Below are positions 1 through 64,000 of a stretch of DNA of 64,000 bases, piece after piece. Source of the stretch: Kiloniellaceae bacterium (GTDB lineage Bacteria; Pseudomonadota; Alphaproteobacteria; Kiloniellales; J153). The position numbers and the translations under genes were made by a program. The number at the start of each line of letters is the position of its first letter. Position 1 is the first letter of the stretch. The stretch is from positions 62,001-126,000 of the forward strand of contig JAJFGN010000028.1 in NCBI GenBank assembly GCA_021776115.1, written 5' to 3'. Below the pieces are notes generated by a model. That model was not told the origin of the DNA. It made no database searches and saw only the letters and a list, made by a program, of their open reading frames with translations.

Positions 1-21
1 CTGTAAGACGCGAACAGTCAT

Positions 22-1068
22 TCAGATTCGTTCACCCGCCGGCATGCGGCCTTCTTCAACCGCGTGGCACGCGACCTGGCCGCCGGTCCGCGGGAGGGAT
101 TGGGGCACCTCGCTCCGGCACCGGTCGTTTGCGAAGGGGCAGCGGGGGTGGAAGTGGCACCCGCTGGGCGGATGGATCGGACTGGGGACCTCGCCGGCAA
201 CCGCCTGGCGCGGACGGCCGCTCATCTCCAAATCCGGAATGGCGTCGAGCAGCATGCGAGTGTAGGGATGCTGCGGGTTGTGAAACACCTCATCCGCCGG
301 CGCCCATTCGACCAGGCGGCCGAGATACATGACCCCGACGAAATCGGAAATGTGATAAACCACGGCCAGGTCGTGGCTGATGAAAAGATAAGTCAGGCCC
401 AACTCGCGCTGCAGGTCCTTCATCAGGTTCAAAATCTGCGCCTGCACCGAAACGTCGAGCGCGCTGGTCGGTTCATCGCAAACCAAAAACTCGGGGTTGC
501 TGGCCAGGGCCCGAGCGATCGAGATACGCTGACGTTGGCCGCCGGAAAATTCATGCGGGAACTTTTCGCCATCGCGCACCGAGAGGCGGACATGTTCCAG
601 TAATTCGCCGACCCGGCGCAGAACATCGCGATTGTCTTCGATCAGACGGTGTGTGCGGATCGGCTCGGCGATGATATCCGCCACGCGCCAACGCGGATTT
701 AGGCTGGCGTAAGGATCTTGAAAGATCATTTGCATGCGCTTGCGCACCGGTTCCATCGCCTTGCGCGTGGTCAAACCGGCTATGTTGACGCCATCGAATT
801 CGACATGCCCCTTGGTCGGTTGATAAAGCCCAACGACCAGGCGCGCGACCGTGGATTTGCCGCAGCCGGACTCGCCAACCAAGCTGAAAGTCTTGCCGGT
901 TTCGATTTCGAAATCGATTCCATCGACGGCCCGCAGAATCGACCGGCCGCTACCCTGAAGCGCCCGCGTGACAAAGGGTGGCGAGATATCGAAATATTTC
1001 GCCAGGCCGCCCACCCGCAATAACGGCACGGCGCCGTCCGGCCGTCGTGCTTGTACCGCCTCAGCCAT
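22..1068 (-). CDS. Dipeptide/oligopeptide ABC transporter ATPase (DppF/OppF-like)
   Basis: Cytoplasmic ATPase that would power uptake of a peptide or similar solute with the four genes upstream. Walker A GESGCGKST lies at about residues 65-73, followed by an SGGQRQR signature and Walker B LVCDEPTSALD. The C-terminal oligopeptide-transporter extension carries the usual HPRCP cysteine motif. At 348 aa it is normal for DppF/OppF. It is the last gene of a five-gene operon and its ATG overlaps the end of the previous ATPase gene by 8 bp. The family also includes nickel, opine and glutathione importers, so the substrate is not settled. Confidence 0.93.
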   Translation of the reverse strand: MAEAVQARRPDGAVPLLRVGGLAKYFDISPPFVTRALQGSGRSILRAVDGIDFEIETGKTFSLVGESGCGKSTVARLVVGLYQPTKGHVEFDGVNIAGLTTRKAMEPVRKRMQMIFQDPYASLNPRWRVADIIAEPIRTHRLIEDNRDVLRRVGELLEHVRLSVRDGEKFPHEFSGGQRQRISIARALASNPEFLVCDEPTSALDVSVQAQILNLMKDLQRELGLTYLFISHDLAVVYHISDFVGVMYLGRLVEWAPADEVFHNPQHPYTRMLLDAIPDLEMSGRPRQAVAGEVPSPIHPPSGCHFHPRCPFANDRCRSEVPQSLPRTGGQVACHAVEEGRMPAGERI

Positions 1069-2056
1069 CGCTGCCTGTCCGTTCCATCGCTTGATCGTAC
1101 AACCAGCAAGCGACCTGCGATTTTTCGACCTGCATGAGATCGGGCCGTTCCACCATGCACCGCGCGAAAGCCTTGGGACAACGCGGGTTAAAGGCGCAAC
1201 CGCTGGGGATTTCGGTCAGGCGCGGCATCGACCCCTCGATCTGCACCAGGCGCTCCGTCGCATGGCTCAGCTTCGGGATAGATCCCATTAGACCGTGCGT
1301 GTAGGGATGCTTGGCGCGCTGGATCACCTCGCCCACCGGGCCAATTTCGGCCAAACGTCCGGCGTACATAACCGCGACCCGGTTCGCCGTCTCGGCGATG
1401 ACTCCCATGTCATGCGTGATCAGCACGACCGCCGCGCCGTGCTCGCTGCATAGGCGCTTAAGCAAGGTGATGATTTGGGCCTGGATCGAAACGTCCAGCG
1501 CCGTTGTCGGCTCGTCCGCGATGATCAGCTTCGGATTGATGCATAGCGCCAACGCGATAACGACCCGCTGGCGCATGCCGCCGGAGAACTGGTGTGGATA
1601 TTGATCTATCCGCACCTTGGGCGAGGGTATGCCGACCTCGCCCAATAACTCGATCGCGCGCTTCCGCGCCGCTTGTTCGTCCAGATCGGTGTGTGTCTGT
1701 ATCGTCTCCACCAACTGGCGGCCGACCGAATAAAGGGGATTGAGGCTGGTCAGGGGATCTTGAAAGACCATGCCGATCTCACGGCCGCGCACCTTGCGCA
1801 TTTCTTCGTAGGGCAGATTATCGATACGCCGGCCACTCAGATATACTTGCCCGCCGGCAATCCGCCCAGGCGGCTCCAGCAAACCAATGATCGACGCACC
1901 GGTCAGGGACTTACCCGCGCCGGACTCACCGACCACCCCCAAGACCTCGCCCTCGGCAATATCGAAAGACACGCCGTCGACCGCCACCAAGGTGCCACGG
2001 CGCGTCGGAAACTCGATCCTAAGGTCTTTGACTTCAAGCAGTGGAGACTTGGCCAT
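1061..2056 (-). CDS. Dipeptide/oligopeptide ABC transporter ATPase (DppD/OppD-like)
   Basis: Partner ATPase of the downstream DppF-like protein. Walker A GESGAGKS is at about residues 43-50, with SGGMRQR signature, Walker [12 protein letters not shown], and the C-terminal FNPRCP motif. A TTG lies one codon upstream, but the ATG at 2056 was chosen because it forms a four-base ATGA overlap with the stop of the preceding permease gene, which implies translational coupling. At 331 aa it is full length for the family. Confidence 0.93.
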
Positions 2057-3072
2057 CAACGCAACTTCGGATTTAGCGCATCGCGCAGCCAGTCACCCAA
2101 AAGGTTGACGGCCAGAACTAAGACGACCAGCGCGAGACTAGGGAAAATCGTCATCCACCATTCCCCCGAGAAAATGTACTGCTGGCCGATTCGAATCAGG
2201 GTGCCGAGCGAGGGTTGCGTGACCGGAACGCCGACGCCCAGGAAGGACAAGGTCGCCTCGGTGAGAATCGCCAATGCCAAACTTAGAGTCGCGATCACCA
2301 GAACCGGCCCGGTCACGTTGGGCAAAACGTGCCGAATCATGATCAGGACCGGATGCACGCCGATAACCCTGGCGGCTTGAACGTATTCCTTGTTTTTCTC
2401 AACCAGGGTCGAGCCGCGCACCGTCCGCGCGAAATTGACCCATTGTGATGCCGCGATGGCCAAAATAAGAACGTAGACCTTCAGATCTTGGTGCAGAGCG
2501 CGCGGCAAGAGGCCGGCGACGGTGCCGTCGATCAGGAGCGCGATCAGAATCGCGGGGAAGGTCAGCTGAATGTCGGCGATCCGCATGATCACGCTGTCCA
2601 ACTTCCCACCAACGTACCCGCTTATCAGGCCCAGCGCGGTGCCCACAACGGCAGCCAGAATCACGGAGGCAAAGCCCACCTTAAGTGAGATTTGGAGGCC
2701 GAACATCATAGCCGATAGAATGTCCCGGCCCTGGTCGTCGGTGCCCAAAAGAAATTGCGCTACCCCCTCGGTCCCAAAAGGATCGGTGAAGCCCCAGGGC
2801 GGAAAGCGCGCATTCATGAGATTTAGGGTCGTAACATCGTCCGTGTTATGCGGCGCGACCCAGGGCGCGAAGGCAGCAACGAAAAAAAGCAACAACGTGA
2901 CCGCAAACGCGGCCATGGCGACCGGCGAGCGGCGAAAGGAATAAAACACGTCGCCATCGAAAAACCGATGCACACTGTCCGTGGCGCGGCGCGCGAGGGA
3001 AGGAACAACCTCCCGGTGATCGATGTCTGCCGCCATGGCCCGGTATCCGTTAGTGCGCCGCGCCGCCGACAT
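2056..3072 (-). CDS. ABC transporter inner-membrane permease (DppC/OppC-like)
   Basis: Second permease of the peptide-type importer. A cytoplasmic N-terminus with a basic segment leads into a first membrane helix at about residues 50-72, followed by the large periplasmic loop and five more helices typical of DppC. An EAA-type loop around ARVIGVHPVLIMIRHVLPN would contact the ATPases. Two starts are possible: ATG 3072, which overlaps dppB by 23 bp, and ATG 3036, which leaves a short gap. Neither has a strong ribosome-binding site, so the first dozen residues are uncertain. Confidence 0.9.
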   Translation of the reverse strand: MSAARRTNGYRAMAADIDHREVVPSLARRATDSVHRFFDGDVFYSFRRSPVAMAAFAVTLLLFFVAAFAPWVAPHNTDDVTTLNLMNARFPPWGFTDPFGTEGVAQFLLGTDDQGRDILSAMMFGLQISLKVGFASVILAAVVGTALGLISGYVGGKLDSVIMRIADIQLTFPAILIALLIDGTVAGLLPRALHQDLKVYVLILAIAASQWVNFARTVRGSTLVEKNKEYVQAARVIGVHPVLIMIRHVLPNVTGPVLVIATLSLALAILTEATLSFLGVGVPVTQPSLGTLIRIGQQYIFSGEWWMTIFPSLALVVLVLAVNLLGDWLRDALNPKLR

Positions 3073-4036
3073 GCTCAGCGCGCAGCCGTGGATCGACCGC
3101 GTAGTAGAGTAAATCGACGATGAGATTGATGATCACGAAGAACAAGGCCATCAGGACCAGATAGCTGGACATCACCGGAATATCGACGAAGGCAATGCCC
3201 TGCAGGAACAAGAGGCCCATGCCCGGCCAAGCGAAAACCGTTTCCGTAATGATCGAGAAGGCCAGTAGCGAACCGATCTGGAGACCCATGATGGTAATGA
3301 CCGGCACCAAGGTATTCTTCAGCGCGTGACCATAATTGACGGCCCGATTGCGCAAGCCCCTGGCGCGCGCGAATTTTATATAGTCCGTACGTAAGACCTC
3401 CAGCATCTCGGCGCGCACCAGGCGCATGATCAAGGTGAGCTGGAAAAGGGCCAGGGTGATGGCCGGCATGATAATGTGCGACCAGCCCTGTAGTGTCAGC
3501 AAGCTCGTCTGCCAACCTCCCAGATCGACGACCCCGCCGCGCCCGAATGTCGGCAGCCAGCCCAACCAGACGCCGAAAATCAAAATCATCAGAATGCCGA
3601 TCACAAAGGTCGGCAAGGATATGCCGACGAGTGACACGGTCAAAAATATCCGGCTAAGCCACGAGTTTCGGTTCAAACCGGTATAAACGCCCATCGGCAC
3701 GCCCACCAGCAACGCGATAATCGCGGACACAAACACCAACTCAATAGTCGCCGGCAAGCGCTCCACGATCAATTCGTCCACCGGCTTACCCATGCGGTAG
3801 GACAAGCCGAACTCGCCCTGCAAGGCATTACCGACATAGTGCATGAATTGAAGCGGAACAGGATCGTTGAGCCCCAGACGCTCACGAAGCCTTTCGCGTT
3901 CCTCAATGGAGCCCTCGGGGCCCAGCATGTTGTTGACCGGGTCGCCCACATATTGAAACAAAGAAAATGAGATCAGCCCCACGACGAACATCACGATGAT
4001 CGCCTGGAAAAGGCGCTGTACGATGAACGCAAGCAT
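3050..4036 (-). CDS. ABC transporter inner-membrane permease (DppB/OppB-like)
   Basis: First permease of the importer, 328 aa. The N-terminal helix beginning at MLAFIVQRL, the periplasmic domain containing RERLGLNDP, and five following helices are characteristic of DppB. The EAA loop reads TDYIKFARARGL. It is separated from the upstream binding-protein gene by 81 bp containing a strong stem-loop, so permease expression is probably lower than that of the binding protein. Confidence 0.92.
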   Translation of the reverse strand: MLAFIVQRLFQAIIVMFVVGLISFSLFQYVGDPVNNMLGPEGSIEERERLRERLGLNDPVPLQFMHYVGNALQGEFGLSYRMGKPVDELIVERLPATIELVFVSAIIALLVGVPMGVYTGLNRNSWLSRIFLTVSLVGISLPTFVIGILMILIFGVWLGWLPTFGRGGVVDLGGWQTSLLTLQGWSHIIMPAITLALFQLTLIMRLVRAEMLEVLRTDYIKFARARGLRNRAVNYGHALKNTLVPVITIMGLQIGSLLAFSIITETVFAWPGMGLLFLQGIAFVDIPVMSSYLVLMALFFVIINLIVDLLYYAVDPRLRAEHVGGAAH

Positions 4037-4068
4037 CGGCTGACCAACTATACGCAGTGAAAGAAAGA

Positions 4069-4102
4069 ACGGCGGCCCGCTAAACTCAGTGCGGGCCGCC
4101 GT
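4069..4102 (-). terminator. Intra-operon stem-loop, attenuator-like terminator
   Basis: Perfect 12-bp inverted repeat: ACGGCGGCCCGC at 4069-4080 and its complement at 4091-4102, with a 10-nt loop. On the transcribed (minus) strand it is followed by TCTTTCTTTC. It begins 15 nt after the binding-protein stop codon and precedes the permease gene. It looks like a partial terminator or 3'-end stabiliser that makes the binding protein the most abundant product. Confidence 0.7.
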
Positions 4103-4117
4103 CGTGACGTCAGGTCT

Positions 4118-5716
4118 CTACTTCATCACGACGTAGCGCAAGTCCACATCGTTGAAAGGCCGCTGCCAAACCTTGTCCACGGTTTTGCTGCTGATGCCCC
4201 ATGCCAGGGCCTGTTGGTGCAACGGAATGTGGCCAACTTCATCGTAGTGAATCTTGAAGGCCTCGCGGATCAAGTCATTCCGCTTTTTCTCGTCAACCGT
4301 GACCGCGATCATGTCGGTCAGCTCCTCTACGCGGGCATTGTTGTACCGCCCACTGTTCCAAGCGCCCTGCCCCTTGCCGTCGATGGTCATGAGGTTCTGG
4401 AGAGGGTTGTAGGCGTCGTAGGAACCGGGCGTCCAACCAAGCATGTAGAAGCTGGTGTTGTTACCCTCGGTCTTGCCGATCTTGTTGAAGTGCAGCGACT
4501 TGGTTTGCGCATTCAGCGTCACCTTGATACCGACGCGCTCGAGCATCGGAACCACTGCCGTGCAGATCGCTTCGTCGTTGACATAGCGATCATTCGGGCA
4601 ATCGAAGGTCAGCGGGAACCCATCGCCATAGCCGGCCTCCGTCAGAAGCTTCTTTGACATTTCCGGATCGAACGCGTAAGGCGTGTTCATATCCTTCTGG
4701 AAGCCATTGATGCCGGGAGCCACCATCAGACCGGTCGGCGTCGAGGCGCCACGCATCACGACCCGCTGGATCGCCTTGGTGTCGATGGCATGGGCGAAGG
4801 CCTTGCGTACCCGCACGTCCTTAAAGGGATTCTTGCCCGTCCCCGGCAGGTCCAAAAGCTCATCGCGCCAGTGGTCGAAGCCCAGGAAGATGGTGCGGAG
4901 TTCCGGCCCTTGCAGCACCTTGACGTTGGGATCGGCGTCCAGTCGCGGCACGTCTTGCAGCGGCACCGGATACATCAGGTCGATTTCGCCGGACAACAAT
5001 GCGGCCACGCGGGTCGCGTTGTTCGGGATCGGTGTGAAGATCGCCTCGGTGACATTGGTTTCGAGATCGGCCTTGCCCCAATAACCGTCGTATGGCGCTA
5101 AGACCACCCGGTTGTCTTGGACCCACTCGACGATCTTGAACGGCCCGGTGCCATTGGGGTTCAGGTTCGCGAAGTTGGTCTTGCCGGCGCCACGCACCAC
5201 TTCGAAGGCACCGTTTGCCTCCATGAACTCCTTATCGACCATATAGAAGTTCGGCATATTGAGCAGCAGGATCGGGTCCGGGCCCTTGGTAACGATTTCC
5301 ACGGCCAGATCACCAACCTTGCGAACCTCCTCGACCGACGCCAAGGCGAAGGCCATCTCCGAACTTTCCTGAGTTTGGCGCTTGAAGGAATAGACGACAT
5401 CGTCGGCGTTGAAGGTGTTCCCGTTATGGAACTTCACGCCGGCGCGCAAATTGAAGCGCCAGGTCGTCGGGTTGACGCGACTCCAATCCGTCGCCAGGTC
5501 CGGAACCAGCGACAAGTCCGGCTTGCGATGGACCAAGCGCCCATAAATGTTACCCTTCATGGTGTTGGTTGGGCCCTCGTTGTTAGAATGAGGGTCCAGG
5601 CCCAGAATGTCGCCGGTGGTCGCGTAGCGGAATGTTTTGGCATCAGCATCCGCGCCGGTGGCGAGGACGGCCGCGACCGCCGCCGCCAGCACAGGAATAA
5701 ATCTCGATAATCGCAT
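4118..5716 (-). CDS. Family-5 periplasmic solute-binding protein (DppA/OppA-like)
   Basis: Periplasmic receptor for the importer encoded downstream. A Sec signal peptide covers roughly residues 1-26 (MRLSRFIPVL then an Ala-rich stretch ending ADA). The mature part begins with KTFRYATTGDILGLDPH, typical of SBP family 5, and continues with the TDW and GVKFHNG motifs of that family. At 532 aa it is full length. It is the first gene of the operon, so the promoter should lie in the 280 bp before it (5717-5996), where I could not pick out convincing -35/-10 boxes. Confidence 0.93.
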   Translation of the reverse strand: MRLSRFIPVLAAAVAAVLATGADADAKTFRYATTGDILGLDPHSNNEGPTNTMKGNIYGRLVHRKPDLSLVPDLATDWSRVNPTTWRFNLRAGVKFHNGNTFNADDVVYSFKRQTQESSEMAFALASVEEVRKVGDLAVEIVTKGPDPILLLNMPNFYMVDKEFMEANGAFEVVRGAGKTNFANLNPNGTGPFKIVEWVQDNRVVLAPYDGYWGKADLETNVTEAIFTPIPNNATRVAALLSGEIDLMYPVPLQDVPRLDADPNVKVLQGPELRTIFLGFDHWRDELLDLPGTGKNPFKDVRVRKAFAHAIDTKAIQRVVMRGASTPTGLMVAPGINGFQKDMNTPYAFDPEMSKKLLTEAGYGDGFPLTFDCPNDRYVNDEAICTAVVPMLERVGIKVTLNAQTKSLHFNKIGKTEGNNTSFYMLGWTPGSYDAYNPLQNLMTIDGKGQGAWNSGRYNNARVEELTDMIAVTVDEKKRNDLIREAFKIHYDEVGHIPLHQQALAWGISSKTVDKVWQRPFNDVDLRYVVMK

Positions 5717-5996
5717 GGTGTACTCCCTGTCTCGGCCCGGCTAGACAGGCGGACTACCCGCCCTGCCAACCCCTTGGCCCCTCCAATCCGGCGGCATTCT
5801 TGCCCACCGTTGACCATACCCTAAGAGGAACCGGGTGGCTTCGCAAGGCGGTGAGGTCGTGCCTCGGATCAAGGTCCCGTGACAGTCGCGCCGGTATGGG
5901 AAGGCTTGGCACAGGGCGCCCGGTCTCGGCCTGGCGGGCGGGTCCCCCCGGCATCGCGGTCGGGGTTTTCCGGGGCCTTGAAATCGCGCGCGGCCA

Positions 5997-7025
5997 CTAG
6001 AGTGCGGTGGAATCGGCGCTGAAACTTTGCATCGTCCCCTCGCGGCTCAAAACCACGATTCTGTCGAGCTCGGGCCCCTGGAACTCCGGCAGCCGGGCCA
6101 TGACCCCCGCGTCCGCCAGTAACGCGGTCGAGAGCGCGTCGGCATCCGCCGCCCGTCGGGCGACGACGGTCGCGGCCAGGTATCCGGCGCCTGAGGCGCC
6201 CGAACGGGGGTTGAAGATGTGCTGAACCCGCCCACCCGGATCCAAGATCGTGCCATTCGCCGCGGAGGTCGCGACCGCGCGGTCCGTAACCTTGATCGTT
6301 TCAAGCAGATCGCCGGCATTTCGGGGGTTAGCCAGACCGATGCGCCACAGCTGGCCCGTCCGAGGTTCGCCAAGCGCTTGGATTTCGCCCAGGTCTATGA
6401 GGATGTTGCGCAGGCCCTCGGTGCGCAGCAGGTCCGCGATCCGATCGGTGATGTAGCCTTGAGCGACTCCGTTCAATGTGATCGCCATCCCTGGCCGGGC
6501 CAGGGCGATGCGCCCCGTTTCCACCTCCAGCGCCCGATAATCGACCAGCGCGCGCGCCGCTGAAATCGCCTGAGCCGGCGGCCCGTCCGGATCGGTACCC
6601 GGCACGGCAAAATGCTCGGCATAGAGTCGCCAAAGCGGTTGCACGGTTACGTCGAAGGCGCCGCCGGTCCGCTCACTCCAGCGCCGGGCGGTATGGAGAA
6701 GCCGGACAAGATCGAGCGGCGGGCCACTCAGGGCGCCGTCACGGTTTAATCGGCTTAAGGCTGAATCGGCGCGGTACAGGCTGAAGACGGCTTCCAGGCG
6801 CGCCAGTTCCGCCAACGCCCGCGAAATCAAATGACGAGCCTCGGCCTCGTCCCAATGAAGGATGGTCAGGCTTGCCTGGGCGCCGAGCGCGGTCCCCCTC
6901 CAGCGCACGGTCTTGGCCTCAGCCTGGACGCGACCAGCCCCGAAAACCGGCAATCCTGCGGCGGCTGCGAGCAGCGATAGGGCCCGGCGCCGGCCGATTT
7001 TCCCGTTGTGAGGCCGCGATGCCAC
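5997..7025 (-). CDS. apbE: FAD:protein FMN transferase, ApbE family
   Basis: ApbE enzymes attach FMN covalently to threonine or serine of periplasmic or membrane flavoproteins. Landmarks here are the LEAVFSLYRADSALSRLN segment near the N-terminus, the NGVAQGYITDR motif, the LIDLGEIQALG segment, and a late ATSAANG. An open frame continues to ATG 7145, but the GTG at 7025 is preferred. It places a twin-arginine-like leader (GRRRALSLLAAAAG) at the N-terminus, giving a 342-aa exported protein of normal family length. It is a single gene divergent from the MaoC gene, and no obvious client flavoprotein is adjacent. Confidence 0.88.
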   Translation of the reverse strand: MASRPHNGKIGRRRALSLLAAAAGLPVFGAGRVQAEAKTVRWRGTALGAQASLTILHWDEAEARHLISRALAELARLEAVFSLYRADSALSRLNRDGALSGPPLDLVRLLHTARRWSERTGGAFDVTVQPLWRLYAEHFAVPGTDPDGPPAQAISAARALVDYRALEVETGRIALARPGMAITLNGVAQGYITDRIADLLRTEGLRNILIDLGEIQALGEPRTGQLWRIGLANPRNAGDLLETIKVTDRAVATSAANGTILDPGGRVQHIFNPRSGASGAGYLAATVVARRAADADALSTALLADAGVMARLPEFQGPELDRIVVLSREGTMQSFSADSTAL

Positions 7026-7241
7026 TATTCGTATCCAAATGAAGGTTAAACAGCCCCCATACCGCCCGGTTTCCTTGAGCCAGCGGCTTGGTGAATTGGC
7101 CGGATGATACGCCGACGCCGTTTGCGCAGGTTTGATACAAGTCAAGGACGCCAGCCCCTCTCCAGCACGCTTGATCTGGCGGTGGCGATCCCGTTATGGA
7201 TGAGCGCTCTTGGTTGTCCTCAAACCACGCAACGGGAAAGC

Positions 7242-7257
7242 GCGCGCCTAGGCGCGC
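7242..7257. promoter_or_regulatory. 16-bp perfect palindrome in a divergent promoter region
   Basis: GCGCGCCT/AGGCGCGC is a perfect 16-bp palindrome within the 291-bp divergent region between apbE and the MaoC gene. It could be an operator or simply a product of high GC content. A shorter related run (GCGCCTAGGC) recurs just after the MaoC gene near 7797. No regulator can be assigned. Confidence 0.3.
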
Positions 7258-7316
7258 ACGGCGCCATCCTAACCCAAGCTTAGAACCTCGTTGGAAAATC
7301 TGGAGTTTCCCCCGAC

Positions 7317-7787
7317 ATGGTACGGACAATCGCGGCTAAGGATTGGGTGTCCCTGATCGGGGAAGACCTGGGCACATCGCCCTGGTTCTCACTCGACCAA
7401 GCCGTGATCGACGACTTCGCGAAGGTCACCGGCGACGACCAGTTCATCCACGTCGACCCAGCGCGCGCCAAAGTTGAATCCCCCTATGGCGGCACGATCG
7501 CGCACGGCTTCCTCACCTTATCGATGCTGCCGGTCATGGCGCGCGCCATCCTGCCACGGACCCAGAACGCGGGCGCGCGTATCAATTACGGCTTCGACAA
7601 GATCCGCTTCCTGGCACCGGTCCCCGCGGGTGCCAGGGTCCGGGCCCACTTTCGCCTGGTGGATGCCGAAGAAGGCCGGCCCGGTGAGTTGACCTTGAAG
7701 TACAATGTTACGGTCGAGGTCGAGGGCGGCGAACGTCCCGCCCTGGCGGCGGAATGGCTGTCGCGCGTGCTTTTCACGCCCGACTGA
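7317..7787 (+). CDS. MaoC-like (R)-specific enoyl-CoA hydratase
   Basis: Hot-dog-fold hydratase, 156 aa. The catalytic Asp/His pair of the hydratase-2 motif is seen in GDDQFIHVDP (D41, H45), followed by YGGTIAHGFLTLS and a final ELTLKYNVTVEVEG strand. It would hydrate a trans-2-enoyl-CoA, giving the (R)-hydroxyacyl-CoA. It sits at the left end of the catabolic block and converges with the IclR gene, with 21 bp between stop codons. Confidence 0.9.
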   Translation: MVRTIAAKDWVSLIGEDLGTSPWFSLDQAVIDDFAKVTGDDQFIHVDPARAKVESPYGGTIAHGFLTLSMLPVMARAILPRTQNAGARINYGFDKIRFLAPVPAGARVRAHFRLVDAEEGRPGELTLKYNVTVEVEGGERPALAAEWLSRVLFTPD

Positions 7788-7808
7788 CCATGGCACGCGC
7801 CTAGGCCT

Positions 7809-8624
7809 CTAGGTAGCGGCCATTTCGCGCGGTGCGCTTAAATCTTGGGCGATCTTAACCAGCCTGGGTCCCAGATCTTCCATCAGCGTGTCGGTCGAAA
7901 GATTGAAGGAGGGGCCGCCGCAGATCAGGCCGAACAAGCGTTCGCCGTCCAGGGAGAAAACCGGCACGCCGATCGCGTTGACGTCCTCGCGCCAATCGCC
8001 GAAGGAGGTGCAAAAGCCCTGGGTGTCGAGCTCCCGGATCGCGCGGTCGACGCCGCGTTCGATCTTTTGAAAGTCCTCGGGCATGCGCTCACGCATGGCG
8101 CGCAGCAGGTATTCACGCTCGCCGTCGGGTAACTTCGCCAAAATAGCGCGGCCCAGCGCGGTCGTGCCGAGCGGGATACGCGAGCCGACATTCAGGCTTA
8201 ACGCCACCGTCTGGGTGCCACGGCAGCAATCCAGATAAACGACGTTCAAGCGATCGCGCTCGCCGATCGCGATCGTAACGTTTGCCGAGGCCGCCAAATC
8301 CTCGATCATGGGCCGCGCGCGCTGACGTACCTCCAGGCCCGCGATCATGGCGTAACCGAGCGCTAGAACACCCGGACCCAGTTGATAGCGGCCGTTGCGT
8401 GCCGAATAGGTCAGGTATCCAAGGTCAAGGAGGGTGTGGGTGAGGCGCGAGATAGTCGGCTTCGACAGGCCCGTGCGTTCCGCGATGTCCTGGTTGCCCA
8501 AGGTCGCCTCGCCCGGCCCGAAGGCGCGCAACACCTCCAACCCTCGTGCCAAGGAGGTGACAAACTGCCGGTCCTGTGAGCCGGACAGGTCCTGCGCCGC
8601 CGCTTCGCGTAGTCGTCTCGTCAT
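7809..8624 (-). CDS. IclR-family transcriptional regulator
   Basis: 271 aa. The N-terminal winged helix-turn-helix spans about residues 24-85 (SLARGLEVLRAFGPGEATL, then the recognition region TGLSKPTISRLTHTLLDLGYL). The C-terminal effector domain includes LGTTALGRAILAKLP and ends with a small-molecule-binding fold of the PcaR/IclR type. It is divergent from the membrane protein gene at 8698 with only 73 bp between them, which is the usual place for an IclR target. Candidate IclR-type palindromes also occur at 15042 and 17627, so it may control much of the block up to 27.8 kb. That reach is inference. Confidence 0.93.
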   Translation of the reverse strand: MTRRLREAAAQDLSGSQDRQFVTSLARGLEVLRAFGPGEATLGNQDIAERTGLSKPTISRLTHTLLDLGYLTYSARNGRYQLGPGVLALGYAMIAGLEVRQRARPMIEDLAASANVTIAIGERDRLNVVYLDCCRGTQTVALSLNVGSRIPLGTTALGRAILAKLPDGEREYLLRAMRERMPEDFQKIERGVDRAIRELDTQGFCTSFGDWREDVNAIGVPVFSLDGERLFGLICGGPSFNLSTDTLMEDLGPRLVKIAQDLSAPREMAAT

Positions 8625-8674
8625 CGCGCCAGCTTGCCTCGCAGCCAGATGGGGCGCAAGTTTGTAAAAGCATT

Positions 8675-8689
8675 TTTCGCACAGCGGAA
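8675..8689. promoter_or_regulatory. Candidate IclR operator
   Basis: TTTCGC-ACA-GCGGAA is an imperfect palindrome (one mismatch) centred in the 73-bp divergent region between the IclR gene and the membrane protein gene. IclR-family sites commonly contain TTTCG/CGAAA-type arms, so autoregulation plus control of the neighbour is plausible. Confidence 0.4.
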
Positions 8690-8697
8690 CTAAACTC

Positions 8698-10146
8698 TTG
8701 GCCTTGGAACACGGCGTGCAGGACCGAAATCTCTTCGATTCGGACCTGCAAAGGCGGGCAACATCGGTGTTCCTTGTGGCCTTGATCGGGCTCGAGCTTG
8801 TGGTCCTCTACACCGGCTCGCCCCTCGCACAGATCCTGGCGCGCGGCACGGCGCTCGGGTTCTATGCCGTCGCCATCACAGGCTTGGGATTGCGCGAACG
8901 CCTGCTTGTCACGGTTTGTCTGGGCTTGGTCGCCGCCCTGATCCTGGGCGGTGATTTCGCGGCTGCCTGGCGCGCCCTCGATCAAGCGGTCTTCTTGATC
9001 GCCTTCGTTCAGACCATGGGCCTGCTACGCGAGGCCGCGGTGCGCTCGGCCGCCATTCGCGAAGTCGGCGCCTATCTGACCCGCCAGCCGCCCAAGCGGC
9101 GCAACCTCGCGGTCCTGATCGGCGGTCATGCCTTCGGAGCCCTGCTTAATTTCGGTTCACTCAGCCTTCTGGCGCCACTAATTCAAAGCGGCGTCCGCGC
9201 CACCTCACCCGATCCGGAGATCGCCCGAATTCGGGAGCAGCGGCAGCTTTCCGCCCTGCTCCGCGGCTTTTCGTGGATCGTGGTCTGGGCCCCGACCACG
9301 GTCACGCAAGCCCTTCTGGCCGATACGCTTCCGGGGGCCGACGGCAGGGTCCTGGCCATCCTCGGCTTGGCGACGACCGCGCTGATGATAGGCCTTGCCT
9401 GGGGCGAGGATCACCTGGTCTGGCGGGCCACCGGCGCCCGCCTGCGGGCTAGCGGCCGCTTGAGTCAAGACAAACCGCGCCTGCCGCGCAGGGCGGCGCG
9501 AAACCTCGCTGGCGTGTGCGCCATGCTGGTCGGCAGCACGATCGCGGTTCGCTGGGCAGCCGGCGTATCGACCGTGTCCGCCCTGATGCTGACCGGGGTT
9601 GTTTGCCTCGTCCTCTGGACCTTGTTGCAACAGATGCCCCAGGGTCTCGCCACCGCCTTGAGGGGCACCGGCGAGGCGCTGAAAGACGTCGCATTGCGCG
9701 CGGTACCGAATGGCGCGCGTGAATGCGCGACGCTCGGTGCATCGGGGTTTATCGGTGTCGCGGCGGCGGCGCTGGCGCCGATCGACACCATCGCGTCCTG
9801 GTTGGCCGCCATGCAATTTGATCCGTCGCTGTTTCTAATCGCCTTGCCCATGATGGTGGTGCTTGCCGGCCAAATTGCCTTGAGCCCGATCATGATGGTC
9901 GTGTTCCTGGCCTCCATCGTCGCCAACCTCCCGGCGCCGCCGGCCGATGAAACGCTGATTGCCTTCGCGCTATCCTGCGGTTGGGCCATCACCATGACCG
10001 CCTCGCCCAATGCTGCCGGGGCGCTGATCATGGCGCGGGTCACGGGGCGGTCCCCCTACGAGCTGACCTGGCGCTGGAACCTGCGGTTTTCGCTGCTGGC
10101 CTTTGGCGTGCTGGCGGCCGTGTTCACTCTTCTGATGCGCGTATGA
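8698..10146 (+). CDS. Polytopic membrane protein, putative transporter
   Basis: About 482 aa with some ten or eleven hydrophobic segments spread over the whole length. Notable are GGHAFGALLNFGSLSLLAPL and GFSWIVVWAPTTVTQALL in the first half and ALPMMVVLAGQIALSP in the second, with a charged cytoplasmic stretch between. The layout recalls ion-transporter-superfamily carriers, but I do not recognise the family. The start is a TTG at 8698; a GTG at 8716 is an alternative. It lies divergent from the IclR regulator and upstream of the acyl-CoA synthetase, so it may import the acid that the ligase activates. Confidence 0.7.
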   Translation: MALEHGVQDRNLFDSDLQRRATSVFLVALIGLELVVLYTGSPLAQILARGTALGFYAVAITGLGLRERLLVTVCLGLVAALILGGDFAAAWRALDQAVFLIAFVQTMGLLREAAVRSAAIREVGAYLTRQPPKRRNLAVLIGGHAFGALLNFGSLSLLAPLIQSGVRATSPDPEIARIREQRQLSALLRGFSWIVVWAPTTVTQALLADTLPGADGRVLAILGLATTALMIGLAWGEDHLVWRATGARLRASGRLSQDKPRLPRRAARNLAGVCAMLVGSTIAVRWAAGVSTVSALMLTGVVCLVLWTLLQQMPQGLATALRGTGEALKDVALRAVPNGARECATLGASGFIGVAAAALAPIDTIASWLAAMQFDPSLFLIALPMMVVLAGQIALSPIMMVVFLASIVANLPAPPADETLIAFALSCGWAITMTASPNAAGALIMARVTGRSPYELTWRWNLRFSLLAFGVLAAVFTLLMRV

Positions 10147-10189
10147 TAGTTTCGTATCACAAAATTCGATTTCAATAGCGGAACATGAC

Positions 10190-11713
10190 GTGAGCAAAGA
10201 TGCACTTGTGAACTTGGCCGCCGCCCTGCCGCGCGACCGCTTCGCCTGGTGCGGCGACAGCATCGCCTACTGGGCGCGGCGCAGCCCGGATGTGGTGGCG
10301 ATTTCGGACCCCGAAGGGTCCCTGACCTACCACGCCTTAGACGAGGCGATCGGCGGGACGGCGGCGGCTTTGTCAGCGCACGGCCTTCGCGCCGGCGATC
10401 GTCTGCTCATCCTGTGCGAGAATTCAATTGCAGCGGCGCTCGCGATTTTCGCGGCGCAGCGGTTGCGCGCCTGGGCGGTTCCGCTCAACGCCCGGTTGTC
10501 GGCGCGCGAGGTCGACGCGATCGTCGAGCATTGCGGCCCTCGCCTGATCGTCACGACACAGGACGCGTCGCGCGAGGTGGAGGCACACGCGCCCTTCGGC
10601 GATTTCACCGCGAGCATCGTGGCGGGACCCGCGCCCCGCGCCCCTGAACCGGTATCAGGCGATCCCAAGGCCCAGGTGGCGGCGCTCATCTATACCACGG
10701 GCACGACCGGCAAACCCAAGGGTGTTATGCTAACTCACGACAACCTGATGTTCATCGCCGGCCGAAGTTCGGAGATGAGACGGTTGGCGCCGGCGGACCG
10801 AGTCTACGCCGTCCTACCGGTCAGCCACGTTTTCGGCCTGGCCTCGGTTCTGAACGGTACGTTGTATCAGGGCGCGAGACTCGATCTGGTGCCGCGCTTC
10901 GAGGCCGAGGCGGCGGCCCGCGCCTTCGCCGAGGACGGCATCACGATATTTCAGGGCGTCCCGCAGATGTATGCGCGCCTCGCCACCTTGGCCGAAGCCC
11001 GGGGCGGCTTACCGGCGCCTGCGTTGCGCTACATCTCGTCCGGCGGCGCGCCGCTCGACCTTGGGCTCAAGAACAGGGTCGAGGCACTGTGGGGCTTAGC
11101 GCTGCATAACGGCTATGGTTTAACCGAAACCTCGCCGACCGCGACCACGACCCTGATCGATGCCCCGGCCCAGGATCAAAGCACCGGCCCGGCGATCCCC
11201 GATGTCGAACTGCGCATTGCCCGGTCGGACGGCGCGCCGGCCGCGCCGGGGGAAGTCGGCGGGATCGAGGTTCGCGGCCGTCTGGTGATGAAGGGCTATT
11301 ACCGGGCGGCGGCGGAAACCGCGGCGGCGATAACCCCCGACGGTTTTCTCAAATCGGGCGATCTCGGGCGCTTGGACGCGCGCGGGCATCTGTATGTCGT
11401 GGGCCGGGCCAAGGAGCTTATCATCCGCTCTGGCTTCAACGTCTATCCGCCGGAGGTGGAGGGCGTACTGACGGCGTTCCCGGACGTCGCTGTCGCGGCG
11501 GTGCTCGGCCGCAAAACCAGCGACAGCAACGAAGAGGTTGTCGCCTTCCTGCAGCCCAAGCCGGGGCGTGAGATCGACCTGACGGAATTGCGCGCCCACT
11601 TGGCGGAGCGGCTGGCCCCCTACAAACGGCCGAGCGACTACCGCGTGATGAGTGACTTGCCGGTGGCGGCGACCGGCAAGCTTCTAAAGCACAAGCTTAG
11701 GGAACTTCTGTGA
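10190..11713 (+). CDS. AMP-forming acyl-CoA synthetase / ligase
   Basis: 507 aa, GTG start. The AMP-binding P-loop YTTGTTGKPKGVML is at about residues 168-181, followed by the YGLTETSPT motif, the KSGDLGRLD hinge and the late GRAKELIIRSGFNVYPPEVE motif. The catalytic lysine motif PVAATGKLLKHKL is at the C-terminus. It would activate a carboxylic acid to its CoA ester with ATP, entering the downstream beta-oxidation-type genes. Its 3' end overlaps the convergent TRAP permease gene by 17 bp. Confidence 0.92.
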   Translation: MSKDALVNLAAALPRDRFAWCGDSIAYWARRSPDVVAISDPEGSLTYHALDEAIGGTAAALSAHGLRAGDRLLILCENSIAAALAIFAAQRLRAWAVPLNARLSAREVDAIVEHCGPRLIVTTQDASREVEAHAPFGDFTASIVAGPAPRAPEPVSGDPKAQVAALIYTTGTTGKPKGVMLTHDNLMFIAGRSSEMRRLAPADRVYAVLPVSHVFGLASVLNGTLYQGARLDLVPRFEAEAAARAFAEDGITIFQGVPQMYARLATLAEARGGLPAPALRYISSGGAPLDLGLKNRVEALWGLALHNGYGLTETSPTATTTLIDAPAQDQSTGPAIPDVELRIARSDGAPAAPGEVGGIEVRGRLVMKGYYRAAAETAAAITPDGFLKSGDLGRLDARGHLYVVGRAKELIIRSGFNVYPPEVEGVLTAFPDVAVAAVLGRKTSDSNEEVVAFLQPKPGREIDLTELRAHLAERLAPYKRPSDYRVMSDLPVAATGKLLKHKLRELL

Positions 11714-13685
11714 CCCGTCGCCCGGCTTCTCGTTTCGCGCCGCGCCAGGCGTAAATCACGGGTGGCAGCGCCAAGACCAGACCGATAGCGCTGAGCGCCA
11801 GGTGCGAGAGCCCAGTCGCGCCGCCGCCAGGAAAGGCGAAACTCACGCCGGCAACAAATAGGACGATCCGCATGGCCCAGCCGGAGACGCTGTTGTCGAA
11901 ACCGCCGACAAAACTGAGATATCCCTGCAGTGAGCAGCTGATGAACCACACGCCAATCAAGGCGGTCAGCAAGACACTCATGACCTCGCCTGCGGGCGCT
12001 TCGCCGACCAGGGCCGGGTTAAGGACGAAAAAAAACGGCGCGATATAGATCACGCCGCCCAGACGCATCGCCTCCATCCCGGTTTTCAGCGCGCTTGTAT
12101 TCGCCATGGTCGCAGCGGCGAAGGCGCCCAGCGCGACCGGCGGCGTGATGTAGCTGACCATGCCCCAATAGAGAATGAAGAGATGCACGGCCAGGATGTT
12201 GAGGCCGGCCTGAACCAGGGCCGGCGCCAGAACCACGGCCAGAAAGATGTAGCAGGCCGTAACCGTCATCCCCATGCCGAAGATAAAGGCTGTGATCGCC
12301 CCCATCACGAGCAGCATGATGGTCGAACCGCCGGCCAGGAAGATCAGATCGTTGACCAGGGTGCCGGCCAAGCCGGTCGCCGAAAACGCGCCGACGATCA
12401 AACCGACCCCGATCAAAACGGCGACCAATTCCGCCAAGGCGCGCCCAACCGCGACGATTAAGTCCCCGGCCGCGCGCCACGTGAAGCGGTGCTTTTTCAG
12501 CATCTGATTGATTACCAGCAAGAGGCCGGTCGCATAAAACGGCGCGAGCGTATCCTGACGCAGCGCGACCATCATGAAGATGAGCAGCGCGAAGACGAAG
12601 AGGTACATCCAGCCGTCGCGCATCGCATCGCGCAGCGAGGGTATCTCGTGCCGCTCCAACCCCTTGAGGCCGCGCCGCGCGGCATAAGCGTCGATTTGCG
12701 CGAACAGGCCGAAGTAATAAAGCAGCGAAGGAATCGCGGCGGCGGCGGCGATCTCGATATAGGGGCGGGACAGGAACGAGGCCATGACGAAGGCAGTCGC
12801 GCCCATGATCGGCGGCATCAAGACACCGCCGGTCGAGGCGCAGGCCTCGGTCGCGGCGGCGTAGCGCGCAGAGAATCCGGTGCGCTTCATGGCCGGAATC
12901 GAAACCGCGCCGGTGGTCAGCACGTTGGAGATAACCGACCCCGACATGGAGCCCATGAAGCCGCTGGCGAAGATCGCGACCTTCGCCGCGCCGCCTCGGT
13001 AGCGGCCGACCAAGGCCAAGGCAAGATCGTTGAAGAACTGGCCGCCACCCGTGCGTTGAAGCACCGCACCGAACAATATGAACCCGATCACGAGATTGCC
13101 GAAAGCGCGCATCGGAATCCCGAAGGAACTCTCCGAAGAGATCATGTGATAGGGGATGGTGTCCCAGAACGGTTGCGTGAAACCGGATATCGGTCCGGGC
13201 AGCTTGTCGGCGAATGTCGGATAGAGCGAAAAGACGAAAACAATCACGAAGATCGTCCATCCGCCCGCGCGCCGCGTCGCCTCGAGAATGAGCAGCCACA
13301 TCAGAACCGACATCCAGCGCGCGGTCTCTGGCGGCGCGTATTCCCAACCCAAATCCAGGCTCACATCGGCGGTCCAAGCGAAGTACCCGGCGCCCACCAC
13401 CACCGCGAGGGCCAGAATCGCATCCCACCAGGGTACGCCGTCGCGCGGCCCCGGCGTGCCCCGGAAACACAAGAAAGTCAGTGCCAGGAAGATCCCCGCC
13501 AGCAAGTAGAGATAGCGTCCCTCCAGCACCACGACGCCGAAAAGCTGCAGGTTGAACAGTTGATGGATCGACAGCGCAATCGCGGCCAAAGTTCCGGCGA
13601 TGACGGCCGCGCGGGCCAGTTCGCCAATGTTCCGGCGGTTGCCCGCGTCTTCAACTGGGGGTTTCGGCATTGGGCCGTCGGTCAT
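11697..13685 (-). CDS. TRAP transporter fused permease (4TM/12TM type)
   Basis: 662 aa integral membrane protein combining the small (DctQ-like) and large (DctM-like) TRAP permease domains, as is usual for TAXI-type systems. The large domain is recognised by GSMSGSVISNVLTTGAVSIP and the adjoining segment ending GGVLMPPIMGATAFVMA, and by YWGMVSYITPPVALGAFAA towards the end. It would use an ion gradient to import a substrate delivered by the TAXI receptor encoded just upstream. It is separated from that gene by 146 bp containing a strong stem-loop. Confidence 0.93.
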   Translation of the reverse strand: MTDGPMPKPPVEDAGNRRNIGELARAAVIAGTLAAIALSIHQLFNLQLFGVVVLEGRYLYLLAGIFLALTFLCFRGTPGPRDGVPWWDAILALAVVVGAGYFAWTADVSLDLGWEYAPPETARWMSVLMWLLILEATRRAGGWTIFVIVFVFSLYPTFADKLPGPISGFTQPFWDTIPYHMISSESSFGIPMRAFGNLVIGFILFGAVLQRTGGGQFFNDLALALVGRYRGGAAKVAIFASGFMGSMSGSVISNVLTTGAVSIPAMKRTGFSARYAAATEACASTGGVLMPPIMGATAFVMASFLSRPYIEIAAAAAIPSLLYYFGLFAQIDAYAARRGLKGLERHEIPSLRDAMRDGWMYLFVFALLIFMMVALRQDTLAPFYATGLLLVINQMLKKHRFTWRAAGDLIVAVGRALAELVAVLIGVGLIVGAFSATGLAGTLVNDLIFLAGGSTIMLLVMGAITAFIFGMGMTVTACYIFLAVVLAPALVQAGLNILAVHLFILYWGMVSYITPPVALGAFAAATMANTSALKTGMEAMRLGGVIYIAPFFFVLNPALVGEAPAGEVMSVLLTALIGVWFISCSLQGYLSFVGGFDNSVSGWAMRIVLFVAGVSFAFPGGGATGLSHLALSAIGLVLALPPVIYAWRGAKREAGRRVTEVP

Positions 13686-13785
13686 GGCGCGCTTTCGAGC
13701 CGATGCTGCGAATTCTCGGCCAAAGCCGACTGCGGCGCATCCGGATTTCGAAACCAGAGGTCTTAAAGCTTGCTTTAGGCGGCGT

Positions 13786-13815
13786 CCGCGCCGGCCCCTT
13801 TAAGGGCCGGCGCGG
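13786..13815 (-). terminator. Stem-loop between TAXI receptor and TRAP permease genes
   Basis: Perfect 12-bp inverted repeat: CCGCGCCGGCCC at 13786-13797 and its complement at 13804-13815, with a 6-nt loop. It begins 16 nt beyond the receptor stop codon. No T-run follows on the transcribed strand, so it fits mRNA 3'-end stabilisation or processing better than efficient intrinsic termination. A second small inverted repeat (TAAAGC..GCTTTA) lies at 13764-13777. Confidence 0.6.
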
Positions 13816-13831
13816 CAACGCAAAAGGAAAC

Positions 13832-14986
13832 TTAGAACACCACCTCGAAACCGCCATCGGCCAGCGCCTTTCGCCGCGCCTCGCCCCAGGCTGCGTCCCA
13901 GGCATCGTCCGCGATGCTTTTGGCTTTCAGGGCGGCCCATGTGTCCGCCAAAGTCTTTTGCCGGGACAACAGGTGGTCATTGTTGGCTTGCGCCTTGTCG
14001 TTCCAGACGCCGACCTCCTTATAGTAACGAATCGCGCCGTCATGGAACGGAGCGACCCATTCGAAGTTCTGCTTGGCCAGGGCCCAGCCGCCAATGCCCG
14101 GCGCCTTGCCGTCATACTGGTCGAACAACTCCGCCATCGCCTTGGTCATGTTGTAGACCAAGTCCGCGTCCTGCGCCGCCATGGCGACCAGGACCGGGTA
14201 GGCGTAGCCGGCCCCTTCATAGGGCTCGCCGCCATCGATATTGGCGCCGACTCGGGCCATGTTAGGCGAGAAAAACGGCGCGATCGCCTGCATCCGCGCG
14301 ATACCTGCCGTGTCGTCATGGTGCACCGGCGGCCAGACCAGTCCGCGCGGCGAGGCCGCTGCCTCGTAGGCTTTACCGGAATTGGTCGAGGCGAAAGCCG
14401 CATCGACCTGATTATTGACCAGGCCTTTCCAGGAATCGCCAAAGCCGCCGAACTCGACCTTCACGACATCGTCCCAGGTCAAACCGGCGTAAGCGAGATA
14501 GGCCGTGGTATTGACGTTAAGCGCGGGCGCACCCTTGACCCAGGCCACACGCTTACCCTTGAGGTCCTTGTATTCCTTGACCCCGATATCGCCGGCCACG
14601 CCAACCGCGAGATTGATGGCCCCGCCGTTGTTGGCCGCCAACACGCGCACCGGCTGCGGTCCCCAATTCGGTTTCCCGAAGGCGAAGGCGCCTTCTTGCG
14701 CCATGAAAGACCCGCCCACGCCAGTGGCCGAGAACTGCACCTTTCCTTGACGCAACGGCTCCGTGCGCGCGATATCGTTCTTGCCGGGCAGGACGCGCAG
14801 ATCGACGCCAAGGGCGGCTTTCAGTGCCGAGCCAATCGCAACCGACTGATTGTATCCGGCCGATCCTGTCCCATAAGCGGTCCAGGCAATTTGTGACGGC
14901 AACTTGACCTCGGCGGCAAAGGCCTGTCCGGCCAGCGCGATCCCGGCCAAACCGGCCGTGGCGAGGAACTTGATCGATTTTAGCAT
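13832..14986 (-). CDS. TRAP transporter solute receptor, TAXI family
   Basis: Periplasmic receptor, 384 aa. A Sec signal peptide covers roughly residues 1-24, ending AGQAFA. The mature protein has TAXI-family features: WTAYGTGSAGYNQSVAIG near the start, LPGKNDIARTEPLRQGKVQFS, and LKGKRVAWVKGAPALN. TAXI receptors bind small organic acids and amino acids, but the substrate cannot be read from sequence. It is divergent from the ThDP enzyme gene, and a 21-bp palindrome sits in the intervening region. Confidence 0.92.
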   Translation of the reverse strand: MLKSIKFLATAGLAGIALAGQAFAAEVKLPSQIAWTAYGTGSAGYNQSVAIGSALKAALGVDLRVLPGKNDIARTEPLRQGKVQFSATGVGGSFMAQEGAFAFGKPNWGPQPVRVLAANNGGAINLAVGVAGDIGVKEYKDLKGKRVAWVKGAPALNVNTTAYLAYAGLTWDDVVKVEFGGFGDSWKGLVNNQVDAAFASTNSGKAYEAAASPRGLVWPPVHHDDTAGIARMQAIAPFFSPNMARVGANIDGGEPYEGAGYAYPVLVAMAAQDADLVYNMTKAMAELFDQYDGKAPGIGGWALAKQNFEWVAPFHDGAIRYYKEVGVWNDKAQANNDHLLSRQKTLADTWAALKAKSIADDAWDAAWGEARRKALADGGFEVVF

Positions 14987-15041
14987 TTCAGTCCTCCCGA
15001 AAAATTTTCATGGGCCCATGCCTTGGCCCTTCATTTTTGAA

Positions 15042-15062
15042 TTGCGAAACACTGTTTCGCAA
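15042..15062. promoter_or_regulatory. Perfect 21-bp palindrome, probable IclR-family operator
   Basis: Arms TTGCGAAACA (15042-15051) and TGTTTCGCAA (15053-15062) are exact complements around a single C. The GAAAC-N3-GTTTC core matches the style of sites bound by IclR-family regulators such as KdgR. It lies in the 150-bp divergent region between the TAXI receptor gene and the ThDP enzyme gene. A second, unrelated 12-bp palindrome, CATGGGCCCATG, is at 15009-15020. Confidence 0.6.
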
Positions 15063-15136
15063 AACAAGCTAGACCAAGATTTTCGCCCCGGCAAGCCGCC
15101 GGTAAGGAAACGGGACACCGAGGAAAGGAGCATAAC

Positions 15137-16792
15137 ATGGCGCGCGCGGCGGACGTCGTGGTCGAGTCGTTGCTGGCGCACGGCACCGACCGGATATTCT
15201 GTGTACCCGGAGAAAGCTATCTTGCGCTGCTGGATGCGCTGAGCGGCCGGCCCGAGATCGATGTCGTTGCCTGCCGCCACGAAGGCGGCGCCGGCTTCAT
15301 GGCCTTGGCCGACGCCAAGATGACCGGCCGGCCCGGGGTCGTCGCGGTTAGCCGGGGACCGGGGGCCACCAACGTCTCCATTGCCATACATTCGGCCGAA
15401 CAGGACGCGGTGCCCCTGATCGTGTTGATCGGTCAGGTCGCCCGCCAGGAGCGCGGGCGCGGCGCCTTTCAGGAGGTCGATTACGTCAAAACCTTCTCCG
15501 ACATGGCCAAGGCGGTGTGGGAGGTGCACGACGCGGCGCGCCTGAGCGAAACGGTCGCGCGCGCCTACCACGTGGCGCAACAGGGCACGCCCGGCGCCGT
15601 GGTGATTGCGCTGCCGGAAGACATGTTGAGCGACGACTGCGCCGATGCATCGGCGCCGGTGCTTCCGGTCGCCGGGAGCGCGCCCGGCGAGGCCGATCTG
15701 GACCAGGCCATGGACCTGCTGGCGCGCGCGCAGTCCCCGGTCTTGATTGCCGGCGGGGCGCTGAGCGACGGGGCGGGCCGAATGGCGCTGGCCCGCGCCG
15801 CCGAAGCCCACCATCTGCCGATCGCCCTGGCCTTCAAGCACCAGGAAATCTTCGACAACGCCTCGCCTCTGTTCGCGGGTTACCTGGGATTCAAGATCCC
15901 AAAGCCGCAGGTCGAGGCGATGGCCGGGGCGGATCTGGTGATCGCCGTCGGTACCCGCCTCGGCGATGTCCCGACCCAGGGCTACACTTTTCCCAGGGCG
16001 CCGCAGCCGGACCAGCCGCTGATCCATGTCTATCCGGACCCGGCAAAGGTCGGCGGCGTCTATCGTACCGATCTGGGCTTGGCCTGCGATCCCACGGCGT
16101 TTCTGAACGCGCTCGCCGCGCGCAACGCCGAAGTTAGCGGCGCGCGCCGGGCTTGGGCCGCACGGCTGAACCGCTCGGCGGTGGCCATGGCCGATTACAC
16201 GCCAGAGGAGCGGCCCGACGGGGTCGATTTCGGTGCCGTCGTCGCGCCCCTCGCGAGACAGGCGCCCCGCGAGTCGATTCTTGTGCTGGATGCCGGCAAT
16301 TTCTCGAGCTGGGTGCACCGGATCTGGCCCTGGGACGGCAGCCAGCTTTCTATTGGCGCGGTCGGCGGCGCCATGGGCCTGGGCGTGCCTGGCGCGGTCG
16401 CGGCCTGCCTGCGCCACCCTGGGCGCCCGGTCTTATGTTTCGTCGGCGACGGCGGCGTCCTGATGACCGGGAATGAATTGGCTACCGGCATGGCCAGGGG
16501 CGCGGCGCCCAAGATATTCGTTTCGAACAACGGTTCTTATGGGACCATTCGGCTGCATCAGGAACGCGACTACCCACACCGGAGCGTCGCGACCAATCTG
16601 ACCAATCCCGATTTCGCCGCTTGGGGCCGCGCCTTTGGAGCCGAGGGCCTGACGATTTCGCGCGCCGAAGACGCCGAAGACGTGGTCGCGCAAGCGCTGG
16701 CGTGCGAGCGCGCGGTCGTGGTCGACGTCCGCAGCAGCCTGGAGGCGATCTCAGCCTACACCACAGTTACCGAGCTGCGCCGCGGCCGCTAA
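15137..16792 (+). CDS. Thiamine diphosphate-dependent enzyme (acetolactate synthase-like)
   Basis: 551 aa, three-domain ThDP enzyme. The N-terminal PYR domain has the catalytic Glu in CRHEGGAGFMALADA (E49) and the SRGPGATN motif. A central DHS-like domain follows. The C-terminal domain carries the ThDP/Mg motif beginning GDGGVLMTGNEL and ending in VSNNGSYGTIR. The superfamily includes acetolactate synthase, sulfoacetaldehyde acetyltransferase and 2-hydroxyacyl-CoA lyase; sequence alone does not separate these. It is expressed divergently from the TAXI importer, so it may act on the imported acid or a derived 2-oxo or 2-hydroxyacyl intermediate. Confidence 0.9.
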   Translation: MARAADVVVESLLAHGTDRIFCVPGESYLALLDALSGRPEIDVVACRHEGGAGFMALADAKMTGRPGVVAVSRGPGATNVSIAIHSAEQDAVPLIVLIGQVARQERGRGAFQEVDYVKTFSDMAKAVWEVHDAARLSETVARAYHVAQQGTPGAVVIALPEDMLSDDCADASAPVLPVAGSAPGEADLDQAMDLLARAQSPVLIAGGALSDGAGRMALARAAEAHHLPIALAFKHQEIFDNASPLFAGYLGFKIPKPQVEAMAGADLVIAVGTRLGDVPTQGYTFPRAPQPDQPLIHVYPDPAKVGGVYRTDLGLACDPTAFLNALAARNAEVSGARRAWAARLNRSAVAMADYTPEERPDGVDFGAVVAPLARQAPRESILVLDAGNFSSWVHRIWPWDGSQLSIGAVGGAMGLGVPGAVAACLRHPGRPVLCFVGDGGVLMTGNELATGMARGAAPKIFVSNNGSYGTIRLHQERDYPHRSVATNLTNPDFAAWGRAFGAEGLTISRAEDAEDVVAQALACERAVVVDVRSSLEAISAYTTVTELRRGR

Positions 16793-16813
16793 ACCCCTAG
16801 AAGATTTTAGACT

Positions 16814-17593
16814 TCATGATCCCGTGAACTTCGGTTTTCGCTTCTCGATGAAGGCGGTCATACCCTCACGCCGGTCCTCGGTGGCGAAAAGAAGCTGAAA
16901 CGCCTTACGCTCCAGCGCCAAGCCGGATTCGAGCGACGCGCTTTCGCCATGCAGGATCGCTTCCTTGACGCTGGCGACCGCCAGCGGCGGCAGCTTGGCG
17001 ATGCCTTGCGCCATTTTCAGGGCGGTTTCCATCACCTCGGCGTCCGGCACAACCAGGCTGGCCAGGCCGATTTCATAGGCTTCGCAGCCGGAGATCGGCT
17101 TGCCGGTCAAGCACAAGCGCATGGCGTGGAACTTGCCGACCGCGCGGGTCAGCCGCTGGGTCCCGCCGGCGCCCGGCATGATGCCGACACGCACCTCCGG
17201 CTGGCCTAGTTGCGCGCCCTCGCCGACGATCAGAATGTCGCAGGTCATCGCCAGCTCCAACCCACCGCCCAGGGCATAGCCTCGAATGGCCGCGATAACC
17301 GGCTGGGGCGTGCGTGCGATGGTGGCCCAGTACCGCTCGGTCCGGCGTTTCATGATCTCAACGGTGTCGGACTCGACAAACTCCTTCAGATCGGCACCGG
17401 CCGCGAAGGCCGCGTCGTCGCCGGTCAACACGATGCAGCGGACGCCGGCATCGTCCTGTAAGGCCGCAAAGGCCTCGGCCAGGGCCTTGCGGGTCGCCAG
17501 ATTCAGCGCGTTGAGGGCTTCGGGCCGGGCGATGCGCACGATAGCGACACCGTCTGCACGCTTTTCCCAAACGACCGGCTCTTGATCCGACAT
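16814..17593 (-). CDS. Enoyl-CoA hydratase / crotonase
   Basis: 259 aa. Both catalytic glutamates of enoyl-CoA hydratases are present: GGGLELAMTCD (E113) and QPEVRVGIMPGAGG (E133). The oxyanion-hole segment AAGADLKEF is also present. An open frame runs 102 codons further upstream, but ATG 17593 has a clear ribosome-binding site (AGGGGAGAGG) and gives the standard family length. It is divergent from the 3-hydroxyacyl-CoA dehydrogenase gene and convergent with the ThDP enzyme gene. Confidence 0.93.
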   Translation of the reverse strand: MSDQEPVVWEKRADGVAIVRIARPEALNALNLATRKALAEAFAALQDDAGVRCIVLTGDDAAFAAGADLKEFVESDTVEIMKRRTERYWATIARTPQPVIAAIRGYALGGGLELAMTCDILIVGEGAQLGQPEVRVGIMPGAGGTQRLTRAVGKFHAMRLCLTGKPISGCEAYEIGLASLVVPDAEVMETALKMAQGIAKLPPLAVASVKEAILHGESASLESGLALERKAFQLLFATEDRREGMTAFIEKRKPKFTGS

Positions 17594-17626
17594 CTCGGTC
17601 CTCTCCCCTAAAATTGGTTTCGCCTG

Positions 17627-17643
17627 TCGAAAATGTGTTTCAT
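17627..17643. promoter_or_regulatory. Candidate IclR-family operator
   Basis: On the minus strand this reads ATGAAACACATTTTCGA. It shares the GAAACAC and TTTCG cores with the perfect palindrome at 15042-15062, with 14 of 21 positions identical over the full alignment. It lies between the divergent crotonase and 3-hydroxyacyl-CoA dehydrogenase genes, where a shared regulator would control both directions. Confidence 0.4.
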
Positions 17644-17730
17644 ATTCTAACTTAAGCGCGAGGCTATGACGCGCGCCAGGCCATGACAAAGTAAAATGCC
17701 GGGTGCAACAATCCAATGGGAGAAGGGAAG

Positions 17731-19239
17731 ATGAAGCGACCCGATGCGCCGAATTATCTGCTTGGGGTCGCCGGCGCGGGCGCCATGGGCCAGGGAATTG
17801 CCCAGGTTTCAGCCGCCGGAGGCATGCGGGTCCTGCTGCTCGACGCCAATCGGGGCGCGGCCGAAACCGCGGTTCAGACAATCCGTGGTCGCTTTGCACG
17901 CCAGGTTGAAAAGGGGCGGATGAGCGCGGCGGACGCGGAGTCGGCCGGCGCGCGCCTGATACCGGTCCAGAACGTCGCCGATCTGGCCGACTGCGACACG
18001 GTGGTCGAGGCCATTTTCGAGGATCTGGAAGTCAAGCGCGCGCTGTTCAAGGAGATTGAGACGGCGGTCGGCGCGGACTGCCTGATCGCCTCAAACACCT
18101 CTTCCATTCCGATCGCCTCGATCGCGCGCGTTTGCGAGAAACGAGGGCGGATCGCCGGGTTGCACTTCTTCAATCCGGTGCCCCTGATGAAGCTGGTCGA
18201 GGTCATTACCGGCCCGGAGACGGCGGAGTCTACGGCCGAGGTATTGACCGCCCTAGGTAAGCGCATGGGCCGGGTGCCGGTCACGGTCGCGGACGCGCCG
18301 GGTTTTCTGGTCAACATGGGCGGGCGGGCGTTTACGACGGAAGGCCTGCGCATTGCCCATGAGAACGTGGCGACGCCCGCGCAAATCGATGCCATCATGC
18401 GCGACTGCCGCCATTTCCGCATGGGGCCTTTCGAACTGATGGATCTAACCGGCATCGACGTGAATTTTCCGGTCAGCCAGATCGTCTACAACGGCTATAT
18501 GCAGGATCCGCGGATTAAGACCTCGCCCAACCACAAGGCGCGCTTCGACGCAGGGCGCTTCGGGCGCAAAAGCGGCGCCGGCTGGTTCCACTATGACGCC
18601 AAGGGCCAAGTGCTCGGTTCCCCCTCGCCCGACCATGAGACCGGGGCCGCGCCGGCGCGCGAGGTCTCGCTGGCAGAGTCCGACGATATCCTGGCCGCGT
18701 TTTGCGCCGAAATCGGCCTGAAGATTGTGAGCGACAACGGCAGCGCGCCGATCCTGGCCGCCCCAATTGGCGAGGATGCAACCCAAAGCGCCGTGCGCAC
18801 GGGCGCTGACTTCCGCCGCTTGGTCGCGCTCGACCTACTGTGCGATACGGCTAAGCGCGTGACGGTCATGACCGCGCCGGGCGCCGACCCGGCCGCCCGC
18901 GACGGCGTTGCGGCGGCTATCGCGGCGTCGGGCCGCAAGGTTACCGCGATCAAGGACTCGCCGGGTTTCGTCGCCCAGCGGATCGGCGCCATGATCGCCA
19001 ATCTAGGTTGTTACATGGCGGAAATTGCCCTGGCATCGCCCGCCGACATCGATGTGGCCATGAAGCTGGGCCTCAACTATCCGCTCGGGCCGCTGGAGCT
19101 CGCAGAAGACATGGGCGTGGCGCACACGCACCGCGTTCTCACCCAACTTCAGGCGATTACGGGCGAGGATCGCTACCGTCCGACACCTTGGCTGGCTCGC
19201 CGCGTGGCGCTTAGCCTGCCGATCCACACGGAGGCTTGA
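17731..19239 (+). CDS. 3-hydroxyacyl-CoA dehydrogenase (PaaH/PaaC-like)
   Basis: 502 aa NAD-dependent dehydrogenase. The Rossmann motif GAGAMGQGI is at residues 15-23. HFFNPVPLMKLVEV, TVADAPGFLVNMGGRAF and a second C-terminal 3HCDH domain (IKDSPGFVAQRIGAMI) give the two-domain layout of PaaH-type enzymes. ATG 17731 is preferred over ATG 17716, because the ribosome-binding site GGGAGAAGGG lies between the two. It opens a run of eleven plus-strand genes extending to 27781. Confidence 0.92.
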   Translation: MKRPDAPNYLLGVAGAGAMGQGIAQVSAAGGMRVLLLDANRGAAETAVQTIRGRFARQVEKGRMSAADAESAGARLIPVQNVADLADCDTVVEAIFEDLEVKRALFKEIETAVGADCLIASNTSSIPIASIARVCEKRGRIAGLHFFNPVPLMKLVEVITGPETAESTAEVLTALGKRMGRVPVTVADAPGFLVNMGGRAFTTEGLRIAHENVATPAQIDAIMRDCRHFRMGPFELMDLTGIDVNFPVSQIVYNGYMQDPRIKTSPNHKARFDAGRFGRKSGAGWFHYDAKGQVLGSPSPDHETGAAPAREVSLAESDDILAAFCAEIGLKIVSDNGSAPILAAPIGEDATQSAVRTGADFRRLVALDLLCDTAKRVTVMTAPGADPAARDGVAAAIAASGRKVTAIKDSPGFVAQRIGAMIANLGCYMAEIALASPADIDVAMKLGLNYPLGPLELAEDMGVAHTHRVLTQLQAITGEDRYRPTPWLARRVALSLPIHTEA

Positions 19240-19265
19240 AAGTGGCGCGGCTTGAGGGCGGGTCG

Positions 19266-19982
19266 ATGAAAGAGGGAAGTGTCCTTGTGACCGGCGTAAG
19301 CCGGGGCATCGGCAAGGCCGTTGCCGAACGTCTGGCAAGTCAAGGCCATGACGTCATCGGTGTGTCCCGCACAGAACCGAGCGACTTTCCCGGGCGTTTT
19401 TATGCCGCCGACCTTTCCGACGAGACCGCGGCCAAAGCGGTCCTCGCCGAGATAGCGGCCCGGCACAAGGTTTCGCGCCTGGTGCATAATGCCGGGCTGA
19501 TCGAACCAGCCCGCATCGAGGATGTCACCAACACGCAGTTCGACGCCATGATGCGCCTGAATGTGCAGGTTGCGATCTGGGCCATGCAGGCCGTGCTGCC
19601 GGACATGAAGGCGGCGCACTTCGGGCGGATCGTGATGATTGGCAGCCGCGCCGGGCTGGGAAAGGCGCTGCGGCTGGTTTACTCGGCCTCGAAGGCCGCG
19701 CTTCTGGGCCTGACGCGCACCTCGGCGCTGGAATTGGCGGGTGACGGCATTACCGTGAACAACGTGGCGCCAGGGCCCATCGAGACCGAGTTGTTCGCCG
19801 CCAATGTGCCGCCCGGGTCGCCGCAGCGTGAGGCTTTCCTGCAAACGGTGCCCATGGGCCGTATGGGACAGCCGGAAGAGGTCGCGGCGGCGGTCGCCTA
19901 TTTTCTGTCTAACGAAGCGGGCTTCACGACCGGGCAAACGCTTTACGTCTGCGGCGGTCTGAGCGTCGCGAGTCCGGTATGA
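19266..19982 (+). CDS. Short-chain dehydrogenase/reductase (SDR)
   Basis: 238 aa classical SDR. The cofactor motif TGVSRGIG is at residues 9-16, HNAGLIEPA follows, and the catalytic triad is S127, Y139 and K143 (YSASK). The C-terminal APGPIETELF segment is typical. ATG 19266 follows GAGGGCGGG and gives a standard N-terminus; TTG 19236 and GTG 19242 are upstream alternatives. It probably oxidises or reduces a hydroxyl group on the CoA-bound or free intermediate of this pathway. Confidence 0.92.
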   Translation: MKEGSVLVTGVSRGIGKAVAERLASQGHDVIGVSRTEPSDFPGRFYAADLSDETAAKAVLAEIAARHKVSRLVHNAGLIEPARIEDVTNTQFDAMMRLNVQVAIWAMQAVLPDMKAAHFGRIVMIGSRAGLGKALRLVYSASKAALLGLTRTSALELAGDGITVNNVAPGPIETELFAANVPPGSPQREAFLQTVPMGRMGQPEEVAAAVAYFLSNEAGFTTGQTLYVCGGLSVASPV

Positions 19983-19992
19983 GCCGCATATC

Positions 19993-22095
19993 ATGAGCTT
20001 GGGCGCCCCGACCACACTGCGCGACTTGTTGAGCCCTAGCGCGGTCGCCGTCGTGGGCGCGTCCGAGGACCCAACCCGGATCGGCGGGCGGCCCATCGCC
20101 TATATGAAGAAACATGGCTTCGAGGGTGCGATCCTGCCGGTCAACCCGAACCGCGATACCGTGCAGGGCCTGCGCGCCGCTCCCAGCATCGCGGATATCC
20201 CTCGGACCATCGACTATGCCATCGTCGCGGTCCCTGCGCCGGCGGTGAACGAGGCGATCCGGGGGGCGGCAAAGAAAGGCGCGAAGGCCTGCCTGGTGTT
20301 CTCCTCCGGCTTCGCCGAAGCGGACGCGGCGGGCGCGGTCCTGCAAGCGGAGATGGCCGAGATCGCGCGCGACACCGGAGTGCGGATCATCGGGCCGAAT
20401 TGTTTGGGGGTGTTCGACGCGCGCAGCAAATTCTTGGCCAGCTTTTCCGCCACCATAGACCGGGGCGCGCCGGAGCCGGGCCCCCTCGCCGTCGCCAGCC
20501 AGTCGGGCGCTTACGGCAGTCATATCTACTTCGTCGCGCGCCAGCGCGGCCTGAAAGTCGGCAAGCTGATCACCACCGGCAACGAGGTCGATGTCGACGT
20601 CGCGGAGACCATCCGTCTGTTCGCGCAGGACGAAGACGTACACACCATTGCCGCCTATTTGGAAGGCGCGAAAGATGGGCCGGGACTGATCGCGGCCTTG
20701 GAGACCGCGCGCGCGGCGCGCAAGCCGGTCATCGTCATGAAGGTCGGCCGTTCCAAGGTCGGCGCGGCGGCGGCCGGTTCTCACACCGCTGCCTTAGCCG
20801 GCGAGGACGTGGTCTACGACGCCATCCTGCGCCAGTACGGCGCCCAGCGGGCGCGTTCCACTGAAGAAATGCTGGATATTGCTTACGCCTGCCGGCCTCG
20901 AATCTTTCCCGTGAACAATCGCCTCGGCTTGGTCACCATCTCCGGCGGCGCGGGCGTCTTGATGGCCGATGCCGCGGAAGATCATGGCGTCGAAACCCCA
21001 CCCATGCCGGAGGCGGCGCAGAAAGAATTGAAGGCGCGGCTGCCCTTCGCCTCACCGCGCAACCCGGTCGACGTGACCGCGCAGGCTTTTAACGACATGA
21101 GCTTGGTCGAAACCAACATGCGGATCATGCTGGAACAGGGCGGCTACGACGCGATCCTGGCGTTTTGGACCTCGGTCGCGGGCGCGCCCAGCATCGCTGA
21201 CAAGCTCATCCACGCGATAAAGGCGGGCGTCGCCGGGTTCGAAGACCGCCTGTTCGTGCATTCGCTGGTCGCGACGCAAGAAATCATCGACCGTTATGAG
21301 GCCGAGGGCCATCTGGTGTTCGAAGACCCGACCCGGGCGGTCGTGGCGATCGCGGCCTTGATGCGCTTCGGCGCCGCCTTCGCCAAAGGCGCAAGCGACC
21401 CACCGGAACCGCTTACTTCGGCCGCCCTGCCGCCAGGGCCGCTCGGCGAGCGGGAGGCCAAGGCGGTTCTGGCCGCGGCGGGCCTGAAGGTGATCGAAGA
21501 CCGGCTTGCCACGAATCCGACCGAGGCCGTTGCGGCGGCGCGAACCTTAGGCGAACCCTTGGCCCTAAAAATCGCCTCGCCCGATATTCAGCATAAGACG
21601 GAAATTGGCGGCGTCGCGCTCAATGTCGCGGAGGCCGATGTCACAGCCGTGTTCCGGGACATTCTGGACCGCGCCAAAACGCATAACCCCGAAGCGCGGA
21701 TCGACGGCGTTCTCGTTTCCCCCATGATCGAGGGTGGCGTCGAGTGTATTTTGGGCGCGCGGAACGATCCCGTGTTCGGCCCGATGGTCATGGCCGGTTT
21801 GGGCGGTGTCTTCACCGAGGTCTTGAAGGATGTTTCCTTTCGCCGCGCGCCCATCGGCCCCAGCGAGGCCCACGCCATGATTGAGGAATTGAAAGGCGCC
21901 GCCCTGTTGAAGGGTGCCCGCGGGGCGCGGCCCGCCAACCTGGACGCCCTGGCCGAGGCGATTTCGATCCTATCGCGCTTCGCCGCCGCCAACGTAGAGA
22001 CCATCGAGAGCGTGGAACTGAACCCGGTACGCGCCCTAAGCGACCGTGTTGTCGCGTTGGATGCGCTCATCGTTAAGCGGGCCGGCATCGCATGA
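19993..22095 (+). CDS. Acyl-CoA synthetase (NDP/ADP-forming) family, fused alpha-beta
   Basis: 700 aa. Domain order is CoA-binding Rossmann domain (about 10-135, with VGASEDPTRIGG), succinyl-CoA-ligase-like domains (about 150-450, with GPNCLGVFD and the candidate phosphohistidine loop GSHTAALAGED, H264), and a C-terminal ATP-grasp domain (about 480-695, with LKIASPDIQHKTEIGGV). This fused layout is annotated as acetate-CoA ligase (ADP-forming) or as pimeloyl/feruloyl-CoA synthetase-like. It gives the pathway a second CoA-activating enzyme besides the AMP-forming ligase at 10190. The acyl substrate is unknown. Confidence 0.88.
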   Translation: MSLGAPTTLRDLLSPSAVAVVGASEDPTRIGGRPIAYMKKHGFEGAILPVNPNRDTVQGLRAAPSIADIPRTIDYAIVAVPAPAVNEAIRGAAKKGAKACLVFSSGFAEADAAGAVLQAEMAEIARDTGVRIIGPNCLGVFDARSKFLASFSATIDRGAPEPGPLAVASQSGAYGSHIYFVARQRGLKVGKLITTGNEVDVDVAETIRLFAQDEDVHTIAAYLEGAKDGPGLIAALETARAARKPVIVMKVGRSKVGAAAAGSHTAALAGEDVVYDAILRQYGAQRARSTEEMLDIAYACRPRIFPVNNRLGLVTISGGAGVLMADAAEDHGVETPPMPEAAQKELKARLPFASPRNPVDVTAQAFNDMSLVETNMRIMLEQGGYDAILAFWTSVAGAPSIADKLIHAIKAGVAGFEDRLFVHSLVATQEIIDRYEAEGHLVFEDPTRAVVAIAALMRFGAAFAKGASDPPEPLTSAALPPGPLGEREAKAVLAAAGLKVIEDRLATNPTEAVAAARTLGEPLALKIASPDIQHKTEIGGVALNVAEADVTAVFRDILDRAKTHNPEARIDGVLVSPMIEGGVECILGARNDPVFGPMVMAGLGGVFTEVLKDVSFRRAPIGPSEAHAMIEELKGAALLKGARGARPANLDALAEAISILSRFAAANVETIESVELNPVRALSDRVVALDALIVKRAGIA

Positions 22096-22108
22096 CAGGA
22101 CAACGCTG

Positions 22109-23095
22109 ATGGCCCTACCCGCGATCCTTCGACGACTTTCGCTCCCCGCTGTCGGCGCGCCGCTGTTCATCATCTCCAACCCGGACTTGGTGATCGCGCA
22201 GTGCACAGCGGGCATCGTCGGCGCCTTCCCGGCCCTCAATGCGCGCCCGCAGGAAGAGTTGGAAGTGTGGCTGAAGACGATTACCGAAGCGCTCGACCGG
22301 CACAACCAAGCCCATCCGGAGTCGCCAGCGGCGCCCTTTGCGGTCAACCAGATCGTACACAAATCGAATCCGCGGCTGATGCAGGATCTGGAAATCTGCG
22401 TCAAATATCAGGTGCCGATCATCATCACCTCCCTCGGCGCGCGTGTGGAGGTGAACGAGGCGGCGCATTCCTATGGCGGCATTACATTGCACGATGTCAT
22501 CAACAATCGCTTCGCGCGCAAGGCAATCGAGAAGGGCGCCGACGGCCTGATCGCGGTCGCGGCCGGTGCCGGCGGTCACGCCGGGGCGATCTCGCCCTTC
22601 GCATTGATTCAGGAGATTCGGGCCTGGTTCGACGGGCCGCTGCTGCTTTCCGGCGCCATCGCAACCGGGGACGCGGTGCTGGCGGCGCAGGCCATGGGCG
22701 CGGACCTGGCCTATATCGGTTCCGCCTTCATCGCGACCCATGAAGCGCGCGCGCCGGAGCGTTACAAAGAGATGATCGTGGAGAGCGCCGCCGAGGATAT
22801 TGTCTATACGAACTTCTTCACCGGCGTGCTCGGCAACTACCTGAAGCCCTCGATCGCGGCGGCCGGGTTGGACCCCGAAAATCTGCCCCAAAGCGACGCC
22901 TCGAAGATGGATTTCACGGGTGGCAGTTCGAAACCCAAATCCTGGAAAGATGTCTGGGGATCGGGCCAGGGCGTGGGCGCGATCAAAGAAATCGTGGGCG
23001 CCGCCGAACGGATCGCGCAAATTCAGCGGGAATACGAAGCGGCGCGGGCCCGCCTGGGTCAGGGCGCACACTACGGCAAGGAGGCAACAACATGA
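22109..23095 (+). CDS. Nitronate monooxygenase-like FMN protein
   Basis: 328 aa TIM-barrel flavoprotein of the nitronate monooxygenase / 2-nitropropane dioxygenase family. Family marks are PAVGAPLFIISNPDLV at the N-terminus, AGAGGHAGAISPFALIQEIR with the conserved His near the FMN, and GADLAYIGSAFIATHEA. An open frame reaches back to 22046 inside the previous gene, but ATG 22109 gives the family's normal N-terminus, 13 bp after the previous stop. Many family members in acyl-CoA pathways have no proven nitronate activity, so its role here is open. Confidence 0.88.
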   Translation: MALPAILRRLSLPAVGAPLFIISNPDLVIAQCTAGIVGAFPALNARPQEELEVWLKTITEALDRHNQAHPESPAAPFAVNQIVHKSNPRLMQDLEICVKYQVPIIITSLGARVEVNEAAHSYGGITLHDVINNRFARKAIEKGADGLIAVAAGAGGHAGAISPFALIQEIRAWFDGPLLLSGAIATGDAVLAAQAMGADLAYIGSAFIATHEARAPERYKEMIVESAAEDIVYTNFFTGVLGNYLKPSIAAAGLDPENLPQSDASKMDFTGGSSKPKSWKDVWGSGQGVGAIKEIVGAAERIAQIQREYEAARARLGQGAHYGKEATT

Positions 23096-23469
23096 CTGAC
23101 ACAAAAATATTGGGTCCCGAGGCGCAATTTCGAACCTTCCTAGCTGAAGGCAAATTCATGATCCAGCGCTCGAAAAGCACCGGGCGCCATGTCTTCTACC
23201 CCCGCCTCGCGGTGCCGGGCAGCGGCGAGACAGACTTGGAGTGGACCGAGGCCAGCGGCGACGGTGTCGTCTATTCGACCACCGTCGTGCGCAATCGTCC
23301 GGAAAAGGGCGGCGACTTCAATATCGCGCTGATCGACCTGGCCGAAGGTCCGCGCCTGATGAGCCGCGTCGTCGATATCGAGCCCACGGCGGTCGCTATC
23401 GGCATGAAAGTGCGCGCCCGCGTCGGCGATTTGGATGGCGCGCCGCAAGTCCTTTTCGCGCCGGTTTGA
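23092..23469 (+). CDS. DUF35 OB-fold acyl-CoA-binding protein, zinc ribbon degenerate
   Basis: 125 aa, coupled to the preceding gene by an ATGA overlap. The N-terminal helix (EAQFRTFLAEGKFMIQRS) and the OB-fold (GDGVVYSTTVVRNRP onward) match the DUF35 family that pairs with thiolase-fold partners. The segment that normally holds the four zinc cysteines reads RSKSTGRHVFYPRLAVPGSG and has none, so metal binding appears lost. The thiolase-fold partner is the next gene, 13 bp downstream. In characterised systems DUF35 proteins bind the CoA moiety and support a thiolase or Ltp2-type aldolase. Confidence 0.85.
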   Translation: MTDTKILGPEAQFRTFLAEGKFMIQRSKSTGRHVFYPRLAVPGSGETDLEWTEASGDGVVYSTTVVRNRPEKGGDFNIALIDLAEGPRLMSRVVDIEPTAVAIGMKVRARVGDLDGAPQVLFAPV

Positions 23470-23482
23470 AGGGAGACATGCG

Positions 23483-24631
23483 ATGACCAAGAGCCTGAGA
23501 GGCGCGGCCGCCTGTGTGGGCGTCGGTATGGCTGGTTGCGGCGAAGCCCCGGGGCGCAGCGCCATGGAGTTGTTGGCCGAGTCCGTCCACATCGCCTTGG
23601 CCGAAGCAGGCCTGCGCGTGGCCGATGTCGATGGTGTCTTCGCCGCCACGGCGGTGCATTCCATGCCCGCCATGTCGGTCGCGGAATATCTGGGCATCAA
23701 ACCGACATTCTCCAGCGGCTCGAACATCGGGGGATCGTCGTTTCAAGCCCACGCTCTCAATGCCGCGCTCGCCCTCGAGGCCGGCTTGTGCAAGGTTGCG
23801 ATCATCGCCTATGGCTCAAACCAGCGTTCGGCCGGGGGCTTCACCTCGATCTCGGAGCCCATGCCCTACGAAGCGGCCTTTAAGCCGCGCAACCCGGTCA
23901 CCGCCTACGCCTTGGCCGCCGCGCGTCACATGCATGACTACGGCACCACCCGCGAGCACTTGGCCGAGGTTGCGGTCGCCGCGCGCCAATGGGCGAATCT
24001 CAACCCGGATGCCTTCGCGCACGGACCGCTCAGTGTCGAGGACGTGTTGAAAGCCCGCATGATCAACGATCCTCTCAGCAAGCTCGATTGCTGTCTGGTC
24101 ACCGATGGCGGCGCGGCTATGGTGATGGTTCGTGCCGATCGCGCCAAGGACCATCCCAAGGCGCCGGTCTACTTGTTGGGCGCGGCCATGGCGCATCATC
24201 ACCGCATGATCTCCGCCATGCCCGACCTGACCGTCTCGGCGGCAACGGACAGCGGGCCGCGCGCCTTCGAAATGGCCGGCGTCGGGCAGAAGGATATCGA
24301 CCTTCTGATGCTTTACGACGCCTTCACGATCAACACGATCCTGTTCCTGGAAGACTTGGGTTTTTGTGCCAAGGGCGAGGGCGGTCCCTTTGTCGCGGGT
24401 GGGCGGATCGCGCCCGGCGGCGACCTGCCGGTCAATACCTCCGGCGGTGGGCTATCGTGCGTGCATCCCGGCATGTACGGCCTGTACACCATGATCGAGG
24501 CGGTGACGCAGTTGCGTGGCCAAGCGGGCGACCGCCAGGTCAAGGACGCGCAGCTCGCGCTGGCGCATGGCAACGGCGGCGTACTGTCGTCCCAGGTCAC
24601 CTCCATTTGGGGCAACGAAGCGACGTTATAG
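23483..24631 (+). CDS. Thiolase-fold protein lacking catalytic cysteines (Ltp2/SCP-x-like)
   Basis: 382 aa; ATG 23483 has a GGGAGA ribosome-binding site. The fold is recognised by the N-terminal VADVDGVFAAT segment, YDAFTINTILFLEDLGF, and NTSGGGLSCVHPGMYG with the conserved His (H328). The nucleophilic Cys position reads NIGGSSF (Ser85-Ser86), and the C-terminal CxGG motif is replaced by HGNGG. Ordinary thiolysis is therefore unlikely; this pattern is typical of lipid-transfer-type thiolases and Ltp2 retro-aldolases that act with a DUF35 partner. The exact reaction is inference. Confidence 0.87.
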   Translation: MTKSLRGAAACVGVGMAGCGEAPGRSAMELLAESVHIALAEAGLRVADVDGVFAATAVHSMPAMSVAEYLGIKPTFSSGSNIGGSSFQAHALNAALALEAGLCKVAIIAYGSNQRSAGGFTSISEPMPYEAAFKPRNPVTAYALAAARHMHDYGTTREHLAEVAVAARQWANLNPDAFAHGPLSVEDVLKARMINDPLSKLDCCLVTDGGAAMVMVRADRAKDHPKAPVYLLGAAMAHHHRMISAMPDLTVSAATDSGPRAFEMAGVGQKDIDLLMLYDAFTINTILFLEDLGFCAKGEGGPFVAGGRIAPGGDLPVNTSGGGLSCVHPGMYGLYTMIEAVTQLRGQAGDRQVKDAQLALAHGNGGVLSSQVTSIWGNEATL

Positions 24632-24647
24632 GGTAGGAAGCGACGTC

Positions 24648-25844
24648 ATGGACATGAACTTCAGCGATGAGGAGAAAACCTTCCGCGTTGCGGTGCGCGC
24701 TTTCTTGAAGGAAGAGCTTCCCGACAGCCTCGCCGCCAAGGTTAAAAACGGCACGCGGCTCAGGAAGGAAGACTACCTGACCTGGCATGCCGCGTTGAAT
24801 GCGCGCGGTTGGCTCGCCTGGCATTGGCCGGTCGAACACGGCGGCGCCGGTTGGACCCCGGTTCAGAAACATATCTTCGAGGAAGAGTGCGTGCGCGCCG
24901 GTGCACCGCGCGTCATTCCCTTCGGTCTCAATATGCTAGGTCCGGTCCTGATCAAGTTCGGGTCCAAGGCGCAAAAGGAATATTACCTGCCCCGGATTCT
25001 GAACGACGAGGATTGGTGGTGTCAGGGTTATTCCGAACCGGGCGCGGGGTCGGACTTGGCCTCGCTCAAAACCCAGGCTCTGCGCGACGGCGACCACTAC
25101 GTTATCAACGGCCAGAAGACTTGGACCACGCTGGGCCACTTCGCCGACAAGATGTTTTGCCTGGTGAAGACCGACACCCAGGTGAAACCGCAGGAAGGCA
25201 TATCCTTCCTGCTGATCGATATGAAAAGCCCAGGTGTGACGGTGCGCCCCATCGTCACCCTGGACGGCGAGCACGAGGTGAACGAGGTCTTCCTGGAGGA
25301 CGTGCGGGTTCCCGTGGCCAACCTGGTCGGTGAGGAGAACAAGGGCTGGACCTACGCCAAGTACCTCTTGACCTACGAGCGCACGGGCATCGCCGGCGTC
25401 GCCTTCGCCAAGCAGGGATTGGAGCACCTGAAGCAAGTCACACGCGATCAAAAAAAGGATGGCCGGCCGCTGGCCGAAGACCCCCTGTTCGCGGCCCGAA
25501 TCGCGCAGGTCGAGATCGATCTTATGGCGATGGAGACCTTCAACCTGCGTACCGTCAGCGCCGCCGCGGCGGGCGGTGCGCCGGGTTTGGAAAGTTCCAT
25601 GCTCAAGATCAAGGGCACGGTGATCCGGCAAGAAATCACCGACCTGCTGCGCCGCGCGATCGGACCCTTTGCCTTGCCCTTCGTGCCGGAGGCTTTCGAC
25701 GAAGGCTATAACGAGACACCGATTGGGCCGGACTACGCCATGCCGCTGGCGCGGCAGTATTTCAACATGCGTAAGCTGTCTATCTACGGCGGGTCGAACG
25801 AGATACAGCGTAACATCGTCGCGAAGGGAATGTTGCGGCTTTAA
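24648..25844 (+). CDS. Acyl-CoA dehydrogenase, subunit 1
   Basis: 398 aa FAD enzyme. ATG 24648 begins MDMNFSDEEKTFR with GGTAGGAAG upstream; the longer frame within the previous gene is ignored. Flavin and substrate motifs are WCQGYSEPGAGSDLASL and WTTLGHFADKMF, ending with IYGGSNEIQRNI. The residue equivalent to the MCAD catalytic Glu is Gly, but LTYERTGIAG carries a Glu at the isovaleryl-CoA dehydrogenase/FadE position. Together with the adjacent paralogue it resembles one half of a heteromeric acyl-CoA dehydrogenase. Confidence 0.92.
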   Translation: MDMNFSDEEKTFRVAVRAFLKEELPDSLAAKVKNGTRLRKEDYLTWHAALNARGWLAWHWPVEHGGAGWTPVQKHIFEEECVRAGAPRVIPFGLNMLGPVLIKFGSKAQKEYYLPRILNDEDWWCQGYSEPGAGSDLASLKTQALRDGDHYVINGQKTWTTLGHFADKMFCLVKTDTQVKPQEGISFLLIDMKSPGVTVRPIVTLDGEHEVNEVFLEDVRVPVANLVGEENKGWTYAKYLLTYERTGIAGVAFAKQGLEHLKQVTRDQKKDGRPLAEDPLFAARIAQVEIDLMAMETFNLRTVSAAAAGGAPGLESSMLKIKGTVIRQEITDLLRRAIGPFALPFVPEAFDEGYNETPIGPDYAMPLARQYFNMRKLSIYGGSNEIQRNIVAKGMLRL

Positions 25845-25857
25845 GGGAGACATCGTT

Positions 25858-26994
25858 ATGGACTTCGAGCTTTCGGAAGAACGCCGGATTCTGCGCGACA
25901 CCGCCGCACGGTTAATTCGCGAGCGCTATCCAATCCAGGCCCGTCATGAATTCGCGGCCCGTGAAGAGGGTTTTAGCCGCGAGATGTGGGCGGACTTCGC
26001 CGAACTCGGCCTGATCGGTGCGTTCCTGCCGGGCGAGGTTGGCGGCTACGGCGGCACCGGCGTCGACATCATGGTCGCAATGGAAGAAATCGGCCGGGGC
26101 CTGGTTGTCGAACCTTTCCTGGCGAGCGCGGTGCTGAGTGCTGGGTTACTTGCCGAGTTCGGCACGGGTTCGCAGAAGGCGCTTGTCGGGGAGGTCGTGG
26201 CCGGGACCCGGTTGCTTGCCTTCGCGCATGGCGAGCCGGAGAGCCGCTACGCGCTGTCGGAAGTGCGCATGCAGGCGTGCGAGAGCGATGGCGGCTGGAT
26301 TTTAAACGGCCGCAAGTCGGTGGTGCTCAATGGCGACACGGCGGACGACCTGATCGTCTCCGCCCGCGTCGCCGGAGACGCAGACGACGAAGACGGCCTG
26401 GCCCTGTTCCTGATTGCGGCAAATACCCAGGGCGTTTCGCGGCGCGGTTATGCGACCGTCGATGGCGGGCGCGCCGCCGAGATCGACTTCGATAATGTGC
26501 GGCTGAGCGAAGATGCCAGCCTTGGCCCGGCGGGTCAGGCTTTTCCGGCGATCGAACGCGCGGTTGGGCGCGGTGTCTTGGCGCTGTGCGCGGAAGCCCT
26601 GGGTGCGATGGAGGTGTGCCTGGATATGACGCTCGACTTCCTGCGCACGCGCACGCAGTTCGGCGTCCCCCTCGGCAAATTCCAAGCTTTGCAGCACCGC
26701 ATGGTGGACATGTGTTTGGAGATCGAGCAAGCGCGCTCCGCCACCATACTTGCGGCGGGAAAGCTGGACGCCCCGCGCGCGGAACGGGAACGCACCCTGT
26801 CGGCGGCCAAGAATCTTGCCGGGCGTGTCGGGCGTATGGTCGGCGAGGAGTCGATCCAACTGCATGGCGGGATCGCCATGACCTGGGAATATGCGCTACC
26901 CCACTTCGCGAAACGGCTGACCATGATCGATCACCAACTCGGTGACGCGGACCATCACTTGGAACGCTTCATCGCTTTTTCGAGGGCGGCGTAA
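25858..26994 (+). CDS. Acyl-CoA dehydrogenase, subunit 2
   Basis: 378 aa, starting MDFELSEERRILRDTAARL after a GGGAGA ribosome-binding site, 13 bp after subunit 1. It has the acyl-CoA dehydrogenase fold, including LRTRTQFGVPLGKFQALQHR and GEESIQLHGGIAMTWEY. The mid-domain motifs are weaker than in subunit 1, and no clear catalytic Glu is seen. Such tandem unequal pairs form alpha2beta2 enzymes for bulky substrates in steroid and similar catabolism. Pairing with the previous gene is inference from adjacency. Confidence 0.9.
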   Translation: MDFELSEERRILRDTAARLIRERYPIQARHEFAAREEGFSREMWADFAELGLIGAFLPGEVGGYGGTGVDIMVAMEEIGRGLVVEPFLASAVLSAGLLAEFGTGSQKALVGEVVAGTRLLAFAHGEPESRYALSEVRMQACESDGGWILNGRKSVVLNGDTADDLIVSARVAGDADDEDGLALFLIAANTQGVSRRGYATVDGGRAAEIDFDNVRLSEDASLGPAGQAFPAIERAVGRGVLALCAEALGAMEVCLDMTLDFLRTRTQFGVPLGKFQALQHRMVDMCLEIEQARSATILAAGKLDAPRAERERTLSAAKNLAGRVGRMVGEESIQLHGGIAMTWEYALPHFAKRLTMIDHQLGDADHHLERFIAFSRAA

Positions 26995-26995
26995 C

Positions 26996-27781
26996 ATGAC
27001 ATCGAAACTTCAGACTCGAAGGGAAGGCAAGGTCCTGATCGTCGTCAATGACGACCCGGCCACGCGTAATTCCCTGGGTTGGGACTTCTACGGCGAGTTT
27101 GCCAATATCGTTACCCTAGCCGGGGCGGAATCCGCTATCGGGGCCATCGTCCTGACCGGCGCAGGCGGCTTTTTCTCTTCGGGAGGAAATGTGAAGGGCC
27201 TGCGCGAGCGCGCCGTAATGGACGAGGCGGACCGCCGGGCCGGGGTCAATAGGCTGCACGACATGATCCGGGCCATGCGCGCGTGCCCCAAGCCCATTAT
27301 CGCCGCGATTGAAGGCGGCGCCGCCGGCGCGGGCGCGTCGCTTGCGCTGGCCTGCGACATGATCGTGGCGGCGCGCGACGCCTATATTTCCATCGCCTAC
27401 GTGAAAATCGGCCTCACACCAGACGGCGGCGCCACCGCGTTTCTCGGCCGCGCCCTGCCGCGGCAACTGATAAGCGAAATGGCCATGACCGGCGATCGCA
27501 TGGGCGTGGAGCGCCTGCATGCCTTGGGCCTTGTGAATCACATGACAGACACGGGCCATGCGCTTGAAAGTGCCGTCGCGCGCGCGGCGGCCCTAGCCGA
27601 GGGACCGGCGCAGGCCTTGGCCGGAATCAAACGCTTGATCGACGATGCGCAACACACATCGCTTGACTCTCAGCTCGACCTAGAGGCGGAATCGATTGCT
27701 AGGGCATTGGGCGGGGCGGAGGCTCGCGAAGGCATCGCCGCTTTCTTCGATAAACGTAAGCCGGAATTTCCGCGCGGCTAG
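26996..27781 (+). CDS. Enoyl-CoA hydratase/isomerase family protein (PaaG-like)
   Basis: 261 aa crotonase. ATG 26996 lies one base beyond the preceding TAA. FSSGGNVKGLRERA is the oxyanion segment, followed by AAIEGGAAGAGASLALACDM. The two hydratase glutamates are absent; instead the IGLTPDGGATAFL segment has an Asp where isomerases of the PaaG/ECI type have their acid. It may therefore shift a double bond rather than hydrate it. It is the last gene of the beta-oxidation-type run. Confidence 0.9.
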   Translation: MTSKLQTRREGKVLIVVNDDPATRNSLGWDFYGEFANIVTLAGAESAIGAIVLTGAGGFFSSGGNVKGLRERAVMDEADRRAGVNRLHDMIRAMRACPKPIIAAIEGGAAGAGASLALACDMIVAARDAYISIAYVKIGLTPDGGATAFLGRALPRQLISEMAMTGDRMGVERLHALGLVNHMTDTGHALESAVARAAALAEGPAQALAGIKRLIDDAQHTSLDSQLDLEAESIARALGGAEAREGIAAFFDKRKPEFPRG

Positions 27782-27853
27782 TTCGCAAGATAGCGGCACC
27801 GGCAAAGGAGCGATCACGAAAGATTTGCCGATACACTGTGGACGCGATCCACG

Positions 27854-27883
27854 CCTCAGACTAACGTATATGCCAGTCTGAGG
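27854..27883. promoter_or_regulatory. 9-bp perfect inverted repeat upstream of sugar ABC operon
   Basis: CCTCAGACT at 27854-27862 and AGTCTGAGG at 27875-27883 enclose a 12-nt spacer, in the 158-bp gap between the crotonase gene and the ABC ATPase gene. An AT-rich tract follows, without a T-run on the plus strand. It could terminate the upstream operon or be an operator for the importer; I cannot distinguish these. Confidence 0.45.
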
Positions 27884-27939
27884 TAAAAGATAATAACCCG
27901 GCGGAGCCTCGACGCTGCCGCCGTGCGACAGGGATGGCT

Positions 27940-29010
<1,071 letters not shown>

Positions 29011-29101
29011 ATGGTAATCCCGCGCGGGTTCTGGACGCGTTCGGGAGTAAAAGTGGAAACGTAAGTAAGGAAAGCCAGAAACGACAACAGGAGGAAAGAA
29101 A

Positions 29102-30421
29102 ATGCAGCGATTTTCAAGACGTGACATTCTGAAAGGTAGCGCCAGCTTGGCGATTGGCGCGGCAGTCGCTTCCCCGGCCTTGATCCAGTCGGCGCGGGCC
29201 TGGGCAGCGCAATCGCAGTGGAAGCCGGAACAAGGTGCGGAGCTGCGCTTGCTGCGCTGGAAACGTTTCGTGAAATCGGAAGGCACCGCCTTCCAAGCCT
29301 CGGTCGACGCCTTCACCAAGGCAACCGGTGTACCGGTACGCATAGACAGCGAAGGCTTCGAGGATTTACGCCCTAAAGCAGCCGTGGCGGCCAACATTGG
29401 CAGCGGTCCCGACATCATTTGGGGTATCCATGCGGACGCCCACCTCTACCCCGACGCTATGATGGATGTCAGCGATGTCTGCAATTACCTGGGCGGAAAA
29501 TATGGCGGCTGGTACCCGATAGCCGAGGAGTACGGTAAGCGCGGCGATAAGTGGATTAACGTGCCCTTCACGATTAGCGGCAATTTTTTGAACTATCGTA
29601 TCTCGCACATGAACAAGGCCGGATTCGAGAAGTTCCCGGACAATACCGACGATTTCCTCAAGCTGATGCAGAACTTGAAGAAGAACGGCACCCCGGGCGG
29701 CTTCGCCCTTGGCAACGCCAGCGGAGACGGCAATGCCTGGACCCATTGGCTGTTGTGGTCGCACGGCGGCAAGATGGTCGACGAGAACGAGAACGTCGTC
29801 ATTGACAGCCCGGAAACGGTGGCAGCTCTCGAATACGCTCGTGAGTTGGGGAAAACCTTCATTCCTGGGGCGGCATCCTGGCTGGACGGTCACAACAACA
29901 AGGCCTTCCTGCAAGGCGCCGTCAGCGTGACCAACAATGGCATCTCGATCTATGCCGCCGCGGTGCGGGAAGGCATGACCGAAATCGCGAATGACATGGA
30001 TCACGCCTTCTATCCGGTTGGCCCGGCGGGCGAGCCGACGGAATTCCATGTCATGTTCCCCATGATGCTTTACAAACACACCAAGTACCCGAACGCGGCC
30101 AAGGCTCTGACCACTTGGTTGATGGAGAAGGATCGATACAACGCCTTCCTGCAAGGTTCGGTCGGCTACCTGAGCCACACCATGAAAGCGTTTCAGGATC
30201 ATCCGGTTTGGACAGAGGATCCCAAGCGGCTCGTATACCGCGACACAGCGGTGCGTTCGCGTTCCTTCGCTCACGCCGGTAAACTCGGCTACGCGGCGTC
30301 CAGTGTGTTGGCCGACTTCGTGGTCGTGAACATGGTCGCCGAAGCCGCCACGGGCGCCAAAACGCCCAAGGAAGCCGCGGCGGATGCGGCCCGCCGCGCT
30401 GAACGTTACTATCGAGTCTAG
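29102..30421 (+). CDS. Family-1 extracellular solute-binding protein, Tat-exported
   Basis: 439 aa periplasmic receptor. The N-terminus has a twin-arginine signal (FSRRDILKGSASLAIGAAVA), so it is probably exported folded. The mature part has family-1 features: AFTKATGVPVRIDSEGFEDL, GSGPDIIWGIHAD, and the late ALTTWLMEKDRYNAFL. The preceding 91 bp contain a GGAGGAAAG ribosome-binding site just before the ATG. The ligand is probably a sugar, polyol or sugar acid, judging by the neighbouring lactonase and oxidoreductase genes. Confidence 0.92.
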   Translation: MQRFSRRDILKGSASLAIGAAVASPALIQSARAWAAQSQWKPEQGAELRLLRWKRFVKSEGTAFQASVDAFTKATGVPVRIDSEGFEDLRPKAAVAANIGSGPDIIWGIHADAHLYPDAMMDVSDVCNYLGGKYGGWYPIAEEYGKRGDKWINVPFTISGNFLNYRISHMNKAGFEKFPDNTDDFLKLMQNLKKNGTPGGFALGNASGDGNAWTHWLLWSHGGKMVDENENVVIDSPETVAALEYARELGKTFIPGAASWLDGHNNKAFLQGAVSVTNNGISIYAAAVREGMTEIANDMDHAFYPVGPAGEPTEFHVMFPMMLYKHTKYPNAAKALTTWLMEKDRYNAFLQGSVGYLSHTMKAFQDHPVWTEDPKRLVYRDTAVRSRSFAHAGKLGYAASSVLADFVVVNMVAEAATGAKTPKEAAADAARRAERYYRV

Positions 30422-30435
30422 TAAGCAGGTCTGGG

Positions 30436-30477
30436 TTGGGGCGGCACCTCGAGTTGTTCTTGGCACCGTCCCCCCAA
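30436..30477 (+). terminator. Imperfect stem-loop after the receptor gene
   Basis: TTGGGG-CGG at 30436-30444 can pair with CCG and CCCC-AA in 30466-30477, giving nine base pairs with a 3-nt bulge. It starts 14 nt after the receptor stop codon and before the permease gene. It is weaker than the equivalents in the other receptor operons of this window. Confidence 0.35.
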
Positions 30478-30502
30478 ATCATCACGCAAAGGCACTCCGT
30501 CC

Positions 30503-31447
30503 GTGGCTTCCGTTCCCCGCGAACAGGTTTCTTACGACACCTCCCGGCGCATACGGCTGTTCAGCAACCGGAATTTCTTGGGCTTCCTCTTCATGGTGCC
30601 GGCCGGGCTCATTCTTCTCGTGTTTCTGACCTACCCGCTCGGCCTGGGGATTTGGCTCGGCCTAACCGACGTGAAAGTCGGGCGCCCTGGCATTTTCGTC
30701 GGATTGGAAAACTATGAGTGGCTGTTTCGGGACCACATCTTCTGGCTCTCCGTCTTCAACACCATGCTCTACACGGTGGTCGCGAGCATCGTGAAGTTCG
30801 CGATCGGTTTGTGGCTCGCCATGCTTTTGAACCGGCACCTTCCCTTCAAGGCCTTCCTGCGCGCGATCGTCTTGATGCCCTTTATTGTGCCCACCGTGTT
30901 ATCCGCCCTGGCCTTCTGGTGGATCTACGACTCTCAAGACTCAGTGATTAGCTGGGTGCTGATCGAGATGGGTCTGATAGAAGAGACCATCGACTTCCTG
31001 GGCCAACCCAATAGCGCGCGGGCTTCGGTAATCGCGGCCAACATCTGGCGCGGGATTCCCTTTGTTGCGATCACCCTGCTTGCCGGACTGCAAACCATCT
31101 CACCCTCGCTTTACGAGGCAGCGATCATAGACGGGGCCAACGAGTGGCAGCGTTTCCGCTCCATAACTTATCCCCTGCTGACCCCTATCATCGCCGTGGT
31201 TATGACCTTTTCCGTTCTTTTCACCTTCACCGATTTTCAGTTGATTTGGGTTATGACGCGCGGCGGCCCCATCAACGCGACCCATCTGATGGCGACACTT
31301 TCCTATCAGCGCGCCATTATCGGAGGGGCCTTGGGCGAGGGCGCGGCGATCGCGACCGCCATGATTCCCTTCCTGCTGGCCGCGATCTTGTTCAGTTATT
31401 TTGGATTGCAGCGCCGCAAGTGGCAGCAGGGCGGGCGCGATGATTAA
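30503..31447 (+). CDS. Sugar ABC transporter permease (MalF/UgpA-like)
   Basis: 314 aa with six membrane helices, the first at about residues 28-50 (FLFMVPAGLILLVFLTYPL). The EAA loop YEAAIIDGANEWQRFRSITYPLL is visible near residue 205. The start is GTG 30503. The stop overlaps the ATG of the second permease gene by 8 bp, so the two are translationally coupled. Confidence 0.92.
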   Translation: MASVPREQVSYDTSRRIRLFSNRNFLGFLFMVPAGLILLVFLTYPLGLGIWLGLTDVKVGRPGIFVGLENYEWLFRDHIFWLSVFNTMLYTVVASIVKFAIGLWLAMLLNRHLPFKAFLRAIVLMPFIVPTVLSALAFWWIYDSQDSVISWVLIEMGLIEETIDFLGQPNSARASVIAANIWRGIPFVAITLLAGLQTISPSLYEAAIIDGANEWQRFRSITYPLLTPIIAVVMTFSVLFTFTDFQLIWVMTRGGPINATHLMATLSYQRAIIGGALGEGAAIATAMIPFLLAAILFSYFGLQRRKWQQGGRDD

Positions 31448-32330
31448 GCGATTACGGGGTGGCGAGAAGCAGCATCGCGAGGGCATGGCCTATCTGGAAA
31501 GTCTGCCGCGCAACGTCGTCACCGTTTACATTCCGCTCGCGATCATCGTCTTCATCCTCTTGTTCCCTTTTTATTGGATGGGGATCACGTCCTTTAAGAC
31601 CAACGAGGAACTGTACGGCTACCGCGGTCTCTCGGCCTTGTGGATACACAATCCGACGCTGGAGCACATCCGCCACCTCCTATTCGAGACCGAATATCCG
31701 CGCTGGCTTTGGAACACCATGTTCGTGACGGTCACTTCGACCTTCCTGTCGATATTTTGCGCGGTCTGCGCCGCCTACGCGATCGAACGCCTGCGCTATA
31801 AGGGATCGCGGACCGTGGGCATGTTGATTTTCCTGGCCTACCTGGTGCCGCCCAGCATCCTGTTCATTCCCCTATCGGTCATGGTCTTTCAGCTCGGCAT
31901 TTTCGATTCGAACTGGGCTTTGATCCTGACCTATCCGACTATCCTGATTCCGTTCTGCACCTGGCTGCTCATGGGCTATTTCCGCTCGATTCCCTACGAA
32001 CTTGAGGAGTGCGCCCTGATCGACGGCGCGACGCGCCTGCAAATCCTGATCAAGATCGTCCTGCCGCTGTCGGTACCCGGACTGATTTCGGCCGGCATTT
32101 TCGCCTTCACCCTATCGTGGAACGAGTTCATCTACGCCCTCACCTTCATATCCTCGGCCGAGAACAAAACGGTCCCGGTCGGCGCGGTTACGGAGTTGAT
32201 TACCTTCGACGTTTACAACTGGGGCGGGCTGATGGCCGGCGCGATGCTGGGGTCGCTGCCGGTCGCGATCCTTTATTCCTTCTTCGTCGAGCACTACGTC
32301 TCGTCAATGACGGGGGCGGTGAAAGAATAG
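31440..32330 (+). CDS. Sugar ABC transporter permease (MalG/UgpE-like)
   Basis: 296 aa, six membrane helices. The EAA loop ELEECALIDGATRLQILIKI lies near residue 190, and LSWNEFIYALTFISS follows, as in MalG-type permeases. ATG 31440 was chosen because it lies inside the last codons of the partner permease and gives a usual N-terminus; a frame extending to 31401 exists but is embedded in that gene. Confidence 0.92.
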   Translation: MIKRLRGGEKQHREGMAYLESLPRNVVTVYIPLAIIVFILLFPFYWMGITSFKTNEELYGYRGLSALWIHNPTLEHIRHLLFETEYPRWLWNTMFVTVTSTFLSIFCAVCAAYAIERLRYKGSRTVGMLIFLAYLVPPSILFIPLSVMVFQLGIFDSNWALILTYPTILIPFCTWLLMGYFRSIPYELEECALIDGATRLQILIKIVLPLSVPGLISAGIFAFTLSWNEFIYALTFISSAENKTVPVGAVTELITFDVYNWGGLMAGAMLGSLPVAILYSFFVEHYVSSMTGAVKE

Positions 32331-32393
32331 GCCGCCGCATCCCTTTGATCGACTCGGCGCCGCCCGCACGCCGCGCCGTGGAAGAGCTTCCTT

Positions 32394-33356
32394 TTATCGG
32401 TCGTAGTCCCAATGACAGGGCGGCCAGCCCGCAACCGGTGAGCGGAAGGTCGCGACCGCATCGCCTAGCAAACATCCAAGATAGACGGTCTTGAGATCCG
32501 GCCCGCCGAAAGCGAGGCTGGAAATGTTTTTCAGTAGTTTGCCCTTCGCGATATCGAGGTGCTCGCGGGCCAAACCGCCGGAATTGTAAGCCGCCTCGAC
32601 CCAGGCGACGTGATCTGGGTCGCCGTCATCCAATACTGTCTCCTGCTGGCCGCCGGGCAGGACACGAACCACCTGGTTGCTGACGATACTAACGATCCAC
32701 AACGCCCCCTCCCGATCGAAGGCCAGGCCGTCGGGGAAAATTCCTTCGCCGAACTCCGTCACCGTTTCGCGCCGTCCCAAGGCACCATCGGCGCGCAAGG
32801 CGAAGCGTGACAGGCGGCGCGCGAAGGTCTCGTTGACATAAAGCCAAGCGCCGGCCGGATCGACCGCCAACTCGTTGGTGTAACCGAGGTCGTCCGCAAC
32901 AATGCGCACGCCGTTGGCGTCGGACATGAGAATGAAGCCGTCCGCGTGATCGCGCCGGTACCCGAGATGGCGCGGCACGAGGCGAGTGCTGACGGTCGCC
33001 CAGATCCGGCCCTTATCATCTTCCAAGACAAAATTCGCCGGTGGAAGAGCCGCTCCCTCCACCTCCCCGATCAAAGTCGCCAACTCGCCATCGCGCCGCA
33101 GGTGGAAGATCGCGCCTTTTTCGGCGCCCAGATGCGCGATCAGAAACGACCCATCGGGCCGCAAGGCAATTCCGTTGGGCTTGATTTGCTGGTCGGTGCG
33201 CGCGAGGTACCGCGTGACCGCCCCGTCCGGCGCCACGGCGGCGACGCCTCCGCCCCAGTCGGAAGCAAAGACGCGGCCACTTGCCGTGGCCAGCACGCAT
33301 TCCGGCCGCCGCAGCCTCGCACCTAAGAACGAGATTTGGTCGAGGCTGATCTTCAT
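32394..33356 (-). CDS. SMP-30/gluconolactonase family protein
   Basis: 320 aa six-bladed propeller lactonase/esterase. Likely metal ligands are the Glu of RRPECVLA near residue 19, the Asn of LPPANFVLEDDKGRIW, the Asn of LGYTNELAVD and the Asp of FPDGLAFDREGALWI. Such enzymes open sugar lactones made by a preceding dehydrogenase. It converges with the sugar ABC operon and is followed on the same strand by no other gene before it; upstream lies the 3-hydroxyisobutyrate dehydrogenase-like gene with only 5 bp between them, so the two form an operon. Confidence 0.9.
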   Translation of the reverse strand: MKISLDQISFLGARLRRPECVLATASGRVFASDWGGGVAAVAPDGAVTRYLARTDQQIKPNGIALRPDGSFLIAHLGAEKGAIFHLRRDGELATLIGEVEGAALPPANFVLEDDKGRIWATVSTRLVPRHLGYRRDHADGFILMSDANGVRIVADDLGYTNELAVDPAGAWLYVNETFARRLSRFALRADGALGRRETVTEFGEGIFPDGLAFDREGALWIVSIVSNQVVRVLPGGQQETVLDDGDPDHVAWVEAAYNSGGLAREHLDIAKGKLLKNISSLAFGGPDLKTVYLGCLLGDAVATFRSPVAGWPPCHWDYDR

Positions 33357-33361
33357 GACGT

Positions 33362-34273
33362 CTACCGGTCGCCGGTATCCGCATCGAGAAAGCCGCGGCC
33401 CAGCGCCGCCTCATAGAAATGCGCAACGGCGGAGAAGTCCTCTCGCCCCCAACCCTTGGCCTGGCATTCCTGGAAAATCGTAACGACCCGATCCAGGACA
33501 GGCGTGCCAAAGCCCACGTCTTGTCCCAGGTCGCGCGCCAGCGCGGCATCCTTGGTCATGAGGTCGAGCATGAAGAGCGGCGAAAATTCGCCTTCCCGCA
33601 TGCGGGGGATGCGCCGCTCGAAATAACGCGAGTGGGCCATGCCACCCCCGCCGCAAACGACATCGTAAAAGCAATCCAGATCGGCTCCGGTGGCCAGGCA
33701 CAGGCCCACCGCTTCGGCCACCGCCGCCGCATTGATCGCGACCAGGGTCTGGTGGATCAGCTTGATCTGGTTGGCCGATCCGGCCGGCCCCGCATGTGTG
33801 CGAAAGCGGCCCAGGATATCGAGCAGGGGCGCAATACGCCGATAAGCTTCAAGGTCGCCACCGACGACAAAACCGATCTCGCCCGCCGCCGCTTGGGGAG
33901 CGGAGCCCAACATGGAGGCGTCCACGTGGCTGACCCCGCGTTCTCCCAGCGCGGCCGCAATCTCGCGCGTGAGCGATGGGCTGACGGTTGAGCAATCGAC
34001 CGTTACCGCGTTGTCGCGCAGCGCAGGCTCCAGACCGTCCGGACCCAGATAAACCTCGCGAACGACCGCATTACTTGGCAGACAGGTAAAAACAACCTCG
34101 GACGCGGACGCCACCGCGCCTAGCGACGCCGCGACACGCAATCCCGTCATGCCTGCCGCCTTTGCGCGCACCTGCGGATCGGCGTCGAACCCGATAACCG
34201 CATGTCCCTCGCGCGCTAAGAGGGCGGACATGGGCCACCCCATCGCGCCCAGGCCAACAAAGCCAATTTCCAT
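33362..34273 (-). CDS. NAD(P)-dependent 3-hydroxyacid dehydrogenase (HIBADH-like)
   Basis: 303 aa. GFVGLGAMGWPM is the N-terminal cofactor motif, DCSTVSPSLTREIA the substrate loop, DASMLGSAPQAAAGEIGFVVGG follows in two steps, and the catalytic lysine is in GSANQIKLIHQTL. ATG 34273 is chosen over a longer frame because it starts directly at the Rossmann strand. It belongs to the beta-hydroxyacid dehydrogenase family (3-hydroxyisobutyrate, tartronate semialdehyde, 2-(hydroxymethyl)glutarate dehydrogenases). Context with a lactonase suggests sugar-acid metabolism. Confidence 0.9.
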   Translation of the reverse strand: MEIGFVGLGAMGWPMSALLAREGHAVIGFDADPQVRAKAAGMTGLRVAASLGAVASASEVVFTCLPSNAVVREVYLGPDGLEPALRDNAVTVDCSTVSPSLTREIAAALGERGVSHVDASMLGSAPQAAAGEIGFVVGGDLEAYRRIAPLLDILGRFRTHAGPAGSANQIKLIHQTLVAINAAAVAEAVGLCLATGADLDCFYDVVCGGGGMAHSRYFERRIPRMREGEFSPLFMLDLMTKDAALARDLGQDVGFGTPVLDRVVTIFQECQAKGWGREDFSAVAHFYEAALGRGFLDADTGDR

Positions 34274-34377
34274 AATCCCTCCTCCCCGATATCCCTTCAT
34301 GTCCGGCGCGGGAACGAAACCGTACCGGAGAACCGCGCCGCGCCTCGCAAGGCAGTTCAATCCTTCGATCCATTAAT

Positions 34378-34390
34378 GTATACGCTATAC
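34378..34390. promoter_or_regulatory. GTATA-CGC-TATAC palindrome in a divergent promoter
   Basis: Perfect 13-bp palindrome in the 171-bp region between the divergent HIBADH-like and Gfo/Idh/MocA genes. The GTATAC core is common in GntR-family operators. A second GTATAC palindrome is found at 36733-36742. No GntR gene is in the window. Confidence 0.45.
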
Positions 34391-34444
34391 CCCGAAGGAT
34401 CGAGCCGGACCACACGCCATGATGCACGCGCCGTTAGAGGACGT

Positions 34445-35494
34445 ATGAGACAGCGAGGTCATGTCCCGCCCCTATCCGTCGCGGTCGTGGGCGCGGGTTA
34501 TTTCAGTCAGTTCCACTGCGACGCCTGGCGCCGGATTCCGGAAGCTGTGCTTAGCGCGCTAGTCGACCCAAAACCCGGAAACGCGGAGGCCATGGCGGAG
34601 CGCTTCGCTATACCCGAGGTTCAAGAATCCTTAGACGCGCTTTTGGCCAAGAACCGGCCGGATATCGTCGACATCGTCACGCCGCCCAGTACACACCGGA
34701 CCTTGGTCGCCAAAGCTTGCCGCCACGCCGCCCTCGTGATTTGTCAAAAGCCTCTCGCTCCCACATTGGAAGAGGCGCGCGAGATCGTGCACGCCGCACA
34801 AGAGGCGGATTGCCCCCTGGTCGTGCACGAGAATTTTCGCTTCCAACCCTGGTATCGCGAGGCGAAAATCTTGCTCGACACCGGCCGTCTGGGCCGTGTA
34901 GACGCGGTCTGCTTTCGTCTGCGCCCAGGCGACGGCCAGGGCCCGAACGCGTACCGAGACCGCCAGCCTTATTTTCAGCAGATGCCGCGCTTTCTGATCT
35001 TCGAGACCGCGATCCACTTCGTCGATACATTTCGGTTTTTTCTCGGTGAGGTTTGCGCGGTCACGGCGCGCCTGCGGCGACTCAACCCCGCGATCGTGGG
35101 CGAGGATGCCGGTTATGTAATCTTTGAGTTCGAGAGTGGGGCCGGAGGCCTATTCGACGGCAACCGGCTCGTCGATCACGAAGCCAAGGATTGTCGGTTG
35201 ACCATGGGGGAGATGCGCCTGGAAGGCTCGGAGGGTGTCTTGCGCCTGGACGGCGACGGTCGCCTATGGCTAAAACCGCGCGGAAAGCCGGAAGCGGCGC
35301 ACGCCTACGCGTGGGACGATCGGGGTTTCGGCGGGGATTGCGTGTACCGCCTGAAGCGGCACGTCGTCGATCACATGACACGCAGCGCACCTCTGGAAAA
35401 CACAGGCGCCGCTTACCTGCGCAACATGGAGATTGTCGAAGCTATCTATCAATCCCACGAACGCGGACAGCGCATCGCACTTGAGACCGCTTGA
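34445..35494 (+). CDS. Gfo/Idh/MocA family oxidoreductase
   Basis: 349 aa NAD(P)-dependent sugar or cyclitol dehydrogenase. The N-terminal Rossmann motif is VAVVGAGYFSQFHCDAW; TPPSTHRTLVAKA and the conserved QKPLAPTLEEAREIV (the EKP-type motif, with Gln in place of Glu) follow, then a C-terminal beta-sheet domain. An upstream in-frame ATG at 34376 overlaps the palindrome and would add an unrelated N-terminus; ATG 34445 with GAGGA upstream is preferred. Substrate unknown; context suggests a sugar or inositol derivative. Confidence 0.88.
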   Translation: MRQRGHVPPLSVAVVGAGYFSQFHCDAWRRIPEAVLSALVDPKPGNAEAMAERFAIPEVQESLDALLAKNRPDIVDIVTPPSTHRTLVAKACRHAALVICQKPLAPTLEEAREIVHAAQEADCPLVVHENFRFQPWYREAKILLDTGRLGRVDAVCFRLRPGDGQGPNAYRDRQPYFQQMPRFLIFETAIHFVDTFRFFLGEVCAVTARLRRLNPAIVGEDAGYVIFEFESGAGGLFDGNRLVDHEAKDCRLTMGEMRLEGSEGVLRLDGDGRLWLKPRGKPEAAHAYAWDDRGFGGDCVYRLKRHVVDHMTRSAPLENTGAAYLRNMEIVEAIYQSHERGQRIALETA

Positions 35495-35576
35495 CGCGGT
35501 ACTTCGTCCGTGAATCCCCCCATTGACGGCATCGCACCGCCAAGCGGGGCAAGGCAATCGGAGGAGTCGGTCCCCC

Positions 35577-36671
35577 TTACTCCTCATCCAACAGATAGGG
35601 CGCCCCGGCCCGTTTGGCGACACCGCGCAGTGCGCGCAGATACGTCTCGGGAATTGGGATGCCGTTCTTGCGCCGTTCCTCTTCGGCAGCCCGCTCCGGA
35701 TCTCCGGCGACCAGAACCGGCTGCCCCGATGCTCGGGGTCGCGATTGGCGCAGCGCCGCCACCATCGCCTCGAGATCGTCGTCGAAGGCGCCCTCCGCGC
35801 CGAAGCGCCCTGGATCGATGGCAACAAAAAAGTGCCCGACATCGTAACGGCCTTTGGCGTTCGGGCTGGCGCGGTTCCGGCCCCGGCTTGGGGTCGCGAG
35901 CGCGCCCGGCAAGACCGCCGAAAGTATCTCCACCATCGCCGCCAAGCCGTATCCCTTATGGCTGCCCAACTCTCGGCTCCCGCCCAAGGGCGTCATCAGC
36001 CGGGTCGCCAGGGCCAGCTCGGGATCGGTCAGGGGCGCCCCGGTCTCATCGACCGCCCAGCCTTCGGGAATCGGCTGGCCGTGCAGGAGGGCGAGCTTGA
36101 TCTTTCCGATGGCGGCGGTGCTGGTCGCCATGTCGAGGACGAAAGGCGGCTCGCGCCGCATCGGCGCCGCGAAGGCCAGTGGATTGGTCCCGAACATGGG
36201 TTCCGCGCCGTAGGTCGGCACGATAGCCGCGCGGTGCACGCTGGAGCCGGACAGACCGATGTAGCCCGCCTCCGCGATGCGCAGGGCATAGACCCCGGCC
36301 GCACCGTAGTGGTTCGAATTACGCACCGCGGTCATCGCCAACCCGAACGCCCGGCATTTTTCGATCGCCAAGTCGGATGCTAAGGTCGAGGGCACATGAC
36401 CCAAACCGCCGTCGCCATCGATGGTAGCGGTCACTGGATCGTCGCGCGTAACGCGGGCTTGGGCGGACATCTTGAAATACCCAGAGCCATGCATCTCTTC
36501 GTACTGGGTCATCATGCCGATGCCATGCGAATCGACGCCGCGCAAATCGGCCTCGATCATGCGCGCGGCGGTAATCTGCGCCGCCTGCCGCGGCATGCCC
36601 CAGGCGGTCAGAACCGCCGCGGCTTGCGCTTCCACGAGAGCCGCCGGGAACCGTGGCATCGGCACGTCCAT
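35577..36671 (-). CDS. Malate/L-lactate dehydrogenase (Ldh2) family oxidoreductase
   Basis: 364 aa. The family signature ADLRGVDSHGIGMM (SHG at 48-50) is followed by RNSNHYGAAGVYALRIAEAG and PTYGAEPMFGTNPLAFA. This family covers ureidoglycolate, sulfolactate, 2,3-diketo-L-gulonate and related dehydrogenases rather than the TCA enzyme. ATG 36671 was chosen because it follows GAGGTTAGGA and gives a normal N-terminus. It lies downstream of the binding-protein gene at 36779-38368 on the same strand, separated by a strong stem-loop. Confidence 0.9.
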   Translation of the reverse strand: MDVPMPRFPAALVEAQAAAVLTAWGMPRQAAQITAARMIEADLRGVDSHGIGMMTQYEEMHGSGYFKMSAQARVTRDDPVTATIDGDGGLGHVPSTLASDLAIEKCRAFGLAMTAVRNSNHYGAAGVYALRIAEAGYIGLSGSSVHRAAIVPTYGAEPMFGTNPLAFAAPMRREPPFVLDMATSTAAIGKIKLALLHGQPIPEGWAVDETGAPLTDPELALATRLMTPLGGSRELGSHKGYGLAAMVEILSAVLPGALATPSRGRNRASPNAKGRYDVGHFFVAIDPGRFGAEGAFDDDLEAMVAALRQSRPRASGQPVLVAGDPERAAEEERRKNGIPIPETYLRALRGVAKRAGAPYLLDEE

Positions 36672-36690
36672 ACGTCCTAACCTCAAAGGA

Positions 36691-36722
36691 ATGCCGGATC
36701 TGGAACCACCCAGATCCGGCAT
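36691..36722 (-). terminator. Stem-loop between binding-protein and Ldh2 genes
   Basis: Perfect 13-bp inverted repeat: ATGCCGGATCTGG at 36691-36703 and its complement at 36710-36722, with a 6-nt loop. It lies 56 nt after the binding-protein stop codon. TTCCTTTG follows on the transcribed strand, so it may terminate part of the transcripts. Confidence 0.65.
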
Positions 36723-36732
36723 CTTCGCCCAG

Positions 36733-36742
36733 AAGTATACTT
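36733..36742. promoter_or_regulatory. AAGTATACTT palindrome
   Basis: Perfect 10-bp palindrome with the GTATAC core also found at 34378-34383. It lies between the binding-protein gene and the Ldh2 gene, just before the stem-loop. It may be an operator for a separate promoter of the Ldh2 gene; the evidence is only the shared core. Confidence 0.3.
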
Positions 36743-36778
36743 TATAACGGCGTTAAAGCCGCCAGCACACCTGCCACC

Positions 36779-38368
36779 TCAGGAGAACCACCAGCGCTCG
36801 ATATAACGGCCGCCGTCGAGCTCCCAATTCGCTGCGACCTTGGGCCCATGGGTCACCTTGTCGGACATGGCATAGACGTAATTAGCGAAGCCCCACACCA
36901 GGACGCCGCCCTCGTCGCTTACGATTTGTTGCATTTCGCGATAAATCTCGGCCCGCTTCGACGTGTCGAGCTCTCCGCGCCCCGAGCGCAGCAGCATGTT
37001 AAAGCGCTCGTGGCTCCAGAAGGTATCGTTCCAGTTTGCCCCTTCCGCATACGCCGTAGAGAACATCCAGTCGCAGGTCGGCCGGCCGCCCCAGTAGGCC
37101 ATGGACCAGGGTTTTTTCAACCAAACGTTCGACCAGTAACCGTCGTTCGGTTCACGCACGACATTGATGTCGATGCCGGCGGGCGCCGCTTGTTCCTTCA
37201 TCAGAACGGCCGCATCGACCGCGCCGGCATAGGCCGCATCCGCCGCGGAAAGATCCACCGATAGCGTGCTCAGCCCCGCCTTCTTCAAGTGAAACTTGGC
37301 CTTGTCAGGATCGTAGGCGCGTTGCTTAAGCTCGGCGTAGAACGGTACCGAAGGCGCAATCGGCTGATCGTTGGCCAAAGTGCCGTGACCCTTGAGGATT
37401 TTATCCATGAGCTGCTCGCGGTTGACCGCGTACTTCAGCGCCAGGCGCACGTCGTTGTTGTCGAACGGCGCCTGGGTCGTGATCATGGGCGCCGTGTAGT
37501 GGAGAAAGCCCGTTTCTTCCTCGACCCGAATGCCCGGACGGCGTGCCAAGAGTCCCACCGTCTTCAGATCGCATCTGCTGATCACATCGACTTCACCGGT
37601 CGCGACGGCGTTCTGGCGGGCATTGACATCGGCGATGACGAGCAATTCCAGCTCGTCGAAATGCGCCCGCCCTTCCTTCCAGTAGTTCGGGTTGCGCTTG
37701 AGCTTCGAGCGCACGCCGGGCTCATGAGACTCGAGGATGTATCCGCCCGAGCCGATGTAGTTTTGCCAGTCGGCCTTGCCGTCGACCTCCGGCATCATCA
37801 AGAGATGATAGTCGGCCATGAGATAGGGGAAGTCGGCGTTCCCGGAAGAAAGCTCGAAGATCACCGTGTTATCGCCGTCGGCCTTCAAGTTCTCGATCGG
37901 ATCGACGTTGGCCTTGGCCGCCGATTTGGAATCCGCGCCGCGATGATGATTGAGCGAGGCGATGACGTCCCTGGCCGTCAGGGTCTTGCCGTTGGAGAAC
38001 TCGACACCCTTTCTCAACTTGAAAGTCCAGGTCGCCGCGTCCGCCGAGGCTTCCCAGCTTTCCACGATGTCGCCGACCAATTCACCTTCGGGATTGATTT
38101 CGGTCAGGGTGTTGTGCGTGGCGAAACCGACGGAGATCATATAAATGTCGGTATAGGTCTGGGGATCGAGGGAGTCCGTGGAACTGCCTTCGGCAAGTCC
38201 GGCCCGCAGGCGTCCACCCTTCTTGGGTGCGGCATGCGCGGGACTTACCAGCAAGGATTGCGCCGCACCCGCAGACAAGCCTAGCGCCGCTGCCCCCATC
38301 AAGAAGCCGCGCCGGCCGATACGTCCTTCGATGAACTGACGATGTAAATAATCTACGCTGCTTGGCAT
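36779..38368 (-). CDS. Family-5 periplasmic solute-binding protein, Tat-like leader
   Basis: 529 aa. The leader has a twin-arginine-like motif (GRIGRRGFLMGAAALGL) and probable cleavage after SPAHA. Mature family-5 motifs include RLRAGLAEGSSTDSLDPQTY, WTFKLRKGVEFSNGKTLTA and a C-terminal segment ending RYIERWWFS. No cognate permease or ATPase gene adjoins it in this window, so it either uses the system at 22-4036 or components elsewhere. It is divergent from the CocE-type hydrolase gene. Confidence 0.92.
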   Translation of the reverse strand: MPSSVDYLHRQFIEGRIGRRGFLMGAAALGLSAGAAQSLLVSPAHAAPKKGGRLRAGLAEGSSTDSLDPQTYTDIYMISVGFATHNTLTEINPEGELVGDIVESWEASADAATWTFKLRKGVEFSNGKTLTARDVIASLNHHRGADSKSAAKANVDPIENLKADGDNTVIFELSSGNADFPYLMADYHLLMMPEVDGKADWQNYIGSGGYILESHEPGVRSKLKRNPNYWKEGRAHFDELELLVIADVNARQNAVATGEVDVISRCDLKTVGLLARRPGIRVEEETGFLHYTAPMITTQAPFDNNDVRLALKYAVNREQLMDKILKGHGTLANDQPIAPSVPFYAELKQRAYDPDKAKFHLKKAGLSTLSVDLSAADAAYAGAVDAAVLMKEQAAPAGIDINVVREPNDGYWSNVWLKKPWSMAYWGGRPTCDWMFSTAYAEGANWNDTFWSHERFNMLLRSGRGELDTSKRAEIYREMQQIVSDEGGVLVWGFANYVYAMSDKVTHGPKVAANWELDGGRYIERWWFS

Positions 38369-38671
38369 GACTGCCTCCCGTCTATTCGTTTATATTTAGT
38401 GGGCCATTATATGGCCCATCCCCCCGATCCCAAGCTGAATCTCCGCCGAGTGACCGGTCACAATTTTGGTAGTGGCCCATGGCATGGCGCATGAGCGACC
38501 AGTTTTTCTGATTCTCCGACGGCGAAGGCGTCGCCGTTCTAATTCGCGGTCAGACGCGCATTGCTGAAGTCCTTCGCGTTTCGCCGCCATGGCTTAAAAA
38601 TTTGATAGGCGTAAAACCAATACGCTCTGGTATCTTTTGGGCTGCGAACCCCGCCATAAGGAACCGAACCG
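38369..38671. promoter_or_regulatory. 303-bp divergent promoter region with a 19-bp palindrome
   Basis: The gap between the divergent binding-protein and CocE genes holds a palindrome at 38400-38418: TGGGCCAT, centre TAT, ATGGCCCA, with 8-bp perfect arms. It lies 32 bp upstream of the binding-protein ATG, where it could act as an operator. Closer to the CocE gene, 38614-38629 reads ACCA..TGGT around a central octamer. No coding sequence or RNA gene is visible here. Confidence 0.45.
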
Positions 38672-40675
38672 ATGATGCAGCAAGCGGCGGACGAAGACAT
38701 CCGTGTGCTCGACGACCACTGGATCCCGCTTCGCGATGGCCGGAAGCTGGCGGCGCGGTTGTGGTTTCCCGCCGATGCGGATCGGCGTCCCACGCCCGCT
38801 ATTCTGGAGTACCTGCCCTATCGCCGGCGCGACGGCACGGCGGCCCGCGACGAGACCACCTATCCGATTTTCTGCCGCGCCGGATATGCCGGCGTGCGCG
38901 TGGATATCGCCGGCAGCGGCGATTCGGACGGGCATCTGAGCGATGAGTACAGCGAAGACGAATTGAGCGTCGGCGAAGAAGTAATCGCCTGGATTGCGGA
39001 CCAGCCCTGGTGTTCGGGCGCCGTCGGCATGATCGGCATTTCCTGGGGCGGCTTTAACGGCCTGCAAATTGCCATGCGCCGCCCCAAGGCCTTGAAGGCC
39101 ATCGTGACCGTCTGCTCGACGGTCGACCGCTACGCCGACGATATCCATTACATGGGTGGTTGTCTGTTGCTCGACAACTTCACCTGGGGCGCCCAGATGA
39201 CGGCCTACTCGACCCGGCCGCCCGACCCGGCGGTGCGCGACGACTGGCGCGAGGTTTGGATAACCCGCATGGAGCGTTTGCCCTTCCTGGCCGCCGAGTG
39301 GTTGCGCCACGCACGCCGTGACGCCTTTTGGAAGCACGGCACGGTTTGCGAGGATTGGGCGGCGATAGAATCGCCGGTCCTGGCCATTGGCGGCTGGGCC
39401 GATGCTTACTCGAACGCCCCCGCCGAGTTGGTCGAGCATCTCAAGGCGCCGGCCAAGGCGCTGGTCGGGCCGTGGGAGCACAAATACCCGCATATCGCGC
39501 GCATCGAGCCGGCCGCCGACTTCCACGGCGAGGTGTTGCGCTGGTTCGATCGCTGGCTGAAGGAAGAGCGAAACGGCGCCGACGACTTGCCGGCCTACCG
39601 CGCCTACATTCAGGATCACGGCGCCCCCAAGACAACCTACGGCCCGAGGGGGGGCCGCTGGATCGCGGAGAAGATCTGGCCCTCGCCCAATATTACCAAG
39701 CGCGGTTTCCATTTGACCAATGAGGGCCTTACCCAAGCGCCGGGCGCCGGTGCGGCCGAAGTCGCCTCGCCACAACATATTGGGATGACCGCCGGGTACT
39801 TCTGTCCCGGCATGCGGGTCGAGAACGAACTGCCGGACGATCAGCGCCAGGACGACTCGCTATCCCTATGCTTCGATACGCAGCCGTTGCCGCAGCCGCT
39901 CGAAATACTGGGCGCGGCGGAAGTTGAGTTTGCCTTTTCCGTCGACAAACCATTGGCGCTGCTTGCCCTGAGGCTCAACGATGTCGCACCCGACGGCGCC
40001 TCGGCGCGAGTCACCTACCGGCCCATCAACTTGGCGCACCGGGACGGTCACGAGGCGCCTACAGTGCTCAAACCGGGACAGCGATACCAAGTAAAGGTCC
40101 ACTTGAATCACGCCGGCCATCGCTTTGCGCAAGGCCACAAGGTTCGTCTCGCCCTCTCGACTAGTTATTGGCCGATTGTCTGGCCAAGCCCGGAAACCGC
40201 GCGTGTCACGCTCCATCTCGAGGACTGCCGCTTGCTTCTGCCGTGCCGTGACGCGTCGCGCGACGACGCCGATGTCGCGCCTGCAGCGCCGCGCGACTTC
40301 ACGAAGCTGGCCATCAAGAGCTTGCGCGATAGCGACAGCAAGACCCAGCATGACATACTCGAAGATGGCACGCGTGTCCTGAAGACCTTCGACGATTATG
40401 GGGAGAGCCGGGACCCTTATCACGGGCTGGAAGCAGGTTCGACCGTCGAGCAGGATTTTTCGATTCATCCAGACGACCCCTTGTCCGCCCGCGCCGAGGC
40501 GCGCTGGTGCTTCACCCTTGGCCGGGACGCGTGGCGCACACACATCGAATCCGATAACGAGATGACCGCGACCGCGCAGGACTTCCGCCTCAAACGCCGG
40601 GTCCGGGCTTTTGAAAATGAGACCCTCGTGTTCGAGCGCGAGTGGCGCCAAGAGATTCCGCGCGACTGCATGTGA
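38672..40675 (+). CDS. CocE/NonD family serine hydrolase
   Basis: 667 aa. The alpha/beta hydrolase nucleophile is in GISWGGFNGL (S124), and the preceding oxyanion region is VRVDIAGSGDSDG. The probable acid and His lie in GGWADAYSNAP and VGPWEHKYPH. The C-terminal half is the X-Pro dipeptidyl-peptidase C-domain jelly roll. The family includes cocaine esterase, acyl-peptide hydrolases and acyl-amide hydrolases. There is no signal peptide, so it is cytoplasmic. Next to a family-5 (peptide-type) binding protein, hydrolysis of an imported amide, ester or peptide is plausible. Confidence 0.9.
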   Translation: MMQQAADEDIRVLDDHWIPLRDGRKLAARLWFPADADRRPTPAILEYLPYRRRDGTAARDETTYPIFCRAGYAGVRVDIAGSGDSDGHLSDEYSEDELSVGEEVIAWIADQPWCSGAVGMIGISWGGFNGLQIAMRRPKALKAIVTVCSTVDRYADDIHYMGGCLLLDNFTWGAQMTAYSTRPPDPAVRDDWREVWITRMERLPFLAAEWLRHARRDAFWKHGTVCEDWAAIESPVLAIGGWADAYSNAPAELVEHLKAPAKALVGPWEHKYPHIARIEPAADFHGEVLRWFDRWLKEERNGADDLPAYRAYIQDHGAPKTTYGPRGGRWIAEKIWPSPNITKRGFHLTNEGLTQAPGAGAAEVASPQHIGMTAGYFCPGMRVENELPDDQRQDDSLSLCFDTQPLPQPLEILGAAEVEFAFSVDKPLALLALRLNDVAPDGASARVTYRPINLAHRDGHEAPTVLKPGQRYQVKVHLNHAGHRFAQGHKVRLALSTSYWPIVWPSPETARVTLHLEDCRLLLPCRDASRDDADVAPAAPRDFTKLAIKSLRDSDSKTQHDILEDGTRVLKTFDDYGESRDPYHGLEAGSTVEQDFSIHPDDPLSARAEARWCFTLGRDAWRTHIESDNEMTATAQDFRLKRRVRAFENETLVFEREWRQEIPRDCM

Positions 40676-40703
40676 TGTCGAAGAATTTCTTGACGGTAGA
40701 AAC

Positions 40704-42164
40704 ATGCATGCCCGTCTTCCGGCGGCGATAAACCTCGGCAGGATCGGCGCGGGTGCAATCGCCTTCGCATTCGTGCTTAGCGCCACGACGATGGGCGATG
40801 CCCTGGCTCACACCTCGCAACGTGCGTTGGTGATGCTGCTCCCAACCGAGCACTATCTGATCGGTGGTGCAATCGCCGTTTCCTTCACCTTTGTCATGTT
40901 GGGCGTCATACCGGCGCGCATCCTGGGCAAAGTTTTCGGGCGCTACGTCGACGTGTGCCGCAATGTGCTGCCAAACCCCGAAGATTGGCGCCGCCACGCG
41001 GTCAGCAGCTTCTCGTTTCTGATTTTCTCGTTCTTGATTTATGCCGGCGTTGCCGGAAGCCGCGATCCCCTGGCGAATCCCTTGCCCCTGACTGTCTGGA
41101 CCCTGGGATGGGTCGGATTGACACTGGCGCACGCCTTATTGGGCAATCTTTGGGCCTGGATCAACCCTTGGAGCGGCCCTTATAGACTCCTGTCCGGAGC
41201 TTTGAAGCTTCGCGACAAGCAGGGTCCGCCCTTCACCCTGCCGAAAAGGCTTGGCTATCTACCCGCGATCGTCGGCCTCTCCGCCTTTGGGTGGTTCGAG
41301 CTGGTGGACCTCGCCCCCGACGATCCCAACCGGCTGGCCTGGGCGGCGGGGCTCTATTGGTCGATCAACTTCGCCGCCATGCTGGTTTTCGGCGAGGCGG
41401 ACTGGAGATCGAGGGGAGAGTGCTTTTCGGTCTTCTTTAGGTTCGTTTCGCTTCTGGCGCCGATTGGAAGAAATGGCGCCGGCCGAATCGTTCCGGTTGT
41501 CCCAGGCGCGCGCCTGCTCGCCGAACCGCCGCCCTCTCCCAGCGCGGTTCTCTTTGTCGTGCTTGCCTTGGCAACTGTATCCTTCGACGGGTTGAACAAG
41601 ACATTCTGGTATCTGGACCTGATCGGCATCAACCCACTTGCGTTTCCAGGCCGTTCCGCCGTCATATGGCCGAATACCTTCGGCTTGATGCTCATGTTCG
41701 GCGCGATGGCGAGTTTATATTGTCTTTGTGTCGTTGCCGGCGCGCGGATCGCCGGTGCAAAGGACCCTTGGGCCGGCCTCGGGCGCCTGGTGTTGGCGCT
41801 GTTGCCGATCTCGCTCGCCTACCACTTTTCCCATTACGTGACGGTGCTGTTGATCAATCTGCAATACGCTCTCGCGGCCGCGAGCGACCCGCTCGGCACG
41901 GGCACGGATCTGCTTGGGCTCGGGAACTTTCATGTAACCACGTCGTTCCTCGCCGATCATCGTTCAGTTAAAATCATCTGGAACTTGGTGGCCGGCGCCA
42001 TCGTCATCGGTCATCTCTGGGCCGTCATCCTCTCCCACGCGATTGCGATCCGCTTGCATGACACACCGCGCCGCGCCGCGATATCTCAGGTCCCCCTGGC
42101 GGCTTTGATGGTCGCCTATACGGTCTTTGGTCTCTGGCTAATGTCGACGCCGACGGGCGCGTGA
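40704..42164 (+). CDS. Polytopic membrane protein of unknown function
   Basis: 486 aa with about eleven hydrophobic segments and a probable N-terminal signal (ends GDALA before HTSQRALVMLLPTEHY). Recurrent features are NLWAWINPWSGPY, VSFDGLNKTFWYLDL and LAYHFSHYVTVLLINLQ, the last with histidines inside a membrane segment. Proteins with the AHTS..LLPT start are sometimes labelled fenitrothion hydrolase in databases, but I cannot support an enzymatic role here. The start at 40704 is preferred because the longer frame lies inside the CocE gene. It follows that gene by 28 bp and is likely cotranscribed. Confidence 0.75.
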   Translation: MHARLPAAINLGRIGAGAIAFAFVLSATTMGDALAHTSQRALVMLLPTEHYLIGGAIAVSFTFVMLGVIPARILGKVFGRYVDVCRNVLPNPEDWRRHAVSSFSFLIFSFLIYAGVAGSRDPLANPLPLTVWTLGWVGLTLAHALLGNLWAWINPWSGPYRLLSGALKLRDKQGPPFTLPKRLGYLPAIVGLSAFGWFELVDLAPDDPNRLAWAAGLYWSINFAAMLVFGEADWRSRGECFSVFFRFVSLLAPIGRNGAGRIVPVVPGARLLAEPPPSPSAVLFVVLALATVSFDGLNKTFWYLDLIGINPLAFPGRSAVIWPNTFGLMLMFGAMASLYCLCVVAGARIAGAKDPWAGLGRLVLALLPISLAYHFSHYVTVLLINLQYALAAASDPLGTGTDLLGLGNFHVTTSFLADHRSVKIIWNLVAGAIVIGHLWAVILSHAIAIRLHDTPRRAAISQVPLAALMVAYTVFGLWLMSTPTGA

Positions 42165-42274
42165 TCGGGAGGTCGATTTCGCTGGATTTGAAGTCCCGCT
42201 GGGCACTAACATATTGTGGAAACAGAAAATCTCGCTTCGTTGGAGACGAAAAAAACACCTTGGGAGGTCAGAAC

Positions 42275-43594
42275 ATGGTTGAATCGGTGAAGCCAAACCG
42301 GAAAAAGCAAATAAGCGGCGTTTCGCGGCGCAAGGCATTGGCTGGTTTGGGGGGCGCAGCCGCCGGTGCGACGGTTTCGGGTGTTTTGCCAGGGTTTGTA
42401 CGCTATGCGCAGGCGCAAACGTCGGCCCCGATCAAGATTGGCTTCCAGGTGCACCGCACCGGCATCGGCGCCGCCTATGGCCGCTGGTACGATCGAACCA
42501 CCCGGGCGGCGGCCCAACTCATCAACGAATCGGGCGGCATCAATGGACGCCCGATCGAGATCATTGCCGAAGACGACGGCACGGATCCTAAGCGCGGCGC
42601 CGAAGTGGTCGAGAAATTCGCGACTCAGCACGGCGCCGATGTCGCGTTCGGTACTTTGTTCAGCCATGTGGTCATCGGCTCGGCCCCACGCGCCGGTGAA
42701 TTGAAAATCCCGTACTTCGTTGTCAGCGAGGGGCATCATGTCGCCTCCGGCATACTGAACCGCTACACCCTGCAACCTGGCATCACGGACGTTAAGAGCC
42801 AGGTGCAGTCGATGGCGCCTTGGGTCGCGTCCAACCTGGGGAAGAAGGTCACAATGATCTACCCGGATTTCGCATTCGGTCACGATCATCGGGACTATTT
42901 CTCGGCCGCCATGGCGGCGCAGGGCGGTGAGGTCATCGGCAAGATCGCGATCCCGCCGACCGAGAGTTCGTTCTTCAAATACTTTCCGAAGATCCCACGC
43001 GGCACGGAGGTTCTTTATCATGTGATGGTCGGGCCTGGCGTGCTAACCTTCGTAAAGGAAATGGGTGAGTTTTTCGGTTCCAAGCGGCCGGAGATATTCG
43101 GCTTCATCGATTCCCTAGAGGCAGTGAGCATCAACAGCCCGGGGCTGGAATTCCTGGAGGGCAGCTATTTCTGGGAAGCCAATCCGCGCTACGCCCAAGC
43201 GAAATCGTCCAAATTCGATGCCTTCTATCGCGCCAAAGTGGGCGTGGACGAGACCGGCGCCAGCGTCGACGACCCGAAAGATATCGCGACTTACTCACAT
43301 ATGTTCGGGTGCTGGGAAACGCTCCACACCATTAAACAGGGCATGGAGGCGGCCGGATATCGGGGACCGGGAGACCGGGCCAAGCTGATCGAGGCGGTCG
43401 AAGCCATCGACAACATGGAGGAAAGCCAAGCGCATCCGCAAGGCGCCAAGATCTTCAATGGCAAGACCCATCAGGTCTTTGGGCACCAGTTCATTTCGAA
43501 AGTCGGGGGCGGTAAACTCAACGTCGTGCATAAGACTTCGATCGAGGATGGTTTTTACAAGGACGAAGTCGACTACACCTCCCAGCCGCTTTAA
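42275..43594 (+). CDS. Branched-chain amino-acid-type ABC substrate-binding protein (LivK/UrtA-like)
   Basis: 439 aa. A twin-arginine-like leader (SRRKALAGLGGAAAG) is followed by cleavage near YAQA and the type-1 periplasmic fold: IKIGFQVHRTGIGAAYG, LINESGGINGRPIEIIAEDD and VIGSAPRAGELKIPYF. A GGGAGG ribosome-binding site precedes ATG 42275. Liv/Urt-type receptors bind amino acids, urea, short amides and aromatic acids. The nearby enamidase and ring reductase suggest an N-heterocyclic acid or amide as ligand. It is the first gene of the five-gene importer. Confidence 0.92.
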   Translation: MVESVKPNRKKQISGVSRRKALAGLGGAAAGATVSGVLPGFVRYAQAQTSAPIKIGFQVHRTGIGAAYGRWYDRTTRAAAQLINESGGINGRPIEIIAEDDGTDPKRGAEVVEKFATQHGADVAFGTLFSHVVIGSAPRAGELKIPYFVVSEGHHVASGILNRYTLQPGITDVKSQVQSMAPWVASNLGKKVTMIYPDFAFGHDHRDYFSAAMAAQGGEVIGKIAIPPTESSFFKYFPKIPRGTEVLYHVMVGPGVLTFVKEMGEFFGSKRPEIFGFIDSLEAVSINSPGLEFLEGSYFWEANPRYAQAKSSKFDAFYRAKVGVDETGASVDDPKDIATYSHMFGCWETLHTIKQGMEAAGYRGPGDRAKLIEAVEAIDNMEESQAHPQGAKIFNGKTHQVFGHQFISKVGGGKLNVVHKTSIEDGFYKDEVDYTSQPL

Positions 43595-43610
43595 GAGAGC
43601 GTATCTCCCA

Positions 43611-43636
43611 GGGTGGAGGTCGAAAGCCTCCATCCC
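43611..43636 (+). terminator. Stem-loop between receptor and permease genes
   Basis: GGGTGGAGG at 43611-43619 pairs with CCTCCATCCC at 43627-43636 (nine pairs, T43633 bulged) around a 7-nt loop. It begins 16 nt after the receptor stop codon. GGTTTCCGTTCC follows, so termination would be weak. Confidence 0.55.
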
Positions 43637-43677
43637 GGTTTCCGTTCCTAATATCCGCCCTCCAGGGGACAACCGCG

Positions 43678-44559
43678 TTGGATTTCGGCCCCTATCTCCT
43701 GTTAGCCACGCTTGAAGGCGCTGTCGGCGCGGCCGTACTGGCGTTGACGGCCTTGGGCCTGTCGCTTGTCTTCGGGGTCATGCGAATCGTCAACGTCGCC
43801 CACGGCGCGTTCTTTATGCTGGGCGCCATCGTCGCCTGGTGGGTCGCGGATACGCTCGCCGCCGGTCCCGCGCTCAACTTTCTGGCGGCCTTGGTTATCA
43901 GCCCCCTGGCGGTCGGCGCCGTGGCCGTGTTGGCGGAGCGTTTGGTTCTGCGGCGGCTGAATTACAACCCCGAAAGCACCATCGTCGCCACCATCGGTTT
44001 ACTTTATGTCATCGAGCAGGTTGCGCTGATGACCTATGGGCCCGACGCCAGGCCGGTGGTCGCGCCTTTGGATTTCCGCGTTCAGCTGCCCTGGTTTGGG
44101 TATTCCGGCTACAAGCTCTTGGTGATCGGGGCGTCCATCGTCGTGATGCTGGCCGTTTGGTGGGGACTGACCCGTACCCGGATCGGCCTCATGATGCGCG
44201 CGACGCAGTTCGATTCCGAAACCGCGCGCGCCTTCGCGATTCCCGTCGACCGAGTCTATGGCGGCGTCTTCGCGTTTGGCGCCATGTTGGCGGCCATAGG
44301 GGCGGTGTTGGTGGTGCCGATTCAGCAGGCGCATTACCTAATGGGAAACGACCCGCTGCTTCTGTCCTTCATCGTTGTCATTATCGGCGGACTAGGCAGC
44401 CTTAGGGGAACCGTACTCGCGGCCGTCATTATCGGACTTAGCGACGGTATTATTTCGGTCTTTTTCTCGCCGACGCTCGCCAAGATTATCGCCACCCTCA
44501 TCGTCGCCATGATTCTGGTTATACGGCCGAAGGGGTTGTTCGGCACGCAATCGGCATGA
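43678..44559 (+). CDS. livH: Branched-chain amino-acid-type ABC permease (LivH)
   Basis: 293 aa membrane protein. The LivH hallmark ALGLSLVFGVMRIVNVAHG near the N-terminus and IIGGLGSLRGTVLAAVIIG near the C-terminus are clear. The start is TTG 43678 with AGGGGAC upstream. The stop overlaps the next permease start by the ATGA arrangement. Confidence 0.92.
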   Translation: MDFGPYLLLATLEGAVGAAVLALTALGLSLVFGVMRIVNVAHGAFFMLGAIVAWWVADTLAAGPALNFLAALVISPLAVGAVAVLAERLVLRRLNYNPESTIVATIGLLYVIEQVALMTYGPDARPVVAPLDFRVQLPWFGYSGYKLLVIGASIVVMLAVWWGLTRTRIGLMMRATQFDSETARAFAIPVDRVYGGVFAFGAMLAAIGAVLVVPIQQAHYLMGNDPLLLSFIVVIIGGLGSLRGTVLAAVIIGLSDGIISVFFSPTLAKIIATLIVAMILVIRPKGLFGTQSA

Positions 44560-45506
44560 GATCGCGCTGGGTCAACAAGGCGACCGCACTCCATCTGGGC
44601 GTGATCGCCGTTCTTTTCGCGCTTCAGTTCGTCCTGCCCGATTACCACCACGTGAATCTGGCCAGGGTCATGGTTCTGGCGAGCTTCGCCATGGGCTACA
44701 ATATCGCGTTCGGCTATACGGGCCTTCTGAGCCTGGGTCACGCCATGTTCTTTGCGGCGGGCCTCTACGCCGCCGGGCTCATGGCGCTGTTCGCCGGCGT
44801 CGGTGCGGGCGGCGGACTCCTCTTGGGCGTGATCGCCGGATTGGTGGTAGCGGCGGCCGTCGGCTGCCTGGCGCTGCGGACGACCGGCGTTTCCTTTATG
44901 ATTGTCACGCTCATGTTCGCGCAGGCCGCGTTTCTGGCGACCTTCTATTTTGGCGAATATACGCGCGGGGACGAGGGCTTCGTGATTCCATCCAATCTGC
45001 GCAGCCTGTTTGGACTTTCGCTCGTCGAGCCAACGACACGTTATTTTGTGGCGCTAACCTTGTTTTCCCTTTGCATGGCAGTCAGCTTTGCCATTGCCCG
45101 CTCGTCCATGGGGCGGGTTCTGGCCGCCATTCGCGAAAACGAGGAGCGGACCCGAATGCTGGGCTACAACGTCTTTCTATACAAGCTGGTGGCCTTGGTA
45201 ATTTCGGGCGCGATATCCGGTGCTGTTGGGGCCGCTTACGGCATGCTCTTTGGCTACGTCGGCGCGACTTTCGCGTCGATCCAGTATTCGATTCTTCCGC
45301 TGCTCTGGGTCCTGATGGGCGGCGCCGCGACGGTCTTGGGGCCGTTTGTCGGAACCTTATTGATGTTTTACCTGGTCGACATCAGCAGCGGGTTCACCTC
45401 CGCCAACATGTTGATTGTAGGCTTGGCGCTGATCGGGCTGATCCTGTTCTTTCCCAAGGGGATCCTGGGGACTCTCCGCGAACGGGCCGCACCATGGCTG
45501 CCGTGA
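44556..45506 (+). CDS. livM: Branched-chain amino-acid-type ABC permease (LivM)
   Basis: 316 aa with about nine hydrophobic segments. The LivM signature AFGYTGLLSLGHAMFFAAG is near residue 50, LAAIRENEERTRMLGYNVF marks the cytoplasmic coupling loop, and LMGGAATVLGPFVGTLL lies towards the end. It overlaps livG by 13 bp. Confidence 0.92.
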   Translation: MRSRWVNKATALHLGVIAVLFALQFVLPDYHHVNLARVMVLASFAMGYNIAFGYTGLLSLGHAMFFAAGLYAAGLMALFAGVGAGGGLLLGVIAGLVVAAAVGCLALRTTGVSFMIVTLMFAQAAFLATFYFGEYTRGDEGFVIPSNLRSLFGLSLVEPTTRYFVALTLFSLCMAVSFAIARSSMGRVLAAIRENEERTRMLGYNVFLYKLVALVISGAISGAVGAAYGMLFGYVGATFASIQYSILPLLWVLMGGAATVLGPFVGTLLMFYLVDISSGFTSANMLIVGLALIGLILFFPKGILGTLRERAAPWLP

Positions 45507-46228
45507 CCCTGCTTTCCACCGAGAACCTGTCGAAGCAGTTCGGCGGCTTGACGGCCGTGGATGGGGTAAGTTTCACGTTCCTTGAGGGCGAGATTCGCGC
45601 ATTGATTGGCCCGAACGGCGCTGGGAAGACCACCTTCGTCAACCTTCTTTCGGGGCGAATTCCACCAACGACCGGACGGGTCGTCTTCGCGGGCGAGGAC
45701 GTAACGCGGCTTCCCGCTCATACTCGCGTCAACCGCGGTATCGCTTACACCTTCCAGATCACCAGCACCTTCGCCGGTATGTCCGCCTTGGAAAATGTGA
45801 AGCTGTCCGCCCAACGGCGGCTGTCGACAGGTTTCTTCGGTCCAAATCCGGACCTGCTGGAGCGCGTGGCCTTGAGCGCACTCGATCGGGTCGGGCTCGC
45901 GGACCGGCAGGATGAGATTGCCGGAAATCTGAGCTACGGACATCAGCGGCTTCTCGAAGTCGCGATGGGGCTTGGCCTCGATCCAAAGCTTCTAATTCTC
46001 GACGAACCCACTCAGGGCCTTTCGGATGAAGAGATCGCGGTGTTCGTCAAGTTGGTACGGGAGATCGCGCGGAATGCCTCGGTCCTGCTGATCGAACATA
46101 ATATGGACGTGGTGATGGGCCTCGCCGACACGATTACGGTGCTGGATAGAGGCCGCATTCTGGCGGAAGGGACGCCGGAGGAGATCCGGCGCAACGACGC
46201 GGTGAGACGGGCATACCTGGGCAACTGA
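45494..46228 (+). CDS. livG: Branched-chain amino-acid-type ABC ATPase (LivG)
   Basis: 244 aa. Walker [10 protein letters not shown] at residues 39-47, [15 protein letters not shown] signature and Walker [13 protein letters not shown]. The full Liv-type C-terminus ends [11 protein letters not shown] 45494 lies within the last codons of livM; the longer frame further upstream is embedded in that gene and is not used. Confidence 0.93.
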
Positions 46229-46929
46229 TGCTGAATGTAGAAAACATAAACTGTTTCTATGGCCGCACACAGGTGTTGCGGGACTTTTCGCTCTCGGTCG
46301 AGGCGGGCCGTATCCTCTGTGTCATGGGACGCAACGGGGCCGGCAAGACCACGGCGCTCAAATCCATCATGGGCCTGGTTCGACCGCGCAACGGCCGGGT
46401 GGTGATCAATGGAACCGATATCGCCGCGCTTCAAGCCGAGGAAGCGCCCCGACATGGAATCGGCTATGTCCCACAAGGCAGGCGCCTATTCTCCGAGCTG
46501 ACGGTGGCGGACAATCTCGAAATCGGCCTTATGGCACGAGGATCGGGCGGCGATGTTCGAGAGCGCGCCCTGGATTTCTTCCCGGTGCTGCGGGAGCGGC
46601 TGACTCAACGCGCCGGTACGCTGTCCGGCGGCGAACAACAGATGCTGGCGATCGCACGGGCGCTCTGTCTCGATCCCACGGTCCTGCTTCTGGACGAACC
46701 GACCGAAGGACTGATGCCCGCTATGATCGCACGTATCAGGGAAGTGGTGCTAAACTTGAAAAACCAGGGCGTTGCCGTGGTCCTGGTTGAACTGCGCATC
46801 GATGCGGTTCTGCAAGTCGCCGATCAAGTGTTGTTCGTGGAAAATGGCCGCAGCCGCGATACTGTCAATGCGGCGACGTTACGGGAGTCGCCGGAAATGC
46901 TCGACCGTTATCTCGGTGTGGGTCACTGA
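46228..46929 (+). CDS. livF: Branched-chain amino-acid-type ABC ATPase (LivF)
   Basis: 233 aa. Walker [10 protein letters not shown] at about 34-42, [32 protein letters not shown] signature and Walker [11 protein letters not shown]. Its ATG shares one base with the livG stop. It completes the importer. The next gene (enamidase-like) starts 67 bp downstream on the same strand and could be cotranscribed. Confidence 0.93.
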
Positions 46930-46996
46930 TAGATTTACAAAGCCGCGGCGCATAAGGAAACTTGCGACAACGAGGCGATTTCAAGGAGGAGCAGTC

Positions 46997-48172
46997 ATGG
47001 CCGGTTCGGCACATAAACTCGTCATCAAGAATATCGGGCTGATTCTGTCCGGGGCGCTGGAAAAGCCGATCCTCGACGGTGATACGGTCGTATCGGTCGA
47101 CGGCAAGATCGCCGGGATCGGGTACGAAAAAGACCTCGATACCGGCAATCCCGATACGCTGATCGACGCCCATGGCGTCGCCCTTTCACCGGGCCTGATC
47201 GACAGCCATGTGCACCCCGTCATCGGCGATTACACCCCCCGCCAGCAGCAGGTAAACTGGATCGATTCCTGTTTGCACGGCGGCGTCACCACCATGATCT
47301 CCGCGGGGGAGGTGCACCTTCCGGGCCGGCCGAAAGATATCGTCGGGCTCAAGGCGATGGCGATCGCATCCCAGCGCTGGTACGAGAATTTCCGCCCGTC
47401 CGGGGTCAAAGTCCTGGCCGGGGCGCCGGTCATTGAAGAGGGCATGGAAGAGCACGACTTCAAAGAGTTGGCGGACGCCGGTGTGACACTGCTGGGCGAA
47501 GTCGGTCTCGGTTCGGTCAAGGCCGGGGACAAAGCCAAGCAGATGGTGGCCTGGGCGCGCAAGTATGGGATCCAGTCCACGATTCATACCGGCGGGCCGT
47601 CGATTCCCGGCTCCGGCCTGATCGACAAGGACGTTGTGCTGGAGGCGGACGCCGACATCATCGGCCACATCAACGGCGGTCACACCGCGCTTCCGGATGA
47701 CCAGATCCTGTGCCTTTGCGAAAGCTGCCAGCGCGGGATCGAGCTTGTGCACAACGGGAACGAACGGTCCGCTTTGCTGGCCATGCGGACGGCCTTTGAA
47801 CTGGACCAATCGGAACGGGTGATCCTGGGAACCGATTCGCCGGCCGGTTCGGGCGTGCAACCGCTTGGCATCCTGCGCATGATCGCGATGTTGTCGTCGC
47901 TCGGCGACATTCCGGCGGAAACGGCCTTCTGCTTTGCCACCGGTAACACCGCACGCATGCGCGGACTCGATTGCGGCTTGATTGAGATCGGCAAATCCGC
48001 CGACTTCATCCTGATCGATAGTGCCCAGCATGCACCCGGCAAGGACATGCTGGATTCGATTCGCCAGGGCAACTTGCCCGGTGTCGGCATGACCGTGATC
48101 GACGGCGTCGTGCGCTCCGCGCGGTCGCGAAATACGCCGCCGGCTACGAGACTGCCGGAACAGTTGACGTAG
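46997..48172 (+). CDS. ena: Enamidase-like amidohydrolase (6-oxotetrahydronicotinate type)
   Basis: 391 aa amidohydrolase with the metal motif LIDSHVHP (H71, H73), GGVTTMISAGEVHLPGRPKD, GEVGLGSVK, IHTGGPSIPGS, GHINGGHTAL and GTDSPAGSGVQPLGILR. The HLPGRPKD, GGPSIPGS and SRNTPPA segments closely resemble Eubacterium barkeri enamidase as I recall it. That enzyme hydrolyses 1,4,5,6-tetrahydro-6-oxonicotinate to 2-formylglutarate and ammonia. ATG 46997 follows AAGGAGGAG. A 6-hydroxynicotinate-reductase-like gene lies in the convergent operon, which supports the assignment. Substrate identity remains inference. Confidence 0.85.
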   Translation: MAGSAHKLVIKNIGLILSGALEKPILDGDTVVSVDGKIAGIGYEKDLDTGNPDTLIDAHGVALSPGLIDSHVHPVIGDYTPRQQQVNWIDSCLHGGVTTMISAGEVHLPGRPKDIVGLKAMAIASQRWYENFRPSGVKVLAGAPVIEEGMEEHDFKELADAGVTLLGEVGLGSVKAGDKAKQMVAWARKYGIQSTIHTGGPSIPGSGLIDKDVVLEADADIIGHINGGHTALPDDQILCLCESCQRGIELVHNGNERSALLAMRTAFELDQSERVILGTDSPAGSGVQPLGILRMIAMLSSLGDIPAETAFCFATGNTARMRGLDCGLIEIGKSADFILIDSAQHAPGKDMLDSIRQGNLPGVGMTVIDGVVRSARSRNTPPATRLPEQLT

Positions 48173-48190
48173 TGCGGGACCTCACGGGGG

Positions 48191-48778
48191 TTACCGCAAG
48201 CCGTCTTCGCCCTTGGCCTCTTCGGCTTTGAGGCCGCCGACGCGGGGCAAGGGGCGGCCCGAGTCCGTTACAGAAATCGCGACCATGATCTCGTTGGCGC
48301 GAGGTGCATCGTTGATGCGCACCTCCATACCGTCGAAGTGCGAACGCACGTAGGCCGCGTCCTTGTGACCCAGCGGCACGTCGAGCGGCTGTCCCATGGA
48401 GCCCATTTTTTTTGAGGACGGCACCAGCGCCGCGCCTTTCTCCACCGCCGCGCGCAGCGGCTTGCCCAGACGCGGGTGCAGAATCGCGGCCGCATGTTCC
48501 AGTTCGCCATTCTCGCCAACCATGGCGGCCTTGCCATAGCTTTCAGCCCGCCAAGCTTCAATCCCAAGCGCTTCGACACAGCGCCTACCCAGCAGGCCGC
48601 CTAACTCCTCGCCAATAGCCATCAAGTCTTCGAGATCTTCCTGATACCGGCCCGCGAAAGGATTTTCGATCACCGCGACGGCCGCCGCGCGGCGGGTGGG
48701 GGGCGAGATGTCCTTTCCAATTTCCTTGTGGGTCTCTTCCACGATAGTGACGATCTTGCGGACCTTTGCTTTCGTCAT
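48191..48778 (-). CDS. AA_synth (DUF1185) family protein, copy 1
   Basis: 195 aa, soluble, no signal peptide. Shared landmarks with copy 2 are ENPFAGRY (about 38-45), GELEHAA, SSKK, and the block AAYVRSHFD..EVRINDAPRANEI. The two end in almost the same tail (GGLKAEEAKGEDGLR here, GGLKASEIKGEDGLR in copy 2). The family is called amino acid synthesis in Pfam, but no reaction is established to my knowledge. It is last in the operon, joined to copy 2 by an ATGA overlap. A small enzyme or subunit acting on the ring-opened product is possible. Confidence 0.85.
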   Translation of the reverse strand: MTKAKVRKIVTIVEETHKEIGKDISPPTRRAAAVAVIENPFAGRYQEDLEDLMAIGEELGGLLGRRCVEALGIEAWRAESYGKAAMVGENGELEHAAAILHPRLGKPLRAAVEKGAALVPSSKKMGSMGQPLDVPLGHKDAAYVRSHFDGMEVRINDAPRANEIMVAISVTDSGRPLPRVGGLKAEEAKGEDGLR

Positions 48779-49359
48779 CTCAGCCCATCCTCTCCTTTGA
48801 TCTCGCTAGCCTTCAATCCGCCGGCGCGGTTGTGAATACGCGGCCCGGTTGTCATGACCAGGGCGACCAGCATTTCATTCTTTCGGGGCGCGTCGTTGAT
48901 TCCGACTTCGATCGCATCGAAGTGCGAGCGGACATAAGAAGCGTTAGCATGGGTCACCGGAATGTCGAGCAGGGTTCCAGGTCCACCGACCTTTTTTGAC
49001 GAGGCGACAATGGCTTTAGAATTCGTGATGAGTTCGCGCATCGAGTAACCGCCCGGCGCGTGCCAAAGCGCGGCATGCTCCAGCTCCCCCGCCTCGCCGA
49101 CGATGGCGCCTTTGCCATAGCCTTCCACAACGGAGGGATCGCCCCCCAGCGCATCGATCAAATCCTGAGCCATCTTGAGACCGAGCGGCTTTAGATCGTC
49201 GATGAAACCAACGATTTCCTCGACGTATCGCCCGGCGAAGGGATTTTCTATGACGGTGCAAACGGTCCCCCGCCTCAAGGGAACGGACGCAACGGGCCCA
49301 CCCTCGTGGAAAATCTCGTCCAGGGTAATAACAGACTTTCTGATCGCGACCTCAGGCAT
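48775..49359 (-). CDS. AA_synth (DUF1185) family protein, copy 2
   Basis: 194 aa paralogue of the next gene with the same ENPFAGRY, GELEHAA, SSKKVG and YVRSHFDAIEVGINDAPRK landmarks. The ATG at 49359 was chosen over 49386: it follows GAGGCTGG, gives a length matching copy 1, and overlaps the UPF0280 gene by 8 bp. Tandem non-identical copies with a shared C-terminal tail suggest a heteromer whose tails are functionally constrained. Function unknown. Confidence 0.85.
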   Translation of the reverse strand: MPEVAIRKSVITLDEIFHEGGPVASVPLRRGTVCTVIENPFAGRYVEEIVGFIDDLKPLGLKMAQDLIDALGGDPSVVEGYGKGAIVGEAGELEHAALWHAPGGYSMRELITNSKAIVASSKKVGGPGTLLDIPVTHANASYVRSHFDAIEVGINDAPRKNEMLVALVMTTGPRIHNRAGGLKASEIKGEDGLR

Positions 49360-50260
49360 GAACCAGCCTCTTCGTTTCCGTTCCACCTAGCGATAGCCCC
49401 ACAGGCCCAAGGCAATCGATACTTCGGATTTCGCCCTGAAGACATAGCTTGGCCGCGACAATCAGGCCCCGGCAGCGCATATCTTGCGCCACCTTTACGC
49501 CCCGGTCGAGGGCGGCCGCCTTCTCGTCCGCGCTGAGCACGCCAACCTCGACGGTCACCAGCCGATCGCCCAGATCGCTATCGGGAGAAAGTTCGCGCGC
49601 AGGCATCCTGCGGATCGACGGTGCGCCGGGAATGTCGATCGCATTCGCGATCAAAGTCGCCGCCGCATCCGCAGCCGCCGCACAACCCGCCAGCACGGTC
49701 ACGGCGTCGGCGATACCTAGACTGTGACTACGCCCGCGCCACCCGCTAGTCGCGATTCCGCGCACCAGGTCTTCGCTGCCAACCGCTATCTTCTCTAAGC
49801 CCTCGCCCGTTACCGGATTAGAAGCCACGCCAACGGAAAAGCTCTCGCCATGTGCCAAGTACAGGGCGATGTCGCCGCCGTTGTTAACATAGGCCCGGCG
49901 CAAGCTTCGGCCCCGACAGAGCTCAAAAAGAATATGATCGGCAACAGCGCCCGCGACCGCCGCCATCGGTGTGACGAACACCTTGGTGTGAGGAAAAACC
50001 GCCCGCAGCATTCTGCGGGCGACCGCGCCGGCTGGCGCATGAGGAATCGCGTCCACCGGCGCGCGCAGGATCGAAAGCTCCAAGACCAAGGTGTCCAAGA
50101 CAGATCGGAATGCCCGCCGGGCCTGCCGATAAGCGGCCGCGACTTCATCGACGTTCCCGGACGCTTCGACAATCAAGTCGATGGGCCCGTGTTGCAGATG
50201 CAGCCGCTTGCCATCGGGTAGAAGCGCCGCTTGAGGGCCGCTATCGCGAAAGACGCTCAC
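49352..50260 (-). CDS. UPF0280 family protein (ApbE-like fold)
   Basis: 302 aa. The conserved core is FVTPMAAVAGAVADHIL followed by RRAYVNNGGDIALYL and GIATSGWRGRSHSLGIADAVTVLA, which matches UPF0280. UPF0280 is structurally related to the ApbE flavin transferases, and the NNGGDIAL segment resembles the ApbE active-site loop. It is joined by an ATGA overlap to the ring reductase gene. The reductase from E. barkeri is reported to carry covalently bound flavin, so this protein is a candidate for attaching it. That role is inference. Confidence 0.85.
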   Translation of the reverse strand: MSVFRDSGPQAALLPDGKRLHLQHGPIDLIVEASGNVDEVAAAYRQARRAFRSVLDTLVLELSILRAPVDAIPHAPAGAVARRMLRAVFPHTKVFVTPMAAVAGAVADHILFELCRGRSLRRAYVNNGGDIALYLAHGESFSVGVASNPVTGEGLEKIAVGSEDLVRGIATSGWRGRSHSLGIADAVTVLAGCAAAADAAATLIANAIDIPGAPSIRRMPARELSPDSDLGDRLVTVEVGVLSADEKAAALDRGVKVAQDMRCRGLIVAAKLCLQGEIRSIDCLGPVGLSLGGTETKRLVHA

Positions 50261-51780
50261 TTGTCCGTGTCCCTACCGGTCCAGCCAAAGTTGCCGGCCC
50301 GCGTCGGCCACGGATTGTCGCGCACCTGGTCCAAGTGGCGTTGCCCTTTCAGGACGTGGTCGTTCTGGCGCCCGGTAACGCCTTTGACGGCGTCCTCGAT
50401 CGGCATGACATGATCCATATGGCCGCCCAGAGCCTGATAGTCGTCGCGCCGCATGGTGAATTCTATCGGCGCCACCAGGGCGGGCGTCGGAACATAGCCG
50501 AAGGCCCGCTCCGGCATCCGGGTGACATCGGCCATGATGGTAATGCCACCGCCCGGCCAGACATAGGCGGGTGCGCCGCCACAGGTGATATGAGTGAGCA
50601 TCTGCTTCACCGACCGGGTCAGCTTGACCGGATTCTCGGTCACCCCGGCGCGAAGCGATCCGCCGGCACCGCCCATAAACAGGACTGAGCACAAGGCCGG
50701 CTCGCAATTTTCCTCGATTCGTTGAACCGAGGGTATTAGCCGGTCTGGCATCTCCATTTGCTGGGGAATCAAGTCTTCGTCCAATTCGAAGTAAGCGAAC
50801 TGCTCCCCAGTGGTGGAGACCATGAGAAGGGATTGTCCCGGGCGCGCGATCTTCGGATCGAATTTATCGAGGATCAACAAGGGATCGTCTATATCGGTGC
50901 CGCCCCAACCGGTCCCCGGTTCCGCGACTTGAAAGTAGCGGCCCGGCGTGGAACGGCGCCCCTTGACCTTGATGCCGCTTGCTTGCCAACCAATTACCTT
51001 ACCGGCCTGGTGTTCCGACATGACCCCGGTGATGTGATCGTCGACGACCACAACCTCGTCGACCAACCCCTTCCACTGAGAGGCGAACATACCGACTGTC
51101 GCCGACCCGCAACCGACCCGCATCCGCTGCTCCTCGACACCGTTGATGACCGGCGCTTTCCCGGCCTCGATCACGACCGTCAAACCTTCGTCGATCACCA
51201 TCTCCACCGGTTTTCGATTGCACAGATCCATGAGCGATTGGCAGGTGACGCGGCCTTCCTTCTTGCTACCGCCGGTCAGATGATGCACGCCCCCGATCGA
51301 CAGCATTTGAGAACCGTACTCGCCGGTCGTTACGTGACCGATGGGCTCACCATCGACACGGACCAGGTTTCGCTCGGGACCCAGGTGCCGGTCGGTGTCG
51401 ATCTTCACCTTCGCGCCGCAATAGCTGAAGATGCCCTCCGTCACGACCGTGATCATGTCGATGCCATCCACATCGCGCGAGACGATGAAAGGCGCCGGCT
51501 TGTAGTCCGGATAGGTTGTGCCAGCGCCGATAGCGGTGACAAAGGCCTCGCCGGGTATCACCAGGTCGCCGTCCCATTCCTTGTCCGTGTCCAAAAACGG
51601 CACGAGCTTGGCACCGTCTTCCTGGCGCCTATCGATGAGGATCAACGGGTCGACCCGCACTAACTGTCCGGCTTCGTTCGCATAGCGATCACAGGCGCCC
51701 GCTTTCCCTTCGGCGATGTAGCACATCACCGGGCAGGCGTCGCAGCGGATCTTATCGCGCGTTGGCTTACCCTCGCTCAT
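50257..51780 (-). CDS. hnr: 6-hydroxynicotinate reductase-like iron-sulfur flavoprotein
   Basis: 507 aa. The N-terminal cysteines CDACPVMC...GACDRY (C13, C16, C20, C30) would bind a [4Fe-4S] cluster, and further conserved-looking cysteines occur at C121, C180, C187, C224, C359, C364 and C400. I recognise it as the Hnr family, which reduces 6-hydroxynicotinate to 1,4,5,6-tetrahydro-6-oxonicotinate. That enzyme contains covalent flavin, one [2Fe-2S] and two [4Fe-4S] clusters. ATG 51780 starts MSEGKPTRDKIRCDAC; the longer frame lies in the upstream gene. It lies 13 bp after the molybdenum hydroxylase gene. The precise ring substrate is not proven. Confidence 0.85.
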   Translation of the reverse strand: MSEGKPTRDKIRCDACPVMCYIAEGKAGACDRYANEAGQLVRVDPLILIDRRQEDGAKLVPFLDTDKEWDGDLVIPGEAFVTAIGAGTTYPDYKPAPFIVSRDVDGIDMITVVTEGIFSYCGAKVKIDTDRHLGPERNLVRVDGEPIGHVTTGEYGSQMLSIGGVHHLTGGSKKEGRVTCQSLMDLCNRKPVEMVIDEGLTVVIEAGKAPVINGVEEQRMRVGCGSATVGMFASQWKGLVDEVVVVDDHITGVMSEHQAGKVIGWQASGIKVKGRRSTPGRYFQVAEPGTGWGGTDIDDPLLILDKFDPKIARPGQSLLMVSTTGEQFAYFELDEDLIPQQMEMPDRLIPSVQRIEENCEPALCSVLFMGGAGGSLRAGVTENPVKLTRSVKQMLTHITCGGAPAYVWPGGGITIMADVTRMPERAFGYVPTPALVAPIEFTMRRDDYQALGGHMDHVMPIEDAVKGVTGRQNDHVLKGQRHLDQVRDNPWPTRAGNFGWTGRDTDK

Positions 51781-51793
51781 GCCCCGGCCCCGG

Positions 51794-54538
51794 TCATTCC
51801 CGTATCGCCTTAATAGCGGCGCGAACCTTGTCGGGCGTGGCAGGCAGATCGCGGACGAGCGCGCCGGTGGCATCGCGAATCGCGTTCAGAATCGCCGGCG
51901 CCGTGGGGATCAACACATGCTCGCCCAAACCTTTCGCGCCGTAAGGGCCCTCCGCATCGGTCACTTCGACAATGATGTTCTCCACCACCGGCACGTCGCC
52001 GAAGGTGGGAATCAGATAGTCATGCAGGTTTTCGGTGCGGCCCGGAACGTAGTTTTCCATCAAGGCCATGCCGATCCCCTGCGCCGATCCACCTTCGATC
52101 TGCCCCTCGATCAATACCGGATTTATGGCCCGCCCGACGTCATGCGCGGTGCTCAGCCGGTCGAGCTTGACCGTCCCCAGCACCGTATCCACGGTCAACT
52201 CCATGATTTGGGCACCGTAACCATAGACTGCATAAGGCACGCCTTGGCCCTTTTCATCCAGGGGTTTTGTGGGTGGATCATAGGTTTCTTCACCGCGAAA
52301 CACATAACCGAATTCGTCCGGCGCGAGCCGCGACAAATCTAAGCTGGTGACAACAGCGCCGTCGACCAACTCAAGACAACCGTGCTTCGAAAGGATACGG
52401 GCGTCACTAGATACATTGGCATGACGAAGGATTTTCCGGCGCAGCGATTCTCCGGCAAGTTTGGCCGCCATGCCACTGACATATGTTTGGCGCGACGCCG
52501 ACGTCTTCCCGGCGTCCGGCGTCAGGTCGGTGTCGCCGCCAAGCAGGTCAAGACTGTGAACCGGCACGCCCAGCGCGTCAGCCGCGATCTGGGCAATCAC
52601 CGTCGTTGCTCCCTGACCGATATCCACGGCGCCCTGATGCAGGACGACCCGGCCATCAGGACTCACCCCCATGCGGATCGTCGAGGGGTTTGGCAAGGAC
52701 GTGTTGCCGCAGCCGTACCAGCAGGATGCTATCCCAACGCCGCGCCGCAAGCTTGAGCCATTGGTTTGCCGGTTGAAGCGGCTCGCTTCACTTTTGGCTC
52801 GCTCCCAAGCCGGCTTAAGAGCATCGAGGCAGGCGGTAATACCGACGCCCTTGGCGAGCACTTGCCCGGTAACAGTCGCTTGGCCGTTCGAGAGCGCGTT
52901 CCGCAGGCGAAACTCCAAGTGGTCGATGCCGAGCTTAACAGCCAGTTCGTCATAGAGGCACTCCTGAGCAATCGCCGATTGCGGCACGCCGAATCCCCGG
53001 AACGCACCGGACGGCGGGCCATTGGTATGAACCGCCACACTGCGTGCAACATAATTAGGCGTGAAGTAGGGTCCGGAGGCATGGACCGGCACGCGATTGG
53101 CGACGGTCGGTCCCCAACTGGCGTAAGCACCGGTATTGAAAGTACCTTCGAACTCGAACGCCGTGATTTTCCCGGTCTCGTCGCATCCTATTTTAGCCCT
53201 AGTTTCCGAGGGATGTCGCTTGGTAGTTGATTGCATCGATTCCTGGCGGCTGTATGTCAGGGCCGCTGGACGATTGAGATGCCAGGCAGCGATCGCGATA
53301 TAGGGTTGCAACGAGATATCAATCTTAGAACCAAAGCCACCGCCGCAGGCCGTCGGTACGACGCGAATCTGCGTTGGGTCGAGCGCCAGAATTTCCGCGA
53401 GCGTACCCCTATCCATATGCGGCGCTTGCGTCGATGCGAAGACCTCAATGCGATCCCCGACGCGGCGTGCAAATCCGGCTTCGGGCTCGATATAGGCGTG
53501 CTCGATGAAAGGTGTGGAGAACCGACCTTCGACAACATGAGACGCTTGGGCAAACCCCGCCGCGATATCGCCGCGCTCGACATAACCGCGTACCAACACA
53601 TTCCTATCGCGGCCATCGTGAAGCCGCGGGGCATCCTCGGACTGAGCCTGATCCGGTGTGAGCACGTGAAGCAACGGTTCCCAGGTTATCGGAAATTCAT
53701 CCAAATCCAGCGTCTTCATGGCAGCGCGCTCACCAGCGATCGCGGCGACCGCTTCACCACGATAACGGACAAACTTTTCAGCGAAGACGGGTTGATCGGC
53801 GAAAGGCGGAATGACACCGAAACAGTTTCGTCCGGCAACATCCACCGCAGTAAAAACCGCCAGGACACCAGGATGACAGTCAACATAACCGGCGATATCG
53901 CCGAATGCGAAGGCCGCATGGTGATGCGGGCTTCGCAGGACACGAACGATAACCGCATCGTCCGGCGTCAGATCCGCACCGAAGGCCTCCGTGCCTGCCA
54001 CCTTGGGACCGCCGTCCAAACGGCGGATTCCCGCTCCCACACTCGCGCCAACAGGCGGAGACACATCACCGCTATTGAACCCGGTTGCATGCACGACGGC
54101 GTCGATAATCTTGCTATATCCCGTGCACCGGCATAACACGCCGCCCAGGGCATCGGTTACTTCGCTTCTGGTTGGGTTGGGTGTGCGCTGCAATAGCGCG
54201 GCGGCGGAGACAAGCATGCCTGGCGTACATATGCCGCATTGGGCCGCGCCAAAGTGCAGAAACGATTCTTGTAATCGAGACAATGTGCCGGTCGATTTCA
54301 AACCTTCAACGGTGGTAACCTTCGCGCCTTCCGCTTGACCGACCGGCACAAGGCAGGCGCAGCAAGGCGCACCGTCAATTAACACGGTGCAGGCACCGCA
54401 GTCGCCTGCGTCACACCCAACCTTGGTACCGACCAGCCCCAGATGGTCCCGCAACGTCGTCGACAAACGATCGCTTAGCGCGACGTTAGCCCTAACCGGC
54501 GTGCCATTTAGATCGAAACTTACTTCGAGGCCGCGCAT
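51794..54538 (-). CDS. Xanthine dehydrogenase-type molybdenum hydroxylase, fused FeS and Mo subunit
   Basis: 914 aa. Residues 1-160 are the two [2Fe-2S] domains: GCDAGDCGAC with C42, C47 and C50, then CGICTPG (C101, C104) and LCRCTG (C136, C138). The rest is the molybdopterin domain, with CGGGFGSKIDISLQPY, GAFRGFGVPQSA, GGDTDLTPDAGKTSASRQ and the catalytic Glu873 in KGLGEHVLIPTAPAIL. Such enzymes hydroxylate N-heterocycles such as nicotinate at carbon next to nitrogen, using water. The FAD subunit is encoded 10 bp upstream. In E. barkeri nicotinate dehydrogenase these parts are separate subunits, so the fusion differs. Confidence 0.93.
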   Translation of the reverse strand: MRGLEVSFDLNGTPVRANVALSDRLSTTLRDHLGLVGTKVGCDAGDCGACTVLIDGAPCCACLVPVGQAEGAKVTTVEGLKSTGTLSRLQESFLHFGAAQCGICTPGMLVSAAALLQRTPNPTRSEVTDALGGVLCRCTGYSKIIDAVVHATGFNSGDVSPPVGASVGAGIRRLDGGPKVAGTEAFGADLTPDDAVIVRVLRSPHHHAAFAFGDIAGYVDCHPGVLAVFTAVDVAGRNCFGVIPPFADQPVFAEKFVRYRGEAVAAIAGERAAMKTLDLDEFPITWEPLLHVLTPDQAQSEDAPRLHDGRDRNVLVRGYVERGDIAAGFAQASHVVEGRFSTPFIEHAYIEPEAGFARRVGDRIEVFASTQAPHMDRGTLAEILALDPTQIRVVPTACGGGFGSKIDISLQPYIAIAAWHLNRPAALTYSRQESMQSTTKRHPSETRAKIGCDETGKITAFEFEGTFNTGAYASWGPTVANRVPVHASGPYFTPNYVARSVAVHTNGPPSGAFRGFGVPQSAIAQECLYDELAVKLGIDHLEFRLRNALSNGQATVTGQVLAKGVGITACLDALKPAWERAKSEASRFNRQTNGSSLRRGVGIASCWYGCGNTSLPNPSTIRMGVSPDGRVVLHQGAVDIGQGATTVIAQIAADALGVPVHSLDLLGGDTDLTPDAGKTSASRQTYVSGMAAKLAGESLRRKILRHANVSSDARILSKHGCLELVDGAVVTSLDLSRLAPDEFGYVFRGEETYDPPTKPLDEKGQGVPYAVYGYGAQIMELTVDTVLGTVKLDRLSTAHDVGRAINPVLIEGQIEGGSAQGIGMALMENYVPGRTENLHDYLIPTFGDVPVVENIIVEVTDAEGPYGAKGLGEHVLIPTAPAILNAIRDATGALVRDLPATPDKVRAAIKAIRE

Positions 54539-54548
54539 CGAACCGGCC

Positions 54549-55379
54549 CTAAGTTAGGCAGCCGAGGAGCGCGCGCCGTACGAGCTCGCATGCCGCTTCA
54601 GCACGGTAATCGGCGTTCGCGCGTATATCGTCTATGGGAGACAAATGTGCGAGGTGCGCAGACAAAACGGCCTGGGCCAAAGAGTCGTCGCAAGGCTTTG
54701 CAATGAGCGCCTGTTCCAAGCCCCGCAAGCGTTGAGCGACCACGGAGCACGCGCCGACAGAGACGCTTGCGCCGGTTACTCTATTGTCGACACCTGTTTC
54801 AATGCGGGCGGCCACCATGGCAATGGATATGACCAGGTACTTCCTGGTTCCCAATTTGACAAAATGCGACCGGCCTTGTGCGATCTCGGCAGGGATCAAA
54901 ATCCCAGTCACGATCTCGTCTGGGCGCAGGGCGGTCGCGCGGTTGCCGAGAATGAAATCGGCAAGGGCAAGATGACGCTTGCCCCGAGAGGACACCGTCT
55001 CGACTGCCGCATCCAGGATCAGCAGTGGCGGCACCCCGTCGGCGGCTGGAGAAGCATTGCAGATGTTACCCGCGACCGTGGCTCGGTTTTGGATCTGGAC
55101 CGAGCCGACCTCCCGCGCGGCGAGCTTCAGCGCATCGAATGCAGGCGGCAGGTTGTCGGAAATCACGTCGCTCCATGTCGTCAAGGCCCCAATACGCCAG
55201 CTATTGCCTTCACGCCGAATACCACGGAGCCCCTTAAGGGCCGAAATATCCAGAACCGGTTCCGTGACGGCCTGATCGCGAAGAGCAGGATAGAAATCGG
55301 TGCCACCAGCGAGGACCGTCCATCGGTCCTTCGCCAGGAGCGAAAGCGCCGCATCCACCGTGGTCGGCCTCTCGTACAT
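54549..55379 (-). CDS. Xanthine dehydrogenase-type FAD-binding subunit
   Basis: 276 aa medium subunit of the molybdenum hydroxylase. VLAGGTDFYPALRD (about 22-35) and IQNRATVAGNICNASPAADGVPPLL are the FAD-binding motifs, and the C-terminal CO-dehydrogenase flavoprotein domain follows. It is the first gene of the six-gene minus-strand operon ending at 48191; all internal gaps are 13 bp or less or overlaps. Confidence 0.93.
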   Translation of the reverse strand: MYERPTTVDAALSLLAKDRWTVLAGGTDFYPALRDQAVTEPVLDISALKGLRGIRREGNSWRIGALTTWSDVISDNLPPAFDALKLAAREVGSVQIQNRATVAGNICNASPAADGVPPLLILDAAVETVSSRGKRHLALADFILGNRATALRPDEIVTGILIPAEIAQGRSHFVKLGTRKYLVISIAMVAARIETGVDNRVTGASVSVGACSVVAQRLRGLEQALIAKPCDDSLAQAVLSAHLAHLSPIDDIRANADYRAEAACELVRRALLGCLT

Positions 55380-55419
55380 TCAGCTTTTTCCCATTATCCC
55401 TGCGAACAACAGTTTTAAT

Positions 55420-55478
55420 TTGTATGCTTACGACAAAATGCAGATTCTCGCCGCCAGCTTCCTGAAGAGATCATACAA
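55420..55478. promoter_or_regulatory. Spaced TTGTATG/CATACAA inverted repeat upstream of the hydroxylase operon
   Basis: TTGTATG at 55420-55426 and CATACAA at 55472-55478 are complementary 7-mers 45 bp apart, 41 bp upstream of the FAD-subunit ATG. They could be paired regulator half-sites (GntR-like) or the promoter region itself. Nothing coding is visible between 55380 and 55600. Confidence 0.3.
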
Positions 55479-55600
55479 CACGCTTTCGAGCAGTACTTCC
55501 GGTTTTTCGGACGCGCGCCTGCACCTAGACCGCACGTCGCACCGGCGGGTAGTGTCGATCTAATGCGAACCAGTCTCCAAAGCTCGCGAGGCCAGGGTCG

Positions 55601-55761
55601 TCAGGCCGCCAGCTGACGCCACTCGGTCAGGGCGGCGGAGCGGTTCTGCATGAAGATATCCCGACGGTTGAGGAGGCGGTCCCGATTGAAGTGATTGTGG
55701 ACCGAGGCGTGAACGGCGGCGCGCGTCGTCGGAGGCTACGGAACGTCTCCGCATGGCTCGG
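55601..55761 (-). pseudogene. IS6-family transposase remnant (C-terminal end, frameshifted)
   Basis: The minus strand reads HASVHNHFNRDRLLNRRD followed by NRSAALTEWRQLAA and a stop at 55601, the typical end of IS6-type DDE transposases. The upstream part GPSHAETFRSL continues in another frame with a stop between, so one frameshift separates the two pieces. Only about 50 codons remain, and no terminal inverted repeat was identified. It adjoins another gene fragment, marking an old insertion or deletion point. Confidence 0.6.
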
Positions 55762-55764
55762 CCC

Positions 55765-55950
55765 ATTTGCTCCGACACACAATCGGCGGCGGGCCTGATC
55801 CACGAGGAAGAGCCTTATCCGCGCCTGTCCTTGCGCGTCGACGATCACGCCGACCCGCTGCCGGAACTGCGCCGGCTTTACGAGGTCGCCAAGCAACGTT
55901 TATCCGGTTTCTCCGCCGGCTTTCCTCGGCGCTGTGGCCAGTATGGGTAG
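55765..55950 (+). pseudogene. DUF1028 family protein remnant (C-terminal end)
   Basis: About 60 codons ending at TAG 55948-55950. HEEEPYPRLSLRVDDHADP and LPELRRLYEVAKQRL match the characteristic C-terminus of DUF1028 proteins (Ntn-hydrolase-like), which are normally above 200 aa. The N-terminal three quarters are missing and replaced by the opposite-strand IS6 remnant, so this is a truncated pseudogene. DUF1028 genes often accompany amide or opine metabolism, consistent with the formamidase operon nearby. Confidence 0.6.
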
Positions 55951-55960
55951 TGTTATCCTG

Positions 55961-56016
55961 TTTCCTGTTTCCTGTTTCCTGTTTCCTGTTTCCTGTTTCC
56001 TGTTTCCTGTTTCCTG
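55961..56016. repeat. Tandem heptamer array, (TTTCCTG)x8
   Basis: Eight exact copies of TTTCCTG fill 55961-56016, preceded by a partial ATCCTG at 55955-55960. It begins 10 bp after the DUF1028 fragment stop and ends 41 bp before the crcB stop codon, so it lies in the 3' flank of crcB. Being a multiple of 7, it is not a coding repeat in one frame. It looks like a slippage-prone minisatellite and should vary in copy number between strains. Confidence 0.95.
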
Positions 56017-56057
56017 CTTTCGGCTCGAGATCGGTAAGCCGGGCATTCTCGATCGAC

Positions 56058-56447
56058 CTAAATTGCCGGGCCCAACAAGCGCCGGAAAAGCAGCATCCCG
56101 GAAAACAGAGCGCCAATCGAACAGACAACCGATATAGCGACATACAACCCACAAAGCAGCAACCGGCCGCGCTCGTAGAGCGCTACGAAATCCAGCGAAA
56201 ATGTCGAGAACGTCGTGAAGGCGCCGAGAAATCCGACGACCAAGAATAAGCGCGTCTGGGTGGGCGCGGACCATACCAGGGCCATGGTTTCGGTGAGCGC
56301 GCCCATGACAAAGGAGCCGAGGATATTCACGATCAGTGTGCCAAATGGGAACCCGGTCCCCAGCACATGGGCCGCGGCGAGGTATACGAGATACCGCGCC
56401 ATCGCGCCGAGCGCCCCTCCCCCCGCCACGGCCAGAAGCGATTTCAC
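56058..56447 (-). CDS. crcB: Fluoride ion channel CrcB/Fluc
   Basis: 129 aa with four membrane helices. Signatures are GGALGAMARYLVYL, FPFGTLIVNILGSFVMG and GFLGAFTTFSTFSLDF, which hold the fluoride-path Asn, Phe and Thr/Ser residues. GTG 56447 was chosen: GGAGG lies five bases upstream and the protein has the usual Fluc length, while the longer upstream frame adds a non-family Arg-rich stretch. Fluc proteins act as dual-topology dimers exporting fluoride. No convincing fluoride riboswitch was found upstream. It follows fmdB on the same strand with a 173-bp gap. Confidence 0.93.
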   Translation of the reverse strand: MKSLLAVAGGGALGAMARYLVYLAAAHVLGTGFPFGTLIVNILGSFVMGALTETMALVWSAPTQTRLFLVVGFLGAFTTFSTFSLDFVALYERGRLLLCGLYVAISVVCSIGALFSGMLLFRRLLGPAI

Positions 56448-56620
56448 CCACGCCTCCGCGAGGCATCGCGTCGGCCGGGTGGAAAGGGGCCTGCGTTCAA
56501 AGCCAGGCGACTCTCTGGTCCGGACGGCCCTCCGCATCGGTTCCGGCCGCACCGGCGCCCCTGATCGTCGGACCGTGCCGGTGCGGGCCGGCGGAGCCTC
56601 GACACGGTCAAGGCATCTTC

Positions 56621-56950
56621 TTAGTGCCCGATCATCCACGGCCTCGACGGACCGTGCCGATGGCCGGGGCGCAGGCCATGCGCATGGCCATGACCGTGTC
56701 CGCCATGGCCATGACCGTCTGTGCGTTCACCGGCCACCCTTTTTTCGACCCTGGGTTGATCGGCACTGCGCTCATTGATGTGGTGCGCCTTGCGCGTCGT
56801 ACCGTTCATCACGGCCAACGACGGAAGGGAAATCGCCCGCGGTGCGGGGTCCCCGCAGCTTGGGCACGGTGTGGGCGCCGCGTAATCCCCCATGGAGCGC
56901 CAATGCGAGAATTCCCCGTGGGAGTCACACACATAATTGTAGAGCGGCAT
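56621..56950 (-). CDS. fmdB: FmdB-type zinc-ribbon regulatory protein with His-rich tail
   Basis: 109 aa. Starts MPLYNYVCDSHGEF, the FmdB zinc-ribbon pattern, with C8 and H11 in place of the usual CxxC, then PCPSCGDPAP (C29, C32). The last 35 residues are unusually rich in His and Gly (HGHGGHGHGHAHG), suggesting metal binding. FmdB proteins are linked to expression of formamidase genes. It follows amiS by 21 bp with an AGGACG ribosome-binding site. Confidence 0.85.
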   Translation of the reverse strand: MPLYNYVCDSHGEFSHWRSMGDYAAPTPCPSCGDPAPRAISLPSLAVMNGTTRKAHHINERSADQPRVEKRVAGERTDGHGHGGHGHGHAHGLRPGHRHGPSRPWMIGH

Positions 56951-56971
56951 CGTTCGTCCTCCACTCTCACG

Positions 56972-57487
56972 TTAACTCAATACCCCGTCCAGCAGCAGAT
57001 AGCCTGGCAGCCAGCCGGTAAAGACGCCTTCTAGCGTCGCGACGGCACCGGTCAGTTTTGCGATTGGCATCTTGCGTACCAGCAAGAGCCAGAACATGAA
57101 CCAGAGAACAGCCCAGGCCGCCCAGCACAGGCCGAACCATACGTCCCAGGTCGACTGCGCGGAGCCAAGAGTGTCGATCGCGACCGGAACTACGGTGATC
57201 GATACAAAGAGGCTAAACCATCCCAGGCCGCGGCCATCGGCGCCGTTGTATCGATTGATCGCCACCCAGAGGTAGGTGAAAGTGAACAATAATGTGAGTG
57301 CTGCCCCTTTGATCGATCCAGCGTCGGCACCGGGCCCAAACGCGAGAAAAAGAGCAACACAGAGCGTGATGCCGCCGACAAAAATGTTGATGACGGCAAT
57401 CTCGCGGTCTTCGATATGGCCCATGAGCCATAGCCCGTTCAGGGACAGTACAGCGCCAACGTAAAGTAGAGCTAATCCGAGCAACAT
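56972..57487 (-). CDS. amiS: AmiS/UreI family amide or urea channel
   Basis: 171 aa, six membrane helices, starting MLLGLALLYVGAVLSLNGLW; GWFSLFVSITVVPVA and GWLPGYLLL near the end fit AmiS/UreI. ATG 57487 follows GGGAGGTAAG and is preferred to the longer frame. These hexameric channels pass urea or short amides. Position between fmdA and fmdB indicates uptake of formamide or another short-chain amide for the hydrolase. Confidence 0.9.
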   Translation of the reverse strand: MLLGLALLYVGAVLSLNGLWLMGHIEDREIAVINIFVGGITLCVALFLAFGPGADAGSIKGAALTLLFTFTYLWVAINRYNGADGRGLGWFSLFVSITVVPVAIDTLGSAQSTWDVWFGLCWAAWAVLWFMFWLLLVRKMPIAKLTGAVATLEGVFTGWLPGYLLLDGVLS

Positions 57488-57592
57488 CGAGCTTACCTCC
57501 CAATTTCCAACGGCATTTTTCGACCGGCGTTGGAACGAGCGGCACGACATGCGCCGCATCGCGCGTCCCAACTCCTCCGATCGCGACAGACG

Positions 57593-57615
57593 GGGGCGCG
57601 GCGTACCCGCGCCCC
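57593..57615 (-). terminator. Stem-loop between fmdA and amiS
   Basis: GGGGCGCGG at 57593-57601 pairs perfectly with CCGCGCCCC at 57607-57615 around a 5-nt loop. It lies 12 nt after the fmdA stop codon. No T-run follows, so mRNA stabilisation or partial attenuation is more likely than full termination. Confidence 0.55.
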
Positions 57616-57627
57616 GCGACCGCTGGT

Positions 57628-58866
57628 TTAACTACAGGACGCAGCGTCGGCCCCGGAGACCATCTTCGTGGGGCCCTTCGCGTTCGGGTTGATGTCGAAC
57701 TCGAAGATCTCAGTGGGAATGGCAACAGTGCAGCACGCGTTCGGAATATCGACGATACCGCTGACCCGGCCCTCGACCGGCGCGGTGCCCAGAATCATGT
57801 AGGCCTGCTCGCCGGTATAGCCGAACTTCTTGAGGTATTCGACCGCGTTCAAGCAAGCCCGCCGATAAGCGATCGTGGCGTCCAGGTAATGCTGTTCGCC
57901 GGTATGCTCGTCGACCGAAACGCCCTCGAATATCAGCCAGTCCGAGAACTGTGGCACGATCCTGCTAGGCTTGAAGATCGGGTTGGTGATCCCGTACTTG
58001 GCCATTCCGCCCTTTATGAGATCGACGCCTATGTCGATCCAACCGGCCATTTCGATCGCACCGCAGAAGGTAATCTCGCCATCGCCCTGCGACCAGTGGA
58101 TGTCACCCATCGACAGACCGCCGCCCTTTACGTAGACCGGGAAGTATACTTTCGATCCGCGGGACAGGTTCTTGATATCGCAGTTTCCGCCATGCTCGCG
58201 GCCGGGCACCGTGCGGGCGCCCTCCTTACCGGCCTTCTCCGCCGCGGCTCCGGTCATCTGTCCCATCAGCGCCGTTGTGGTTCCAGCCATCCCATCCGGC
58301 AGGGTGCAAAGCGGGGGAACGCGGTCCGGATCGGTCTCGAACAGCGCCGACTCGCGCTTATTCCATTTCGCCAGCAGGTCTGCCGAAGGCAGGCACCCGA
58401 TCAGTCCGGGGTGAACCAAGCCGGGGAAGCGAACGCCGGGAATGTGGCGCGAACTGGTATGCATGCCATGGAAGTCCCAGCAGGCCTTGCGCGCCGCGGG
58501 GAAGTGCTTGTCGAGAAATCCGCCACCGTTCTCCAAGGCGAAAATGCCGGTGAAGCCCCACTGCGAATCCTCAAGCGGGCCGATGTCGTTGATATCGACG
58601 ACCATGAGATCGCCGGGCTCCGCCCCTTCGACTCCGAACGGCCCACTCAGATAGTGCACCTTGGACAGATCGACATCGCGGATGTCGTTGGCTGAGTCGT
58701 CGTTCTTGATCTGCCCACCGGTCCAGTCGTAGCACTCGACGCGAAACTCATCGCCCGGCTTGAACCATTGGGTGATGGGAATGTCGGGATGCCAACGATT
58801 GTGGGTCTTGATAGACTGATCTTCCGGCCACTTGCCCATCTCAGCCTTGAATACGGTTTTCGCCAT
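57628..58866 (-). CDS. fmdA: Formamidase/acetamidase FmdA
   Basis: 412 aa, family FmdA/AmdA, hydrolysing formamide (and possibly acetamide or other short amides) to the acid and ammonia. N-terminal segments DISPITQW-like DIPITQWFKPGDEFRVECYDW, then HTSSRHIPGVRFPGLVHPG, PGREHGGNCDIKNLSRGS and MGDIHWSQGDGEITFCGAIEM are family marks. Soluble and full length. First gene of the fmdA-amiS-fmdB unit. The 296 bp upstream (58867-59162) are the divergent promoter region shared with the response-regulator gene; no clear promoter boxes were recognised. Confidence 0.94.
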   Translation of the reverse strand: MAKTVFKAEMGKWPEDQSIKTHNRWHPDIPITQWFKPGDEFRVECYDWTGGQIKNDDSANDIRDVDLSKVHYLSGPFGVEGAEPGDLMVVDINDIGPLEDSQWGFTGIFALENGGGFLDKHFPAARKACWDFHGMHTSSRHIPGVRFPGLVHPGLIGCLPSADLLAKWNKRESALFETDPDRVPPLCTLPDGMAGTTTALMGQMTGAAAEKAGKEGARTVPGREHGGNCDIKNLSRGSKVYFPVYVKGGGLSMGDIHWSQGDGEITFCGAIEMAGWIDIGVDLIKGGMAKYGITNPIFKPSRIVPQFSDWLIFEGVSVDEHTGEQHYLDATIAYRRACLNAVEYLKKFGYTGEQAYMILGTAPVEGRVSGIVDIPNACCTVAIPTEIFEFDINPNAKGPTKMVSGADAASCS

Positions 58867-59162
58867 GGTGCATCCTCCTCTGCTGTACCAATTTTTCCTT
58901 GTTCCCCCGTTGCGTGGGAACGCCGTCCTACTACCGGCCTATGCGAATGGTCGATTGGCCGGCTCAATACGTTCGACAATCTTATTGCGCTTGTGTAACC
59001 GAGATGATTCGGCCGACCGGCGATATTGTAATTTTTTGTAAAGGCGCCTCGCGGCATGGAGCTTGAAATGTAAGCTTATGCTTGGCGGCCGATAGTTCAG
59101 GCACTGTCGATGTGGCGAACTTTGTGATTTCCGGCTTACAATGCATAGCGTACGATTTGCCG

Positions 59163-59903
59163 ATGCAAACATGCCGACCCATAACAAGCATCCTGCTCGT
59201 CGATGATGATCGTCGGCTTTGCGCGTTCCTGACCAAATTCCTCACGGGCGAGGGCTATGCGGTCAGGGTCGCGCACGATGGCCGGGGCATGCGCACGGCC
59301 TTGGCCGATTCCTCCTTCGACCTGATCATCCTGGACCTGACGTTCCCGCGGGGGGAGGATGGCTTGACCCTTGCGAAAAACCTGCGAGCGCAATTGGATA
59401 CGCCGTTCATCATGCTTTCGGGCAAGGGCGCAACAATCGACAAGGTGGTCGGCCTGGAGCTCGGCGCCGACGACTACGTTGCCAAACCGTTTGAGCCCCG
59501 GGAGCTATTGGCCCGGATCCGGACGGTTATGCGCAGGGCCGCCAACCAGATATCCTCGAATGGAGGCGGCACCGAGCGCTCGGACAGCGAGGTCGAGTTC
59601 GCCGGTTGGTGCCTTGACTTGGCACGGCACGAACTGGTGTCGCCGGACAATCGGAAGGTTGAGCTGACAAGTCAGGAGTTTCGCCTCCTCGAGGCGCTGG
59701 TTCAGCGTTCGGGCCGGCTCCTCTCACGCGACCAGATCCTGGATATCGTCGCCAAGCGGCACTGGAGCCCGTACGACCGAAGCATAGACGTGTTGGTCGG
59801 GAAACTCCGGCGCAAACTGGGTGACGATGCGCGCCACGCCCGATTGATTAAGACGGTTCGCGGGGTCGGCTACATGTTCGCACCCGCGCGGCTGTCCGAT
59901 TGA
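59163..59903 (+). CDS. OmpR/PhoB-family response regulator
   Basis: 246 aa. The receiver domain (about 10-120) has VDDD at its start, the phospho-acceptor D58 in IILDLTFPRGEDG, and the conserved Lys in YVAKPFEPRELLARI. The C-terminal winged helix has LTSQEFRLLEALVQRSGRL and VRGVGYMF. ATG 59163 is preferred over a longer upstream frame. It is divergent from fmdA and convergent with two histidine kinases, so it is the likely partner of one of them and a candidate controller of the amidase operon. Confidence 0.92.
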   Translation: MQTCRPITSILLVDDDRRLCAFLTKFLTGEGYAVRVAHDGRGMRTALADSSFDLIILDLTFPRGEDGLTLAKNLRAQLDTPFIMLSGKGATIDKVVGLELGADDYVAKPFEPRELLARIRTVMRRAANQISSNGGGTERSDSEVEFAGWCLDLARHELVSPDNRKVELTSQEFRLLEALVQRSGRLLSRDQILDIVAKRHWSPYDRSIDVLVGKLRRKLGDDARHARLIKTVRGVGYMFAPARLSD

Positions 59904-59940
59904 GCGCCCGACCCTGGGATTGGGTCGTGACTCGCGGCCG

Positions 59941-62355
59941 TTAGCGCTGTTCCAAGGCGGACCTCAGGGCCCGTGACAGCTCCTCGACCTGGACCGGCTT
60001 GCGCAGCAGGATGGTCGTCGAATCCTCAGGGTGCCCGATGGCCGGGCTGCCGGCGGCATAGCCGGTCGTATAGATCACCCGAAGTTTCGGGTTTGCGGCG
60101 AGCGCCGCGCGTCCCAACATAACGCCATTGGTTTCCCCCGGCAGGACGATGTCGGTGAAGAGAACGTCGATGCCGGCATTCTCTTCGAGGAGCTTTAGAG
60201 CGCTTCGGCCGTCAGCAGCTTCCAGGACCTCGTACCCCAGGCGGGTCAGCAGGCGCCGTGTCAATCGGCGCACGCTCGGCTGATCCTCCACCACGAGGAC
60301 TCGCTCGCCCTGTCCTGCGCCAGCCGGGGCGGCGGCGTCACCTATCGCGCGAGTTATGACACTGTGCGTACTGGCCGGAAAATAGAGTGAGACCGTGGTA
60401 CCCCATCCGACCTCGCTGACCAATTCCAGGTGCCCCTTGGATTGGGTGACGAAGCCATACACCATGCTGAGGCCAAGCCCACTGCCGTGACCAAGATCCT
60501 TGGTCGTGAAGAAGGGCTGTATCGCCTTGCGCAGCACGTCTGAGGTCATGCCGTCGCCGCAATCCGTGACCGAAAGCATAACATATTTTCCCGGCAATAC
60601 TTCGGGGCGAGACCGAACATCGTTTTGGTCGAACATGACGTTGCGGGCGCCGATCAGAAGCTCCCCACCGCCCGGCATCGCGTCCCGCGCGTTGATGGCG
60701 AGGTTCAGCACACTGGCCTCGAGCTGGCTCCGATCGATCTCCAGGTTCCACAGGTCGGGCGCCAGTTCCAAGCGGATCGCGATGTCTTGGCCCAATGTCC
60801 GTTCCAGCATCCGCAAGATATGGCGGACTAGCGCCCGAATATCGGTCGTCTGAGGTCGAAGGGTTTGGCTCCGCCCAAAGGCAAGCAGACGGCTTGTGAG
60901 GTCCGCGCCCGCTTTCGTTGCATCCAGGGCTTCTTCCAAAAGCTCCTGAACATCCGGCCGTCCCGTTGTTTCTTCTTGCAGGAGACGAAGATTGCCGAGA
61001 ATGACGGCAAGAAGATTATTGAAATCGTGGGCAACACCCCCAGTCAATTGCCCGATTGCTTCCATACGCTGTGCTTGTCTCAGGCGCCGCTCCGCGAGCC
61101 GTTGTTCGGTAACATCCGTGCCAATGGTCCCCACGCCCACGGGCTTGCCGGCGCCGTCGACGACCCGGAACTTCGTCACCAGGACCGAATGCGTCGCCCC
61201 ATCGGCGAGCGGAACTTCAATCTCCCGGCTGATCGCGCCGCCATTGGCGATAACCTTGGAATCTGGACCAAACTCCGTCCCATCCCGGTCCCAGCCCGGG
61301 AGTCCGGCGCTGTCCAGTGCCGCGCTTGCCGTCTCGGCACCGCCGCCGAACCAATCGTCGAACTTGCCGTTGGTCAAAAGATAACGCCCCTGGAGGTCCT
61401 TCAACGAGATGGCCGAGGGTGAGTTCTTGATGATCTTGCTCAACCGCTCCTGGCTTTCAGCTAAATTCTCGGCCGCCTGCGCAGCCTGAATCGCCTCCGC
61501 ACCGAAAGAGGTCAGGATCTGACCCAGCTCGACCTCCTGCTGAGAGAACTGCCTACCTTCCTCGTCGTGGACGAACAGTTCGCCGAACAGCGATCCATGG
61601 CTGTCGAGGAGCGGAAAAACAAACTCTGCCCGAGCGGCGTGCCGCTCGCGGGCAAGGGCCTCGTCCAGAACGGGCCCTCTGTCCGCCGGCAGCGGAATTG
61701 CCTCCGGATATTGACCGCCGCGCGCGGCCGCCAGGCGCAGCGCCGATCCGTTCCGCAGATAAAGGGCTCCGCCGGCAGTCCGCAGCAACTCAACCATGGC
61801 CATTAGGAGTTGGCCACAAAGGGCCTCAGCGGTCGTGAAGCGCGCCAGAGATTGCATACTGTCAAGGATCTGGCCGAGCCGAACATTTAGAGCCTCCAAC
61901 TCCCGGTTCCGGGTACGGACCGCGGCCTCGGCCTCCTCCCGTTCCTTCAGCAGCCTGCTCCGCTCGAAGCATCGTTGCAGTGTCGCCAAAAGGTCCTCGG
62001 TAAAAAACGGCTTGCAGAGGTAGTCGTAAGCACCTTCCTGGATCGCCTGAACAGCGGTGTCGACCGAAACGTAGGCAGTCATCATGATCGCGATGACCTC
62101 GGGCCGATATGCGCGCAGTTCGCGGATTAGCTGCACACCGCTGCCCCGGCCGAGTCTAATGTCGATAAGCGCGATCGCCACGCTGTGCCGCTTGAGCACC
62201 TTGATAGCGTCGTTTGCCGAATAGGCAGTTTCAACCGCGAAGCCTTCTAGGCGCAAAAGCTGCGCCAGGCTGTCCGCGAAGTCCCGATCATCGTCGATGA
62301 CCAGTATGTCGCGTGTCGGGTCCGTATCGGCCGCCAAGTCACTTCCTTCTCTCAT
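59941..62355 (-). CDS. Soluble hybrid histidine kinase (REC-GAF-PAS-HisKA-HATPase-REC)
   Basis: 804 aa, no membrane helices. Order: N-terminal receiver with D65 (about 15-130), coiled coil with the ERSRLLKEREEAEAA segment, GAF-like domain (about 165-295), PAS domain (about 305-420), HisKA with H443 in GGVAHDFNNLLAV, ATPase with NLAINARDAMPGGG and GHGSGLGLSMVYGF, and a C-terminal receiver with D735. It therefore can receive phosphate at its N-terminus and relay it from its C-terminus. It follows the NCS1-type kinase by 31 bp on the same strand, suggesting that kinase may phosphorylate its N-terminal receiver. Confidence 0.93.
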   Translation of the reverse strand: MREGSDLAADTDPTRDILVIDDDRDFADSLAQLLRLEGFAVETAYSANDAIKVLKRHSVAIALIDIRLGRGSGVQLIRELRAYRPEVIAIMMTAYVSVDTAVQAIQEGAYDYLCKPFFTEDLLATLQRCFERSRLLKEREEAEAAVRTRNRELEALNVRLGQILDSMQSLARFTTAEALCGQLLMAMVELLRTAGGALYLRNGSALRLAAARGGQYPEAIPLPADRGPVLDEALARERHAARAEFVFPLLDSHGSLFGELFVHDEEGRQFSQQEVELGQILTSFGAEAIQAAQAAENLAESQERLSKIIKNSPSAISLKDLQGRYLLTNGKFDDWFGGGAETASAALDSAGLPGWDRDGTEFGPDSKVIANGGAISREIEVPLADGATHSVLVTKFRVVDGAGKPVGVGTIGTDVTEQRLAERRLRQAQRMEAIGQLTGGVAHDFNNLLAVILGNLRLLQEETTGRPDVQELLEEALDATKAGADLTSRLLAFGRSQTLRPQTTDIRALVRHILRMLERTLGQDIAIRLELAPDLWNLEIDRSQLEASVLNLAINARDAMPGGGELLIGARNVMFDQNDVRSRPEVLPGKYVMLSVTDCGDGMTSDVLRKAIQPFFTTKDLGHGSGLGLSMVYGFVTQSKGHLELVSEVGWGTTVSLYFPASTHSVITRAIGDAAAPAGAGQGERVLVVEDQPSVRRLTRRLLTRLGYEVLEAADGRSALKLLEENAGIDVLFTDIVLPGETNGVMLGRAALAANPKLRVIYTTGYAAGSPAIGHPEDSTTILLRKPVQVEELSRALRSALEQR

Positions 62356-62386
62356 TACTCCAATCCAGGCCCGTTTTGAGTATCGG

Positions 62387-64000
62387 TCAAACCGACTCCC
62401 GCAACTCCGCTGTCACCGGCGAGTCGCCTTGGTGCTCGGGCGCGAATGGCAGCATAACGGTTACCGTCGTACCCTTGCCTACTTCACTGTCGACGTCGAC
62501 GCTGCCACCGTGCTGATCAGCGATGCGCTTGATCAGTGGCATGCCGAGGCCGACGCCGAACGCCTTCGTGCTGAACAGGGGCTCGAACATGTGGCGCTTG
62601 ACCTCGGCGCTCATGCCGGGTCCTGTGTCGCTGATCGAGATCGCCACCATGCGTTCCAGGTTGCGCGTGCGCACGATCACTTCCTGCGGGCGGCCCGTAT
62701 GCTCTTCCATGGACTGGGTCGCATGAAATGCGTTTTGCAGGATGTTAACGAAGGCCTGGCGGAGCTTCTCGCTGTCGATCAGCAATTTGGCGCCCGACTT
62801 CAGGTCGAAACAAACCTTCACCCCACTTGGGTCTCGCATCTCCCTAATCTGCTGTTCGATCCAGTCATCGATCGCGACCGGTCGAAGAGTTGCCTCGCGC
62901 TTGCGCGAAAATTCCAGTAAATCCTCGATGATCCGGACGCAACGCCATACGTTTCTCTGGATCCGTTGCAGCTCCTCGCGAACATGAGGCTCAGTGCCGT
63001 CGAGATACCGGGTCAGAACCGACACCGACGTCATCAGGGTGCCCAAAGGATTGCGCAGTTCGTGGCTGACCGTTGCCGTCAGTTGTCCGATCGTCGCAAG
63101 CCGCTCTGTCTGCGCTAGTTCATGCTGGGTTTCGCGCAGTTTTTCGAGCGAAGTGACGAGGTCGCGCTCCGCCAGCTCCCGGCTTTCGTGCGACAATACG
63201 ATCCACCAGGACCCGATGCAAAGTAGCGGCAGGAGCGCCAAGTAGACCCGCATGAGGAGCGTACCGCTGTCCAAGGCCGCGGCATCCACGTCGAGATCCA
63301 TCATCCGATAGACCAACAGGAAGAGACCTGCGATCACGACGGCGAGCGACAAGAGAATGCCCAGGAACTTCGCCAAGCGCTGGATCGTGTTTGGCGCCAG
63401 CTTCCGGGTGAAAGACCGGCCGACGTAGCTGGATTTCTTCTTTAGCAGGTCGGAAATCGGCTTCTTGCAGCTGTCGTGACAGTGTGCGTCGAGGCTGCAG
63501 CACAGCGAGCAGATCGGCCCATCGTAGAAGGGGCAGCCCGCCATGTCGTTCGGCTCGTAGGAATACGCGCAGATGCTGCAGCGCACGGTGCTTTGCCCCT
63601 GCGGCAGCAGGTCCGAAGCCGCCTCTGGCTCCCTTGCCAGGTAGTATTTGCCCTTGGTCAAAACGCCGAGCAGGATTGCCACCGCGAAGGCGACGGTAAA
63701 GGAGATAGGGGCCGAATAGGCTTCCGCGACGGGACCGAAAGCGCCAGCGAAGCTTGAAACCGATATGACCGATGCGACCGCCATCGCGCCGCAGCCCACG
63801 GGATTGACGTTGTAGAGATGGGCGCGCTTGAACTCGATGAAGGACGGGCTGATCCGCATCGGCTTGAGCACGACAAGATCGGCGAAAATGGCGGCGATCC
63901 AGGCAATCGCGATGTTGGAGTATACCGCCAGAACAATCTCCAGGGTCTCGAAGATGCCGAGCAGCATGAGCAGAAGTGAGATCAGGATATTGAAGACAAG
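62387..64000 (-). CDS. NCS1-permease-like histidine kinase (5' end beyond window)
   Basis: The frame is open to the window edge, reading LVFNILISLLL before the internal Met at 63967, so the true start lies outside. The visible part begins with two or more membrane helices like the C-terminal half of NCS1 nucleobase permeases (YSNIAIAWIAAIFADLVV, FKRAHLYNVNPVG). A Cys-rich cluster follows (CSICAYSYEP, then CPFYDGPICSLCCSLDAHCH), then two helices, HisKA with TVSHELRNPLGT, and HATPase with NILQNAFHAT and FGVGLGMPLIKRIADQHGG. It probably senses a transported N-containing solute. Confidence 0.9.
   Translation of the reverse strand, partial: LVFNILISLLLMLLGIFETLEIVLAVYSNIAIAWIAAIFADLVVLKPMRISPSFIEFKRAHLYNVNPVGCGAMAVASVISVSSFAGAFGPVAEAYSAPISFTVAFAVAILLGVLTKGKYYLAREPEAASDLLPQGQSTVRCSICAYSYEPNDMAGCPFYDGPICSLCCSLDAHCHDSCKKPISDLLKKKSSYVGRSFTRKLAPNTIQRLAKFLGILLSLAVVIAGLFLLVYRMMDLDVDAAALDSGTLLMRVYLALLPLLCIGSWWIVLSHESRELAERDLVTSLEKLRETQHELAQTERLATIGQLTATVSHELRNPLGTLMTSVSVLTRYLDGTEPHVREELQRIQRNVWRCVRIIEDLLEFSRKREATLRPVAIDDWIEQQIREMRDPSGVKVCFDLKSGAKLLIDSEKLRQAFVNILQNAFHATQSMEEHTGRPQEVIVRTRNLERMVAISISDTGPGMSAEVKRHMFEPLFSTKAFGVGLGMPLIKRIADQHGGSVDVDSEVGKGTTVTVMLPFAPEHQGDSPVTAELRESV

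Follow-up and report, generated by a model that had tools for sequence, protein, structure and literature searches.

A strict pairing between hnr, the gene for a 6-hydroxynicotinate reductase-like protein (Hnr), and a gene of the UPF0280/COG2122 family is the most useful new result of this analysis. Most probably UPF0280 serves as a maturation factor required by Hnr, possibly in the attachment of a cofactor, a role suggested by the co-occurrence of the two genes, the ApbE fold of UPF0280, the state of its motifs and the literature on COG2122. The window, i.e., the whole 64,000-nt stretch of DNA that was analysed, was studied at positions 42275–55379 together with an upstream gene starting at 40611. 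This region very probably carries a cluster for reductive nicotinate catabolism like those of Azorhizobium and Bradyrhizobium, in which UPF0280 would mature Hnr. The cluster is an ordinary example of a published kind, and its novelty lies in the UPF0280–Hnr pairing.

Gene content and conserved context

Open reading frames and Pfam/NCBIfam annotation bore out the gene set, order, strands and coordinates of the initial annotation as well as its two convergent units, which are separated by 18 bp at 48173–48190 (Table 1). From 5′ to 3′, the plus-strand unit encodes a Liv-type substrate-binding protein (SBP), a pair of permeases, a pair of ATPases and, last, an amidohydrolase. On the minus strand, the unit runs from 55379 down through the FAD subunit and the fused Fe–S/Mo subunit of a hydroxylase, then the Hnr-like protein and UPF0280, to two proteins of the AA_synth (DUF1185) family. 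Three proteins had been described as being of unknown function; they are present, but their families are known, as two are DUF1185 paralogues and the third is UPF0280, both families with solved structures.

Table 1 Features of the studied region (positions in the window)
Feature	Position	Strand	Evidence or remark
Multi-pass membrane protein	40611..42164	+	Start codon uncertain; upstream of the range described initially
Liv-type periplasmic substrate-binding protein (SBP)	42275..43594	+	PF13458, 168 bits
Liv-type permease 1	43678..44559	+	PF02653 (BPD_transp_2)
Liv-type permease 2	44556..45506	+	PF02653 (BPD_transp_2)
ABC ATPase 1, LivG-like	45503..46228	+	PF00005 (ABC_tran), PF12399
ABC ATPase 2, LivF-like	46228..46929	+	PF00005 (ABC_tran)
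Enamidase-like amidohydrolase (ena)	46997..48172	+	2VUN, 359.7 bits over 380 residues
AA_synth/DUF1185 protein 1	48191..48778	-	PF06684, 247 bits (cut-off 27); 2QTP, 321 bits
AA_synth/DUF1185 protein 2	48775..49386	-	PF06684, 226 bits (cut-off 27)
UPF0280/COG2122 protein	49352..50260	-	NF003322, 371.6 bits (cut-off 290)
6-Hydroxynicotinate reductase-like protein (hnr)	50257..51780	-	70–74% identity to Afipia, Bradyrhizobium loci
Mo hydroxylase, [2Fe-2S] and molybdopterin subunit fused	51794..54538	-	PF01799, PF02738, PF20256
Mo hydroxylase FAD subunit	54549..55379	-	PF00941, PF03450

Genome contigs were scanned for Hnr relatives, which yielded at least 593 encoding stretches and marks the family as widespread. 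The best 80 of these were taken as loci; they lean to close relatives (Hnr 64–89% identical), and contig ends cut some of the stretches. At least one further gene of the minus-strand unit was found in every one of these 80 loci, so the cluster reflects more than chance; a conserved-neighbourhood search of this kind had been proposed with the initial annotation. DUF1185 genes occur in 74 of the same best 80 loci, a window-type SBP (>55% identity) in 21, and ena lies inside the fetched stretch in only 33. Among 199 genomes of Acidobacteriota, a real hnr match was confined to the genome used as centre, and one other genome gave 21 bits.

The Hnr of the window is 74% identical to a protein of Afipia birgiae, which we take to be a relative of strain SG-6C, and 70–74% identical across the Afipia and Bradyrhizobium loci L071, L078, L087, L094 and L100, in which the order hnr–UPF0280–DUF1185 is the same; judged by these loci, it is an orthologue of the published Bradyrhizobiaceae genes. 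Throughout the family the N-terminal CxxCxxxCx9C motif is kept, and Cys224 and Cys359 are invariant. Kinship to the proven Eubacterium barkeri enzyme is suggested by the 42% identity that PMC3511419 reports between the Hnr homologue of strain SG-6C and E. barkeri Hnr. Neither Pfam nor NCBIfam gave a match to the window protein at the thresholds applied. Its structure model (pLDDT 82.9, with poor stretches) gave no Foldseek match to solved folds at E ≤ 0.001 (best 0.038), and the best Z was 4.7, over 64 residues, to a glycine-cleavage T-protein. The Pfam family GCV_T_C appeared in 52 of 57 Hnr members when E values up to 10 were admitted (best 0.00019), with 16.7 bits for the window Hnr against a cut-off of 25.9. 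Because the model matched none of the solved folds in these searches, a structure of Hnr would be informative.

Importer and upstream membrane protein

The SBP reading frame stays open further upstream, to a GTG at 42161. Immediately before it lies a membrane protein with seven hydrophobic segments in a simple hydropathy scan and no Pfam or NCBIfam match. Over 468 aa this protein is 42% identical to one found in 13 of the best 80 hnr loci (of at least 593). All 13 loci carry the same SBP type, and in 12 the homologue adjoins the SBP gene; in locus L047 it sits at the opposite end of the Liv genes. Of the remaining eight loci with a window-type SBP, six end at the SBP, and two (L033 and L088) are without the homologue. 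The membrane protein thus belongs with the importer. Two different Liv systems accompany hnr among the best 80 loci.

Exchange of hydroxylases and ring openers

The FAD subunit of the hydroxylase has chain C of 3HRD, the FAD subunit of nicotinate dehydrogenase, as its top PDB match (100.4 bits), followed by CO dehydrogenase (96.4 bits). Chains A, B and D of the same E. barkeri enzyme align to consecutive segments of the large subunit with 270, 203 and 131 bits. The top single PDB chain for this subunit is aldehyde oxidoreductase 1DGJ (398 bits), and the subunit falls under the cut-off of every NCBIfam model that it matched. Among the best 80 of at least 593 loci, a hydroxylase of this xanthine dehydrogenase (XDH) type (>50% identity) occurs in 60 and a cytochrome-linked NicB-like hydroxylase (>400 bits) in 17; no locus has both, and in three neither is in view. 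A representative of the NicB-like type contains molybdopterin and cytochrome c domains. On a quick maximum-likelihood tree of Hnr (81 rows) the hydroxylase type changes four times, two of the changes being forced by strongly supported branches, so one reductase would be fed by two different hydroxylases. In the 17 NicB-like loci Hnr is 69–74% identical to that of the window, and the enamidase, shown by eight of them, is 72–74% identical. A nicotinamidase homologue was detected in 13 of the best 80 loci, and the hydroxylase in each of the 13 is of the XDH type; the one representative tested was above the NCBIfam cut-off and matched 2WT9 with 274 bits. Both the nicotinamidase and the NicB-like genes belong to the loci of relatives and lie outside the window.

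For the amidohydrolase, the sole PDB match at E ≤ 1e-50 is E. barkeri enamidase (2VUN), aligned nearly end to end with the HxH, GEVGLG, HTGG, HINGG and D motifs in register. We take the aligned HxH, E, H, H and D motifs to be the metal site. The protein is therefore enamidase-like and, judged from its sequence, a probable enamidase orthologue that would open the ring of tetrahydro-6-oxonicotinate. A hydantoinase-type pair, HyuA/HyuB, is present in 14 of the best 80 loci (of at least 593), none of which contains ena, whereas 33 of the remaining 66 loci do (Fisher p 0.0002, uncorrected for relatedness). When 12 of these 14 genomes were searched whole, 11 had no ena match above 23 bits and one had a 55%-identical copy. 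HyuA scores best with the NCBIfam model of caprolactamase alpha, which it matches with 492 bits, the cut-off being 1000. The swaps of hydroxylase and ring opener fit a single substrate, presumably nicotinate, and a single lactam intermediate. Together with the nicotinamidase homologues, they point to nicotinate.

Co-occurrence of UPF0280 with Hnr

UPF0280 was found in 76 of the best 80 hnr stretches (of at least 593), in 75 of them within 500 bp of hnr. Whole-genome searches of the four remaining cases recovered UPF0280 above the cut-off outside the stretch in L073, L080 and L098, and in L043 a contig-edge fragment of 41 bits, under the cut-off. A phylum-wide sample of 299 genomes contained hnr in 21, and the NF003322 model was above its cut-off in the same 21. 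A 22nd genome, G329, had a 22-bit match. In an order-level sample of 61 genomes, hnr and NF003322 again occurred in the same 29. Pooled, the two samples, which share G000 and G012, comprise 48 distinct genomes with both genes and none with only one above the cut-off, counts that are uncorrected for relatedness and include the tendency of adjacent genes to travel together. Genomes with and without the pair stand side by side within the genera g6, g9 and g180; of the genomes without it, some are only 81–82% complete, but G570 and G573 are 99% and 93% complete.

The AlphaFold2 model of UPF0280 (pLDDT 91.1) is closest to 2O34 (DVU1097), a member of its own family, with Z 19.3. The ApbE, Ftp and FmnB flavin transferases follow at Z 13.8–15.6 over 203–216 residues, and the next fold, that of the T-folds, reaches at most 7.6. 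In line with this shared fold, the Pfam ApbE family is weakly detected in 21 of 40 UPF0280 members (window 14.3 bits, cut-off 25.6), and key residues of the transferases are common to both: of the ADxxxT motif, Asp198 is conserved in 40/40 and Thr202 in 38/40 members, and NGGD in 40/40. In contrast to these transferases, UPF0280 has no conserved general-base His: the column holds His in 15 of 40 members, its equivalence to His257 deriving from the sequence pattern and not from superposition. The ApbE target motif D-x-x-[ST]-G-A-[ST] is likewise absent from the partner, in 0 of 81 Hnr sequences.

Proposed pathway and published relatives

Read from the genes, the reactions in the organism of the window would begin with uptake of nicotinate by the Liv-type importer. 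The XDH-type hydroxylase would convert nicotinate to 6-hydroxynicotinate, which Hnr, presumably matured by UPF0280, perhaps through the attachment of a cofactor, would reduce with four electrons to 1,4,5,6-tetrahydro-6-oxonicotinate. Enamidase would then open the lactam and release ammonia, giving 2-formylglutarate, and the two DUF1185 proteins may be accessory at or after this ring opening. The product would proceed to glutarate, probably by decarboxylation and oxidation, as reported for Azorhizobium caulinodans, whose later steps run via glutarate according to PMC3511419.

That source, from 2012, describes an hnr-containing cluster common to A. caulinodans ORS571, Bradyrhizobium japonicum, Rhodopseudomonas palustris HaA2 and Bradyrhizobiaceae strain SG-6C, the last of which grew on nicotinate and 6-hydroxynicotinate; the cluster genes there are assigned by BLAST. 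The window shares with it the types of the first three enzymes, the ABC transporter and two conserved unknowns, and probably also the nicotinate specificity of the hydroxylase and the reductive route via tetrahydro-6-oxonicotinate. From the Afipia and Bradyrhizobium loci we infer that these unknowns are UPF0280 and DUF1185. The same reductive route is described for E. barkeri and A. caulinodans in PMC9304392. The Bradyrhizobium, Afipia and Xanthobacter loci of our sample, which are not the published strains themselves, have a cytochrome-linked NicB-like hydroxylase and the other Liv system, whereas in the window the hydroxylase is XDH-type and includes an FAD subunit, and there are two DUF1185 genes. 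The novelty initially proposed for the route after ring opening and, as a possibility, for the ring substrate is not supported, nor is novelty of the cluster, in light of the published cluster and glutarate route (PMC3511419) and of nicotinate as the best-supported substrate. A literature search on homarine or on operons with 6-hydroxynicotinate gave nothing on the cluster among the matches listed.

The nicotinate fermentation of E. barkeri, in the 2006 work of Alhapel, reportedly employs an XDH-type nicotinate dehydrogenase, Hnr and enamidase; the first three pathway genes are said to be present in nine Proteobacteria, and the later genes to encode hydroxymethylglutarate dehydrogenase, a dehydratase and a mutase. 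The XDH-type hydroxylase, Hnr and enamidase are common to both systems, and the analysis supports the proposal that an alphaproteobacterium combines an importer with the series of Mo hydroxylase, Hnr and enamidase known from E. barkeri. The window differs from E. barkeri in that its Fe–S and Mo subunits are fused, its Mo protein is unsplit and an importer is present. The later E. barkeri genes are indeed absent from the cluster: none was annotated in 40611–55379 or among the recurrent neighbours of the best 80 of at least 593 loci.

It is very improbable that the substrate is instead a related N-heterocycle, e.g., a substituted nicotinate or a different pyridine carboxylate, that converges on 6-hydroxynicotinate or a 6-oxo analogue. 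Such a substrate would accommodate a window hydroxylase unlike that of Bradyrhizobium-type loci and a large subunit for which an aldehyde oxidoreductase is the top single PDB chain, and 6-chloronicotinate can enter at 6-hydroxynicotinate according to PMC3511419. However, the FAD subunit is nearest to nicotinate dehydrogenase, three more chains of which match the large subunit, nicotinamidase homologues accompany the XDH-type hydroxylase in 13 relatives, and the NicB-like loci among the best 80 keep both Hnr and enamidase at the identities given above. AA_synth and UPF0280 had been regarded as replacements of the later E. barkeri enzymes, a claim that does not agree with UPF0280 tracking hnr and AA_synth occurring in 21 genomes without hnr. 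DUF1185 is present in 41 of the 299 phylum-sample genomes, i.e., in 20 of the 21 hnr genomes and in those 21 others, which rules it out as a nicotinate-specific family. DUF1185 protein 1 is a close relative of 2QTP (Table 1), which we take to be the entry of the solved protein SPO0826. The latter has a chorismate mutase-like fold and its gene lies beside Liv genes (PMC2954203). That DUF1185 and UPF0280 catalyse lower-pathway steps, e.g., by deaminating or decarboxylating the product of ring opening, appears rather unlikely: their place within the same minus-strand unit and the frequency of DUF1185 among the best 80 hnr loci would suit such steps, but DUF1185 is missing from one hnr genome while being present where hnr is absent, and UPF0280 has an ApbE fold and follows hnr rather than the swapped ring opener.

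Role of UPF0280

PMC5764234 reports that homocysteine synthesis in Desulfovibrio vulgaris requires COG2122, proposes a persulfide role and states that the similarity of COG2122 to ApbE seems not to extend to the flavin-binding region. UPF0280 could accordingly be a handler of sulfur or persulfide and no cofactor-attaching maturase, its link to hnr reflecting sulfur or Fe–S supply, a reading that also suits the poorly conserved catalytic His and the missing target motif in Hnr and that we consider possible but unlikely. Apart from 2O34, though, the ApbE flavin transferases stand far above the T-folds among structural matches, UPF0280 retains the NGGD motif together with Asp and Thr of ADxxxT, and a general sulfur role leaves unexplained why NF003322 was above its cut-off in none of the sampled genomes without hnr. 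The UPF0280 of the window and the COG2122 of homocysteine synthesis in Desulfovibrio and methanogens (PMC5764234) belong to the same wider family, with 2O34 the nearest structure; they differ in that the NF003322 subfamily accompanies hnr in the sampled genomes and that no sequence relation between Hnr and DUF39 was detected. Homology between Hnr and DUF39 had been considered in view of the COG2122 requirement of DUF39-dependent homocysteine synthesis and of short stretches alike by eye. At the sequence level it found no support in profile comparison (probability <1%) or in Smith–Waterman comparison of the profiles (z 1.0 and 1.5, 200 column shuffles), the profiles being shallow, with seven rows for DUF39.

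Maturation of Hnr thus remains the preferred role of UPF0280. Hnr of E. barkeri is said to carry a covalently bound flavin, also in the 2006 work of Alhapel. More specifically, and tentatively, UPF0280/COG2122 may represent a new enzyme class with the ApbE fold that attaches cofactors and that, in its NF003322 subfamily, is dedicated to Hnr and installs the covalent flavin at a non-canonical site, e.g., at the strongly conserved DDHITG or GCGSAT. A printed link between UPF0280/COG2122 and 6-hydroxynicotinate was not found among the matches listed in a search that left subscription papers mostly outside, and "nicotin" is absent from the text of PMC5764234. If the tentative proposal is true, the same cofactor-attaching chemistry might explain why COG2122 is needed in homocysteine synthesis. 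The co-occurrence of UPF0280 and Hnr provides a second, easily assayed context for the uncharacterised COG2122 family.

Hnr fold and genomic surroundings

None of the structure or sequence searches with the 6-hydroxynicotinate reductase-like protein (Hnr) of the window yielded a recognizable solved fold. A weak likeness to the glycine-cleavage T-protein was observed both by sequence (52/57) and by structure (Z 4.7, 64 residues). The cluster is adjoined by genes for the formamidase FmdA, a zinc-ribbon protein and CrcB, which together span 56058-58866 of the window; fmdA was found in none of the best 80 of at least 593 hnr loci. The window's own genome carries a third AA_synth (DUF1185) gene, apart from the cluster.

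In the one-contig genome G012, two reading frames (L030 and L031) share one split hnr, which is a frameshift or sequencing error; the UPF0280 gene of this genome contains no stop. Elsewhere, a UPF0280 match (L122, same genome as L080) contains one TAG and is located beyond the 21-kb stretch around hnr.

Coordinates of hnr, neighboring genes and representative variants
Feature	Location	Position
hnr	window	50257-51780 (-)
CrcB	window, adjoins cluster	56058-56639
Zinc-ribbon protein	window, adjoins cluster	56621-56950
FmdA	window, adjoins cluster	57628-58866
Third AA_synth	G000:C85	49630-50148
Split hnr	G012:C1	2969811-2971264
Ferredoxin--NADP reductase-like	L055	5155-5994
Nicotinamidase homologue	L081	5333-6046
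Alternative hydroxylase	L087	5653-9270

Variable enzymes near hnr

Among these best 80 of at least 593 loci, L055 and 25 others have a ferredoxin--NADP reductase-like gene near hnr, scoring below the NCBIfam cut-off; it could represent an electron donor system, and the window contains no homologue. A nicotinamidase homologue lies near the cluster in L081 and 12 other loci, mostly of Mesorhizobium relatives. In L087 and 16 more, the place of the xanthine-dehydrogenase-type enzyme is taken by a different hydroxylase, which combines molybdopterin domains with cytochrome c domains. HyuA/HyuB genes (hydantoinase/oxoprolinase type) are found close to hnr in 14 of the 80 loci, all lacking the enamidase-like gene ena (L046, L051, L052, L054, L057, L062, L068, L081, L088, L089, L091, L096, L097, L107), and probably encode an alternative lactam-opening enzyme.
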